NCBI RefSeq assembly: GCF_918797505.1
Contig: NC_092797.1
Coordinates: forward strand, 24,565,372 to 24,629,371
DNA: 64,000 nt
Source of the DNA: Bemisia tabaci
Taxonomy: Eukaryota > Arthropoda > Insecta > Hemiptera > Aleyrodidae
Reading direction: 5' to 3'
Position 1 is the first letter of the stretch; each line of letters begins with the position of its first letter. The notes beneath the pieces are model-generated. The model saw only the letters and a program-made list of their open reading frames with translations, was not told where the DNA came from and did no database searches. The translations under genes and the position numbers were made by a program. Shown piece by piece: positions 1-64,000 of the stretch.

Positions 1-399
1 CCTGGATGACATCCAAAGCGCTAAAAGTAAAAGAATGTCGCGCTAATCAATAAACCACTCGTCGCGCCAAATTTCCAGTCGCCCGTCAGATAGTTCGCGC
101 TCCTGCCCGCCCGCGCCGCAACCACCAACGACCCCTCGCCCCTAACCTTTTTTAGCTCGAGTCGACGAAACGAAACTCAAAGTTCAGGTTTCCAATCCGA
201 GCGCCCTCCTTCCGCCCTCATTTGTTTGACATTTAAATTTCAATTTGCGGCCCTCACTTGTGTACTTTCTCTCTTCATCGACAGCTGCGGCTGGGTATGA
301 AATCGTCTAGCGAAACCCCTCCATGGAACACTTCTCAATGATATAGTCCACCTACCGTTAAACATAATGATGAAACAAGGGTAAAAAACGAGGGAACTA
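1..399. other. Intergenic, no feature recognised
   Basis: No supported gene. The stretch at about 95-210 is CpG-containing and pyrimidine-rich. I see no tandem or inverted structure. Confidence 0.5.
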
Positions 400-729
400 C
401 ACGGAGAAAAAAACTTCGTGCGTGGGACCCGAAGTTTAGGTCATATGGATCTCCGAAGTTTTCGGATTGAGAATTTGAACACTTTAGATCTAGCTGTCGA
501 GGTTCGGATCACTCACCTGAAACTTCAGTTTTTACATCTGAAAGTGCTTCGGTTTTCACATCCGAAAAACTTCGATTCTCACATCCGAAAAACTTCGGTT
601 CTTACATCTGATGTACTTGAGATGTAAGAACTGAAGTTTCAGATGTGTGATCCGAACCTTGACAGCTAGATCTGAAGTGATCCATATGACCTAAACTTTG
701 GGTCCCACGCACGAGGTTTTTTCTCCGTG
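400..729. mobile_element. Hairpin MITE, CACGGAG family, copy 1
   Basis: The 330-bp element starts CACGGAGAAAAAAAC and ends with the complement, GTTTTTTCTCCGTG. The two halves fold on each other: GGGACCCGAAGTTTAGGTCA near 426-445 matches in reverse complement near 685-705. The middle is packed with short TTCGG/CCGAA and ACATC(C/T)GAA repeats. It is flanked by TA on both sides, as expected for a Tc1/mariner-type TA duplication. A second, longer copy lies at 16870-17233. The short open frame inside it is a by-product of the repeats. Family membership is seen directly; the superfamily is inferred only from the TA. Confidence 0.8.
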
Positions 730-1933
730 TACCATTACTTGAGACTGGAATCGCTAAAATTAGAAAGCTCAAACTTTCCTTAGGTACTTGAATTAAAATG
801 GTGCCCCAATTTTCATCTTCATGTTGGTTGGTTCCTCAAAAATACATGTTGTCTGCGAAGAAATTCGACAACTCTCGAATGTTTATACAGCGTTTTGCCT
901 GAGCCCGAATAATTGTCCAGCCCGAATTTGTGTTCAATTTGTTCGGGATGCGAGGCAGCGAATGTTTGCGAAGCGGCCAACGACGCGACGGTAACGAGGA
1001 TGCCGAGGTTGGACGTGAGGTCTAATTAATCAGACGAACGAAATCGAAACACGATACCCTATCAGAGACAATATCGGGGAGCATCGGGCCCGCAAGGGGG
1101 GCGCGGGGGCGTGCCTTATCGGTCGCAAAATTACCGGAGGCCACAACAAACGCTTTTACGGTCAGAGCAACAGCAACAGCGTCAAGCCAGGAATGCAAAT
1201 TAAAGTTGGCGCGGAACTCGGTGGACCGGCGGGTTGCATAATAATGATTGCACGAGGAACGGAACGGATGGAACAGGAACGGCGGGAACGGACCGAAAGG
1301 GACGGAGCGCTGAAACAAGGACGCGATGACAGAAGTTACCGCCTTTTGTGTCCTCCCGGCTCGGGCTTACGACCTCTTTGCGACACAGATATTATCTCTC
1401 GTGTACACATTTACGTCCTCCATCATTGGCCTAAGTGTTAAATATAATACCTAAATGTGTTGTAACAATGGTCGTGACCCCTCCGATTGGTTTTGCGTGC
1501 GTTTTCCAGCGCCGGTCCCGCGCTGGTGGCTTTATTTACGCACTGCGACCTGTTGGACCCGGATCGCTTCTAATTGGATTTATGAACCTACTCGTGAGAA
1601 TGAAGATCTATTTCCATCGAGCACAGTCTACTCGCGTTACGAGCAGATTCTGTTCGCGGCTAGCTTGCCAGCGAACATTATGGGTGACGACGAGTTCAGG
1701 GTTTTGTACGCGAGCATGCTCCTACACCGAGATGAACAAATTTGTGGTGAAAGTTGAAAAAACCTGACTCCATTGCGTAGTTTCAAACCTTCGTAGAAAA
1801 AAAAAAAAAAAAAAGAAAAAAAAAGAAAAAAAAAAACATTATCAGGGATCAATCAAAATGCTGGAGAACCTCTAATAATGATCAGGGAAATGATATCGAA
1901 TTATTCAAATTTTACTCGAAACTACCGTGTTAG
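730..1933. other. Intergenic with CpG-rich patch and poly(A)
   Basis: No supported gene. The region 950-1330 is CpG-rich compared with its surroundings. A long A-rich run occupies 1799-1837. Overlapping short frames on both strands at 1022-1767 show no recognisable domain. Confidence 0.5.
855..902. repeat. Orphan right end of the CTAAGG MITE family
   Basis: The stretch reads GACAACTCTCGAATGTTTAT, then ACAGCGTTTTGCCT. This matches the right end of the family found whole at 16549-16801 and elsewhere (CTCGAATGTTCATACGGCG, then TTTTTCCT). No left end is visible nearby. Confidence 0.5.
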
Positions 1934-2020
1934 CAGGGTGTTTACAAGTCCGGAAAGTCCGGAAATGGCACTGATTTTTTAAGGGCGGTCCGGAAGTACT
2001 GAAAAAGTGCGAAAATTCCG
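1934..2020. repeat. Truncated CAGGGTGT element
   Basis: It starts CAGGGTGTTTACAAGTCCGG and continues with GGGCGGTCCGGAAGTACTGA and AAAAGTGCG, closely matching the complete element at 41488-41761. It breaks off at the start of the 117-bp tandem array, so either the array replaced its right part or the element was already truncated. Confidence 0.7.
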
Positions 2021-2850
2021 CAAACTCACTCAAACTGAGTTTAAAACTCACAAAGCGCAGAAAATGTGCGTTTACGTGATTTTGAAAATTCCTAGGGGTG
2101 CAAACACGGTCGAACTCATTGTGCGGTTCGAGATCTCTCACTTGTGTGTTTAAAACTCACAAAGCGCAGAAGTTGCAACTTTACGTGCTTTTGGGGATTC
2201 CTAAGGGTGCAAACACGGCTATTCGGTCGAACTCATTTTGCGGTTCGAGATCTCTCACTTGTGTGTTTAAAACTCACAAAGCGCAGAAATTGTAACTTTA
2301 CGTGCTTTTGGGGATTCCTAAGGGTGCAAACACGGCTATTCGGTCGAACTCATTGTGCGGTTCGGGATCTCTCACTTGTGTGTTTAAAACTCACAAAGCG
2401 CCGAAGTTGCAACTTTACGTGCTTTTGGGGATTCCGAAGGGTGCAAACACGGCTATTCGGTCGAACTCGCTGTGTGGTCCGAGATCTCTCACTTGTGTGT
2501 TTAAAACTCACAAAGCGCAGAAGTTGCAACTTTACGTGCTTTTGGGGAAACTAAGGGTGCAAACACGGCTTTTTGGTTGATCGCATCCTACGATTCGAGA
2601 TCTTCTACTTGTGAGTTTAAAACTCACGAAACGCGGAAGATGTGCTTTTCCGTGCTTTTGATTCCTATGAGTGCAAACACGGCTATTCGGTCGAATGCCT
2701 TGTGCGATTCGGAATCTTCCACTTGTGAGTTTAAAACTCACTAAGCGCAGAAGATGTAACTTTACGTGCTTATGAAGATTCCTGGGGGTTGAAACACGAC
2801 TATTAGGTCGAACGCAATATGCGATTCGAGATCCTTCACTTGTGAGTAAT
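2021..2850. repeat. 117-bp tandem array, about 7 units
   Basis: The marker GTTTAAAACTCAC or a close variant starts at 2039, 2148, 2265, 2382, 2499, 2615 and 2729, with a decayed one near 2843. Spacings are therefore 109, 117, 117, 117, 116, 114 and 114. Central units are nearly identical; the outer ones are diverged, and the first lacks an 8-bp CTATTCGG block. Because 117 is a multiple of 3, several frames stay open across units and encode a 39-residue repeat. I regard this as a consequence of the period and not as a gene. It is a minisatellite-type array. Confidence 0.9.
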
Positions 2851-4225
2851 GTATTGGAAAATTCTGCTACATTAGTTCAGCCTGACTAAACTTAGTCCCT
2901 ACTAAAGAAGAGATGAAGCCACGATTAGATAGAAATAAGCGACGGAAAAAATAAATGCTGAGGACGAAGGGAACGTCATCGATGGCGATAAAAAAGTTGT
3001 GGCGCGGGCAAAAATTTTTCAGAACCCGTAATATATCGATACTTTTGGCGAGCGATGAGGCACGTTTTTTACGTTTGTTCGCCTGGAGGTTAATTTTTCT
3101 CCTCTAAATTCGATTCGTTTGATGTTCCCGAGTTAAAAGGGGCAATTTTCCACGCCACTGTTCCAACTATTTGCAATCAAGCCTGAAACATGTGCATCCT
3201 CCAAGCGCGGCGCTAGCGCAAGTTTTGCCGAACAACTGACACGCTGCACTGACAACTCTTTTCCCGCGCTTGCCACGTCGAGATGAAAATAATGAAAAAG
3301 TTGCAGTTTTTAAAAATATCGATGGGTAACGAACATTGTAGGAGAAAATCCCTTATCCATAAAGCGTAGATCCGACGCTGTGTAATTCCTCTCTGTGGCT
3401 GTGCGTTCTTAACCAAAAAATGTTCCAAAATTCTTTAAAGAGAAAAAAGTGTACTTGTACTTTTAGGGCGGATGGTTGTGAGGGTTACAAAGGGTATACA
3501 AACGCAGGAAAAAACTACGGTCGAAGTACCTTCGGCCAGAAGTACCAGTAGCTTCGACTTAAATGACCCTCGAAAGTGTTCAATTCAGATAATCAAGTTC
3601 ATGGTCACGGACTCTTTAACTTCGGGTCAAGTAACCAAGATCGAAGATAGTGTTATTTTTTGGTGAAACTCATCTTTACGACCGAAAATTTTGTTTATCT
3701 GGACAGAATCTTTTTGTGACCGAAAAGTTTCGTAACTCATACTTGGAAAATTTTTGATAGTTTTTAATGAATCGATAATGAATCGGAGTAAACTTGGTAC
3801 TTTTTCTCCGGTTTTGTCCACCGAGGGGGGAGAGGTTGTTAAGAACGCGCAGTCTACTGCGTTCAAAAGATTTTACTGGAGTACCTTTATAGGGAGAGTA
3901 TGGCTAAATCGAAATGTGTAGCTTTTAAGGCCCAAAAGGGTAAGTAACCTTTGAAAACGAAAAATGTCTTTGTCAATCTTTACACTCCAATATCAAACGA
4001 AAATTGACAAGAAAATTAATAAGTAAGCATTCTTCCGCAAAAATGAATAAATTTATGCAAAAACCAAGTCAAATACGTGCTTTACCAACGACAGTTCCCA
4101 ACAATTGTGATCATAAATCACGCTGGATAATTTGAATTCATAGATTGCCTACCCTTTTGGGGTCCAAGAGCTCCATCACCTGACCTCAAAATTTTCGACA
4201 TGTCCTTACTCTCCCTACATAGGTA
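2851..4225. other. Intergenic, nothing recognised
   Basis: No supported gene, RNA or repeat. Short frames at 3213-3428, 3472-3666 and 3627-3866 have no recognisable features. A few GTCGAAG/CTTCGAC motifs near 3520-3560 could form a small local hairpin. Confidence 0.45.
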
Positions 4226-4488
4226 CTCTAGATGGACTGAGCTAAGCAGAAAGGAACCAACCCACATTTTGGAAAAAATTGAATTATGAGTGGTTTTGAA
4301 CTCAACTACTGCCCTACTATCTATCACCGAAAATTCAAAGTTTTTGTTGGAGCAAATTTTGCAGAAATTGAACTTGAAGTTTATCGTTTACATTGAGTCT
4401 TATGCAGGAGCCAAACTTTAAACCTCTTTTTCTCGGTTCGATCCCGATGTGGCTTGGTTCCTTTCTGTTTAACTCCGTCCAGATTATA
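4226..4488. mobile_element. MITE with AGGAACCAA-type inverted ends
   Basis: The left end contains TAGATGGACTGAGCTAAGCA, then GAAAGGAACCAACCCACA. The right end carries the imperfect reverse complement (TGTGGCTTGGTTCCTTTCTG, then TTTAACTCCGTCCA). These inverted ends of about 40 bp bound about 263 bp with no coding capacity. A related GGAACCAAGCCAT motif occurs at about 39926 and in its mirror copy at about 49773. No target duplication is clear, so the exact edges are approximate. Confidence 0.6.
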
Positions 4489-4904
4489 CTAGAAAATGGT
4501 GGAATTGAGCGAGCGAATTGGCAGCAGGACAGTTGTCCGAGCCGCTTTGACTTTGTTTTATACACACGGAGCCCACCTTCGTGCTTAGTGCCTTTGTGTC
4601 TTCCGCTGGTGGCGTTTTTTATGCGGCTATTGTGAGCGTCAGTTTGGGTTGGTAATTAACTGAACAATTACAGTTTGTAACACTCGCACTTCCGTCAAGC
4701 CCGAGCTTGGCCCTTTCTCTACCGTGCCAATTCACAGTTCAATGTTCCTGTGCCCCCCCTCCCCACCTCTCTTGCCACTCTCCACCTTCCCCTCTACTCA
4801 CTGAATGAATCACAGGAGTTACTCACCCTGTCTCTGTCTAACTTTATTTCCACTTTTCAGCAAAATTCTTCTCCCTCCTCCCCTCTAATTCCCCGCTCGC
4901 ACCT
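4489..4904. other. Intergenic, pyrimidine-rich
   Basis: No supported gene. The top strand at about 4750-4904 is rich in C and T without a clear repeat unit. Confidence 0.45.
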
Positions 4905-5318
4905 CACTGAAAAAAATAATCTCGGTGTATTTACTAAGAAAAGGGTAAAATTACGAAGAATTCAGGGTTCTATTTGATCCCAGTTTTTTCTAGGTAAAAT
5001 TACCATTTATGGAATTGGTAATATAACCAAGAAATCTCGGTAAAATTGTTGAACTTTCTCGGTAATTTTACCGGACCTTGGTAAAAACGCCAATATTTTT
5101 TATCGACTTTGGTGGAATTACCGAGATAAAATGGCAAAGTTACCGGGAATCGATTACCAATAAAAGTGCTATTCCCACCTGAAAAAAACAGTAAAAGTAC
5201 CGGTTTTTAGGTAAGCTTACCAGTCTGTCTTGGTAAAATTACCAATAATTGGTAAAAAAGTGAGATGGTAAAGGTACCAACGGACCTTGGTAAAAACGCC
5301 GAAAATTTTTTTTTAGTG
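4905..5318. mobile_element. GGTAAAATTACC element, copy 1
   Basis: The 414-bp element begins CACTGAAAAAAATAATCTCGG and ends with a T-run followed by AGTG, so its ends are inverted. Inside, the self-complementary word GGTAAAATTACC and variants recur many times, giving many alternative hairpins. A second copy of almost the same length and sequence lies at 29978-30392. It has no coding capacity. The CACTGAAAAAA end resembles the ends of the 27653 and 60058 elements, suggesting one broad group. Confidence 0.8.
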
Positions 5319-6503
5319 CTCCACTCCTTCCCTATCGCCCCTTCCCCCTCTCATTCACGGTATCTGTATATGACCTGGAAAAATCGGGTACCGGTATCAG
5401 TTTCAAATTACAGCGACAATCGTCATGTTATGACGTAATGATCATTAACATAGGCAAATCTCGGAGAAAGAGAACATTTCCAAGCTATTAGGAACCCTGT
5501 TATCCAATGTTTTATTCATCATGCTTTCGAAATTTCACGGGCTGCGACAATCGTCATGTTTTGACTTAGTAATTAATAGTAAAAAAATAAATACCTAAAA
5601 TATGGTACCTAATATAATGGTACCTAAAATATTTTGCTACCATTCCCAATCAAATTGTTTGAAGGTACCTACGCAGCTTTGTGCTGAAATTGTTTTATGT
5701 CGCTTATATTTTCAGTGCATTTGAGCGAACTAAACCAATTCCAAACCGGGGAAAATAGTTGCATTCTTGGGATACTTTTAATGAAATAAATATGGGAAGC
5801 GAAGCACAAAACAACCTCGATTCCGTGTTGATTTTGGCACAGTTTGCGTGTAATTTCAAACATCAAAGACAGAGAACAATCGAAAACCCGTCAAACTCCA
5901 GAATCAACCGGAAACCTGGATTACCCTCTGATCCGCTTTACGTGACTTTATTCTCACCGTGCAATGATTTTCCCGTAAAGTTAATCAGATTGGGATGAAC
6001 GATTAACTCTATCGATGTGAGGTAATTTTAATTTTCTGCTATTCTGCTGCTTTTCCACAAATTACAATCAATAGTTCTTTCCAATGCTCAAAGGTATATA
6101 AAGCAACATTGCATTTTATTAACTCGTTTTTTATTGACTCTAATTCGCCGATTGATCGGAGATCGAAGCGCAAGAAGGAGCTGCGTCAGTGCTAAGGTCT
6201 AATGAATGGAAACGCAACGTAACGTTTTGGTCGTCCATACACGTCGTGAACCCATTAAAGAGCGAATTAAATTCCTTTCGTGTGGCAGTATCTCAGCGCA
6301 AGTTCGTTAAAAACAGAGAAGAAGAAGAACAAGGAGGCGCGAGGCGTTTGTGAGGAGTTGGTGAGTAGAATCTGTCTGTGAAGGAAAAAAGTAAAGGAGT
6401 TAAATGTAGTTCGCGCTTCCTTGCAAGCATGTACATAAAAGCAGCCGTAAGTAATTATGCCGCGCCAAGTAATCAATTAATGGTTAGCATCGCGCGAAGA
6501 ATA
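5319..6503. other. Intergenic, short direct repeat only
   Basis: No supported gene. GCGACAATCGTCATGTT occurs twice (about 5413 and 5543), each time followed by TGAC and an AT-rich tract. GGTACCTAA/TAAAATA motifs cluster at 5590-5660. Confidence 0.45.
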
Positions 6504-6755
6504 CCGTCGTGCTTGGGAAAAACGCCGTATGAACCTTCAGGCGTTGCCAAATTTTCCTCGATAAAACACGAATTCCCCGCTATTCTTATGATCGTTTTTC
6601 TTCTAATTTTTCGGATAATTCTGTTCGCAATTGCAACTGAAGTCCCTGAAAATTTCAAGAAAAATATTCGTAAATTTCCTCAATAATAAACACTTCATCG
6701 AATAAAATTTGGCAACCCTGGAATGTTCTTACGGCGTTTTTGCGTAGCACGGCAG
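6504..6755. mobile_element. CTAAGG-family MITE, copy at 6.5 kb
   Basis: The left end reads CCGTCGTGCTTGGGAAAAAC, then GCCGTATGAACCTTCAGGCG. The right end reads ATGTTCTTACGGCGTTTTTG, then CGTAGCACGGCAG. The ends are therefore inverted repeats of about 40 bp. Just inside them, TTGCCAAATT and its complement AATTTGGCAA pair as well. TA lies next to or near both borders. It has no transposase coding capacity. Six other copies or fragments occur in the window. Confidence 0.8.
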
Positions 6756-7894
6756 AATAGGGATTGAACGTCGCGGCTTTCAATGGGGGAAGGATTAGCA
6801 CGTGTTTATCATTAGACTCCTGATTGAAGAACGACTTATAAGGGCGCAGTATCCAGAGAATGGAGGTGGGTGGAGATGGGGATCGGAGGGGACTGGAAGT
6901 CAGGTTTCGGTGGAGAAAGCGCCGAATGAGGATATTTCATCCATTACCGCGGTTCAAAACATTTTCTGCCTTTCGCTTCGTGTGCTTTTGCCTAAAAGCT
7001 CAGATGTCGGTTGCTTATTTGATAAGTGATTTCTTGAGAGAGTGAGGGGTGAAACCTGAGGATTTTACACGTAATGAGTTCCACTTGTTGAGAATTATAT
7101 GAATGTGCTTGAATTTATTCTCAAACGTAAAATTGCATCCCCCCCCCCCTTGACTCTTTTACCGTTTGATGGTTCAATTTACCATTGCATGGAGGATCCG
7201 TCTGTCCTCCCCTTTTTTCTTTGGAGTCGAAAACCCCTATAGCCCACAGTGTTGAATAGCGTCGATATTACGTTATCGAACCATTTAGAATTATTATTTT
7301 TCTGTAAAACGCCGGCGGTAAAGGGGCTTTTTAAAACATAATGGGAAAATTATTTTACCTCATTCAGGAGCGAGTTAACACGATCTTTCTCCTGATTCTG
7401 AAATTTCAAATCAAAATTACATTCGAAGCATCGCACATAGCTGCTAATATTCGACACCTTTGCAGTCTATCATTCTGAAATCAGTAAGATTTGAAACTTT
7501 GCCATAGATTTTCGCATTCATAATTTCTATTTTTGTTTGCTTCTTGATGAAAACACTTCAAGTATGCATCTTGCCTATTGTCATTTCAACAGAAAATTGC
7601 ACATTACGGCGTTTTTACATTATGTCAATAGCGGAACTACAAAACGATTTATTTCAGTTTGTGATGCTACAGATAGAATGCCACTTTCTTCTCTCTTGAA
7701 GTACAACTGATCATCTTTTGGGTATTTGAAATCGGCCTTAACAGAATATTGAAAGATCCTCGCACAATAACGGCTAGTTTCTGGGGAAATATTAAGTAGA
7801 ATCGGAAAAATTGAAACATCGCGTTTGAGATGCATTTTTTAGTGGATATGTAATTATGTATGGTTTATTTAGCACACGCTTCACACGAAAAAAA
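6756..7894. other. Intergenic, nothing recognised
   Basis: No supported gene. The homopolymer C run at 7140-7150 and short frames at 6802-7045 and 7620-7835 show no domain. Confidence 0.45.
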
Positions 7895-8045
7895 GAGGTA
7901 AGCGCGGTTGTTGGATGATATGGGCATTGCGTTAGTACCACAATAAATTAGGTTGCTGACCCAAATGTTGCGTTACTACCACAATTAATTAAAAAAACGC
8001 TCATATCACCCAACAGTTTGGGGTAGTACCACAATTCTAGGGGAT
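7895..8045. mobile_element. TTGTTGGATGATATG MITE, copy 1
   Basis: The left end GGTTGTTGGATGATATGGGC is mirrored by GCTCATATCACCCAACA at about 8001-8017. Between them are repeated GTACCACAAT/ATTGTGGTAC-type words. Related copies lie at 8513-8763 and 16336-16511. It has no coding capacity. Edges are approximate because no target duplication was identified. Confidence 0.65.
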
Positions 8046-8512
8046 AACTTCGAACACTTTTTGCCCCGTATTTAGCCGAGACACTTGAATTTTCAAATTT
8101 TCACCTGAACAATCTCATCTGACAACATCTGCGGTAGAAGCATATCTGTGTTGCACGATACGGACAGTTTATCCTCTGTGTAGAGAGCCGCTAGCTCGTG
8201 AAAAAGTGATCTCTTTTACCGGATCTACGGCGCGGTTTCGTGTTTGCCCGTTGCACCGCACCGCGCCGAGCGGCTACTTGTGTGAAGGGGCTACGAAGAC
8301 CTCAATATCCAAGCACGGTATGGGCGCAGCATCATTCTCCGGGGACATAGTTGTCAATTAATATCGATTATTAAGCAGATATTATCTTGGTAGATCTGTA
8401 AAAATAATCACCTGTCTTCGGAATGCATACGTCGTGGATTGAAGAACATTGAATTAAACTCAAGTTAGATGAAAAAAAAAAAAAAAAATGGAGAGCACCG
8501 AAAAAAAGATCA
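8046..8512. other. Spacer between two copies of one MITE family
   Basis: No supported gene. A CpG-rich patch lies at about 8210-8280 and an A-run at 8470-8489. Confidence 0.4.
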
Positions 8513-8763
8513 AGGGGTTGTTCGGTGATATGGAAATTTCCAATTAATTGTGGTAGTATTACTCCAATTAATTTTGGTAGTAGTACTCCAATTAATTGTG
8601 GTAGTAGAGCTCCAATTAATTGTGGTAGGGCCTCATTAAATTAGGTTACCAACCCAAATGTTGCGGTACTACTGCAACTTGAGTTGCGGTACTAACACAC
8701 TTATTTGGAATTATCCATATCATTCAAAAAATTTTAGTGGTACCACAATTTTAGGGAATAATC
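8513..8763. mobile_element. TTGTTGGATGATATG MITE, copy 2, internally expanded
   Basis: It shares the GGGGTTGTTCGGTGATATGG left end and the inverted CCATATCATTCAA near the right end with the copies at 7895 and 16336. It is about 100 bp longer than copy 1, partly because TCCAATTAATTGTGGTAGTA is repeated four times in tandem (about 8546-8625). The terminal ACCACAATTTTAGGG matches the other copies. Confidence 0.65.
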
Positions 8764-9107
8764 CCTCTCTAGCTCTCTGAGGATAACGTCTTGGTAACGT
8801 CCCAGACGGAGATAGCATGTAAAGCTCCGGCTATGGATTTAAAAGCACAGAAATGTGACAACAGGATTGATATAAAAACCGTTGGTGAGGACAGGAAAGT
8901 ACCTCGTGTGGTGATTGATTTGAATCAACATCGGCAAGTTCATCGGAGAAAATCGTGCAGCCGATTATGAGCGCATGTAGTTCAGTGTCGTCAGCCAAGA
9001 ATCTGAGGAACATCATTTTAACCTGCTGAGCGGTCTCTCGCAGAAGCTGCCCTGTGCCGCAAGCTTTGGCGCCGCCTGATGGTACTTGTGCATGAAATCC
9101 CTACCCA
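8764..9107. other. Intergenic, nothing recognised
   Basis: No supported gene. A 61-codon minus-strand frame (8831-9016) is not recognised. Confidence 0.4.
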
Positions 9108-9327
9108 CACCGCCGCTAAGGAAGGACGCCGTATAAGCCTTCAAATGCTGCCAAATTTCCTTCGATAAAAACAAAATTTACAGGGAAAATTGTGAATATT
9201 TTTTCCCAGATTTTTCTGACAATATTGTGAGCAATTTGTGCATAAATGTCGTCAAAAATCCATGTTTTATCAAGGGAAATCTGGCAACTCTCGAATGTTC
9301 ATACGGCGTTTTTCCTTAGCACGGCAG
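9108..9327. mobile_element. CTAAGG-family MITE, copy at 9.1 kb
   Basis: The left end CGCCGCTAAGGAAGGACGCC and the right end ACGGCGTTTTTCCTTAGCAC, then GGCAG, are inverted repeats. Next to the ends, TGCCAAATTTCCTTCGATAA and the complementary AAATCTGGCAAC are conserved with the other copies. TA follows the right end. It is about 220 bp and non-coding. Confidence 0.8.
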
Positions 9328-12308
9328 TACACTGTCCGGTCGGTCCGGTCGATCAAGAACCTCCTAAGTCCAATGGAAACCTTATGGAGATCCACGCTTT
9401 TGCCCCAGCACGGCCGTAAATGAGGCACCGACAGTACCTCAGTACCTACCCGTGAAAGTCGGTTTTATTAAATGGGCAACCCACTCTGTATCATTTTTCT
9501 TGGCTCCTATTCTGGCTCCTAGTGGCTTTCTGAAATTTTTGTCGAGAAAGACTAAAAACAAAGCATTGACTTATCTTTTTTACCAATAAATTGTACACCT
9601 TCTCTTAAAAAATTGTAGCCCTCATTATTTTGGATGGTTTTTAATTGTATTCATCTTTTCAATTGCAGGTAAGACAATTAAATTTCTCAAAAACCGCATG
9701 GCGTCATCAAGGTATGATACTATTTCCGCATACTTTTTTTTCTTTCTTTTTTGTAATTCTTTTTAATTCTAACAAACAAAAACATTTTCACGGTAATAGA
9801 CTAACCTTTCATCAGAAGTCACTTAAAAAAATGAGATGCATCTTGGAAGAGATTAGATTCTTTTTCATATTGAAATGATGCAAGTGAGGTGGTTTGCATG
9901 AGGAGTTAACTAACTCAACTGCTCTGCAAGTGATGTTTCTTGTTCATGTAGTCCGCTAACTCGCCCCATAACTCAGTCTCAGTGTCTCTTTGCAAGTGGG
10001 TTGTCCAGATTACCGCGGCATTAATATGAGATTGTCCCGGAGACTTGAACGAAGGGTAAAGAACGCGTTATACGCTCAAGTCATTCCTAGCGTATCGATT
10101 TTTTGTATTTTACTCTCTAAAAAAGCCGCTAGTTGTCAAAAAATTGGCATGTTTATGCGGATGATTCATTCTATTTGCTAATTCGAATCATATTTAGAAT
10201 ATTCTGAATTCCGTTATTCCTCGACTTGGAGTGTTCGTGTTTCTAATTTCCTATACTGCACGACTTTCTTTCGCCTAGCATCGTGCGCTCGCAAGTTTTT
10301 GTCGCACATAAATTGGGATTCTAATGTAAATTCTCCGCTAAGTTTTCTCCTTTTTATCATCAGTAATGCTCTCATTTTAATTTTCAGGAATTTTGAAAGG
10401 TTATCTCGTAATAACCATGTTCGTTTACTTTTTAATTTGCATCTAATCTCCTCGATGTCTTCATTAAACGCGCATAAAATTCCATGCGAGTCCATCTACT
10501 TTTATAAAATTAAATCGGAAGAATGTTCAAGGAATGGCATCAGATAAATTATTTAAATCTATTTTCTTATTCTAGGGAGGAAACGCTCAGTTGTGTATCG
10601 AAATGACAGAATCTTAATTACGATGTGTATATTCGCCCCGATCGCGTAGATCGAAAATCACTCTTTAGTCCTAATGGGACCGCGATGCCAGTGCGGCTCT
10701 TTAGAACCTGAGTTTTATGCAAATCGCCACCGAAACATTTGATTAAGACTCCAAGTTACGGTGGCACCTTTAAAATCCAACACTCCAGAATTGCCATTCC
10801 GATGCGTAACTCACTCCTACAAGCTCCCTTGGCTATTTACTTATCTTGTCTCCTATAGATTATGCGCTTCCTTCTTCAGAAGAGACATATACATATGTTG
10901 CGAACTGAATGTTGCCAACTCCTCTTCGTTGCATTCACGATTTTATAGTAGAGTCGAGAGTATAGCAGAGAGAATGAAGCTTTTTATAGGGTGCAAATCC
11001 TGTGTGTTTGCTATTTTACTGATGAATAAGCACGGACTTTAATTGATAATTCTCCTCAATTTCGGAAGTCCGAGCTAAAACGGATAGCAATGAGAAATTT
11101 CATTGATCTTTCTCTTTCTAAACTAAAGTATTCTTTTAGAAACTCATTCATCTCCTAACTTTGCTCTCTTCAATGCTGTATTTGAGTATGTATTGAGTAT
11201 ATTGATGTATTTAATTTATTGGAGCAGGTGGTTTCTTAAAACGTGAACCGAAAGAAAACATTTCAATGTTATGGCTTAGTTTTTCCTGTTGACAATTTTT
11301 TTTTTGGGGGGGGGGGTGGTAGATCGAGTACGTTCAACGGTTAATCCGAAAAAACGGGGGGAAGATGAATTTTTGTCAGTTGTCTTTAGTAAGTGTCACA
11401 ACCTTTTACAATTAACGCTCGATGCATTTTTTCTACTCCCTGAGTTAAGATGATTGCAAATTGCTAATGGAAAACCACCCGAGTGCAGCACGTTAAAAAG
11501 TAAGCTACCTCTAAATGTGTAAAAAACACGTTTCATCGTTTGAAATTCCCTTCACTGAATGTTACCCTTACAATTTATTTTTTGACGGTCCTATTTTCTC
11601 TCAGTCGCTGACCTCCGTAAACTTCTTTCATGAATACTACCACCGCTTAATGCAGAATTGGAACTCTGCTAGATTTTATTTTTATATTGCACTTACAAAA
11701 GAAGCCCTCGAAGAAAACAATCATTAAAAAAAAATAAAAACACATAATCTTGTTCAAGATGAAAAAACACGTCATTTTCTCTGCCTCAGTAATATGTGAC
11801 ATTTTTTAATGTCTAGAAATTTACACGGATTTTTATTGGAGGGTGGTCTGTTTAATGTGAAAATACTTGTCATATTCGGAGAAGAATCTGGACAAGAATT
11901 TCCGCTGAATACCTACCCGCAGTAACATCAACTCTCGCACGCTTGGTTACAATTCTATTCATTATTTTCTGTGTTTACGGTGAAATCTGTTCTTTTTAAA
12001 TGACTTCTTAATGCTGTTCGCCGCTCTTCATCGGTTTTTCAGCCTAATCGGTATTCTGCCGAAATGGAAGTAATACCTGTGAAATTAAGCTCAGATTGCC
12101 AGCAAAATGATAAAACGTGAAGAGCGTTCTAATATGCAAAAACGATATAGCGGCATCTCACACATCATAGCTCGGCCAGACTTATTCTTTGTCAGTGGTG
12201 GGACGTGGAACAATTTATACAAGACAAAATTAGAGGCCTACACATAATGAAGGCGGACGCAGCGTTCTGTGCATTTAGCGGGTAATAAATGGCCACCTCT
12301 GGAGTATT
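9328..12308. other. Intergenic, 3 kb without features
   Basis: No gene, tRNA or repeat family recognised. A T-run and G-run lie side by side at 11298-11321. Overlapping frames of 82-93 codons at 10214-10547 run on opposite strands, and I could not match either to a protein family. Confidence 0.45.
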
Positions 12309-12429
12309 GGACGTATTCTGCCAAACGGAACTGTATGCATTAATATATGAACCCTGAGATCCGCAAGAATATATGCATAACAGGGCTCACGTCATAATGC
12401 ACATAGCTCCGTTTGACAGAAATACGTCC
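12309..12429. mobile_element. GGACGTATT MITE, copy 1
   Basis: The left end GGACGTATTCTGCCAAACGG is the reverse complement of the right end CCGTTTGACAGAAATACGTC, then C. The inner parts also pair (AACTGTATGCATTA with TAATGCACATAGCT). It is flanked by TATT on both sides, a 4-bp direct duplication. The second copy at 63118-63239 has the same ends but a different flanking duplication, ATTT. Its 121 bp have no coding capacity. Confidence 0.8.
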
Positions 12430-12770
12430 TATTAATCCCCGGTCGTCGGAACTCAACGACCATTTTATCCCACAATGACCTTAATTTGAGCAGCTCTGCA
12501 GAGTATCTAGGATTCGTTCGATCGCTTTTAGATATCATTATTTATAATCCGAAATATTTTCCAAGTTGGTCAGCGAAGACCCGAAAAAGTCTGGAAATGC
12601 CAACTTTAAAGTTCCAAGATATCTCGAATGATACTCCTGAGGACAAGTTAGTGGTTTGGATAAAAAGATCCCGTCAAAAAAATTGTAGCCCTTGAAATAA
12701 GACCTTTCAAACGCTCAACTCATGGATGAAGCTTTTTTGATAAATTGTTTTAAGTCAGTAAAAACTATGA
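12430..12770. other. Spacer before the tRNA remnant
   Basis: No supported gene. The A-run just left of the tRNA (about 12760-12764) is its likely Pol III terminator, read on the minus strand. Confidence 0.4.
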
Positions 12771-13357
12771 GGCACCGGCGAGATTCGAACTCACGATCTC
12801 CTGTTTACTAGACAGGCGCTTTAACCCTTTGAGGCCTACGCACGAGTTAACTCGTGTAGCGCATACCGCACGCCCGGGCCTACGCACGAGTTATCTCGTG
12901 TTGCGACCGCCGGCCAGAGATTCCCCTCTAGCTCACTCTGTAATCGGTGTATCAAGTCATGTAGCATATGCATTCTGTCGGGAAGGATGTGATCTACAAC
13001 TGTAGACTACTGCCGATAGAGTGCGGTGCCATCCGGAGAAACCGCATCAAGGTAACCTCTCAGTTGCCGTGCTTGATTTGCCGTGATGTAAACAATCCGA
13101 TTTTCGTTTTTCTACCGGCGTCTTTGTTCGATGTTAGTGAAGTAAAAGTGTTTGATTAAAAGATTTAATGAGATTGTTTGTCATAAAATGGATAAACGAC
13201 GGCTAAGTGTGCAATCTATTGCCGAAATAATTACCCAGATTGAGTCCATGAAAACATCTAAATTTGCGCGCTGCCGGGAAAAAAACCTAGGCCGGGGTCG
13301 CGGGCGGCCGCGCGAAAACCTAGGGCTCAAAGGGTTAACCAACTAAGCCACGGCGCC
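12771..13357 (-). pseudogene. tRNA-Thr(AGU) gene disrupted by a transposon
   Basis: If the insertion at 12825-13334 and one TTAA copy are set aside, the minus strand gives a 73-nt cloverleaf: 19 nt at 13357-13339 joined to 54 nt at 12824-12771. Seen in it: acceptor GGCGCCG pairing with CGGTGCC (one G-U), D stem GCTT/AAGC, anticodon stem CCTGT/ACAGG with loop CTAGTAA (anticodon AGT), and T stem GTGAG/CTCGC around TTCGAAT. A TTTTT run about 6 nt past the 3' end on the minus strand is a good Pol III terminator. These features argue for a former functional gene and not a SINE. The insertion lies in the D loop, inside the A-box promoter region, so transcription and folding should both be lost. Excision of the element could restore it exactly. 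Confidence 0.87.
12825..13334. mobile_element. piggyBac-type element in tRNA-Thr
   Basis: The 510-bp insertion is bounded by TTAA on both sides (12821-12824 and 13335-13338). It has inverted ends CCCTTTGAGGCCTACG and CCCTTTGAGCCCTAGG (14 of 16 match). TTAA target duplications with ends starting CCC are the classic piggyBac signature. The left subterminal region holds two near-identical GCCTACGCACGAGTTA(A/T)C blocks at about 12833 and 12880, themselves short palindromes (ACGAGTTAACTCGT). The right subterminal region is very GC-rich, with AAAACCTAGG repeats. Two short plus-strand frames (12968-13159 and 13188-13346) are far too small for a transposase of several hundred residues. The second could be a leftover N-terminus, but I cannot show it. 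It is a non-autonomous derivative. Confidence 0.88.
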
Positions 13358-15650
13358 TTACATTGACTCTAGGTCTTCTCATTATCCAAAATTTCTTCCG
13401 AATATTCAAAATCCTTCGCTCAGAGTATTTCCTCGAAGAAAAACTAAAATACCGCTATAGACTTATGACCCTCTTGCCTAGCAGACGGTATAAAGTGTTT
13501 ACATTACATGCAGGGGAAGTGAGGACATTAGGTCTCACCGAGAAAATATAGAAATGGCAAGGACGATTCCAAGTGGGAGCGAATCTTTGATTTTTATCAC
13601 CTCCTGCAACTTTTACCAACTTTATTATTCTAAAGGTCCAAGTTGAAGGATTTTTCAACACGGAGAAAAAAAGTTCGGGGATCTGCGCCGACCGGTTCGG
13701 TAGGCCCGACTTCGGCGTGAGGAACTGAATATTCGGGGGCGTATGCGGGCGTGTTCGGCATAACACACCGTGGTCCCAAATTGGCCTTTGTCTGCTGATC
13801 TGAGCATTTTTCGTTCTCCGTCCCGAAGTTTTTCGTTTTGCCGACTGGGTATTCGTATCAAGCGACCGAAGATTTTAGCAGACAGGGAACGACGCTAGCG
13901 CTCTCTGTCTCTGAACGCAGGAATTTGATGACTCCGCAAACCAGTGCGCGAAGCGCGACGTGCATCGTTCCGTTCGGAACAAAACTACGTAGTGCGTACG
14001 ATCCGAAGATTGCGAGATGTGAGTTTACGAATTCCTCTTATCGTACACTTAAAACACACACGAAAGCATATTCTTATCCATTTCTAACTTTTGCAAGTAA
14101 AAGCCGTCCGCTTGAATGCCTTGATCCAGCTCGGCTGGACTTCAGAAAGTGCGTATCATTTGTTGTTTTCTCTCAATTGTAGAATTCAAAGTGACAATTG
14201 TTTCTCAAGTGACTCATTAATCATACATTTAACTTCGAATATCGACTTAGAAATCAGCTCATAGCTTCTCTCAGTGCCGGAACTCAATTGTTTTTTCTCT
14301 TATCGACCTAACCTACAAAATCGTTTCGCTTATCCGCTTATAATCTAGGAAAGGAACTAAGATCAAATTGTAGAAGACAGGTTTGAAGTTTAATTACTTT
14401 ACGAGACTTAGGTATGCCAGAGGGAAAGTTCATTGCCCATTAGCACATTTCAAAATGTTTATACTCAACTTTAAATTTCTGACCAGAGACGGTCATCTCT
14501 ACTCTCATCTCATGTACCTTACTTTTGTCCAAAAATGACTCGGTTTTCTCTGTATAGCTTAGTCCTAGTCACCCTCAAGTATGTGGAAAAGTTCACAAAG
14601 TTGAATTTGTGTTTCCAATTTGCTGAAAGGTTATCATTGACCGTGATTTATTTTATTTTAACTTATTCTTTCGTCTCCTGCGAAACATCAAAGCCTGCAT
14701 CGTTCATTATTATAGTTTCCAGCTCTTTACTGTAATTAAATTGCGAAACTATAATTTGATCATTAGCAGAATATCCTTCGATGTACACTTTCAACCCATA
14801 GAACTCGTAGCGCAGACTACGGAGCTACAGTGATTGGCACGGATGAGAAGTCTGTAAGTAAATTTATGCACTACCTTAACATGGCCCCATTATCAGTTGC
14901 AGTGTTAATATTATGTCTAGATTTCATGGAAACGGTTACAGCTTCATGTTTGTCTCCCTGCATGCTTTGTTTTGATTTGGCTATTATTAAGGAGTCAAGA
15001 GTAGAGAATTGGAAGTCTGCGGGAGAATTGATCCATTTATTTCCAACATTATCAGTACCTATAGCCAAGTTTTACATTTGTAGAGAATGATGCGGTGTAG
15101 GAAAGCTTGAGTCCTCCTTTCCTCTGATTTCTTTCAATTGTAGATATGATTTTAAATTTATTATGTTTGTGTAAGGGAGTGTACATATTTTATTTATTGG
15201 TGATAACAAATGGTTCCTGATGCTGGGCACTTTCAATTTAATTATATACTTAGTAGACCTTTCGTACCTAATATTATCTATTTGCTATCTACCTAACTTA
15301 TGTTCTTGTTTGTACCTTGCTAAGTGCAGTGATTGTTATCATTTAAAAAAATGCCTTGAAATTGAGCATAAGATATTATCTGGTGTGAACTTTGGGAACT
15401 GATAACGGTATAATTTGCGTTTATAATTTGAGTATGTATTCTATCCTCGTTCCTTTCCTTGCTATCTGATCTGAGGTTTTTTTTTTTTTAATTTTCATCA
15501 TTTTTTCATGTTCCATAGAGAGAGTAAAATGAAGTAAAATAATAGAATAAAATAAAATAACGAACAAATCCATGTAAATTAGATATATCCTGGTTGTCCA
15601 CAGTTCAATTCGAAGATTAATGCAAGTTTTTCACCCTTCCACCCAAGCGT
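13358..15650. other. Intergenic, mostly featureless
   Basis: No supported gene. Apart from the element end at 13659, the stretch 13690-14000 is rich in CpG and TTCGG words. The rest is AT-rich, with short unrecognised frames and a T-run at about 15478-15489. Confidence 0.45.
13659..13835. repeat. CACGGAG-family element, left end and partial body
   Basis: It starts CACGGAGAAAAAAAGTTCGG like the elements at 400 and 16870, and is followed by several TTCGG words. A CTCCGTCCCGAAGTTTTTCG motif near 13817 may be the degraded right end. The right boundary is uncertain. Confidence 0.5.
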
Positions 15651-15721
15651 CCGGCATAGCTCAGTAGGTAGGGTCTTCGATTAGTGTTAGGTAGGTTCTA
15701 GGTTCGATCCCCGATGTAGGC
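15651..15721 (+). ncRNA. tRNA-like sequence (degenerate tRNA or SINE head)
   Basis: TAGCTCAGTAGGTAGGG resembles a Pol III A box, and GGTTCGATCCC, about 38 bp downstream, is an excellent B box. The acceptor ends do not pair well and the T stem is poor, so this is not an intact tRNA. What follows (about 15722-15770) is unique sequence ending in long T-runs. It could be the head of a tRNA-derived SINE or a decayed tRNA pseudogene. No second copy in the window would settle it. Confidence 0.4.
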
Positions 15722-15909
15722 AAAAATTTCTACCCATCAAATCGTTGTTCAGGCGTTGTAATACCCTTCTATTTTTTTTTATTTTTTTTTTTAATTTATT
15801 TGTGGGGGGTTGGGTAAAAGGCCCCCTCCCCTGGCTAAGAGCAATAAGAGCCCCCCTGAATTTAATGCAACATTGATAAGATCCACTAGGCTTCGATTCA
15901 TGCATCCAA

Positions 15910-16124
15910 GAATTTCGGTTAGGTGTACAGAAGCCTTCGGCACGATGAGCCGAAGTTCGGTTCCCCGGACCGAGAACTTCGTGCTGACAACCGAAAAATT
16001 TCGGCTCGTTCTACCGAAGAACTGGAGTTCAGTGAACTGCTATAATTGGTGTTCCATATGAACCAATCGTAGCGGCACAGGCAACCGAAGTTCGGTAGCT
16101 GACGCCGAACTTTTTTTCTCCGTG
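15910..16124. mobile_element. TTCGG-rich hairpin element ending CTCCGTG
   Basis: The right end GCCGAACTTTTTTTCTCCGT, then G, matches the CACGGAG family. The body alternates CCGAA and TTCGG words (for example ACCGAGAACTTCG, CCGAAAAATTTCGG), so it folds strongly. The left end is degraded and placed only approximately. It has no coding capacity. Confidence 0.6.
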
Positions 16125-16335
16125 AAGCACAAGGCGCAAATTGCGGTCTAAAAACTGATAAATATTTCGATTTAAGTAAAATCCACGCCAATACAAACAA
16201 AGAAAACCTCATTATCTGCATTTTTCAATAATCTGCTACATCCTTTGCCATTTTGTTTAGCCTCAAAGCTCTTTAACGTTTGAAGTGGCTGATCCATAAC
16301 AGTGGCCATACCCTTTCTGTGGAGCACGTAAAAAA

Positions 16336-16511
16336 GAGGTAGGGGTTGTCGGATGATACGAGCATTTCCAATTACTTGTGGTAGTACCCTAATAAATCAG
16401 ATTACCAGCGCAAATATTGCAGTACTACCCCAATTTAAGTATCGGTACCAGCACAATTAATTGGAAATGCCCATACCATCCAACAACCCGAATAGTACCA
16501 AGATTTCAGGG
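16336..16511. mobile_element. TTGTTGGATGATATG MITE, copy 3
   Basis: GGGGTTGTCGGATGATACGA and GCATTTCCAATTACTTGTGG at the left pair with CCAATTAATTGGAAATG-type complements and CCATACCATCCAACAACCC at the right. It is the best-preserved inverted-repeat copy of the family also seen at 7895 and 8513. Confidence 0.7.
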
Positions 16512-16548
16512 CACAGCCCCTGAGATTTTTTTCCCGCGAGGTACCATA

Positions 16549-16801
16549 CTGCCGTGCTAAGGAAAAACGCCGCATGAACCTTCATGCGTTGCCAAATTAA
16601 TTTTGGTAAAATACAAATATTTAGGAAAACTTGTGAAAAATTTCCGTCCAATATTTCTGAGAATTTCCTTCGCAGTGTGATCTACAGTATCAGAAAATTT
16701 CAAGTAGAAATATTCATTTTTTGTCTCATAACATAATATTTTAAGAGAGGAAATTTGACAACTCTTGGATGTTCATACGGTGTTTTTCCTTTCCACTGTA
16801 G
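16549..16801. mobile_element. CTAAGG-family MITE, copy at 16.5 kb
   Basis: The left end reads CTGCCGTGCTAAGGAAAAAC. The right end reads TTCATACGGTGTTTTTCCTT, then TCCACTGTAG, an imperfect complement. TA precedes the left end and follows the right end, fitting a TA target duplication. It is 253 bp and non-coding. This copy has the clearest left terminus of the family. Confidence 0.85.
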
Positions 16802-16869
16802 TATACCAAATAGCAGCCCAAAAAACGGTAGTGTGTAAAAAATGGATCCACGTGTCTTAACTCGGTCCA

Positions 16870-17233
16870 CACGGAGAAAAAAACCTCGTGCGCGGGACCC
16901 GAAGTTTAGGTCATATGGATCTCTGAAGTTTTCGGATTGAGCATCTAAACACTTTAGGTCTAGCTGTTGAGGTTCGGATCACACATCTGAAACTCCAGTT
17001 CTTACATCCGAAGTACTTCAGATGTGAGAACCGAAGTTTTTCGGATGTGAGAACCGAACCGAAGTTCTTCGGATGTGAAAATCGAAGTACTTCAGACGTA
17101 AGAACTGAAGTTTCAGGTGTGTGATCCAAACCTCAGCAACTGGACCTTAAGTGTTCGAATGCTCAGTCCGAAAACTTCAGAGATCCATATGACCTAAACT
17201 TCGGGTCCCACACACGAAGTTTTTTTCTCCGTG
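16870..17233. mobile_element. Hairpin MITE, CACGGAG family, copy 2
   Basis: The 364-bp element runs from CACGGAGAAAAAAACCTCGT to ACGAAGTTTTTTTCTCCGTG. Its halves are reverse complements: GGGACCCGAAGTTTAGGTCA and CATATGGATCTCTGAAGTTT at the left recur complementarily at the right end. It is the longer sister of the 400-729 element, with extra ACATCCGAAGTACTTC-type units in the loop region. The flanks do not show the TA seen at copy 1. Confidence 0.85.
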
Positions 17234-18827
17234 CATGAAGGACTTTTACACCTGAGGGAAAAGCCAACCACCGCTTGGTTGAAATCCCACAGAATACCAG
17301 AAAAATTACCAGGAGTCGCATTGCATTCCTCCGCGCAGTGCATTGCAACGGTTGATGCGCCGCGGTGAGGACCCGCGGTCGCAGGCACACACCACACGGA
17401 CACCGACATCGGCAAAGCCTCGTCGTGCCGCGCCGTAGCAGCGTGTCGCAATGTCGCAGAAATCAGAAAACGCGAGGCGGAGATAAAAGAGGCGCTGAAC
17501 AAGATAAGATTTTCACGCGAGTGTGTTCGGTTAATGGACCTGGCAACTAGTTATTCGCGCTTACACGGGATGCGAGGCCGCTCCGATGTTCCTGCATAAA
17601 GTGCACCGGGCCCACATTTCGCTGCCCATCCTTGCGCCACCGTAACGTAACAACCGTAACCGCCGCGATCGCTCTTTTAGATGAGCCCTGGAGTCGACGC
17701 GACTCCAACCTTTCCGGAGCTCAATTGGTGATGCAGTTACGCGTGGTTGAGTTAGCGGAGCGACGCTTTGTGTGCCTTTTTGGACGCGGTCAGATGCCCG
17801 CTAAGGTGCTCGCTTGATGTTCTCATTGATGCTTGCTCTGACAGCGAAAAGCACGATCGGTTCAAGTCGTTGCTGCTCCTTTACTTCTCCTCTCGATGGT
17901 TTCTCTGACGCCTTTAACACATTGCGTGAAGCCCCCTTGACCAGTAGTTTGGACAACCTTAAGGGGACTGCACGGAAAAGAAAGTATGATCATTTCGACG
18001 ATTATTCTGGCCGATTTTGGCGAAAATCAGAAGTTTGGTTGCATCAACTACAGCAACTTTGAAAGTGTTGACTGAACCATACCTATGACTGGCCCCAAAA
18101 TTAACCAGGAATGTAATCTTTGAAACTAGCTTATTTGTTCCGCTTGCGAGCATACACAATATGTCACTAGGACTTGACATTTCATGGCAAGTTTTCATGT
18201 AGCAACTTTCACCTTGGACGCCGAGAATGTGAATGAAACAATTATTTTTCCGTTTCCTGATTTAGTTAGTTGTAGTATTTGCAATCATGGTTTTTGTACT
18301 TGTTTGACTTTTCCTTTCGCTTCAAAAATATCACTTCATAAAGTACCACATATCTTGTGTTGCCAAGATTTTAAAACTTTGCCTCTTTTTTTCACCTTGG
18401 CCTAAAATTCGCTTAGTCCTTGCAAAATATGCAGAAAAATTTATGTAGAAAATTATCAAATTTTACGTTAAAAGAAATAAATGGGGGCAAACCCTTTAAA
18501 TCAACTATAAGAACACTTGAAAAACTGCACGGAACGGGCTCAGCAAGGTTAAATTTTATTTATGCTTCCAATTTCGCATTGGCTAATCAAACGAACGTAG
18601 CACATTGATGAAAAAAAACAGCATTGCATATTTCATTTTATGCGGACTCACGAGAGATTTTTGTGTGAAATATCTTACCAATAATGTACCCAATGAACTG
18701 AAAATTTTGAGCGATCTATTTTTCCTTTCTTTTACTGCTGTTTTTTCGCCAATAATCGCACGAATGATGTCGAATGCATTTTCAGAAAAATGAGACGAGC
18801 CACAATAACGATCCCGTTTTTATTTCA

Positions 18828-18850
18828 GCACGAAATGCGTTATTTCGTGC
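18828..18850. repeat. Perfect short hairpin
   Basis: GCACGAAAT, a 5-nt loop, then ATTTCGTGC: a perfect 9-bp stem standing alone in AT-rich sequence. Function unknown; it may be chance. Confidence 0.5.
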
Positions 18851-19366
18851 AATCCAAAAGCGTGACCTTTCCTCAAGAGCCATTTCAGCCCTGGGCAATG
18901 CGAATCCGACAAAGTGCTAATGTATGTCCAAAAGATAATATCATTTTCCACGCTGCGCTACCCAAGTAGAGTTAACATCATTTTCTGTAGGTGTTTTTTG
19001 TGCTAGCAGAGCAAAGCGATTAAGCTTTACAAGTAGCCTGTTCGGGTGAGGGGCTTCCGGGTTTCAACTGTGGAGACGGGAAATTGGGGGAGGGGGGTAA
19101 ACGAACGGTGAAAGGGATCCCTGGCTCGGCTCATCAAGAACGCCTTAGAGATGGGGGGCCAGCGGAAGATTAGGCGACTTTGAGACCCTTTCTACTGACC
19201 CTCGCCCGTGGAGCCTATAGACCCGGACCCTGAGACAATTCCAGATCATGGGATCCGGAACCCTCGCCTCTAAGCCTGCATATCCCTGTATCGAAAGGGT
19301 CGTTTGGCGAGCGGTTACGAAGCTGTGAAAGTGTTATGTGCTGGTCCGGTCGTATTAGCACGCAAA

Positions 19367-19448
19367 ATTGCCAGATCGTGCAATTAATGTAGATATTTTA
19401 CATCTGTTTAAATGGGTCAAATTGCTGAAACAGCACCATCTGGCAACT
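19367..19448. repeat. Small inverted repeat (TTGCCAGAT ends)
   Basis: TTGCCAGATCGTGC at the left pairs imperfectly with GCACCATCTGGCAA at the right across about 80 bp. This could be a very short MITE. No duplication was identified. Confidence 0.45.
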
Positions 19449-21159
19449 ATGTGAGCACCCCTCCCGCCCTGTAGCTCACGCCCCCGTTGGATGTCAGTTC
19501 GTGCTCAACGAATCCCTTCAATTCCGTCGAATGCAACAATATAGACATTATTTTGATGTTTCGGGGAGAATGGTTGTCGAGTGAAGCGGTCTCTCTAAGT
19601 CGAAGATTGAAATATTATCAATCTATTTTTTGCGTTTTATTAAAACCTTAGAGGAAGCTTTGAAGAATTTACAAATGTTATTCCTATGTGCTGTTGTGCC
19701 TTTGGCGTTAAATTTCAGACCGCGATGAAAAGCAGTAGAGAATCTGGACGCAAATTTCTTATTGCTCCATCTGAGAGTGCTGAAAGAGCTGATTTTGCAC
19801 TATTTTTTATTATTTTTTTTTTGATATGGGAAATAGCATCAAAATAGATTTAAATTCGCAGCTCCAATTAGCTTTTTCATAGAAGCTCATTCAATTTTCA
19901 GAGCCTAAAGTTGTCGGATTTTGATGCAACCTTACGCCCATTGTTGATACGAAAATGCGTTCAACTTCTCGTAATTTTGTTACTAAAACATGGGAGAGTT
20001 TTCCGTCGAAGTCTCAAAATCCTATTTTTCGACCCAACTCGACCGAGACCTCAAAATAATTTTATCAACGAGAACCAGGATCCTCGTTGTCCGCAGGTTC
20101 CGAAGATCGGATTCTGTAAGTTTTTTGATACATGGAATCGCCGAAAAATAGCGCCTTTTTATATTGAACGTTTAAGGTTGTTCTTTTGGCAACTGGGCTC
20201 TTGTTTCGGTGTTTGGCGCTCCCTCTCTCGCATGTCCAGTATCATATTCCCGGGATTACCTTTTCAATTATTTTCTTTCCCCCTCGCGTGACCATTTTCC
20301 GCGCGGCTTCAAATGGCGTGGAACTCCCTTTGAATTTAAATCGTTGTATTTTTAAGACGTTCGCTGTTTTGTCCGGCTCATATCTGAAATTAAGTCGATT
20401 TATATGCATTAATGCGCGCTTTTGCCTCCGTATTTAGTTGGTACTCAGCAGCGTGCACAGCTATGCACTTAAGCTCCGTCCAATGCCGTACCCTAAACGA
20501 TTTATTGATATCCTTCTTCCTGTAAACGAATACGAATACATTTATGTAAAATGCGTAAGAATGCAGCGTGCAAGATGAAAAGGAATCTTATTAGATAAGT
20601 TCAGAGACACATATATTTTTTGTTGTATTTTTCGTTGAAGAGATCAGTTATTTTAATATTTTTCACTCTGGTAAACTCTGATGCTTTCCTTTTTGGAAAC
20701 GTTGAACCAGAGATTTCATTTTTGTGTCTCATTATTCGGATTTGAAGTTCTTCATTGTCATCAGCCACTTGTAATTTTTCAACCTGAAATAGGAAATTAA
20801 GAACACAATTTTCGTTGTGAACATCTCCTCCAGTCCAATTCTCTATTTTTTACAATTTTTCGAGTCGATTGGCTCTAATGAAAATTAATAATTACTTATC
20901 TGGATCAACCGTAAAGTATACAAATCTTTAATCCAATTGTAATCACAATTCGCAAGGTTTAAAAGCACTTAAAGATTAATGAAGCGAATGAATTTCAGCT
21001 ATAATATGTAGAATTGAATTTTGGCTCTGATATCGCTAAATATCACCTAATTGCAATTTCAATCACTGTAAAAAGTAAAAAAGTAATTAAAAAATAAAAA
21101 CTGAAAAACTTGTCTATTTAAACTCAATGTCGGTCTTATCAGAAAAGTCAAAAGTTCGT

Positions 21160-21187
21160 ATACCAAATGGTTTTTTTTCTCCGTGAA
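21160..21187. repeat. Orphan CTCCGTG element end
   Basis: A GGTTTTTTTTCTCCGTGAA stretch matches the right terminus of the CACGGAG family. No matching left end was recognised upstream. Confidence 0.4.
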
Positions 21188-22507
21188 TCTATGGGATTTT
21201 TTCGCGTTCGGAGTAAGATTGGAACGAAAGAGACTCGCGTTTTGGAAATAGCTCGGTTCCCTGAAACGGAGAATTCGGATCCGCTTCGATGCATTTCCAC
21301 AGAATATCTAGCGAGACAGAAACACCCAACTGTACGCAGAGGTTATAACGATCTGTTTTCATGTCAAGTGAGAGTAATTGGATTTCAGGTCGAATGGATG
21401 ACTGGGAATTTTCGAGAGGTCTGGGAAAATAATAAAATATTCACCATGTTTATTGACTCGACTTTCTGGTTTTATTTGAGGATGGAGAGTTTCATCCCCA
21501 ACGCGCGCCTGCATCCGGAGGAGACGCAACCAATGCTGCTCGTTGCAGGGCTCCGCGATCGCCAAACTTCACAGAAACACCAGCATTTTCTAGAATTCGT
21601 ATTTTAAAAGTATCCGTGGGGAGACTAAATAACTGTAACCTAATAAAACCACACATGCGCGCAGAGTATGGCTTGGTTTTGTGAGTTTCTTTTCTTTTTT
21701 TCATTTTTTTTCTTTTTAGCCCACGCGTCGTTTTTTTTGGAGTGTCAGTATCGTCAACTCTCAGGGCTAAAGTTTATGGGTACGTACACTAAAATATATG
21801 TTACATTGCATTGGTATGTAAAATTAGACCCATATTATCATTAAAGCCAATCACTTGGAATCAGCTCTAATCTCGGCATGCCGATGCCTCCCTCAATTTT
21901 AGTATTTTGGAATTGGTGGGGGGGGGGGGTTTCTTCCAGAACTTACAGTACATAATTATACGGTGAATAAATACCCCCGATTGAAACTTTCAACAAGCGC
22001 AAGCAAATGAAAAACGTATAAAATAGCGAGACATATCAATTAAGCTAAGACGAAGAAATATTCATATGAAAAAAAGAAAACGGATCCAATGTAAGTAAAT
22101 AACAAGAATTAAAACTCTCCGTCGTGTGATTTTGCTCTTGTTGCATCTTATTTGAAATTTGTTTTGGCCTTATATATTTTGAAAAAAACATATAAACTGG
22201 AGTGTATCTTGTGTATCACTTATATGTATTTACTTGTTCGATGGTGGTGTTCTTTGAGAGTTGAGGCATCAGTGTTGCTCACCACGCTTGCCTCGCTCCA
22301 TGCGTATTGAATTCCTGCCAGCGTAACGCGAGGATCGTCCCTCGGGAATTCAGCGGAAGGCATGGATGACGCTTGGTTCCTCGTAAAATTTCAAGTTCGA
22401 CACGATTCACGTCATGTCTTGGAATTGAAATCAATTTCAGTCTCGCGTGAAGATCCTGAAAAATGGCAGCAGGTACGAATTCCTATCTCGGGATCGAGAA
22501 GATACCC

Positions 22508-22803
22508 AAAATGATAGTTGATAACATTTCGGAGGGAAAACAAGTGCTTCAAGGAAAACTTGATTGAAAAACTTAAATCAGGTAAAATGGAGGAAATCCA
22601 GCATTTTTTCCTGGTAGCTGAGTTGGTAAAATGTCTCGAGGTTTCAAGGTCGAGTAAAATGATTGTTGATAACATTTCGGGGGGAAAACAACTGTTTCAA
22701 GGAAAACTTGATCGGAAAACTTAAATTAGTTAAAATGGAGGAAATCCAGCATTTTTTCCAGGTAGCTAAGTTGGTGAAATGTCTTGAGGTTTCAAGGTCG
22801 AGT
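22508..22803. repeat. 148-bp tandem duplication
   Basis: Two adjacent units start with AAAATGATAGTTGATAAC (22508) and AAAATGATTGTTGATAAC (22656), and both end GTTTCAAGGTCGAGT. Unit identity is roughly 90 percent. Each unit contains GGTAGCT(G/A)AGTTGGT, which resembles a tRNA A box, but no B box or cloverleaf goes with it. Confidence 0.85.
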
Positions 22804-24103
22804 ATAAACACCACGGAAGAAGGAAATTGAATATTAAATGTTTGTATTTTCTCAAATTTTTATATTTTCCCATATTTCTGGTGCACGGAAAAGTTTTAAA
22901 TTACTTTAGACCCTTTTAATTTAAATTGTTTAACTATTCCATTCCGTTATTAGTAATGAATGATGAAGTCTCCTTTATACTTAAGATAGGCAAAAGCGGG
23001 CACTTAGGAGCCGTAATATCGGTATCTGTTTATCAAAGCTTCTTTAAGTGGCATATCTTTATCACATTGACCCTTTAATGTTGAGCCTGACTCGGAAGTT
23101 TCGGCTGTCTATCACGGTTACTTTAGGATATTTCGGGAAACATTTCCTATCATTTTTTTTCAATTTTAAACTGCTGCATTCTCTTGGTATAAGTGATTCT
23201 ATAAACTTAAAAAAATCGTAAAAAGTTGTTTCGCCATCATTGTTTGGTTCAATCTTTATTTTATTGCGCTTAAACCATCACGTTTTTAGGACTAGCATGT
23301 AAAATCATAATTAATCAACTCTCAAAATCCTCTGTATTCGCGTTTCCAAGTTGAACGTCTAAACACCAATATAGCTGACAGAGTCGTTGAACTCTCAAAC
23401 TCCTCTGTATTCGCGTCTCCAAGTTGAACGTCTGAACACCAATATAGGCGACAGAGTCGTTGAACGAGGGAAACATCGGAAAATGTTCTGGAGCAACTCG
23501 TAAATCGTAAAGTCACCTCTAACTGAAGAGGAGCCCCTAATTGTTGTCCCTGTTTTTTACGATACGGATAAATCTTCAAGCTCGGGAGAGTCCCCTTAAA
23601 GTTTAAAAAGTAACCTTAACGCTGGAAGCAGGATTCTCTGGAGAAGGGTTGGAGAAAGGAAGGAAGAGGGAAAAATAGGTAAAAAGAAGCTGTAAAGGAC
23701 ATCTGCTCCTCCAGTCCCGTATATCTGCGGGCTCGGGGTCCGAAGTGCAAGTGGTGCAAACAAATGGATTTAAGCTCTGTCCGTCCACCAACCGTCAGAT
23801 ACAGACAAAACGGAAGACGTGGCCTCACGGACTCTTCCCGGTCCTGTATTTTCCACTGACACTAACTGTTTTTCTCCCTTCCTTCCCCCCCCCATCAATA
23901 TCAGATTTCCTTGCTAGCTTACAACTTTTTCTCCATTTAATTCCCTTAATGCGCTTGGAAAACCCTAAATAATCGGAAAAAAGATAGAGTTACAGATAAT
24001 CCTGATCATCAAGATGATGGTAGTCCGATTTTCACAATCAGTTGAACAATTTTCATATTTTAGAGGATATTTTTAAATTCCAGCAACCGGAAATCTCAGT
24101 CTA
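22804..24103. other. Intergenic with small tandem repeat
   Basis: No supported gene. It contains the 73-bp duplication listed separately. Frames at 23603-23972 show nothing recognisable. Confidence 0.45.
23317..23464. repeat. 73-bp tandem duplication
   Basis: Two units carry AACTCTCAAA(A/C)TCCTCTGT, ATTCGCGT(T/C)TCCAAGTTG and CAGAGTCGTTGAAC. The word TCTGTATTCG starts at 23331 and 23404. Only a few differences separate the units. Confidence 0.85.
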
Positions 24104-24274
24104 CCGCTGTGCTAAGGAAAAACGCCGTATGAGCCTTTGGACGTTGCCAGATTGCCTTCAATAAAAAACGATTTCACTGGGAAAATGTTGAACTTTCCTC
24201 AAAAATAAATGTTCTATACGGGGAAAGTTAGCAACTCTCAAATGTTCATACGACGATTTTCCTTTGCACGGCAG
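24104..24274. mobile_element. CTAAGG-family MITE, copy at 24.1 kb (short)
   Basis: It starts CCGCTGTGCTAAGGAAAAAC and ends TTTTCCTTTGCACGGCAG, with TA on both sides. It is 171 bp, about 80 bp shorter than the 16.5 kb copy, so the interior is deleted. GTTGCCAGATTGCC and AAAGTTAGCAAC are the conserved subterminal pair. Confidence 0.82.
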
Positions 24275-25355
24275 TATAGGGCGTCGTGTTTCGAGTATAA
24301 CTCGAGAAGCAATATCGCACTCGTCCATCAAGCGAATGGTACCTGAAGAATTAAATTTCTCTACACAAATATATTTGTTTTTTTATTTATTTTTAAATGT
24401 CTCAAAATATATTATTTATTTTGTAACTAATTTTGCTCCCAGGAATGTGATCTGAATCCCATCCCATGAGATATCGTACTTATTCCTTGGAAATTCCATA
24501 TATATGTCCCGATACATATGACTTTGTTACAGGATTTCCATCGTAAATCCGGCAACGTTAGTAACGTCTAGTAATTTCGAGTGCAATCGACAATGCACTC
24601 GTCATAAACATGCCAGACACGTTCCGGCGCATAATTTTATCAAACCGTAGTCACGCGTTTGCAATTACTTCACATCCAGACAATGCAAGGCATCGATACG
24701 AATCAGGGCCCCGCTAATTGCAACACTTTACGACAAATTTTCTGCATCCCTCCCTGCATCTACGACCGCATGCACATTGCAGCGTCCGTCGGCCCCGTGT
24801 ATTTTTGGAATCCGCGCCCGCGGTTACACTCAAACATTGTTCAAAACTACCGCGATGAAGAGCGGTCACTGTTCAGATTTCTCAAGTAATCAGATTTGAC
24901 TTTTAATTATTTCAGTTCTCGTGAGTTGTTGCGCCGTTGGATGATGCAGGGCGAAAGAAGGGTTTCGTTTATCTTTTTGCCAGTATGAATTCTTACTCTA
25001 CGATCGCTCTTTGTATCGCGGAAACTTCAATAGAACAATCATTTCAGTCTGCGTTCACGATGATAAGCCACTATTATTTGGGGTAAAAAAAAACAATTTC
25101 ACTAATTCCCCACTTTTACCACCATTTATTTTTAACCCCTGGTTTTGAAATTCTGTTTTTTCACGAATTATTTTGATGATTCCGCTAGGTAAATTTCTCC
25201 GATACGTTTTCTGTAGGTAAATTTTTGAGTGAAATTTTCGGTCCGAAACTGAAAAAGCCACATTGAGAACGTTAGAGGTGCATGACGAAAATGCGTTCAA
25301 TGCTAAACATGGAAGGATTGTTTTTAACACAAATTTCGATCAAAATTGCAAGCCA
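24275..25355. other. Intergenic, nothing recognised
   Basis: No supported gene or repeat. Confidence 0.45.
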
Positions 25356-25363
25356 CTTATATA

Positions 25364-26230
25364 GGTGCGGTGGCGTTTGCGGACGTGGCGTTTGCGGATT
25401 CTAAGAATCGGGTGGCGTTTGCGGATTCTCATATTTTGACGGTGGCGATTGCGGACAGGCGGAACAGGGCCGGTGGACTTTGCGGACCAGAGAATTTCGG
25501 CGGTGGCGATTGCGGACGGAGGGGTAGGCACCTACATATGCTGCCCCCCACCCCTGCGCTGTATATTAAAGAGAAAAATTACCGGAGAGGCTCTGGATTC
25601 CTTTTCGTGGATGTAGGAAACATTATTATTATATCAGTATAAAAACATATGAGAATTGAACGTACAGTAAATTTTTAAAAAAAGGCATATCAGAAATCGC
25701 AAGAAACTGAAAAATCGTCAGTTTCAGTCCATTTTTAGGATGAAAAACATGTTGTAAATTCTAATCCAAAATTACTGAAAGCTAAAAAATTACATACGAA
25801 AAATGGAAACACATTTTAATTTTTTGACTTTCAGTAATTTTGGACTAGAATTTACAACATGTTTTTCATCCTAAAAATGGACTGAAACTGACGATTTTTC
25901 AGTTTCTTGCGATTTCTGATATGCCTTTTTTTAAAAATTTACTGTATGTTCACTGCTCATATGTTTTTATACTGATATAATAATAATGTTTCCTACATCC
26001 ACGAAAAGGAATCCAGAGCCTCTCCGGTAATTTTTCTCTTTAATATACAGCGCAGGGGTGGGGGGCAGCATATGTAGGTGCCTACCCCTCCGTCCGCAAT
26101 CGCCACCGCCGAAATTCTCTGGTCCGCAAAGGCCACCGGCCCTGTTCCGCCTGTCCGCAATCGCCACCGTCAAAATATGAGAATCCGCAAACGCCACCAG
26201 ATTCTTAGAATCCGCAAACGCCACCGCACC
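25364..26230. mobile_element. Foldback element, 867 bp, 8-bp target duplication
   Basis: The element runs from GGTGCGGTGGCGTTTGCGG to CCGCAAACGCCACCGCACC and is flanked on each side by CTTATATA (25356-25363 and 26231-26238), an exact 8-bp duplication. It is almost entirely two inverted arms of about 430 bp around a short loop near 25,800. The outer part of each arm is a run of GGTGGCGTTTGCGG and GGTGGCGATTGCGG words. The left arm has one extra 15-bp unit. An 8-bp duplication fits hAT, P or Merlin superfamilies; the terminal sequence does not decide which. Mirrored short frames in the arms are not genes. Confidence 0.9.
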
Positions 26231-26383
26231 CTTATATAATGCTCATTTCAACAATTGAAACAGCGGGTTTTCTTAACGCAAATGACGCCAAAACGTTTCG
26301 GCTGGTAACATCACAGCCCTCTCCAGGCGTACCTTTCCAAGACGAGATGAATTTTAATAATATTCTTATTTCTTATTTTCAGT

Positions 26384-26665
26384 AATTGAGGCGCTGGATG
26401 CGAAAAGGGCACCTCTCGGTTGCAGTGTTTCAGAGTATCCTCTAATATTTCATTCATTGTAAGGAAAGTAAATGCATCCATTTCACTAAAAATTCTACTG
26501 AATATTTCTTATGATTCTACACTTTTCTGTGGAAAGAATTCTGGAAAAATCAAAAAAGTCCATTAAAAAATCCATTAAAGTCTTCTCCAATAGATTAATT
26601 TGCAACAGAGATTTTGAAACACCACAATTGAGAAGTGCGCCCTTTGCGCATCCAGTGCCTCAATT
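26384..26665. mobile_element. MITE with TTGAGGC(G/A)CTGGATGCG ends
   Basis: The left end AATTGAGGCGCTGGATGCGA, then AAAGGGCACCTCTC, pairs with the right end GAGAAGTGCGCCCTTTGCGC, then ATCCAGTGCCTCAATT. The inverted ends span about 50 bp with few mismatches. The body is AT-rich and non-coding. I could not assign a target duplication. Confidence 0.75.
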
Positions 26666-27652
26666 CATTAGCTCTATCTAAACCAGGAAAGGTAACTGAC
26701 TACTATCCCGATCCGCACTGAAGACGACAGGCCGTGTGGGATGAATTTTCGATGGAGACCGTTCAAAGGCGGAAAACGGCGGCATCTCGTCAAAAGTGGA
26801 GTGCTGTGCAAGCAGCGGAACGTCAGAACAAGGAGCTCCGTCATAATCTTCAAGAATAACCGATAGCACGAAAGTTTGAAAATAAATAAACGCTCTGGAC
26901 AACGGGGAAAAATTGAGCTTAAAATTGGTCAATAAAAAAGTTATGAGATGCGGGACGAGGGTCGGCGGGGGGCGGAGGCGACGAATGAAGAATGCGTGTC
27001 TTAAAAGCGGAGATAAATCTCAAGACATGCCAGGAGCATCGCCATGGAAACCCAAAGGGTGGTCAAACATTTCGACCTCCGGGTGGGGGCTCGGGTGTAC
27101 GTTGCCGTCAACCTTCCTCACGGTGACGACCCCTCGCATTTCGCTTTGCTTCGTTTTTGGATGCGTTTTCCACGCTACGCACAGTGGGCAAAGGCAGGGT
27201 GGCAACATGTCGTGAAGAATAAAATCTTGAAATTTCACGAGAAATATCTCATGAAATTTCAGAAATTTATGAAAGATCTTAACAAATACCGGTACCTTTT
27301 CATGTTCCGCAAAATTTAAAAATGGTGACTTTCTTCTATGTTTGTGTGTTTGAATTCGGGTTGCATAATCTAGCCCCTGAAAAGTATGAAATTGTTAACA
27401 GCCTCGTGAAATTTCATGAAATATTTGACTGAAATGCCCAGTCTTTCATTTTTTTTCTTACGCTTCATGCCACCGTGGGCAAAGGAGACGACTGAGGCTG
27501 ATTCGTTGTTTTCCAGACGATGGAATGTAACTCTATTCTAAAGTTCTAAAATCAACTCGAACAATTTAATTTTTTCCCCGAAAATATCACTGCGCAATTT
27601 CTGTCCAAAATTGTACATTTCTTTCGCCATCGCCGCTATGTTTCCTTTCATA
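26666..27652. other. Intergenic, nothing recognised
   Basis: No supported gene. Short frames at 26678-27319 on both strands have no recognisable domain. Confidence 0.45.
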
Positions 27653-27991
27653 CACTGAAAAAAGTTTATGTAGGTACTCAAGCTGCATAAATTATGGATT
27701 GAGGTCACATACGGACTGTGAAAAATTTGATGCCGACCTATGAATAGAGATAGAGTCCATTTTCCTATGAACAATATTACATACGAAGAGTACGTACCCT
27801 GAGTCCATACCGTCTGGACCCAGCATCCATACCGTATGAATGGTAAGTTCGTACACATGATTTTCCATACACGACATGTTTACGGCACATCTCTGCTCTA
27901 GTCGTGAAAGCCAGACTGTATGTACGAGCAGTTCATACCTTGGATTTTCAAATCAGTATAGATTCTCATCACGTAACCATTTTTTTCAGTG
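27653..27991. mobile_element. CACTGAAAAAA element with TA duplication
   Basis: The 339-bp element begins CACTGAAAAAAGTTTATG and ends CCATTTTTTTCAGTG, flanked by TA on both sides. The interior has repeated CATACGG/CCGTATG and GTACGTAC-type words that can pair. It is non-coding. The TA duplication suggests mobilisation by a Tc1/mariner-type transposase (inference). Confidence 0.75.
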
Positions 27992-28561
27992 TAGAGCCCA
28001 CTGGTACAAAAGTGGGGGACCTTGTCTCTCTTGTAAACAGAACTAGCCACTGTGCTGCACCACCCTCGCCCGGGGAAACATCCAATTTCAGCGTCTCGCT
28101 GCATGAGCTTGTGCAGCAGGGGTGGCTCGAAATGGATCAATTTTGATTGGAATTCGCTCCCAGGTCGGCCCGGCGCGGGGTCCCGTCCACCTGGCGCGAC
28201 CCGCAACGGTGACGTCAACGGTGACGGCGGAGGAGACACGTGGCTCCGGCCGGTGTGGCGGGTGTCTCCTGGGCATCGGCCTAGCGCGCTCCATAATTAC
28301 CCATTAACGTAATTGTTATTTATCGATCCCGCCCCGCGCCGCCCGCACCCCCGCTCCCTCATTATTCCCGCGCCTTTTTATTTCCCGCCTCCCGCCTCCT
28401 TTTAATTTTTGATACCGGAATCCGGATTTCTCCACCGAGGGGGATGACGCTGCAGGTAAGACCGAGTTTCCGCTCGGGGCGAAACGAGCTTTCTTGGTTT
28501 TTGTTCGCTGCGACGCGTTGGGGGAACTTTTGAGGTGTTTTTGTGCCAGAACTAGCGCAAT
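27992..28561. other. GC- and CpG-rich patch
   Basis: 28130-28400 is strongly GC- and CpG-rich compared with the window, then passes through CATAATTACCCATTAACGTA, which contains two TAAT-type homeodomain core words. Overlapping short frames on all strands reflect base composition. It could be a promoter or enhancer-like CpG patch, but no transcript is visible. Confidence 0.4.
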
Positions 28562-28975
28562 ACTAAGGAAAAAACGCAGGGGCGGATCCAGCAATTTGGC
28601 AACACAGGATTCCCTCCATTTAAACCTATGTTAAATAATCGATTCTTGTTGGAGCACCTGGCCCCTTCAAGAACCGATACATTTCCATAGGTTTAAATGG
28701 AGAAAAAACAAGTTTGCCAATTTGCTGGATCCGCCAGTGAAAAAACGTCGCAGGAACGTCGGTTGTTCGAAATCGGTAAAAAATTGGTGAAAGTATTCTT
28801 GAATTTCTATTTCAAGGCTTAAGAGGCTGATTTCTAATCGTAAAGCTTTCGGAATATTTTATCTATAATTTTTTCCTGAAATTTGAAAGGAAAAGGTTCA
28901 TAATTTTTTACAAAAAAAAGAAGGAAATTTGGTGTTTTCTGAATGCTCAAATGACGGTCATTCCTAGCGTGGCAG
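28562..28975. mobile_element. CTAAGG-family element split by a hAT-type MITE
   Basis: The left end carries CTAAGGAAAAAACG. The right end reads GAATGCTCAAATGACGGTCA, then TTCCTAGCGTGGCAG, followed by TA. Between them sits the nested 163-bp hAT-type MITE at 28577-28739. Without it the element would be about 243 bp, matching its relatives. Confidence 0.65.
28577..28739. mobile_element. hAT-type MITE, nested
   Basis: It starts CAGGGGCGGATCCAGCAATT and ends AATTTGCTGGATCCGCCAGT, then G, with AAAAAACG duplicated exactly on both sides (28569-28576 and 28740-28747). An 8-bp duplication with CAG...CTG-like ends fits hAT elements. TTTAAACCTATG at the left and CATAGGTTTAAA at the right extend the inverted repeat inward. 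Its 163 bp are non-coding. Confidence 0.87.
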
Positions 28976-29866
28976 TAAGGAAACTTATGAACTGGATCAG
29001 TGCCAGAAGTTATTAAAGCTCTCCGCATTACTTTCAATTGCCTCTTACATTGTCGAAAGGGGGGGGGGGTAATGGGCAGATGCATTTTGTTACAATAAGG
29101 GAAGTTGAATAATTCTTCAATAATTTCACTCCTTTTTGTGTGGTTAAAGTAGCCGAATTGGCCTATCAATAAAATTACAATATGTACGGACATATTTTTA
29201 CCCCGTACGCGTGCAAGGAGCTCAGTTCCTACCCGTATACCTTTACCTGAAGATAGAAATAATTACGTGGAAACCAGTGTTACGTTCAAGTTAATTTATG
29301 AAAAAAATGGTATGTATGTATTCGTTTTTATTTTTTAACCACTGCAAATCATATTTTTTATTGACTTTACGAAATTCGCCTCTTGGGCATGATGTTGCCC
29401 ACGAAATGAATGGACGAACCCTTTAATTTACCTAAAAATAATTAATCCGTCATACAATCTCGATAATACGATATTCTAATCATGATTCTGACCTATTGAT
29501 CATGGATATTCCCCGTTTGAGCCGCCTGAGCTTGAGCGAGCTAATCCGTCGGTAATCGTCTCATCGGTCGATCGGTATCCTAATAAAGGTACCGGCGTCT
29601 CCCTGCCGGTATTTTACTCGAAAATTGAAACGTGAGCGCTTTGACTATTATTTAATCTCCGTGACCCGAATAAAAAATCCGCCCTGCTTCGGTGAGGATG
29701 CAGTGTGTGTTATCGCCTCCTCCTCCCTCTCCAACCCCCGACCGTTTTTATCCTCTTCATCCGGTGGTTTTGAAACGGCGCACGCGCTCATCACGAGACC
29801 ATCGTGTGCCATCACAACCATGGTTGCCGTCTATTACCAATTATCATCGATTTATGCCGGTGGCTC
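28976..29866. other. Intergenic, nothing recognised
   Basis: No supported gene. A G-run lies at 29059-29068. The frame at 29625-29936 is not recognised. Confidence 0.45.
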
Positions 29867-30503
29867 CGTAGTCGTGGTATTGGAACCAAGTTTTCAAAGT
29901 TTAATATGTTGCCCTCTCAAAAAACTTATTCTGTAAAATAAAAAATGAAACATACAAACAAGGAAGTAGAAAATGTACACTGAAAAAAAAATATCGGTGT
30001 ATTTACTAAGACTAGGGTAAAATTACCAAGAATTCAGGGTTCTATTTGATCCCAGTTTTTTCTTGGTAAAATTACCATTTATAGAATTGGTAATTTTACC
30101 GAGAAATCTCGGTAAAATTGTTGAACTTTCTCGGTAATTTTACTGGACCTTGGTAAAAACGCCAATATTTTTTATCGACTGTGGTAGAATTACCGAGATA
30201 AAATGGCAAAGTTATCGGGAATTGATTACAATAAAAGTGGTATTCTTATCTGAAAAAAAAACAGTAAAAATACCAGTTTTTAGGTAAGCTTACCAGTCTG
30301 TCTTGGTAAAATTACCGATTATTGGTAAAAAAAGTGAGATGGTAAAGGTACCAACGGACCTAGGTAAAAATGCCGAGAATTTTTTTTCAGTGCGGAGTCG
30401 CAGTATTGGAACCAAGTCTTCAAAGTTTAAAATGTTGCCCTCTCAAACAAATTATTCTGTAAAATAAAAAATAAAGCATACAAACAAGGAAACAGAAAAT
30501 GTA
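29867..30503. repeat. 111-bp direct repeats bracketing a MITE
   Basis: 29867-29977 and 30393-30503 are direct repeats, about 90 percent identical by eye (about 11 differences). Both contain GTATTGGAACCAAGT and end ACAAACAAGGAA, then a GAAAATGTA. They stop exactly at the borders of the MITE at 29978-30392. This is far too long for a target duplication. It could be a pre-existing 111-bp tandem pair with the MITE inserted at the junction, or a composite unit with terminal direct repeats. Confidence 0.8.
29978..30392. mobile_element. GGTAAAATTACC element, copy 2
   Basis: The 415-bp element begins CACTGAAAAAAAAATATCGG and ends TTTTTTTTCAGTG. It is nearly collinear with copy 1 at 4905-5318, including repeated GGTAAAATTACC words and ACGCCAATATTTTTTATCGA. 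The close match over the full length defines the element boundaries independently of the flanks. Confidence 0.85.
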
Positions 30504-32007
30504 TCTGACTAAATTAATTTTTTTTTCACAAGAATATGGTTATGATGGAAATGTGCCAGCTTTCAGAAGATCTCTACCATTACAGATTCTATGGCGGTTA
30601 GATGTTGCAGAGCGCTCTAATGTGCTGTAAACGCGACTTAGCCATGTAATATCAGTCAATAAGTGTGCTGATTTTTGAGCGTAGGTAGTCAGAAAAAATG
30701 CAGTGAAATTTTTAGCAAGATAAGTTCTGAGGTTATTTATTAGCGATAAAATTTAGGAGTGGACAGTCAGCGATGAATTAGATATAAATTCTGTCGTCCA
30801 GAAAACGACGAAGTATGTCAACAGATTTCCAGGGGGCGTTCCTCAGTGTTGCTGCTTAATTGGAAAACGTCCATAGTGTTTCTCCACCACCTTCCTTTCT
30901 TTCTTTTAAGTTGAAAGAAGAAGGAAGAATTCACTGCCTGGAAAGTTAGAAGAATGAAATAATTCTGTTACACAAGATTTTCATATAGAAATCCGTATGA
31001 AACGATAATAAATCCTACAATCTGGCAATAACTGGAAAGCGCGTGTACACAAGACCAACTTCCCTCGTGTAACAGTCGCAAACCGCTTTCTGGAAAGAGC
31101 CGCGAACTATTCATCATAAGCTCAAATTGAAATTCAAAATCTGTTCGGGCATGATGCGGATGTTCCTCTCTGCACCGACACACCGAGGAGCCTGCTTAAA
31201 AATGATGGATTGGATTTTGAAACTATCGAGGAATCTCTTTGATATTCGGCGGGGGAAGTCATCCATTAGCCAAAAGTTATGATCGATCCTTTGTGTCGTA
31301 GGTGCTCAAGGGATCCTTTAATATTTGCCCAACTCATCACTAACCCCTTATATTTTGCTCAAGACTACCCGTTTCTCTCAACGCATGTAGGGCGCGGCGC
31401 ACAAGTATTTTCACCGCGCTTCATTTTAGTAGATTTTTCATTTCATTGCTCTGATTAAAAAGTACTTAAATAAGATACAGAAACATTCCATGCCCTAACA
31501 AGAGTTGAAAATGTGCTTTCTGCATCTGCAAGAATCCGTATCAGATATTTCACCTGACAAGTGATTGGAAGTCGGGCACATAGATTCCGTTAATATTTAT
31601 TTTTTGAAACTATATGATTGCTATGATAACAGAGGTAATTAAGTAGCAGGAAGAGGTAAGAAACCAAGCAAAAGTTCTTGACGAATGAAACATTTTTCAC
31701 ATTTTCAATGAAGGTATACCTAAAAAGCACAGAAAGACCGTCGGTTCTCTTTGACTATGAGAGAATGGTAATCGTTCGAGTCTATACTTTTTTGAAGTGA
31801 CGAAGTAAATTACACGAATACAATCAGGGAACATTGCATCCTCTTCAGATTTTTATAGAGGTCCTCCCAATTATTAGAACATGTTCGCACCAGGACTTAT
31901 ATTCATGGTAAAGGGTCGAACTAGGTGCAAGTTAAAAGGTCTAAAACAATTACGAGGCACGTAAACCCCATGGACGCAGAGTTCCTGTTGACTCAATGAT
32001 ACAGACG
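30504..32007. other. Intergenic, nothing recognised
   Basis: No supported gene or repeat. Confidence 0.45.
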
Positions 32008-32096
32008 CACTGGAAAAAAAACACATTGTATTTAGAGTCCAGACTCTTGAAAACATTGACAAGAAAAGATACTCTTGATTCAATCAGATTTTTGCT
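32008..32096. repeat. Left half of the CACTGGAAAAAA foldback family
   Basis: CACTGGAAAAAAAACACATT, then TAGAGTCCAGACTCTTGAAA and TTGACAAGAAAAGATACTCT, match the left half of the complete element at 41026-41221. No right half follows. Confidence 0.6.
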
Positions 32097-32317
32097 TTAA
32101 GCGATTCGGAACTACAAGTTCTAGCTCTTCGGTACAAACACTTATGTGCACAGGGAAAGTAATGGTGCATACGTTGTTTCTAAAATTCATCTTATTTCGT
32201 ACTCTCGCGAGTCCTCATTTTGACTAAATTAAGCGATTTGGAAGTACGTACAAGTTCTAGCTCTTCGGTACAAACACTTATTTGCACAGGGAAAGCAATG
32301 GTGCATACGTTGTTTCT
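32097..32317. repeat. Direct repeat pair, about 85 bp
   Basis: TTAAGCGATT, CAAGTTCTAGCTCTTCGGTA and AATGGTGCATACGTTGTTTC occur at 32097-32181 and again at 32229-32317, separated by 47 bp. The second copy has a 4-bp insertion. Confidence 0.85.
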
Positions 32318-34849
32318 GAACCGAGCCAGGAATTGTAGTTCCTAAGTGCATAATGTAGTCCATTCGTCAGTAGCTCTAAACACGAACCGGCGTTTATGCT
32401 TACCATATCTTTCATCGTCAATTCTAAAAATTTCCACTCTGGATCTCGTTAATTATCCGCACCGTCGCATCTCGTTCGAGTCGCATCCTCCAGATAGGTA
32501 ACCTCCTTTGATGTAATTTTTCTGTTTACCCGTCCTCCGAGTTTAATAGCGGCCACTTTGGGAAAGGGAAACTCTTGTTGCTCCAAAGATTCCCAGAGTT
32601 CAAGGGCTCCTGTATTTACTCACCGGAAGAGCTGTTTGCTCTGCAATTGTTGCTCCCGTCTCATCTCCCGACGGAGGCATGTTCCGCTACGCCAAACAAA
32701 AAGCGCGTCTCTAGACCAGCTTTCTATCGCAGTTAGGAGGTTTTTTCTCCGGCGGGATAGAGCAGTTGTGTGTACTTGGACAACTCAGAGCGAGGTACAT
32801 GGATACAGTGGCCATGTTTCGGGACCCGAAGTTTCGTCCGGGAGGGAGGAGGTTTCACTCTCGTCAGCGGCGCTCCGACCGCATCTTCATTAGGGTGCGC
32901 CCGGCGCGCGGTGAAATTCGCATCCCCCCATCGCATGCTACCCCTGCAGCCGAGCCGCCCTGCAACCCTCCCGGCAGCAACTTTCACTTGCTTCCAATAT
33001 TTCGAGCTTTCCCCGCCGCCTCCCGTCAAAGCTCAGGGGTCCAGGTTCAAGCGTGCCGCTGTTGCCGCCTCCATCGGAAGTTCCGCCCCCATGCCTACGA
33101 AGGTAGAAAACATTTAAGGGATGGACGTTTGAGAGATCACCATCTTACAACCAATGTTGAGAAATTGCTCAATTAAAAAAACCAATTGTATCAGAAGTTG
33201 CATCCGCTGCTGTTTTGTCTCGAATTCGTCGAGAAACGATTTGTGAACGTGTTGGTCGATTCCTTCCTTAAAAATAGAGTTCGGAAAGGAGAGAAACAGA
33301 GGAGATAGCAAAGAGGAAGCGCAACTGATTTCTTTCATTTCAAACTTGACTAAAAAGCACGGAACTGAACTTGCTCTCTTGGGCCGTGAAAATGTGCTTT
33401 CTTTCTCTTGCGCGATTTCTGGGCATGAAACATTTCCCTAAATTTGCAAGCTAAGGCAAAATCATCCCGAGTCCCCAAAAACTGCACTATTCAAAAAGTT
33501 GCCCCTGAAGCCGAAAATCCTCGATAAATATCCATTTTCCTTACAAAATATATACTTCCAAGATATTCATAAAACTGTGTACGTGTTATGATAAGATTTA
33601 AAGTCTGATAATCTAGTGAAGCTCTCACTTCAATTTGTGCAACTTTACTTACTGCAAAATCTGTTTGTAAACTTTCTACGACCCTTCAAAGTTATTTGAA
33701 GGATGCTCTATGTATGCGAATAATTCCGCGGTTTACCGTCTTGTTCTCCTTCACTTCGAAAAATAGGCAAAAGCAGCTCCTACGTGTCAAAATAGTTGTA
33801 TCATAATTGTCTGAGCTTTTTTTCTGTACACTTGTAGGGATGAAATCAGGAACGTAGACGTAGCCTGAAGTTTGACTGTGCAAAAGTTCTCCCAATAGTA
33901 GGGCATCTAATTATAGTTTTCAAACAGTATTTTACATTTTTATCGATGAACCTTTTCAAAGTTTCAAAATTTCACTAATTTAAGTTTTATTTTATATTTG
34001 TATTCTTGGTTTGATAAACAATATACTCTCTTTAAATACAGCGACCTCAGTCAGAAACAATACAGCTCGTCGGCAAAATTTTCTGAAAAATTTTGCTGAG
34101 TAATCAGGATAGTATTTAACTTATCTTGACTCTACATTAATTTACAATGTCCTTTGATTTTCAAAGAAAATAGTAATCGTCCCTTTCGAAGAGTGTTGTA
34201 GTTTTTCGAAGGGGAGACGAGGGGGATGTTGTTGCTACCCTAGGGTAATTAGGAAACGGAACGTATTCATGCAACTAGGCAGCGTTGTTGCCGAGAGGGT
34301 GAGCGATGAAAGATGAGGATGGCCACAAGTGGAGAGTTTTCCTCTTGACTATTGATCAATTTTGACTCGGAACGCGAGTGAAGTGCATTCTTGCCCTGTT
34401 TCTGTATCCGACTCGACTAACTCCCAGAGTCATCGCACTCCTGCGCCCCGGTGGGGTTTCCCGCTTTCCAGCCTCGTTCGCTTTTTTGTCGAGCCCTAGC
34501 ACTTTCCCCGATGCTGACTTCTCTGGGGGGTGGCTCGACCCCTATTCTCAAGAGTCCAACTTTCAATTATTATTTCAGCAGTTATGACCGAAATGAAAAT
34601 ACTATTCTGGACTTTCCTGGCATTAAAAGTAATGGATTACAGTTGAACTGTCAATTCAATGAATCTTTTTTATGTATGCAGAGCACTAGGGCGCTTTGCG
34701 ACACCCAACCGCCACTACAAGCGTATAATCCGAACGTTTTGCTTACCACCAAACACGCAATTTGGCCTGGAGCGGCGCGGCGCAGAGAGCGATGATGACG
34801 AGGACTTGAAATGGAAAGGAGGCGCTCAGTCAGCATGAAAGACATATTA
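32318..34849. other. Intergenic with GC-rich patch
   Basis: No supported gene. 32740-33110 is CpG-rich, with overlapping frames up to 136 codons on both strands. None shows a recognisable domain, and all follow the base composition. Confidence 0.45.
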
Positions 34850-35085
34850 GCGCCTACAAGACTCCATGAATACTTCACGCATTTCGTCAAACGTAGTGCG
34901 GTCAGCAGCGGTTGGCATGAAACTCATAGTGCCTACAAGACTGCATGAATACTTCACGCATTGCGTCAAAAACAGTGCGGTCGACAGCGGTCGGCGTGAA
35001 ACGCATAGCGCCTACAAGACAACAGGGATACTTCACGCATTGCGCAAAACACAGTGCGGTTGGCGCAGTGGCGGAAATTAAAATC
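34850..35085. repeat. 79-bp tandem array, 3 units
   Basis: G(C/T)GCCTACAAGAC starts units at 34850, 34929 and 35008, each followed by ATACTTCACGCATT and AGTGCGGT. The spacing is exactly 79 bp. The third unit is slightly shorter at its end. Units touch with no spacers, so this is not a CRISPR-like layout. Confidence 0.85.
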
Positions 35086-35740
35086 ATTGAACCACATTAA
35101 TGTTTATTCTTTCATAATGTTTTCGATCTTTTCTTATAAATGGAAGGTCTTATCCACACAGAGATAGGTTTACGGAACTTAATTTTCGCGTAAAGTTCCG
35201 TGAACTTTTGCTAGTGTTGACAGGGTTTTCACAAAAATGTGCCCAACACGAGTAAGCGCGTCTTATGCACCCCTCCTCCTCCGGCACGTTCATTTGATGG
35301 TTTGTATCGATGTTCCAAAACGAATGAGAAGGGGCGGCAAAATACAGGCGACCCATGGGCAGCAAGTAGGTAAATCCGGCCCTGATAAACAGGGTGTTCG
35401 CAGCGAACACACCTTAATAATCGATTTTTTACCACAGCTTCAAATAGGGGAATATCGATAGATCGCAAAGCACGCCACGCCACTGCTGGTTCGGTCATTC
35501 TCTGTATTTCATGACATTTTATTCCTGATTTTTTGGCCTCGCACTTCTGCTCTCTTCGCATGCCGCAATGGAAATTCAAAGATCATAACCACTCGCGAGG
35601 TTTGAGTTTTGAATTGTTCTAATTTTTTTCTCTTCAGGACTCTCTCCCGAAAAAATAAAGCTTTGAGCGTCAGAAATAGGCGAAGAGGGCGTTAGTTTGC
35701 AAAGACCAAGGAGTTACTAATCTCTCGCAGGATATGTTGA
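35086..35740. other. Flank of the palindrome, no gene
   Basis: No supported gene. 35240-35480 carries overlapping frames on both strands (up to 116 codons) and looks more like old dispersed repeat than coding sequence, but I have no second copy to prove it. Confidence 0.4.
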
Positions 35741-36609
35741 CATAGTGATGTTTCGTCGGAAATGACTCCAATTTTCTCGCTTTAAAGGTGCTTTCATTTT
35801 TTGCAAAAAAGGCAATTTTCGCCGTCCCAGCGGAATCCAGCTCATAAAAATTATTGTACTCGTCAAATTTTGGAGAAAACTTGATGTAAAAAAGTTGGCG
35901 TATCGTCTCACTTTGATTAGACAACGGAACTGAAAATCGTTCATGACGGAGGGTGCTCGTAGAGAAAAATCTGGATTTAAAAGGTGCCGTCATAGCTGGC
36001 TGTCTTGAATCTCAACCTATCCGTGATAAACTTAGGGGGGTCGGCTTATCACATTATTTACCGAGGTAGAGGCTAGGTCCGCCTCGGCCAACTAAAACCG
36101 CGTTACTGCTCAGAGCTTCCCATTTGAGTTACGCGTTTTCAGCGACCCAGGGCCGAGGTGTTCCGGAGAGCCTCGCCGGAACCTCTTCCGGTGTTGGCGA
36201 CACTAAGCGCGTCGCACGTGAACGCTTCATCACGCTAACGAGCGAACCCAGCACGACACCCCGCGAGTCCTGGAACTTCTAAAGTTTGGTCTTCCACGGC
36301 TAAGTTTAGATCTACGACTCGTAAATGAACAGCGTCGAGTTTATTAGCATCCGAGCCTTGAGCCTCCTGCCCGATAAGAGCGCACCGTTATCCGGGCTCG
36401 TGCAAATGGGGGTATTCTATCCCTCGACGCTGCGGCCGTCAAAATGATGGCATAATGTGTGGTGGTAACCTTTAATTCAAACGGCGAAACGATAAGGTGA
36501 ACGGGAACGGCTTCGCAAGAGTGACGAGCCTGTAGCGCCAATTACGAGTGTGCCGCGGCCCAATCCCCTGCTTTTCAGCGTTTCTAGATCTGCAAGAAGC
36601 ATTACCAAT

Positions 36610-37218
36610 TTCTTCCTCTCCCATTTTCTCTTCTAATTCTTCTTCTTCCTCCTCTTCCTCCTCCTCTCCTTTTCTCCTTTTTTTTCTTCTTCTTCTTCCT
36701 CTTCCTCTTCTATTTCACTTCTACCTTCCTCCCCCTTCTCCTCCTCCTCTTCTTTTTCTTCTTTTTCTTCTTCTTCTTCTCTTCTTCCTCTTCCATTTCA
36801 CTTCTACCTTCCTCCTCCTCCTCCTCTTCTTTTTCTTCTTCCTATAATTATTCTTCTTTCTCTTCTACATCTTCCTCCTCCTCTTCTCCTTCTTCTTCCT
36901 CTCCCATTTCCTCTTCTACCCTCCTCCTCCTCCTCTTCTTTTGCTTCTTCTTCTTCCTATTATTATTCTTCTTTCTCTTCTACTTTATCTTCCTCCTCCT
37001 ACTCCTCCTCCTCTTCTTCCTCCTCCTCCTCATCCTCCTCCTCTTTTTCTTCTTCCTCTCTCATTTCCTCTCCTACCTTCCTCCTCCTTCTCCTCTTCTT
37101 CTTCTTCTTCCTCTCCCATTTCCTCTCCCACCTTCCTCCTCCTCCTCTTCTTCTCCTTCTTCCTATTATTATTCTTCCTCCTCTTCTTCTTGTGCTTCTC
37201 GTTCTGGTTTCTTCCTCA
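36610..37218. repeat. 600-bp polypyrimidine tract (left arm)
   Basis: The top strand is almost pure C/T built from TTC, TCC and CTCCTT blocks, with rare A or G. Such tracts can form triplex (H-DNA) and slip easily. It is the only place where the two palindrome arms differ in length: an 8-versus-7 T run near 36678-36685, offset by one base near 36780. Serine-, leucine- and phenylalanine-rich frames here are artefacts of composition. Confidence 0.95.
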
Positions 37219-40200
37219 CAGTGTACTTTCGGAAGTAAAAGCTCAGATTTGCCTCATGATGATTGATGACCAAGGAGATCAGCAATTATTGGAACCGAAT
37301 TAATTTTCGAAAACTTAATAACCGGCAAAGTGCTCACCCTGCCGCGCCATTTATCAGTCACCATTAGGTAAATCATATTCGATTTTTTGTTCAAAAAGTT
37401 GCCATCAACCATCACTAAGCAAAAATAAGCTTTTATCCCCGAATGCAATTTTTGCCTCACTCGATTACTCCGCTTAGATTTACATGCTTCACTTTTTTGT
37501 CTTCCCGATGACTTTTTGATTACTGCGATGCGCATTTCGGATCCCTCGCTTAATATATCTTCAGGCCCTCTCTTCATTATTGCGTTATTTACGCACGTCG
37601 TGCATGAGTTTACGAAACTATACGTACAAAATCATCGGGAACCCACAAAAAAGTCAAGCGAGCACATCAATGCACCCCGATAAAATGCAAACCAAAAATC
37701 TAATCCCTTAGATTTTGTGTTCAGGATTTCTAAAATATATTATCTCTAGCTCTAGCGTCATGTTCAGAATTTACCCACGATTTGACATCAGCGCGTTTAC
37801 ATAGCACGTGAATGAGTTTAAAATTATGTTCCCTGGAGTTCGCACCCGTGTAATCTAGGGCCTTTTTCAAACGGCCTCACCAACACGACGAAGCGAAGGG
37901 ACGGCCGCAGTCAAAGCCGAGACCTATAGGCCGGCGATTCACCGCCAGCCCGATTCTCTGATTGAGCCTGACTTATCGATTTCAATCAATTACTTCCCGC
38001 CTCCATTGCCTCTCACCTTGCCTCAATAAGCTTCTCCATCGCCTCCCCGCCTCCTTCGACCACGGGTTTCAATCGTGGCAATTCTATCATCTCGGCCAAT
38101 AAACCAACCTCCAGATCAGTCTAGATACTGCCGCGTTTTCATTTTACTAATAAATTGACCTGCAAACTACTATTCCAGGAGGAAATGTACGTGACTTCCT
38201 GTCGTTTGCGGTAATGGCATCAAAAAAATCAGTATAATGTCATGGGTATAACGTCGGCAAAGGTATACACTAAAAAATTGACCTTGAAATCAAGTTGACA
38301 TGGGACTAAAAATGGCTGCAAGCTGACAGTATATCAGTATATACGTGTTTCGAGAAATGCGGATAGAATCCACCCGAATTATGATTATTTATTCGATTGA
38401 ACTTCATTTCCTCATTCGAGAAACAGCGTATGTGCCGCTCATTTCCCCGTGTAGATAGGTGCTATGACTGATGAACCAAAAATAGTAGTTTTTATGTGCA
38501 AAATCTAGTTCAATATTATTATACCTCGGGTTGATTCCATCCGACTCTCGCTCAAATCAAGTAGGGAGACCATCTCCTTGTGGCCGTATTTAATCCGATG
38601 TCTACTTCATTCAAATGTACATTTTTTGAACATAATTGCGAGCAGTTGTGTACATCTTTATAATGATGTCAATGGAGGTTTTTAAGTTGTATTCTAATCC
38701 AACGGCGTTAAGCCCTGAACGTGGCACATAAACCCTGACTTTTTTTTAAACAAAATTAAAGTTTTTGAGCTAGTAATCCTCAGATTCTGAATTTTCTAAT
38801 GCGACATTTGCGGGTGTTTTTTTCGCCAAAAATGTCTCTTATAAGTTATGATAATTTCTCAATTTCGAGTTTTTTGGCGTTCAGGTCCTTTTTCACACCT
38901 AAATACACATATGCTTTACTCAAGACTTTTTAAGTGGCGTGAATCGGCAGAATCGAGGAAGATATTGAAATGGAGGCATGGCTTAACAAATGGAAATTTG
39001 AAAAAAAAACGGACCTCTGTCATGCGTGATAGCAAAAACACTATCGTCGAATGCATATAGAAACAGCTGTAGCTGTGAGGCATCAGGGGGTGTCATCTTG
39101 TCATTTGTCGGATATCGGATATCTGTCGGTTGCCCCATTAGATGCAGTCAGTCAAACTAACGCCCTCCTCTCCGCTGCGTATCGTACGCGTGGGGTTATT
39201 GCGATAGTTGCCACCCTTGTGAGACGGATAGGATCGAGCAGCCACGACATGACACGTCAGAAAAACATTTGTACCCATTAAATGCTATTTTGACCCCGAT
39301 ATCGGTCTTGACTTCGTCATGAGGGAAGACGCACCGTAGAATTGTAGAAGAGGGTGGAAGAATGTAACTGAGCAAGAAAGAGAGGTCGATCGGGTATATC
39401 TTTGAATCTTCGACATTTTAGTGGATTGCAGCAAACCCTTGTCTGTCTCGCTGTTTCTTCACCCCTAAATCTGATGTGAAGGATCTCAGGAATTGGTATA
39501 ATCGTGCTCCTTGTTTCGTAATTAATAAATTATTCATCAATCGTTATCTTAAAATATTATAAACCTTTTAAGAGCATCAACATATCAATCCATTTCTTTT
39601 CGTAGTATAGCTCGGTTCCCTCAGGTTTTATTACGTCTATTTTCAGTTTGAAGGAATGACGAGAATATTATTCCCTGCGTTAGGATTACCAATCAACGAT
39701 TTCAATTTTGAAAAAGGAAAAGAAAAAATCTTGTTAGTGTTTTTATCTACGTCTGTATTTGTTACTTTCTTTCCTGCGTATAAATATACAAAAATGGATA
39801 TCGACTAGCGAGACAGGTGTGCTGTATATTATAACATCAGAAAATATATGTACAAACGTCTATGCCTATCTGCCCCCTAATTGAATACGCGGCGATACTG
39901 TATTTGGACCGCGTGAGGCAAAAAGGAACCAAGCCATATCAGGTATCGCCAAATTCAATTGCGCACTTTAATTTTTTACATGAAAACGGTTGTGCGGATT
40001 TTTGTGCAAATTTCAGTGAATCTTCTGCATAGTACTAAGCGAATTTTCTATAATTTTCAAAGGAATCTGCTCAAATGTTCTCTATAACCTTAAATTGCTT
40101 CGTTAAATTTTGCAATAGCTGACGTGGATTGCGATTCCTTCTACTGACCGCGTGGCGCGGAAACGATTAATTTTGCAACAGCAGATAGTTTGATTCATCG

Positions 40201-40372
40201 GACATCGCGGGCGTTTCGGGAACGTAGGACCATGCATCTACCTACGCAAATTTTATCTCGAACGCGTAAATCCTCGGGTATCAATAACAAAGACACACCA
40301 GCGACAAGTGCAGCACTGCAATCGGGAATGATAGCTCCATCCAACCGGCCCGACGCGTTTTCGCAGCCGCCG

Positions 40373-40604
40373 CACAGTGGATCGAGTCGATAAGAGAGGT
40401 CGGACAAACTTTAGAAACTTTAAACGCTCATAACTCCGTAAATACAAAACTTTGAAGTTCTTAAAGTGATTCCATTGGTTTTCTCGTGAAATTTTCTTCT
40501 CAAAACACCCCTTGAAATATAAAATGTGACGTAATAAACATCAAAATTTGCAATTTGTGTTAAAATTTCATGTTCGACCTCTCTAATTGACTCGATCCAC
40601 TGTG
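40373..40604. mobile_element. Transib-type MITE (left arm)
   Basis: The 232-bp element starts CACAGTGGATCGAGTCGATA and ends with the complement, TAATTGACTCGATCCACTGTG without its first base; the inverted ends match at about 31 of 34 positions. CGCCG is duplicated exactly on both sides (40368-40372 and 40605-40609). Transib elements are known for CACWATG-like ends resembling the RAG signal heptamer CACAGTG and for 5-bp GC-rich duplications of the form CGNCG; both are visible. It has no coding capacity, so it would depend on a transposase elsewhere. Relatives: the mirror copy at 49108-49339, the spacer copy ending at 45036, and a solo end at 55246. Confidence 0.85.
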
Positions 40605-41025
40605 CGCCGTGGCATTTCTTTCGTCCGCGGCCCGCTTTATATCTAAATCATACATCATTTTTCAATTAATCTCGGGACATAAACCGGTGGTCGGTGTTTT
40701 ACGCAGGGACAGTCGCCTCCATCAATTGATAATGAATGCATAATGAGGTTTGCAGGCGCCCATGCCAGACTTGTTCGGATAAAATCCCCCATCCTGAGCT
40801 TGGAAGATGCAGGTTCGAGCCCCCCGCACCCCACATCGGGGGAACGAATGTTTCACGGTATCAGCGCAATATCTCATTCTAGTTTTCTCGGATGTGGTGT
40901 CAATAATTAGGTGTGGTTAGATGACAATGATTACGCAGCTGAATATTTTAAGTGTGAGACGGTTTAATATGCTTATCGAAGGTTGAGGGGAGTTAGGGGA
41001 TCAAATACTTATATAATATTGCTTT

Positions 41026-41221
41026 CTCTGGAAAAAAGTCTCTTGGATCCGGAGTCCAGACTCTTAGAAAATTCGACAAGAAAAACATACTCTTGACTCA
41101 CGCGGATTTCTGCTTGAATTCCCTTCTTGGATTCCCTCATTTACATTCTAGCATAGAGTATTTTTTCTTGTCAAATTTTCTAGAGTCTAGACTCTGGATC
41201 CAAAAGAATCTTTTTCCAGTG
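41026..41221. mobile_element. Foldback MITE, CACTGGAAAAAA family (left arm)
   Basis: CTCTGGAAAAAAGTCTCTTG, then GATCCGGAGTCCAGACTCTT, at the left pairs with AGAGTCTAGACTCTGGATCC, then AAAAGAATCTTTTTCCAGTG, at the right. GACAAGAAAAA and TTTTTCTTGTC lie inside. Inverted arms of about 75 bp surround a loop of about 50 bp. Non-coding. Confidence 0.8.
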
Positions 41222-41487
41222 TCGAATGGTTCAACGAAAGTTCTTCTCAAGGTATTACATCGGCAGATTTGATCCATTTATTTAGAATGACCCCATCCCA
41301 TCTCCCTCGCCTAAAGTTTAAGAAACTATGGTGAAAATAAGGCGAACAAATAAAAGGCGGGTAAAGTAACGAGGGAGACTCAATTTCGGAAATCTGTGCG
41401 TAACGGCAAAGACGGCAGACAGCTTCATCGTTTTCGATACGTCAAACGGATAAGATTGTATCGATATCGATTGGTTCAACATGTAGC

Positions 41488-41761
41488 CAGGGTGTTTGCA
41501 AGTCCGGAATTAGTACTGATTTTTTAAGGGCGGTCCGGAAGCACTGAAAAAGTGCGGAAATTCCAAAAAAAGGTCCGGAATTTTTTTTATCATTTTTGTT
41601 GCTATTTCAAATTTTTGAAATTTTTCGAATTTCGTGAAATGGAGGTACTGAAAAAGTACGGAATTTTTCTGTTGGAGGAGGTACTGAATTTCTCGAGAAT
41701 GTACTGAAAAAGCACTGTAAAAGTACTTATTTTTGACCAGCCTGTTCTAGTAGACACCCTG
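41488..41761. mobile_element. CAGGGTGT element, hAT-like ends (left arm)
   Basis: The 274-bp element starts CAGGGTGTTTGCAAGTCCGG and ends TCTAGTAGACACCCTG. The ends are inverted over about 8 bp and fit hAT-type CAGGG termini. Inside are repeated TACTGAAAAAGTACGGAA-type words. The 8-bp flanks do not match, so a target duplication is not supported. A truncated relative is at 1934. Confidence 0.65.
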
Positions 41762-44110
41762 ATAGCCTCAAAAGTCAATTAAGTATTCTGAGGGAACATA
41801 GATTTTTTATTCTTACGAGAATAAAACGGCAATGAAAAGTGAAATTGTTAGGAATTTTTACATTTATAGCTTTCCTACTTAAATCCAAAAATTTTCGTTT
41901 GAGGTTTTGTTATATTGTTTTGAACCAAACGATACATCGAACCACTATCGAATACGATCTACTTCTAATGTGTATCTCCGTTGCCCGGAGTTTTTCTCGC
42001 CCCAGCTCAAACCCTTGGTATGGGGTGCGGGTTCGTATCCTGGCGGAAGTGCAAATCGCCGCCGCCAACGTGCGCGTATAGAAGTTGGAGTCAAGCGCGC
42101 CCGGGCGGGCGGGCGGTGCAAGAGAGATGGATATCTCGCACGTCGTTATCCATCTGTGACGTCGACGTCGCGTCGTCGTGTCGTTTTCGAGTCAATGGAC
42201 GGCGGCGCTCGCTCCGAACATGAGTGACACGGGCCGAACAGCTGGTTTCCAGTGGGTGACACTGATTTGTGGCTTTCGCCCGACGTCAACTTTATCCGTG
42301 ACGCCGACTGTCCATCACTAATCTTCGTGTTCGGCACCGTTATACGTCACGCGTCACCCTAACTCAACGTCGAATCGTGTTTGCCGGCTTGCAGTGCCTA
42401 CCTTGGCGAGGGTTTTCCGTGTATGTTTTGCGACCAATGTTAAAAGGGCCCCAATCAGGTGAAACAGAGGATTTACAAAGTTTCTACCGTCCGCAAAACC
42501 TGGACAATATATCAGGAAATTTGATATCATCAGGAAAAAACAGGAACATATCAGAAAAATTGGTCCTAGATCAGGCAATTCTGAAGGCGTTAAGTATATA
42601 GAATACAGCGCATTCGATAGTGAAACATTTGATCCAATTCATGAATATTTGTATGTTGGCTTCCAAAATCAAATGAGTGTCAATGTGTTCCGCGTCAAAA
42701 ATCAGGAAATTTCATTAAAATATCAGGACAATATCAGGAAAATCCAAAAGGAAATTTTGGTAGCTGCCCTGTTTTAGAAATGTGAGGGAAAAAAAGCCAG
42801 ATGATTAAATTCAGGGGAAAAATGTGTTCACGGAAATGAAAAATTGTTGCGTTCTATCACATACTTCAGCCTTCCTCTCAGACGCCGGATTGAAGAAACT
42901 TGAAATTCTGCATCTCGTGCTGCCTCGAAAGCAGGAATGGCTTCTCTGCTATCAAATGCCTCGACTTTCTTGCAATTTTTTTAACATTTCCTTTTTTTAA
43001 AAAAAAAATGTATCTTTGTCAAAAATTGTTTAACCATGCCTGTTGGTATGCATTATAAAATATATCTTTACTATCGAATTGAGCTAGTATTACACAACTC
43101 TTTATACTCTCGAATAATTCAATCAAGAAAGCATTTGGTAACCGGAGGGCGAGCATGTACTGTTGTTGTTTTAGGAGTGATTCAGGGCTTTGGGGGTCCT
43201 TCGAAAGCCCAGGAGGGCTTATTTTCAAACATATCACATTACGCTGCAAAAAGTCTCTGAAGCCTCGCGACGGAGGCGTTGTAACGCGATTAGAAATTAA
43301 TGACTGCTAAATCGTATTCACCTGCAGGGGGCTCGTCCGTAAATTGAGGGTCATACGTGGGGATCAAGGGTGGCGGCAAGCGGGCGGGGAGGGGAAAGCC
43401 CCTTCAAAGATTAAAGAACATTGCCAAGTTTCCAGGTTTACAAAAATGAATGTGCAAAGGAGCGGATTCAAAATGAGCCATCGAGTCGGAAAGATGAATG
43501 AAAAACACTATTATATGGTTTCTCGTTTTTTTTTCATCAAGGTGTCATGTAATAGGGGAAGGGTCTAGCTGAATTTTTGGCTGAAATCGAGGATTGCAAT
43601 CGAATACAATTCATTCGAGGATTTTGAGGACAAAAATCCTGATCGTTATGAGAGCCGTAAACGGAGCATGTAGGATCGTGTAAAAAAAAGTCACTAAAAT
43701 TTACAATAGTTAACCAAAATGGAAAGAAAAAACACAGATAAAATAGGCAGCCAAGGCTGAAGCTAAGATCTGAAAGTTATGTATAAAGGCCTGTTATGTT
43801 TCGGGACTCTAACAACTCCATTTTCAATCGGGAAAGAAGAAATTTAAAAAAAAAAAAATAATAATAATAAACCCGCTAATATCACAGTTTTGTGGTGAAC
43901 ATAAAAACCTATCAGTGAATAATACAGAACTTTCCATCAAAATTACCAAATGTTGTATAACTAGGCAATAGATCCATTGTCCCAATTGAATTTAAAATCA
44001 CAGTCAATATTTTTTGGTTATCTGCAGATACCTTTGAAGTTATTGTATGGAACAAATGTCCGGTATTCTGCACCAAAATTACCTTCGTTGTACTTCTTTT
44101 CAGTATATTA

Positions 44111-44370
44111 CCCGGAGAAAAAACGTTCATATATGACTTATGTGGCACTAAATTTATCAGTCTAGCTAACTGAAGTTTTCAGTAACGATACTCAGTTCAG
44201 GTAACCGAAGTCTTTGTTAGCAGTGCACGGACTTTTTTTGCGAAAGACTTCGTTGCTCTGAAATTATATTCGGTTTCTAGAGCTCAAAACTTCGGTTATC
44301 TAAACCGAAACCTTTACTTTCTCTCACGAGTCGAAGTTTAGTCCTTGTAACCGAAGTTTTTTTCTCAGTG
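44111..44370. mobile_element. TTCGG-rich hairpin element at inner edge (left arm)
   Basis: It runs from CCCGGAGAAAAAACGTTCAT to GTAACCGAAGTTTTTTTCTC, then AGTG. The body alternates ACCGAAG and CTTCGGTT words. It belongs to the CACGGAG/CACTGAG group and ends 34 bp before the inner edge of the palindrome arm. Confidence 0.6.
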
Positions 44371-44404
44371 AGAGCACCCAACTTCAACGTGGCAAGTCTG
44401 TCGG

Positions 44405-45036
44405 AAACTAATAGTAGTTTCTTCGTGAAATTTTCTTCAAAAAGCACCCCTTGAAGTTTAAAATGTGACGAGATAAAAATAAAAATTTGCAGTTTTTGTC
44501 AAAAATTTCGTGTCCGACCTCCCTGATGGAGATGTTAGATGCGTGAGGAATTTGCGATTTGACTGTTGATTCCTATGTTGAAGTTCGCGAGAAACACGAT
44601 GGTGCCACTGGTTTTCTCTGAAATCAACTTTCAAGCTTAAAAAAAGCTCTCAAGTTGAGGGCAAAATGAAGGGGATACCCCACGCTATCCTGAGAGTCCA
44701 CCTGTACATCAAGACAATCCTCTCCATGCAAAGATAGTTGACAGAGCTGCCACTTTATTTGGGGACTCCAAAACTGAAAACACGGCATCACTGCTTATGT
44801 ATTTGCTCCCTATCTTGCATGGAGAATTCGTCTTGATGTAGAGGTGGACTCTCAGGATAGCGTGGGATATTCCCTCCATTTTGGCCTCAACTTGAGAGCT
44901 TTTTTTGAGCTTGGGAGTTGATTTCAGAGAAAACCAGTGGCACCATCGTATTTTTCGCGAACTATTACAAAAGAATCACCAGTCAAATCGCAAATTCCTC
45001 ACACATGCAACATCTCCATTGACTCGATCCACTGTG
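44405..45036. mobile_element. Truncated Transib-family element at palindrome centre
   Basis: 44420-44525 matches 40480-40590 of the arm element (CGTGAAATTTTCTTC, CACCCCTTGAA, AAAATGTGACG, CCGACCTC). The right terminus is TTGACTCGATCCACTGTG, followed by CGACG, which fits the CGNCG target rule. The left terminus and first 100 bp or so are missing, cut off near the inner edge of the left arm. A hairpin unit (44526-45019) sits just inside the right terminus. Confidence 0.78.
44526..45019. repeat. 494-bp hairpin nested in the central element
   Basis: ATGGAGATG at 44526 pairs with CATCTCCAT ending at 45019, and the pairing runs inward for about 210 bp with small mismatches. Examples are CACGCTATCCTGAGAGTCCA at 44681 with its complement ending at 44864, and CCATGCAAAGATAG with CTATCTTGCATGG. 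The loop is about 70 bp. Its axis (about 44,772) differs from that of the giant palindrome. Confidence 0.88.
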
Positions 45037-45341
45037 CGACGGTTAACGCCTACAAGTGCGAGCTCTGAATTTATCGGCGCGACTGCTGCCGCGAAGAGCA
45101 CGGGGCAGGTACGTTACGATAATGGACGAAATTGCATCTAATTTACTCCTCCCTAATTGACTATTTAAGTACTACGGCGTCCAATTAATGGAGAGGTCTC
45201 TGGGAAAATTACCCTAATATCTACAAATAGTCGACCCTCCTTCCAATTCCACTAATTTTTTACGATAACTTCCATACGGATGTCCCGCGTTAACCCCTTA
45301 CCAACCACCGACAGACTTGCCACGTTGAAGTTGGGTGCTCT

Positions 45342-45601
45342 CACTGAGAAAAAAACTTCGGTTACAAGGACTAAACTTCGACTCGTGAGAGAAAGTAAAG
45401 GTTTCGGTTTAGATAACCGAAGTTTTGAGCTCTAGAAACCGAATATAATTTCAGAGCAACGAAGTCTTTCGCAAAAAAAGTCCGTGCACTGCTAACAAAG
45501 ACTTCGGTTACCTGAACTGAGTATCGTTACTGAAAACTTCAGTTAGCTAGACTGATAAATTTAGTGCCACATAAGTCATATATGAACGTTTTTTCTCCGG
45601 G
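45342..45601. mobile_element. TTCGG-rich hairpin element (right arm)
   Basis: Mirror copy of the element at 44111-44370, starting CACTGAGAAAAAAACTTCGG. Confidence 0.6.
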
Positions 45602-47950
45602 TAATATACTGAAAAGAAGTACAACGAAGGTAATTTTGGTGCAGAATACCGGACATTTGTTCCATACAATAACTTCAAAGGTATCTGCAGATAACCAAAA
45701 AATATTGACTGTGATTTTAAATTCAATTGGGACAATGGATCTATTGCCTAGTTATACAACATTTGGTAATTTTGATGGAAAGTTCTGTATTATTCACTGA
45801 TAGGTTTTTATGTTCACCACAAAACTGTGATATTAGCGGGTTTATTATTATTATTTTTTTTTTTTTAAATTTCTTCTTTCCCGATTGAAAATGGAGTTGT
45901 TAGAGTCCCGAAACATAACAGGCCTTTATACATAACTTTCAGATCTTAGCTTCAGCCTTGGCTGCCTATTTTATCTGTGTTTTTTCTTTCCATTTTGGTT
46001 AACTATTGTAAATTTTAGTGACTTTTTTTTACACGATCCTACATGCTCCGTTTACGGCTCTCATAACGATCAGGATTTTTGTCCTCAAAATCCTCGAATG
46101 AATTGTATTCGATTGCAATCCTCGATTTCAGCCAAAAATTCAGCTAGACCCTTCCCCTATTACATGACACCTTGATGAAAAAAAAACGAGAAACCATATA
46201 ATAGTGTTTTTCATTCATCTTTCCGACTCGATGGCTCATTTTGAATCCGCTCCTTTGCACATTCATTTTTGTAAACCTGGAAACTTGGCAATGTTCTTTA
46301 ATCTTTGAAGGGGCTTTCCCCTCCCCGCCCGCTTGCCGCCACCCTTGATCCCCACGTATGACCCTCAATTTACGGACGAGCCCCCTGCAGGTGAATACGA
46401 TTTAGCAGTCATTAATTTCTAATCGCGTTACAACGCCTCCGTCGCGAGGCTTCAGAGACTTTTTGCAGCGTAATGTGATATGTTTGAAAATAAGCCCTCC
46501 TGGGCTTTCGAAGGACCCCCAAAGCCCTGAATCACTCCTAAAACAACAACAGTACATGCTCGCCCTCCGGTTACCAAATGCTTTCTTGATTGAATTATTC
46601 GAGAGTATAAAGAGTTGTGTAATACTAGCTCAATTCGATAGTAAAGATATATTTTATAATGCATACCAACAGGCATGGTTAAACAATTTTTGACAAAGAT
46701 ACATTTTTTTTTTAAAAAAAGGAAATGTTAAAAAAATTGCAAGAAAGTCGAGGCATTTGATAGCAGAGAAGCCATTCCTGCTTTCGAGGCAGCACGAGAT
46801 GCAGAATTTCAAGTTTCTTCAATCCGGCGTCTGAGAGGAAGGCTGAAGTATGTGATAGAACGCAACAATTTTTCATTTCCGTGAACACATTTTTCCCCTG
46901 AATTTAATCATCTGGCTTTTTTTCCCTCACATTTCTAAAACAGGGCAGCTACCAAAATTTCCTTTTGGATTTTCCTGATATTGTCCTGATATTTTAATGA
47001 AATTTCCTGATTTTTGACGCGGAACACATTGACACTCATTTGATTTTGGAAGCCAACATACAAATATTCATGAATTGGATCAAATGTTTCACTATCGAAT
47101 GCGCTGTATTCTATATACTTAACGCCTTCAGAATTGCCTGATCTAGGACCAATTTTTCTGATATGTTCCTGTTTTTTCCTGATGATATCAAATTTCCTGA
47201 TATATTGTCCAGGTTTTGCGGACGGTAGAAACTTTGTAAATCCTCTGTTTCACCTGATTGGGGCCCTTTTAACATTGGTCGCAAAACATACACGGAAAAC
47301 CCTCGCCAAGGTAGGCACTGCAAGCCGGCAAACACGATTCGACGTTGAGTTAGGGTGACGCGTGACGTATAACGGTGCCGAACACGAAGATTAGTGATGG
47401 ACAGTCGGCGTCACGGATAAAGTTGACGTCGGGCGAAAGCCACAAATCAGTGTCACCCACTGGAAACCAGCTGTTCGGCCCGTGTCACTCATGTTCGGAG
47501 CGAGCGCCGCCGTCCATTGACTCGAAAACGACACGACGACGCGACGTCGACGTCACAGATGGATAACGACGTGCGAGATATCCATCTCTCTTGCACCGCC
47601 CGCCCGCCCGGGCGCGCTTGACTCCAACTTCTATACGCGCACGTTGGCGGCGGCGATTTGCACTTCCGCCAGGATACGAACCCGCACCCCATACCAAGGG
47701 TTTGAGCTGGGGCGAGAAAAACTCCGGGCAACGGAGATACACATTAGAAGTAGATCGTATTCGATAGTGGTTCGATGTATCGTTTGGTTCAAAACAATAT
47801 AACAAAACCTCAAACGAAAATTTTTGGATTTAAGTAGGAAAGCTATAAATGTAAAAATTCCTAACAATTTCACTTTTCATTGCCGTTTTATTCTCGTAAG
47901 AATAAAAAATCTATGTTCCCTCAGAATACTTAATTGACTTTTGAGGCTAT

Positions 47951-48224
47951 CAGGGTGTCTACTAGAACAGGCTGGTCAAAAATAAGTACTTTTACAGTGC
48001 TTTTTCAGTACATTCTCGAGAAATTCAGTACCTCCTCCAACAGAAAAATTCCGTACTTTTTCAGTACCTCCATTTCACGAAATTCGAAAAATTTCAAAAA
48101 TTTGAAATAGCAACAAAAATGATAAAAAAAATTCCGGACCTTTTTTTGGAATTTCCGCACTTTTTCAGTGCTTCCGGACCGCCCTTAAAAAATCAGTACT
48201 AATTCCGGACTTGCAAACACCCTG
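47951..48224. mobile_element. CAGGGTGT element (right arm)
   Basis: Mirror copy of 41488-41761, starting CAGGGTGTCTACTAGAACAG. Confidence 0.65.
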
Positions 48225-48490
48225 GCTACATGTTGAACCAATCGATATCGATACAATCTTATCCGTTTGACGTATCGAAAACGATGAAGCTGTCTGCCGT
48301 CTTTGCCGTTACGCACAGATTTCCGAAATTGAGTCTCCCTCGTTACTTTACCCGCCTTTTATTTGTTCGCCTTATTTTCACCATAGTTTCTTAAACTTTA
48401 GGCGAGGGAGATGGGATGGGGTCATTCTAAATAAATGGATCAAATCTGCCGATGTAATACCTTGAGAAGAACTTTCGTTGAACCATTCGA

Positions 48491-48686
48491 CACTGGAAAA
48501 AGATTCTTTTGGATCCAGAGTCTAGACTCTAGAAAATTTGACAAGAAAAAATACTCTATGCTAGAATGTAAATGAGGGAATCCAAGAAGGGAATTCAAGC
48601 AGAAATCCGCGTGAGTCAAGAGTATGTTTTTCTTGTCGAATTTTCTAAGAGTCTGGACTCCGGATCCAAGAGACTTTTTTCCAGAG
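48491..48686. mobile_element. Foldback MITE, CACTGGAAAAAA family (right arm)
   Basis: Mirror copy of 41026-41221, starting CACTGGAAAAAGATTCTTTT. Confidence 0.8.
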
Positions 48687-49107
48687 AAAGCAATATTATA
48701 TAAGTATTTGATCCCCTAACTCCCCTCAACCTTCGATAAGCATATTAAACCGTCTCACACTTAAAATATTCAGCTGCGTAATCATTGTCATCTAACCACA
48801 CCTAATTATTGACACCACATCCGAGAAAACTAGAATGAGATATTGCGCTGATACCGTGAAACATTCGTTCCCCCGATGTGGGGTGCGGGGGGCTCGAACC
48901 TGCATCTTCCAAGCTCAGGATGGGGGATTTTATCCGAACAAGTCTGGCATGGGCGCCTGCAAACCTCATTATGCATTCATTATCAATTGATGGAGGCGAC
49001 TGTCCCTGCGTAAAACACCGACCACCGGTTTATGTCCCGAGATTAATTGAAAAATGATGTATGATTTAGATATAAAGCGGGCCGCGGACGAAAGAAATGC
49101 CACGGCG

Positions 49108-49339
49108 CACAGTGGATCGAGTCAATTAGAGAGGTCGAACATGAAATTTTAACACAAATTGCAAATTTTGATGTTTATTACGTCACATTTTATATTTCAA
49201 GGGGTGTTTTGAGAAGAAAATTTCACGAGAAAACCAATGGAATCACTTTAAGAACTTCAAAGTTTTGTATTTACGGAGTTATGAGCGTTTAAAGTTTCTA
49301 AAGTTTGTCCGACCTCTCTTATCGACTCGATCCACTGTG
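49108..49339. mobile_element. Transib-type MITE (right arm)
   Basis: Mirror copy of 40373-40604. It starts CACAGTGGATCGAGTCAATT and has CGGCG on both sides (49103-49107 and 49340-49344), the complement of the CGCCG duplication in the left arm. Confidence 0.85.
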
Positions 49340-52300
49340 CGGCGGCTGCGAAAACGCGTCGGGCCGGTTGGATGGAGCTATCATTCCCGATTGCAGTGCT
49401 GCACTTGTCGCTGGTGTGTCTTTGTTATTGATACCCGAGGATTTACGCGTTCGAGATAAAATTTGCGTAGGTAGATGCATGGTCCTACGTTCCCGAAACG
49501 CCCGCGATGTCCGATGAATCAAACTATCTGCTGTTGCAAAATTAATCGTTTCCGCGCCACGCGGTCAGTAGAAGGAATCGCAATCCACGTCAGCTATTGC
49601 AAAATTTAACGAAGCAATTTAAGGTTATAGAGAACATTTGAGCGGATTCCTTTGAAAATTATAGAAAATTCGCTTAGTACTATGCAGAAGATTCACTGAA
49701 ATTTGCACAAAAATCCGCACAACCGTTTTCATGTAAAAAATTAAAGTGCGCAATTGAATTTGGCGATACCTGATATGGCTTGGTTCCTTTTTGCCTCACG
49801 CGGTCCAAATACAGTATCGCCGCGTATTCAATTAGGGGGCAGATAGGCATAGACGTTTGTACATATATTTTCTGATGTTATAATATACAGCACACCTGTC
49901 TCGCTAGTCGATATCCATTTTTGTATATTTATACGCAGGAAAGAAAGTAACAAATACAGACGTAGATAAAAACACTAACAAGATTTTTTCTTTTCCTTTT
50001 TCAAAATTGAAATCGTTGATTGGTAATCCTAACGCAGGGAATAATATTCTCGTCATTCCTTCAAACTGAAAATAGACGTAATAAAACCTGAGGGAACCGA
50101 GCTATACTACGAAAAGAAATGGATTGATATGTTGATGCTCTTAAAAGGTTTATAATATTTTAAGATAACGATTGATGAATAATTTATTAATTACGAAACA
50201 AGGAGCACGATTATACCAATTCCTGAGATCCTTCACATCAGATTTAGGGGTGAAGAAACAGCGAGACAGACAAGGGTTTGCTGCAATCCACTAAAATGTC
50301 GAAGATTCAAAGATATACCCGATCGACCTCTCTTTCTTGCTCAGTTACATTCTTCCACCCTCTTCTACAATTCTACGGTGCGTCTTCCCTCATGACGAAG
50401 TCAAGACCGATATCGGGGTCAAAATAGCATTTAATGGGTACAAATGTTTTTCTGACGTGTCATGTCGTGGCTGCTCGATCCTATCCGTCTCACAAGGGTG
50501 GCAACTATCGCAATAACCCCACGCGTACGATACGCAGCGGAGAGGAGGGCGTTAGTTTGACTGACTGCATCTAATGGGGCAACCGACAGATATCCGATAT
50601 CCGACAAATGACAAGATGACACCCCCTGATGCCTCACAGCTACAGCTGTTTCTATATGCATTCGACGATAGTGTTTTTGCTATCACGCATGACAGAGGTC
50701 CGTTTTTTTTTCAAATTTCCATTTGTTAAGCCATGCCTCCATTTCAATATCTTCCTCGATTCTGCCGATTCACGCCACTTAAAAAGTCTTGAGTAAAGCA
50801 TATGTGTATTTAGGTGTGAAAAAGGACCTGAACGCCAAAAAACTCGAAATTGAGAAATTATCATAACTTATAAGAGACATTTTTGGCGAAAAAAACACCC
50901 GCAAATGTCGCATTAGAAAATTCAGAATCTGAGGATTACTAGCTCAAAAACTTTAATTTTGTTGAAAAAAAAGTCAGGGTTTATGTGCCACGTTCAGGGC
51001 TTAACGCCGTTGGATTAGAATACAACTTAAAAACCTCCATTGACATCATTATAAAGATGTACACAACTGCTCGCAATTATGTTCAAAAAATGTACATTTG
51101 AATGAAGTAGACATCGGATTAAATACGGCCACAAGGAGATGGTCTCCCTACTTGATTTGAGCGAGAGTCGGATGGAATCAACCCGAGGTATAATAATATT
51201 GAACTAGATTTTGCACATAAAAACTACTATTTTTGGTTCATCAGTCATAGCACCTATCTACACGGGGAAATGAGCGGCACATACGCTGTTTCTCGAATGA
51301 GGAAATGAAGTTCAATCGAATAAATAATCATAATTCGGGTGGATTCTATCCGCATTTCTCGAAACACGTATATACTGATATACTGTCAGCTTGCAGCCAT
51401 TTTTAGTCCCATGTCAACTTGATTTCAAGGTCAATTTTTTAGTGTATACCTTTGCCGACGTTATACCCATGACATTATACTGATTTTTTTGATGCCATTA
51501 CCGCAAACGACAGGAAGTCACGTACATTTCCTCCTGGAATAGTAGTTTGCAGGTCAATTTATTAGTAAAATGAAAACGCGGCAGTATCTAGACTGATCTG
51601 GAGGTTGGTTTATTGGCCGAGATGATAGAATTGCCACGATTGAAACCCGTGGTCGAAGGAGGCGGGGAGGCGATGGAGAAGCTTATTGAGGCAAGGTGAG
51701 AGGCAATGGAGGCGGGAAGTAATTGATTGAAATCGATAAGTCAGGCTCAATCAGAGAATCGGGCTGGCGGTGAATCGCCGGCCTATAGGTCTCGGCTTTG
51801 ACTGCGGCCGTCCCTTCGCTTCGTCGTGTTGGTGAGGCCGTTTGAAAAAGGCCCTAGATTACACGGGTGCGAACTCCAGGGAACATAATTTTAAACTCAT
51901 TCACGTGCTATGTAAACGCGCTGATGTCAAATTGTGGGTAAATTCTGAACATGACGCTAGAGCTAGAGATAATATATTTTAGAAATCCTGAACACAAAAT
52001 CTAAGGGATTAGATTTTTGGTTTGCATTTTATCGGGGTGCATTGATGTGCTCGCTTGACTTTTTTGTGGGTTCCCGATGATTTTGTACGTATAGTTTCGT
52101 AAACTCATGCACGACGTGCGTAAATAACGCAATAATGAAGAGAGGGCCTGAAGATATATTAAGCGAGGGATCCGAAATGCGCATCGCAGTAATCAAAAAG
52201 TCATCGGGAAGACAAAAAAGTGAAGCATGTAAATCTAAGCGGAGTAATCGAGTGAGGCAAAAATTGCATTCGGGGATAAAAGCTTATTTTTGCTTAGTGA

Positions 52301-52493
52301 TGGTTGATGGCAACTTTTTGAACAAAAAATCGAATATGATTTACCTAATGGTGACTGATAAATGGCGCGGCAGGGTGAGCACTTTGCCGGTTATTAAGTT
52401 TTCGAAAATTAATTCGGTTCCAATAATTGCTGATCTCCTTGGTCATCAATCATCATGAGGCAAATCTGAGCTTTTACTTCCGAAAGTACACTG

Positions 52494-53102
52494 TGAGGAA
52501 GAAACCAGAACGAGAAGCACAAGAAGAAGAGGAGGAAGAATAATAATAGGAAGAAGGAGAAGAAGAGGAGGAGGAGGAAGGTGGGAGAGGAAATGGGAGA
52601 GGAAGAAGAAGAAGAAGAGGAGAAGGAGGAGGAAGGTAGGAGAGGAAATGAGAGAGGAAGAAGAAAAAGAGGAGGAGGATGAGGAGGAGGAGGAAGAAGA
52701 GGAGGAGGAGTAGGAGGAGGAAGATAAAGTAGAAGAGAAAGAAGAATAATAATAGGAAGAAGAAGAAGCAAAAGAAGAGGAGGAGGAGGAGGGTAGAAGA
52801 GGAAATGGGAGAGGAAGAAGAAGGAGAAGAGGAGGAGGAAGATGTAGAAGAGAAAGAAGAATAATTATAGGAAGAAGAAAAAGAAGAGGAGGAGGAGGAG
52901 GAAGGTAGAAGTGAAATGGAAGAGGAAGAGGAAGAAGAAGAAGAAGAAAAAGAAGAAAAAGAAGAGGAGGAGGAGAAGGGGGAGGAAGGTAGAAGTGAAA
53001 TAGAAGAGGAAGAGGAAGAAGAAGAAGAAAAAAAGGAGAAAAGGAGAGGAGGAGGAAGAGGAGGAAGAAGAAGAATTAGAAGAGAAAATGGGAGAGGAAG
53101 AA
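52494..53102. repeat. 600-bp polypurine tract (right arm)
   Basis: Mirror of the left-arm pyrimidine tract, here A/G-rich on the top strand (GAAGAAGAGGAGGAGG-type). It differs from the left copy by one base in an A-run near 53030 and one compensating base near 52932. Confidence 0.95.
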
Positions 53103-53971
53103 ATTGGTAATGCTTCTTGCAGATCTAGAAACGCTGAAAAGCAGGGGATTGGGCCGCGGCACACTCGTAATTGGCGCTACAGGCTCGTCACTCTTGCGAA
53201 GCCGTTCCCGTTCACCTTATCGTTTCGCCGTTTGAATTAAAGGTTACCACCACACATTATGCCATCATTTTGACGGCCGCAGCGTCGAGGGATAGAATAC
53301 CCCCATTTGCACGAGCCCGGATAACGGTGCGCTCTTATCGGGCAGGAGGCTCAAGGCTCGGATGCTAATAAACTCGACGCTGTTCATTTACGAGTCGTAG
53401 ATCTAAACTTAGCCGTGGAAGACCAAACTTTAGAAGTTCCAGGACTCGCGGGGTGTCGTGCTGGGTTCGCTCGTTAGCGTGATGAAGCGTTCACGTGCGA
53501 CGCGCTTAGTGTCGCCAACACCGGAAGAGGTTCCGGCGAGGCTCTCCGGAACACCTCGGCCCTGGGTCGCTGAAAACGCGTAACTCAAATGGGAAGCTCT
53601 GAGCAGTAACGCGGTTTTAGTTGGCCGAGGCGGACCTAGCCTCTACCTCGGTAAATAATGTGATAAGCCGACCCCCCTAAGTTTATCACGGATAGGTTGA
53701 GATTCAAGACAGCCAGCTATGACGGCACTTTTTGAATCCAGATTTTTCTCTACGAGCACCCTCCGTCATGAACGATTTTCAGTTCCGTTGTCTAATCAAA
53801 GTGAGACGATACGCCAACTTTTTTACATCAAGTTTTCTCCAAAATTTGACGAGTACAATAATTTTTATGAGCTGGATTCCGCTGGGACGGCGAAAATTGC
53901 CTTTTTTGCAAAAAATGAAAGCACCTTTAAAGCGAGAAAATTGGAGTCATTTCCGACGAAACATCACTATG

Positions 53972-55245
53972 GATCCCTCTCCACCCGCCGTTCACCATCG
54001 AGGAAATACCGTGTTCTGAGAAATATATTTTCAGCCTCCTCAGGTGACAAGCGTGGCGAATTAGTTTTCAATTTTACCAGTTCGCCCCGCAGAACAAAGG
54101 GAGAACTGTCTCCGTGCGAATTACCACGTGGTATGATCAAATAACATATAATCCAGTTTGATCCAAACGGCCCAAGTTTTCCGAGTTCATTAACAACTAA
54201 AACAATTGGAGGGAGACCGTTGTTGCGTTCAGTGGGTAGTAGGATTTACTCTTTTTCCCTCCGCCCCTCCCCGCTTCATTCGTCTTCTAAGTGCTTTCTT
54301 CCCCGAAAAAACTCCCGTTGCCCTCCCTGGTGTCGGATTTTAAAAGGTGGGTGATCGATCCACTTTCGAGCGATGAGAGATATTTTAGATTTGGTTCAGT
54401 CTTGCCACCCTGTTCGTCTACTTTTTGAACTCTTCGTTGAGAGGATTAAATGGAGAGCAGATGAGAGGGGTGTGGTAAAGGTAAGGTGCTAATTACTCTC
54501 TTCTCTCTTCCATTTTACTGTTTCGTCCTAGGGATTTCTCTCCCTCATCGCTCTTTCCTCTTTCCTATCTCTAACTTAAAACAGAAACTGAAGCTTTTCT
54601 GTTACTCTTCATAATTTGGCATATCTACTTCCCCGATTTACTGAAGAAGAAATTCAGAGATTTCTACACGTATTCTGACTTCAATGTCATGATAATTTCT
54701 TTCAGATAAAATTGTGTCCTCCATTTTGTTCAGCGTTGATGTCAAAAACACGTATAGTTTCGCTTTGCACACAAACCAAAGTTTGGGAAACTTGGGAAAT
54801 ACAGGAATGTGCATGCGCGCGCAGCTTCAGAACTTACCTATGTCCTTCAGTCCATTACTTTCACAGTTCGAAGCAGCTCAGGTGAGAAGTCGTTTTGCTA
54901 GACCCTGGACGAACTCATTAGGAAGAATTCATTTGATTATCTCATTTTATTTTTATTTTCCTTTGTATCTAACTTATTATGTGCGTAACCCATTGATTAA
55001 ATCAGACACAGGCTGAGGAAAAAGCATGGAAATGAGCTCCCTGTACTATCTCCGGAAAATACTACGGCGAGGAGCGATAAGCACCGACAGGTAGCGACCT
55101 ACTAGGACACGTCTGATCGCACCCCTCGATCTGAAGCTAAAAAGCATAATAATTAAGTAACATATACGCCCCTCTCCTCACTCTAGGTGTACAGTTGGCT
55201 ACCAAGACGCAGTCTGGCCCATTGAATTTAACGAGTGTGTAACGA
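53972..55245. other. Right flank of palindrome, no gene
   Basis: No supported gene or repeat. A 100-codon frame at 54714-55016 is not recognised. Confidence 0.45.
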
Positions 55246-55340
55246 CACAATGGATCGACTCGATGAGAGAAGTCAGACAAAATTTGGAAACTTTAAACGC
55301 TCGTTTATACTAAACTTTGAAGTTCTAAAAGTGGCTTTTT
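55246..55340. repeat. Solo Transib-family left end
   Basis: CACAATGGATCGACTCGATG, then AGAGAAGTCAGACAA and GAAACTTTAAACGCTCG, match the left ~95 bp of the 40373 element. CACAATGG agrees even better with the CACWATG Transib heptamer. The sequence then diverges and no right end was found. Confidence 0.7.
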
Positions 55341-58198
55341 TAGAAAGTGGCCCAATTTAACAAAGAAATTCAACTTAATAAAGGTGTAGATTTTTCAGAG
55401 GAAAAATGTCGTATTCTAGTGTAGTTTCGACAACACTTAATTTAGTGTTGAAACTCATCAAATAAACTTTTACCTTTTATTCATTGACCATCTGACACAT
55501 AGAATAGTTACACTATTTTTGACGTTTGTAGCTTGTAAAATCGTTTTTCTGAAAACACAGGGAGGAAGATTGTCCCACGATGTACCTTCTATGATGTCAC
55601 ATGCAATAAGGGCTGAAGTAAATGCATTCTCAGAGCACATTAATTTTTACCTCGTTTTTTGACGTTTCTCGTGCCTCTGCCATTACGTTTGTTTTTTCGA
55701 GTTCTGTAAGTCGCTTTTGATGGGCTCTTGGAAGTCAGAGCCTTGGAAGTCAAAGCTCCGTATCAAATCCTCTCATCAATTCCGAATCAAGATCCTGATA
55801 GATCCCGCGTATTCTTTCTCCCTTCGTCCATTACCTATCGGGGGAAACATCTCTGAAATAATAAGAGCACCTCTTTTCCGAGAAGATTCAGGAAATATCG
55901 AAATAATGAACGCACGGGGTTAGGAGAGTCGTCTCTTGTCGTTATGGCAACGCTCAAGTTTCATCCCATCGAATCCAGCGAGACGAGCTCATTTGAATCC
56001 ATTGTTTTCTAAAGGGAATGATTTCGTTTTTACATGAGCTTTGAGTTGCCTAAAAGGACATGCTAACTGAGACTCATCAAGGAATAGACCTTTTCCTTTT
56101 CGAAAACGACAGATTCATTTCGGTCTTTGCGCTTGCTTTTCTCCCCAGGTTTTCACGAATCAGACGGTTGTGAGAAAAGAATTTTGTTTAAATAATTCTG
56201 TTTAGCACATAGCTTAGATTACTCGCTGGAATTATTTTAAATTTGTTTCCTCTGTAACTTTTGCCTAAATAAAATTACCGAAGTCACCACGGGCGACAAT
56301 CGTTTTTATGAAACGTGCATACTTCGAATCTGATGTTAGATCCAAAAAATGAGCATTTTCTAATTTAGATCACTGAAAGATCTAAATCTACAACAAACAT
56401 CATGACAATTATTAATAAACATAATTTCTTTGTTAAATTTTGCTGTTGTTGTTTGTACCTACCTGTCATCAAGCATATTTTCCCTTCGTAAATTGAAGCG
56501 AAATCATTGATTCAAAGTCATGAATACTGATGATTCTTCGGCTTATCGATTTTCTATTGCATGAAATTAAACTGCATATAAAAATATTGAATGTGAGAAA
56601 ATCTGCGACTTATTTAAATTAATGGTCGTTAACATCTTCAGTGAAAGATAATATAGAAGCGAAAAGCCCGGTGAACGAATAATATCTTCTAGAAAAGGTT
56701 ATAAAAAATCAGAGGTTCTGGTTAATGAATAATGCCAGGCAATTTCAAATTTCGAATATTCCTAATTTTTTTAGGTAAGCTGTTGACACCCTATTTAAAT
56801 GAGATATATATACCTGGGCTGATAAGATAACAGGAGCAGCATCGAGAGGCTGAATGCTACTTACAATCGAGGAATTGAGTAAACATCCCCTTTTTTTAGG
56901 TAGATCCTGTTTACGGTAGGACACGTGTCCTCAAAAAAGGCAAGCCACAATCTTGTCTGCCCCACCTGTCTAGCTGTCAAGTTTTAAAAAAGAATCCTAA
57001 GTATACGGAAGTTTCTTAACTTGGAATTTGGATACGCCCACTTCAGCATCAAAGTATAAATTTCTTTTTTGGCGCGTATACGTAGTATACCGCCTTTGCG
57101 ATCGTTTCGAACCCTGCTCGATACAATAACCAAGTCCCTTAGTTCCTTACCGAAAAGTGACTACCGCGAACTTCTGAGATTTTCCAAAGCGTGTAAAAAG
57201 TTTATTTATCCGTCAATAATTATGATTTAAAGTTGTTTCTCATTCTGGGGCTCGCTAGTTTATGTGCAGTGAATACCAAGAGTCTACGTTTCTTGGTTTT
57301 TTTTAAAAAAAAGCCTAAGAATGCGGCGCGCTGATTTAAAATATGCATATATAAGCGGAAGCAAGCGAACTGATTCGAGGATGGCTGACCAGTTCGGCAC
57401 TCCTTGAATGAGAATTTCACTCACTCCGTTTTGTTCAAAACGTTGCTTTAACATATCTCCACAACACTGTTATCCTTTTCAAAAGTTGGTACTCCTTGCT
57501 CAGATAGCCGGGGCCAGCAGGATAGTGGTAAGTGCAATCTGTGATGAGCCTCGAGACTCATTAGACCATTTGCTAAACGTGGCTCATACAGGAGTCCACT
57601 AAGCCCTCTTGTCCCCACGCTCCTGATCACTGCGTCGGCGTCACGAAGAACAATGGGCCTTGGCGCTGGGTCCCAACGCGGCCGATACCCGTACCCCAAT
57701 TACTCACGCTTCATTAACCATTTCACCGTCACGCTAGGATTCGTCCAATTTTCAAAAAAAATTGTTTTGCGAGTTTTTAGCAATTTTTTCCCTACTCTCC
57801 GTTAAAACACAAATAAAAAGAGACCTCATTCATAAAAATCGGCCGAATAGAAGAGAAGTTACAGTAATCGAAATCCGAAGAAATCAACAAAACCTCGACT
57901 CCTCGATACGAAAAATAAAATGAAGGGGAAAAAAAGAAAGTATAAATTACAATTAAATATAATTGACCTCAGAATTTGACAAGCAATTCATTTATATACC
58001 TAACGCTGAAAAAACTGGGAGAAATTACAAAAAATTCGCCTCTTGCAAGGGGCTTCTTTGTAAGAATTTTGACCTGAAGACAACGGTCGAATAACAGCAG
58101 TACTCCATACAATACACGATGTGCCTGAACGAGTTAAACATTTTTCATACGTCCAAATCGAAAATTCTTTATATTTTTAACTACAATGTCTCTTGAAT
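55341..58198. other. Intergenic, nothing recognised
   Basis: No supported gene. Short frames at 55717-55923 and 57220-57699 are not recognised. Confidence 0.45.
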
Positions 58199-59235
58199 CG
58201 TTTAAGCAAAAAAAAAAAAAAAAAAAAAATTCCGTCGAGATTCTGGAACGCAAAGGCGCTTTAAAAGTATTCTGGGGCTATACTAGCTAAATCACCGGTA
58301 GTAAATCCGTTATATTATTAAAAAGAAATTGACTCCATAGTTTAATTCCTTAGTTTCTTGAATACGATTATTTTAAGCACTTAAACATTTATACCACCAA
58401 TTTTAGCCATGGGGTGATTTCCTGAGAGCCGATAATATCACGAATTTCTCATAGAACCCTTCAACAGTGGCTTGCTTTTTTGGCAGCCGATTCCGCCATC
58501 GAACCGGAGTTTAAATGGAAGCTGATAATAACCCAAAGCTCTGAGAAAAATTTTGAGGTGAGTATAAGAACGGTTTGTTGTAAGTAACGAGGAGAGGCGG
58601 GCAAAGCGGCTAAAATCCGATCTAATTTTTACAGTTTTTCTGTTGAATTAATGTTGCCGCGGGCTTCTGACTGTGTCCACACATAGTTTCTGTTCAGCAT
58701 ATCGATACATAAGTATTTACTACATACGTAGAATCTAATTTTCACGTCGGGGAGTCGACATATTTTGATTTTTTCGATTTTATACGGAAAATTGATGGTT
58801 TTTTCGGGATTGAAATTATTATTGTTTCATGAAAAATAAATGCACCCAAAATGACTATAGCATATTGATTTTTACACATTTGCACTCACGAAATTGGTTG
58901 GTAAATTCAACGAGTGGGTACATCGACCTGGTATATCAAGTTTCTGCAATTTTTTACGGCAAATCAGTAGATTTTCGGGATGTAGATTGCTTACTTCAAT
59001 TCATGAATGAATAAAGCAACGACATGGTTGAACTTCTTTGCATGGAAAGACGTTTGAAATAACAAAATCAAGACGTATTTAATGTAATAGCATTTATATC
59101 GAGTCAATTTCTTTTCAATAATATAACGGGATTTTTACTACCGGTGATTTGGGTATTTTAGCCCCAAAATACCTTTAAATCGACTTTATCTTCTAGGAGT
59201 TCGACAGAATTTTTCCTTTCTTCGCTTAAATTATT
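58199..59235. mobile_element. Inverted-repeat-bounded element, about 1 kb
   Basis: 58268-58342 (GGGGCTATACTAGCTAAATC, then ACCGGTAGTAAATCCGTTAT) pairs with 59099-59175 (CGAGTCAATTTCTTTTCAAT, ATAACGGGATTTTTACTACC, GGTGATTTGGG). Weaker pairing continues outward through GTCGAGATTCTGG / TCTAGGAGTTCGAC and TTTAAGC / GCTTAAA to the limits given. The inverted ends are about 110-140 bp, and the roughly 750-bp interior has no frame above 61 codons. No target duplication was found, so the boundaries are approximate. Confidence 0.6.
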
Positions 59236-60057
59236 CCGTAGCACTTTTCTTCAAGAATCTGATAAGATTTTGCTTGAGGCAGATCAAAAAACTTAAATTC
59301 GATCGAATAGCTTTCTACTTTCACAATACACGGTCTCTCGTCAAGGTGCGTCTTTGACCTCGCAGTGTTGGATCGTGAATTCTCTTGTTGTGCTGTTTGC
59401 CTATTTTGAAATCTCTGTAAATGAAAACTAAAGGGGTTGATATGTGCGAGTTAATGACGCGCCTTATCAACACATTGTGTTGGAGTTCACTGCTTGTTTT
59501 CCACTCCCATGTGCACATAAACATGTTTTACTTAGATTCTTTTATTCAATCCTCACGTCATAAGAATGTTTCTTTTTTGTTGCAGGTACGTTTATCGGCA
59601 TTAATGTTTCTCTCTATTCGAAAAATCGTAAGTTTATTTAATCTTTTTTGGATTTTCGGCTATGTATATATAACAGGGCTTGGCAACGTTGGGGTGGATT
59701 TTGGTGCCCAGTCTTACCCGTTGATTCGCAAGCTTTAATATCAGATTTTCCTATTTAATGAGAATCGAGAGGAAAGGTTAACAAGCCGCTATTGAGCCCG
59801 GTCAACGCTGTTACGGTGCGCGTTGCACCGAGATACGAGAACCTGATAGAGTGACCGTCGCCAAGCCCAACCATGTTGTCGAAGCGATGGTTTCCATGAG
59901 AAAGTTGCCCCAAATTTAATGCTCTTTCTCTTTTCTTCTTTCTTTTTACCCTCTAAACTTGTTAATTTTTTCTAACAAACCCTGTAACCTCACTACAGAG
60001 GTGTTAATAGCCATAATTGCCAAGGCGCCGCAGTAAGTTTTGCGCAGAACTTAAAGA
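59236..60057. other. Intergenic, nothing recognised
   Basis: No supported gene. A 105-codon frame (59421-59738) has hydrophobic stretches but no recognisable family. Confidence 0.4.
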
Positions 60058-60339
60058 AAGTTCGGTCGTATGTATCGAAGTTCGGTGTTCTGTATCATCC
60101 CAACTAATTCGGTTCGGCAAACTGAATTTTCGGTTCGTCAAACCGGACTTTTGGTTCGTCGAACCGAACTTTCGGTTCGTGTAACCGAACTTGTGCGGTA
60201 CAGGGAACTGACGAATAAAGTTTGGTCATAAGCCGAACGTTCGGTCACACGAACCGAAAGTTCAGTTTGACAAACCGAATATTTGGGATGATATGGAATA
60301 CCGAACTTTCGGTTCACATGCCCGATTTTTTTTTCAGTG
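60058..60339. mobile_element. CCGAAC/GTTCGG-rich hairpin element ending CAGTG
   Basis: About 280 bp are built almost wholly from GTTCGGT and ACCGAAC words. The ATCATCCCAACTAATTCGGT near 60097 is complementary to ACCGAATATTTGGGATGAT near 60273, so it folds into a long hairpin. The right end TTTTTTTTCAGTG matches the CACTGA group. The left end is approximate. A B-box-like GGTTCGAATCC follows at about 60343. Confidence 0.65.
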
Positions 60340-60720
60340 ATGGGTTCGAATCCTGGTAGTGGCGACAAATTTTCACGGAACTGATTAATGTATTTACAGA
60401 AATTTATGAAATCCCTGGGAAATTTGAAAACCTGCATGGATTTGCAGCTGTGGGAGCTTAACTCGAACCAGTTGGCCGGACTGTGAAGAGCAAAAACATA
60501 AAAATTAAATACAAATGGTTTCTAAATTTGACAAGAAAGTTTGGTTCCTTATCGGAAAATGTAGCCCAATCGGTATACCTACAGAGTTCCAGTCATTAAA
60601 TACGTTAAGAAAATTGTCTGGGATTTTAATTGAAACATATGCATTTTTTTATTTGTTTTTTGTAGCAACGCTACCAATTTCCCGTCCCCGTAGTAAACGC
60701 ATTATCAATGCTCGGTTCTA
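60340..60720. other. Short intergenic stretch
   Basis: No supported gene. GGGTTCGAATCCTGGTAGTG at 60342 looks like the 3' part of a tRNA (T arm) without the rest. Confidence 0.35.
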
Positions 60721-60968
60721 CCGCGCTAAGGAAGAACGTCGTATGAGCCTTCAGACGTTGCCAAATTTCCTTTGAAAAATCACGGATATTCAAGGGAATC
60801 TGTGATTATTTTTATTTCTATTTTCAGAGAATTTTGTGCGTAATTTGATCGGAAGTGTCTGGAAATCTCAAGGAAAAATATTCATAACATCTTTCAAAAA
60901 TACATATTTTCGAAGTGGGATTTGGCAACATTCGAATGCTCTTACGGCGTTCTCTCTTAGCGCGGCAG
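60721..60968. mobile_element. CTAAGG-family MITE, copy at 60.7 kb
   Basis: It starts CCGCGCTAAGGAAGAACGTC and ends GCGTTCTCTCTTAGCGCGGC, then AG, with TA before the left end. Subterminal GTTGCCAAATTTCC and GGATTTGGCAAC are conserved with the other copies. It is 248 bp and non-coding. Confidence 0.8.
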
Positions 60969-61101
60969 AGTTAGCCCACCCTTGCGTACCACGTCTCCGT
61001 ACTCCTTTCACTCCTTGCCCTTACCCCTCCCCGGACTCACCGGTGGTGGAAATCGACCGATGGCGTGTTTATGGGCATTTTCGAGATTTCCGTGCCTACC
61101 C

Positions 61102-61199
61102 GACATAAGGACGTAACTACACTTTGCGATGAACCTTGTCTTCCATACATTTCAATGATTTTCCGGGCTCATTTCAATATGTAGTTACGCCCTTGTGTC
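61102..61199. mobile_element. Short MITE, 98 bp
   Basis: GACATAAGGACGTAACTACA at the left pairs with TGTAGTTACGCCCTTGTGTC at the right (18 of 20 positions). The 58-bp middle is unique. No target duplication is clear. Confidence 0.65.
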
Positions 61200-61936
61200 A
61201 GCTAAGCGACGATTTGAGACCCTCGCGCGTCGGTTCGGTTGGCGTCGTGCGTTTTTACGGCGTCCAGACTTAATTCCATCTCGTTAAAACCGTTGTATCG
61301 TGCTCCAGATGAAATTGTAAGAAAATTAACCGAAGGAAAAACGCCTGTCGCATATTCGCACGCAAAATGAATTACTGAGCAGCTCGAGGAATTTTGAGAA
61401 CCGTGTAGCGCTCCGAGTGGAAAATATTTCTCAATCGTGACGTTCCGCGGAAAACTCGAGCAAACTTTTTCCAGGGAAATGATTCTTGTAATTGATATAC
61501 CAAGCGATAGACAAGAAGACATACGGAGTATGGAGCGATTCCATTGGTTAAAATGGGTGGTTTTTACAAACTAAGGGGGTAAATGGTGGACTAACAATGG
61601 GGTCTCTCGTCAGTTGCCGTTAATTAGTCTATTCCCCACCTCCTTTGTCTATTGCGACCACCAGCTTCCACCAATAGAATCCCTCTATATCCCTGTTGTT
61701 TTCTTTGTCTAAAGCTTTGTCTATCAATTTCAACAATCGACCCGCAAAGAGGGAATCCAACCGAGTTGAGGTGGAAGGTGGACATTTTAGTTTTTGGTCG
61801 GAAACGTGATGTACAGTGTCACCATGTCCAAGCTGAGATTTCTTTAAATTTGAAAGTGTGGCTCTACGAGTATATTAATGCCTTAAATTTAACATTTATT
61901 TAAATTGAGAGTGAGAGAAAATATCTTTCCGCATCT
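61200..61936. other. Intergenic, nothing recognised
   Basis: No supported gene. The 106-codon minus-strand frame at 61202-61522 has no recognisable domain. Confidence 0.4.
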
Positions 61937-62190
61937 CATAGGCGGATCTAAAAGGGGGGTGCAGGGGGCGCACGCCCCGTCGCCCCCCTCACCCGCCCGA
62001 AAAAAGGAGGAAGAACAAGGGAAGAAAGAAAGATTAAAGGAACGGAGGAAATTAAAAGGAATGACGCTTGTATTCGGTGATTTTTTATGACGAAATGGAC
62101 TCAAACTGCATATTTAATACTTTAAAAATTTTGAGGGGAAGCCCCCAGAACACCCCTTCCGCCCGTCGGAAACGTCTGGATCCGCCTTTC
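61937..62190. mobile_element. GGCGGATC-ended element
   Basis: ATAGGCGGATCTAAAAGGGG at the left and GTCTGGATCCGCCTTTCCC at the right are inverted. Inside, GGGGGGTGCAGGGGGCGC and CGCCCCCCTC words form a GC-rich inverted block. The ends resemble those of the hAT-type MITE at 28577 but are more decayed; no duplication was identified. Confidence 0.5.
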
Positions 62191-62755
62191 CCGCACCACG
62201 TTCCTTCGGACTTGCATCTTAAAACCATAGCATTGAACTGCTTCTTCCTTTTTTTCTGTCACTGAAATGCTCGCAAATACAATATTTTTATTGACGTTTC
62301 GATTTTGAAATTGGGCCAGTCACCAATGCGAGTATCTTAGCGGAGATTGCGGATGGAAGTGGATAATGGATAGAATGTATTTCAACTGTAGATCTAGGGT
62401 AACTTTTACAAACCCTGTTGTTTGTGTTCGTACTCCTCTTCTTTGTTTTCTTTAAAAAAATCAGAGCGTTCCGGAAGTGCATAGGGCGCATGAAACGCTT
62501 CGCGAAAATGGCACGCCACGAAGATAAAATCGCGCCACCAGTACCGAGTGATGCAGTTTCGGGCATCTTGCCACGGTGTGAAAACGTATTTATTTGAGAC
62601 AGTCGGCCCTAAATCTGTGCAGGAAGGGATGAAGGTTTCACGGGAAAAGTTATTACATCCATATTCGGTGTTTTAATTCGAAACATTTCAAATTGATCTA
62701 TCTGAACTATAGTGCTCGGATCCCTGGGCTGAGGAAGAGGACTGCGCTGGAAATA
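62191..62755. other. Intergenic, nothing recognised
   Basis: No supported gene or repeat. Confidence 0.4.
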
Positions 62756-62812
62756 CTGCCTCGCCAAGGAAGAACATCGTATTAGCATTCAAATGTTGTC
62801 AAATTTCGTAAC
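62756..62812. repeat. Orphan left end of CTAAGG family
   Basis: TA followed by CTGCCTCGCCAAGGAAGAAC, then ATCGTATTAGCATTCAAATG and TTGTCAAATTTC, is a diverged left end of the family. No right end was found downstream. Confidence 0.55.
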
Positions 62813-63117
62813 TTCGCAGTTTGGTGTAACCGAAAGCTTTTCATCAATCTTAGAATTCAAATTTTCCAAAAACGCCTAACGAGTATCTGTTGTTTTATTC
62901 CACTAATAAAAAGTATGAGAAAATTCTAAAATCTCCTCGTGAATTTCGTAAGTTTCGATGGAAACGCTTCTCATTTTACTTTCATTCCTCTCTAACAATA
63001 AACTTTTTGTCTCAGATCCGAAAATGATTCGAGCTTAAAATGGGTCTTAAAAGCTTTCGCGCAATAACTTCCGTGCAAAAATGCGCTTGCCTCTCTAAAA
63101 CGGAGTGGGTATTATTT
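62813..63117. other. Intergenic, nothing recognised
   Basis: No supported gene or repeat. Confidence 0.35.
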
Positions 63118-63239
63118 GGACGTATTTCGGTCAAACGGAACTATGTGCATTATGACGTGAGCCCTGTTATACATGTATTCTTATGGGTCTCAGGGCTCAT
63201 GTCTAAGTGCACATAGTTCTGTTTGGCAGAAATACGTCC
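63118..63239. mobile_element. GGACGTATT MITE, copy 2
   Basis: It starts GGACGTATTTCGGTCAAACG and ends TGTTTGGCAGAAATACGTCC, flanked by ATTT on both sides. The inner AACTATGTGCATTATGACGT pairs with the complementary right half. Length and ends match the copy at 12309-12429. Confidence 0.82.
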
Positions 63240-64000
63240 ATTTTAAAGGCACCAGCGCCGCAGTCTCGACGAAAGAGCGAACTCTTACCCGGAGCTCTGA
63301 ATGCTTTAATGAAGTGCACTTCACAACACTTTTTAAATCGTTGTTTCCCTATTCACAACTTAAATGGGGTATCACGTGACAATGTATTACGTTTCCTCAA
63401 ATAGACCGGCTACATCGCAGCTGCACGAATTTAATTAATTCTTGATCTCGACTTTTCCACGTTCATGTTGTGCTCTTAATGTGCGTCAAGTAAAACACGG
63501 AAATTAGCTTTTGAATTGTTTTTATAGTGCTTACCTTACTCGGGACTGATTTCATCGCGCATTTACTTCACTGCATGCGCTCAATTTCATACCCTTTTTT
63601 CATTTGTTTGTTTGCTTCTTTTCACTCGTAATCTTAATGTTTCTTGCATTTGTTTATTTTATTGAGGTCAAATTTTCTTCGCTCCGGTAGATTTCTCATC
63701 TCCTACTGTGAAATGCCAATGACTAATCTCTGATCTAAAAACGAGAAAATCTGCTTTCAAATCAGAGTTCACATATTTAGATTTCCGACTTTTATATTCA
63801 GCTAATTTTCCTATTCCTATGCAGAGTATCGTTATTTTCACATGAAATTTCGTAAAGCTTTTTGTTGATTTCTTTTAATACCTCTTCCTTCACGGACGAA
63901 GAAAGTTTTGTTCAGTATTTTGCTCATAACGGGCTTAAATTCGGAAAATGGAGGGAGGAAAAAAACTCAAGCTTCTGAATCATCTCCAAATTTTCTCGGT
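63240..64000. other. Intergenic, nothing recognised
   Basis: No supported gene or repeat. Short frames at 63173-63404 start inside the adjacent MITE. Confidence 0.4.

Follow-up and report, generated by a model that had tools for sequence, protein, structure and literature searches.

The nearest case that we found to the locus described here is the inverted-repeat module at the 2Rj breakpoints of Anopheles gambiae (PMC1952172). More generally, segmental duplications, or low-copy repeats, are defined as blocks of more than 1 kb sharing 90–100% identity (quoted in PMC1952172). At a breakpoint in Drosophila subobscura, a forward template switch followed by copying in the backward direction is the proposed source of an inverted duplication (PMC7584159). 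In the ODIRA inverted triplications, a leading-to-lagging template switch yields inverted copies, and later repair lengthens the spacer (PMC10766186).

Here we analyse a 64-kb window, by which we mean the whole stretch of 64,000 nucleotides, that contains a palindrome spanning 18,231 bp. Most likely it is a recent inverted duplication, of a type that other genomes also contain, and it appears as a duplicate without any discernible function.

Overall structure of the palindrome

The palindrome is real as a sequence. Its coordinates and its arm and spacer lengths (Table 1) are those given by an earlier, sequence-only reading of this DNA, and the pairing rule proposed there, in which position x of the left arm (A) corresponds to position 89,712 - x of the right arm (A'), is also confirmed. 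BLAST aligns the two arms with 99.908% identity over 8,665 columns, with 6 mismatches, 2 gaps and E = 0, which, together with the arm length, rules out a chance match. As two inverted blocks of 8,664 bp at 99.9% identity, the arms lie within the definition of a segmental duplication, and they also exceed the 99% identity that characterizes gene-converted sex-chromosome palindromes. BLAST detected no further copy of the palindrome inside the 64-kb window, which contains no Ns and thus none at any join.

Table 1. Features of the palindrome and its surroundings (window coordinates)
Feature	Position	Strand	Description
Outer left junction	35740..35741	.	left flank unrelated to right flank
Left arm (A)	35741..44404	+	8,664 bp; degraded short repeats inside, without recognisable gene
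Pyrimidine tract	36629..37199	+	571 bp, 94% pyrimidine, left arm; mirror 52513-53083
Spacer (S)	44405..45307	.	903 bp; two ends dissimilar
5'-truncated short element with inverted terminal repeats	44417..45041	+	split by fold-back element; matches 44417-44530 and 45018-45041
Nested fold-back (MITE-like) element	44526..45019	.	interrupts truncated element in spacer
Right arm (A')	45308..53971	-	8,664 bp; reverse complement of A at 99.9%
Outer right junction	53971..53972	.	sharp edge

Differences between the two arms

The arms differ by five clear substitutions, at 35978, 35983, 37779, 38748 and 40068 (left-arm coordinates), four of which are transitions (P = 0.045 against an expectation of one in three). 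The length differences are confined to the pyrimidine tract, where the region 36678–36782 harbors, besides one T/C difference, two 1-bp length differences that compensate each other; as a result of these shifts, an ungapped comparison counts 65 mismatches. The pair of compensating length changes had been noted from the letters, while the four substitutions counted at that time have to be replaced by the five clear ones and the T/C difference in the slipped tract. The inner half of the arm is free of differences; with those of the outer half counted as five clusters, P = 0.031 (one-sided and post hoc). The CpG at 37779 is present in the left arm and absent from the right arm, whereas that at 40068 is present in the right arm and absent from the left arm. 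The richness in transitions and the lack of one CpG in each arm fit mutation in both arms, rather than the errors of one bad copy.

Gene content and surroundings

A six-frame Pfam scan (E 0.01) over positions 940 to ~45308 and 54000–63982 yielded no match. Accordingly, the left arm and the spacer contain no Pfam family, including any transposase domain. The right arm was covered as the mirror of the left. As a control, the same stop-to-X procedure identified 16 families in three frames of phage lambda 1–9990, and 15 of these exceeded the curated cut-off. The sequence-only reading had seen no recognisable gene in the arms, and this holds at the Pfam level, at which short exons could escape. Rfam (E 0.1) gave no match in the arm and the spacer; a single tRNA model match was obtained, at a site outside the arms, and ARAGORN calls no tRNA. 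None of the four candidates in a protein collection matched an arm open reading frame. The phage collection did not match positions 36000–38000, nor did the E. coli genomes match 35700–54000. Some short window patterns retrieved no locus and others retrieved 24 and 5 loci, and 0 of these 29 has blastn similarity to the window. The surroundings of the palindrome are gene-poor and repeat-rich, and the genome appears to be eukaryotic. The G+C content of the arm is 0.416, as compared to 0.405 in the flanks (sd 0.008), and 36 of 285 overlapping flank windows are equal or higher.

Junctions and flanks

The edges of the palindrome are sharp. Past the edges, the outer 600 and 100 bp and the inner 300 and 100 bp show no similarity beyond the range of 200 shuffles; for the outer 600 bp, the left and right flanks score 18.5, against a shuffle mean of 17.5 and a maximum of 28. 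The two flanks have nothing in common except short dispersed repeats, the longest of 253 bp. None of the four ancestral orders, including the two that make 53971/53972 a new join, yields any microhomology (0 bp) where parts would have been newly joined. A 2-bp 'GA', expected in 1 of 16 cases by chance, flanks both ends, and no target-site duplication longer than 2 bp was detected there, the outer 60 bp in direct orientation being within the shuffle range. None of the 18 candidates in the protein collection scored against the open reading frame spanning the outer right junction, although an open reading frame in the left flank did match, identically and only with the window's own protein (two contigs, neither longer than 1,781 bp). 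The missing match speaks only weakly against a genuine structure, since gene prediction does not necessarily report such a frame.

Two simple explanations of the junctions can be discarded. The GATC at the outer right join would suit a clone chimera by Sau3AI-type ligation; the left-side continuation of the arm, however, lacks a GATC. A mix-up of two haplotypes of a simple A+S inversion predicts the reverse complement of the spacer start before A', which is absent.

A fold-back element in the spacer

As a single strand, the spacer folds into a strong hairpin (z = -30 relative to 20 shuffles). The nested fold-back element ranks second in strength among 15 local inverted repeats, and its centre lies 83.5 bp from that of the palindrome, a proximity spotted post hoc. 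A random point would be equally near one of the two strongest inverted repeats with a probability of 0.006, and equally near any of the 15 with a probability of 0.045. Among the 903-bp stretches of the window, 14% contain some whole local inverted repeat and 0.7% contain one of the two strongest. The turn did not take place at the hairpin itself: because the two ends of the spacer differ, a fold-back at the hairpin tip is excluded as the last step. A relative of the truncated spacer element lies inside the left arm, at about 40368–40609 by alignment. A candidate element running from the spacer into the arm was rejected, as 137 of 500 shuffles reached its score.

Origin of the palindrome

We propose, with a probability of about 0.62, that the palindrome is a recent, genuine inverted segmental duplication, which arose by a template switch near the spacer hairpin and was then joined to an unrelated flank. 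Replication running through A and S would have stalled just beyond the fold-back element in S, and the polymerase would have switched to the opposite strand at 44404, the inner end of A. It would then have copied A backward over 8,664 bp to 35741, and the copied end would afterwards have been joined to the present right flank. The arms would be alike because they are young. The lack of microhomology at the joins and the post hoc nature of the hairpin's proximity count against this course. The sequence-only reading had left open whether the structure is very young, homogenised by gene conversion or an artefact; the sharp edges, the lack of a clear G+C excess and the lack of a gene lean toward the young structure.

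An assembly or amplification artefact is unlikely, if far from negligible; it would consist either of two false joins, a fold-back chimera at 45307/45308 and a further one at 53971/53972, or of two loci joined across a dispersed repeat A. A missed-adapter fold-back is not known to leave a spacer, and its arms run back into the same flank, whereas the present locus has a 903-bp spacer and unrelated flanks. The spacer had been used earlier as an argument against such a fold-back, and apparently rightly so, but by itself it cannot exclude an artefact, because amplification chimeras are inverted with intervening deletions (PMC1855051), which the 903 bp would fit. The S|A' join has just this geometry, and 406 of 475 amplification chimeras were inverted (PMC1855051). 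Moreover, artificial palindromes occurred in 47.8% and 43.6% of the reads of two amplified Arabidopsis sets, as compared to 0.5% without amplification (PMC6218980). The small number of arm differences and the error-like shifts in the pyrimidine tract would also suit an artefact. More than 70% of the MDA chimera joins have 2–21 nt of complementarity (PMC1855051); the S|A' join would show none if the present right flank had followed S before the event. The unrelated outer flanks are a stronger argument against a single fold-back than the spacer is: a fold-back would return into the left flank, so that one such event cannot yield this contig, and two independent false joins would be required. The absence of Ns at the joins, the transition-rich differences and the CpG missing once on each arm also speak against an artefact.

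Alternatively, an older palindrome on a sex chromosome or another poorly recombining chromosome might be homogenised by arm-to-arm gene conversion. The arms are about as similar to each other as those of palindromes on the primate X and Y (PMC8981503; PMC3723533), and the restriction of the differences to the outer half would agree with conversion, but the sharp edges, the lack of a gene to maintain and an arm G+C not clearly above the flanks, in contrast to the raised G+C of primate X palindromes (PMC8981503), make this improbable. The long inverted termini, the lack of detectable coding capacity and the many small fold-back elements nearby might suggest that the entire 18,231 bp is a giant fold-back transposon. 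Such transposons have tandem arrays reaching the tips and target-site duplications of several bp, whereas here no tandem array extends to the tips, only 'GA' flanks the ends and no second copy exists within the window, so this is very unlikely. A staggered-break inversion, which would have turned S around and left a copy of A on either side of it, would give the same part order in one event, and staggered breaks have been proposed as a route to inverted duplications in flies (PMC7584159). It is nevertheless hardly credible, since the 8.7-kb overhang is long as compared to the 58 and 534 nt in the staggered-break model at O7 (PMC7584159), and the ancestral joins that it predicts were not seen.

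If the proposed recent duplication is real, the locus offers a long inverted repeat that is very young and has a short spacer, whereas repeats this large and symmetrical usually turn out to be unstable. One could then measure how hairpin-forming mobile elements give rise to such structures next to them, whether the spacer flips and whether conversion acts on gene-free arms. If false, it is a cautionary case of a double-join artefact.

Comparison with known inverted repeats

Like the present locus, the primate X palindromes have large arms with >99.9% identity around a spacer, but their arms have a median length of 37 kb and a raised G+C content, and they have long been maintained (PMC8981503). 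The ODIRA triplications share the inverted copies; unlike the two copies and the 903-bp spacer found here, they join at ~5-nt inverted repeats 40–80 nt apart (PMC10766186). The AttA2 inverted repeat at the O7 breakpoint of D. subobscura also has hairpin-forming repeats at or beside the break junctions, but it bears a gene, and its spacer is inverted in one chromosome type (PMC7584159).

It is conceivable, albeit doubtful, that the palindrome marks a rearrangement breakpoint like that of Anopheles 2Rj, with flanks from distant places, a fold-back MITE in the spacer that seeded the inverted copy, a spacer that may flip in the population, and an age young enough (five clear substitutions) for the event to be read. 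Two 2Rj modules bound an inversion of 12.5 Mb and are accompanied by putative target-site duplications, whereas one module is seen here, and the 2Rj module has arms of 5.3 kb and a spacer of 4 kb, as compared to 8.7 kb and 0.9 kb in the present palindrome (PMC1952172). In both, non-coding inverted-repeat arms of more than 99% identity surround a spacer and contain degraded repeats, and neither module shows transposon traits (PMC1952172).

Geometry of the arms and their differences

The arms of the giant palindrome lie where the sequence-only reading had placed them (see the table), each being 8,664 bp long and pairing end to end as x + x' = 89,712 around a 903-bp spacer. In a gapped comparison, the arms are 99.908% identical over 8,665 columns. 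This comparison revealed five clear substitutions (35978, 35983, 37779, 38748 and 40068) instead of the four originally claimed. A pyrimidine tract contributes two compensating one-base length differences. The tract, which also carries a single T/C difference, is the sole site of length difference between the arms. In the right arm, an 84-bp higher-order unit was detected. Transitions account for four of these five substitutions (P = 0.045 under an expectation of one in three), and at two of the five differences a CpG is confined to one arm, once the left and once the right. The transitions and one-sided CpGs fit the pattern expected from independent mutation of two real copies, five events being little proof.

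Positions and properties of features in and around the palindrome
Feature	Position	Properties
Left arm	35741-44404
Right arm	45308-53971
Spacer	44405-45307
Pyrimidine tract	36629-37199; mirror 52513-53083	571 bp; 94% pyrimidine in left arm
3' part of short element, in spacer	starts 44417	39-bp inverted terminal repeats; relative in left arm at about 40368-40609
Fold-back element, in spacer	44526-45019	190-nt arms, 90% complementary
Smaller palindrome	25385-26224	840 bp, 96% self-complementary, no spacer
Tandem array	2036-2847	117-bp units, about 6.3 copies, 85% matches
Tandem array	34848-35060	79-bp units; ends about 680 bp short of left arm
Direct repeat pair	4905-5319; 29978-30393	92.6%
ORF	21167-21604	146 aa
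tRNA model match	12770-12836	30.4 vs 29 bits (threshold)

Edges and spacer

Beyond the arm ends, no similarity was found either on the outer side (600 and 100 bp) or on the inner side (300 and 100 bp), all scores falling within the range of 200 shuffles, and the two flanks share short dispersed repeats only. The only possible target-site duplication at the outer ends is the dinucleotide GA. Four ancestral orders were assumed (right arm added; left arm added; spacer inverted and left arm duplicated; the mirror of that), and none of them yields microhomology at the new joins. A microhomology-driven origin may still be compatible with its absence under these four orders.

Folded as single-stranded DNA, the spacer reaches -249.6 kcal/mol, as compared to a shuffle mean of -93.1 (z = -30, 20 shuffles). 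Leaving out the giant palindrome and the right-arm mirror copy, the window has 15 distinct local inverted repeats with arms of at least 50 bp and a loop up to 1 kb; the spacer's fold-back element, which interrupts the short element, ranks second among them in strength. The centres of the fold-back and of the giant palindrome are 83.5 bp apart; in a post hoc test, a random point would be equally close with P = 0.006 for the two strongest repeats and 0.045 for any of the 15. That a spacer of this length contains some complete inverted repeat at all is less remarkable, since 14% of 903-bp stretches do. The hairpin was rejected as the mirror axis, since its left side (121 bp) and its right side (288 bp) are not mutually reverse-complementary.

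Numbered after the arm relative, the spacer's short element (44417-44530) begins at about 40478, near the point (about 40468) at which a right-flank copy (55246-55333) stops. They may be a single copy split by rearrangement, or two truncated copies whose ends fall together by coincidence. The smaller palindrome, the strongest local inverted repeat after the giant one, has units like GTGGCGTTTGCGGAC repeated near both ends. The direct repeats probably represent the same dispersed element at two sites.

Gene and RNA content

The earlier statement that the arms carry no recognisable gene holds at the Pfam level: the left arm and spacer gave zero Pfam matches in six frames, nor did Rfam yield any at E 0.1. 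The scanned flanks (940-35740 and 54000-63982) likewise gave no Pfam match. The identical stop-to-X procedure recovers the lambda genes from lambda, and thus this reading does not hide domains; short exons could escape. The window, with a G+C of about 0.41 and a CpG observed/expected of 1.13, contains numerous short fold-back elements and seven ORFs of at least 120 aa (longest, 146 aa), features that suggest eukaryotic DNA. The tabulated ORF matches, letter for letter, an entry in the protein collection that is listed for two contigs, neither longer than 1,781 bp; other assemblies may contain DNA from this organism. The tRNA model match is barely over threshold, and ARAGORN calls no tRNA there; it is perhaps a tRNA-derived short interspersed element.

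Origin of the palindrome

On identity alone, the arms would fit copies kept alike by gene conversion, being consistent with primate sex-chromosome palindromes. The sole hint of such conversion is an inner half without differences (P = 0.031, post hoc), whereas the marks of long maintenance are missing or unclear: the edges are sharp, no gene was found in the arms by Pfam, and the arm G+C is 0.416 versus 0.405 in overlapping flank windows, 36 of 285 being as high or higher. An assembly or amplification artefact seems unlikely, even though inverted chimeras that carry an intervening deletion are common in amplified DNA. Inverted chimeras make up 406 of 475 chimeras (PMC1855051), and palindromic reads number 221,001/462,138 and 195,263/447,364 in two amplified Arabidopsis libraries, against 4,714/940,162 in the control (PMC6218980). 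The spacer alone is therefore no argument for a real structure. However, after the right arm the contig enters unrelated DNA, not the left flank again, so that an artefact needs a second false join, at 53971/53972, where the contig is without N.

In a recent inverted segmental duplication by template switching, the most likely origin, replication would stall at a hairpin such as that in the spacer, and the polymerase would switch to the other strand and copy backward, duplicating in inverted form what it had just traversed. With the spacer as the stretch from landing point to stall, this would generate the order left arm, spacer, right arm. Joining of the far end of the backward copy to new sequence would then account for the unrelated right flank. 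Either arm may be the original. If the five substitutions are mutations after duplication, rates of 1e-8 to 2.8e-9 place the palindrome at about 29,000-104,000 generations of age. In a related scheme, ODIRA (PMC10766186), the starting point is a set of very short inverted repeats with 40-80 nt between them, the spacer being lengthened later.

Among described structures, the closest match found lies at the two ends of the Anopheles gambiae inversion 2Rj, each of which has a 14.6-kb module (PMC1952172). In these modules a 4-kb spacer separates 5.3-kb inverted arms that are >99% or 100% identical; they consist of degraded repeat remnants without coding capacity, and were interpreted by the authors as low-copy repeats, not transposons. 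Apart from size and the inversion, that description matches, and the palindrome would therefore belong to an already known kind.
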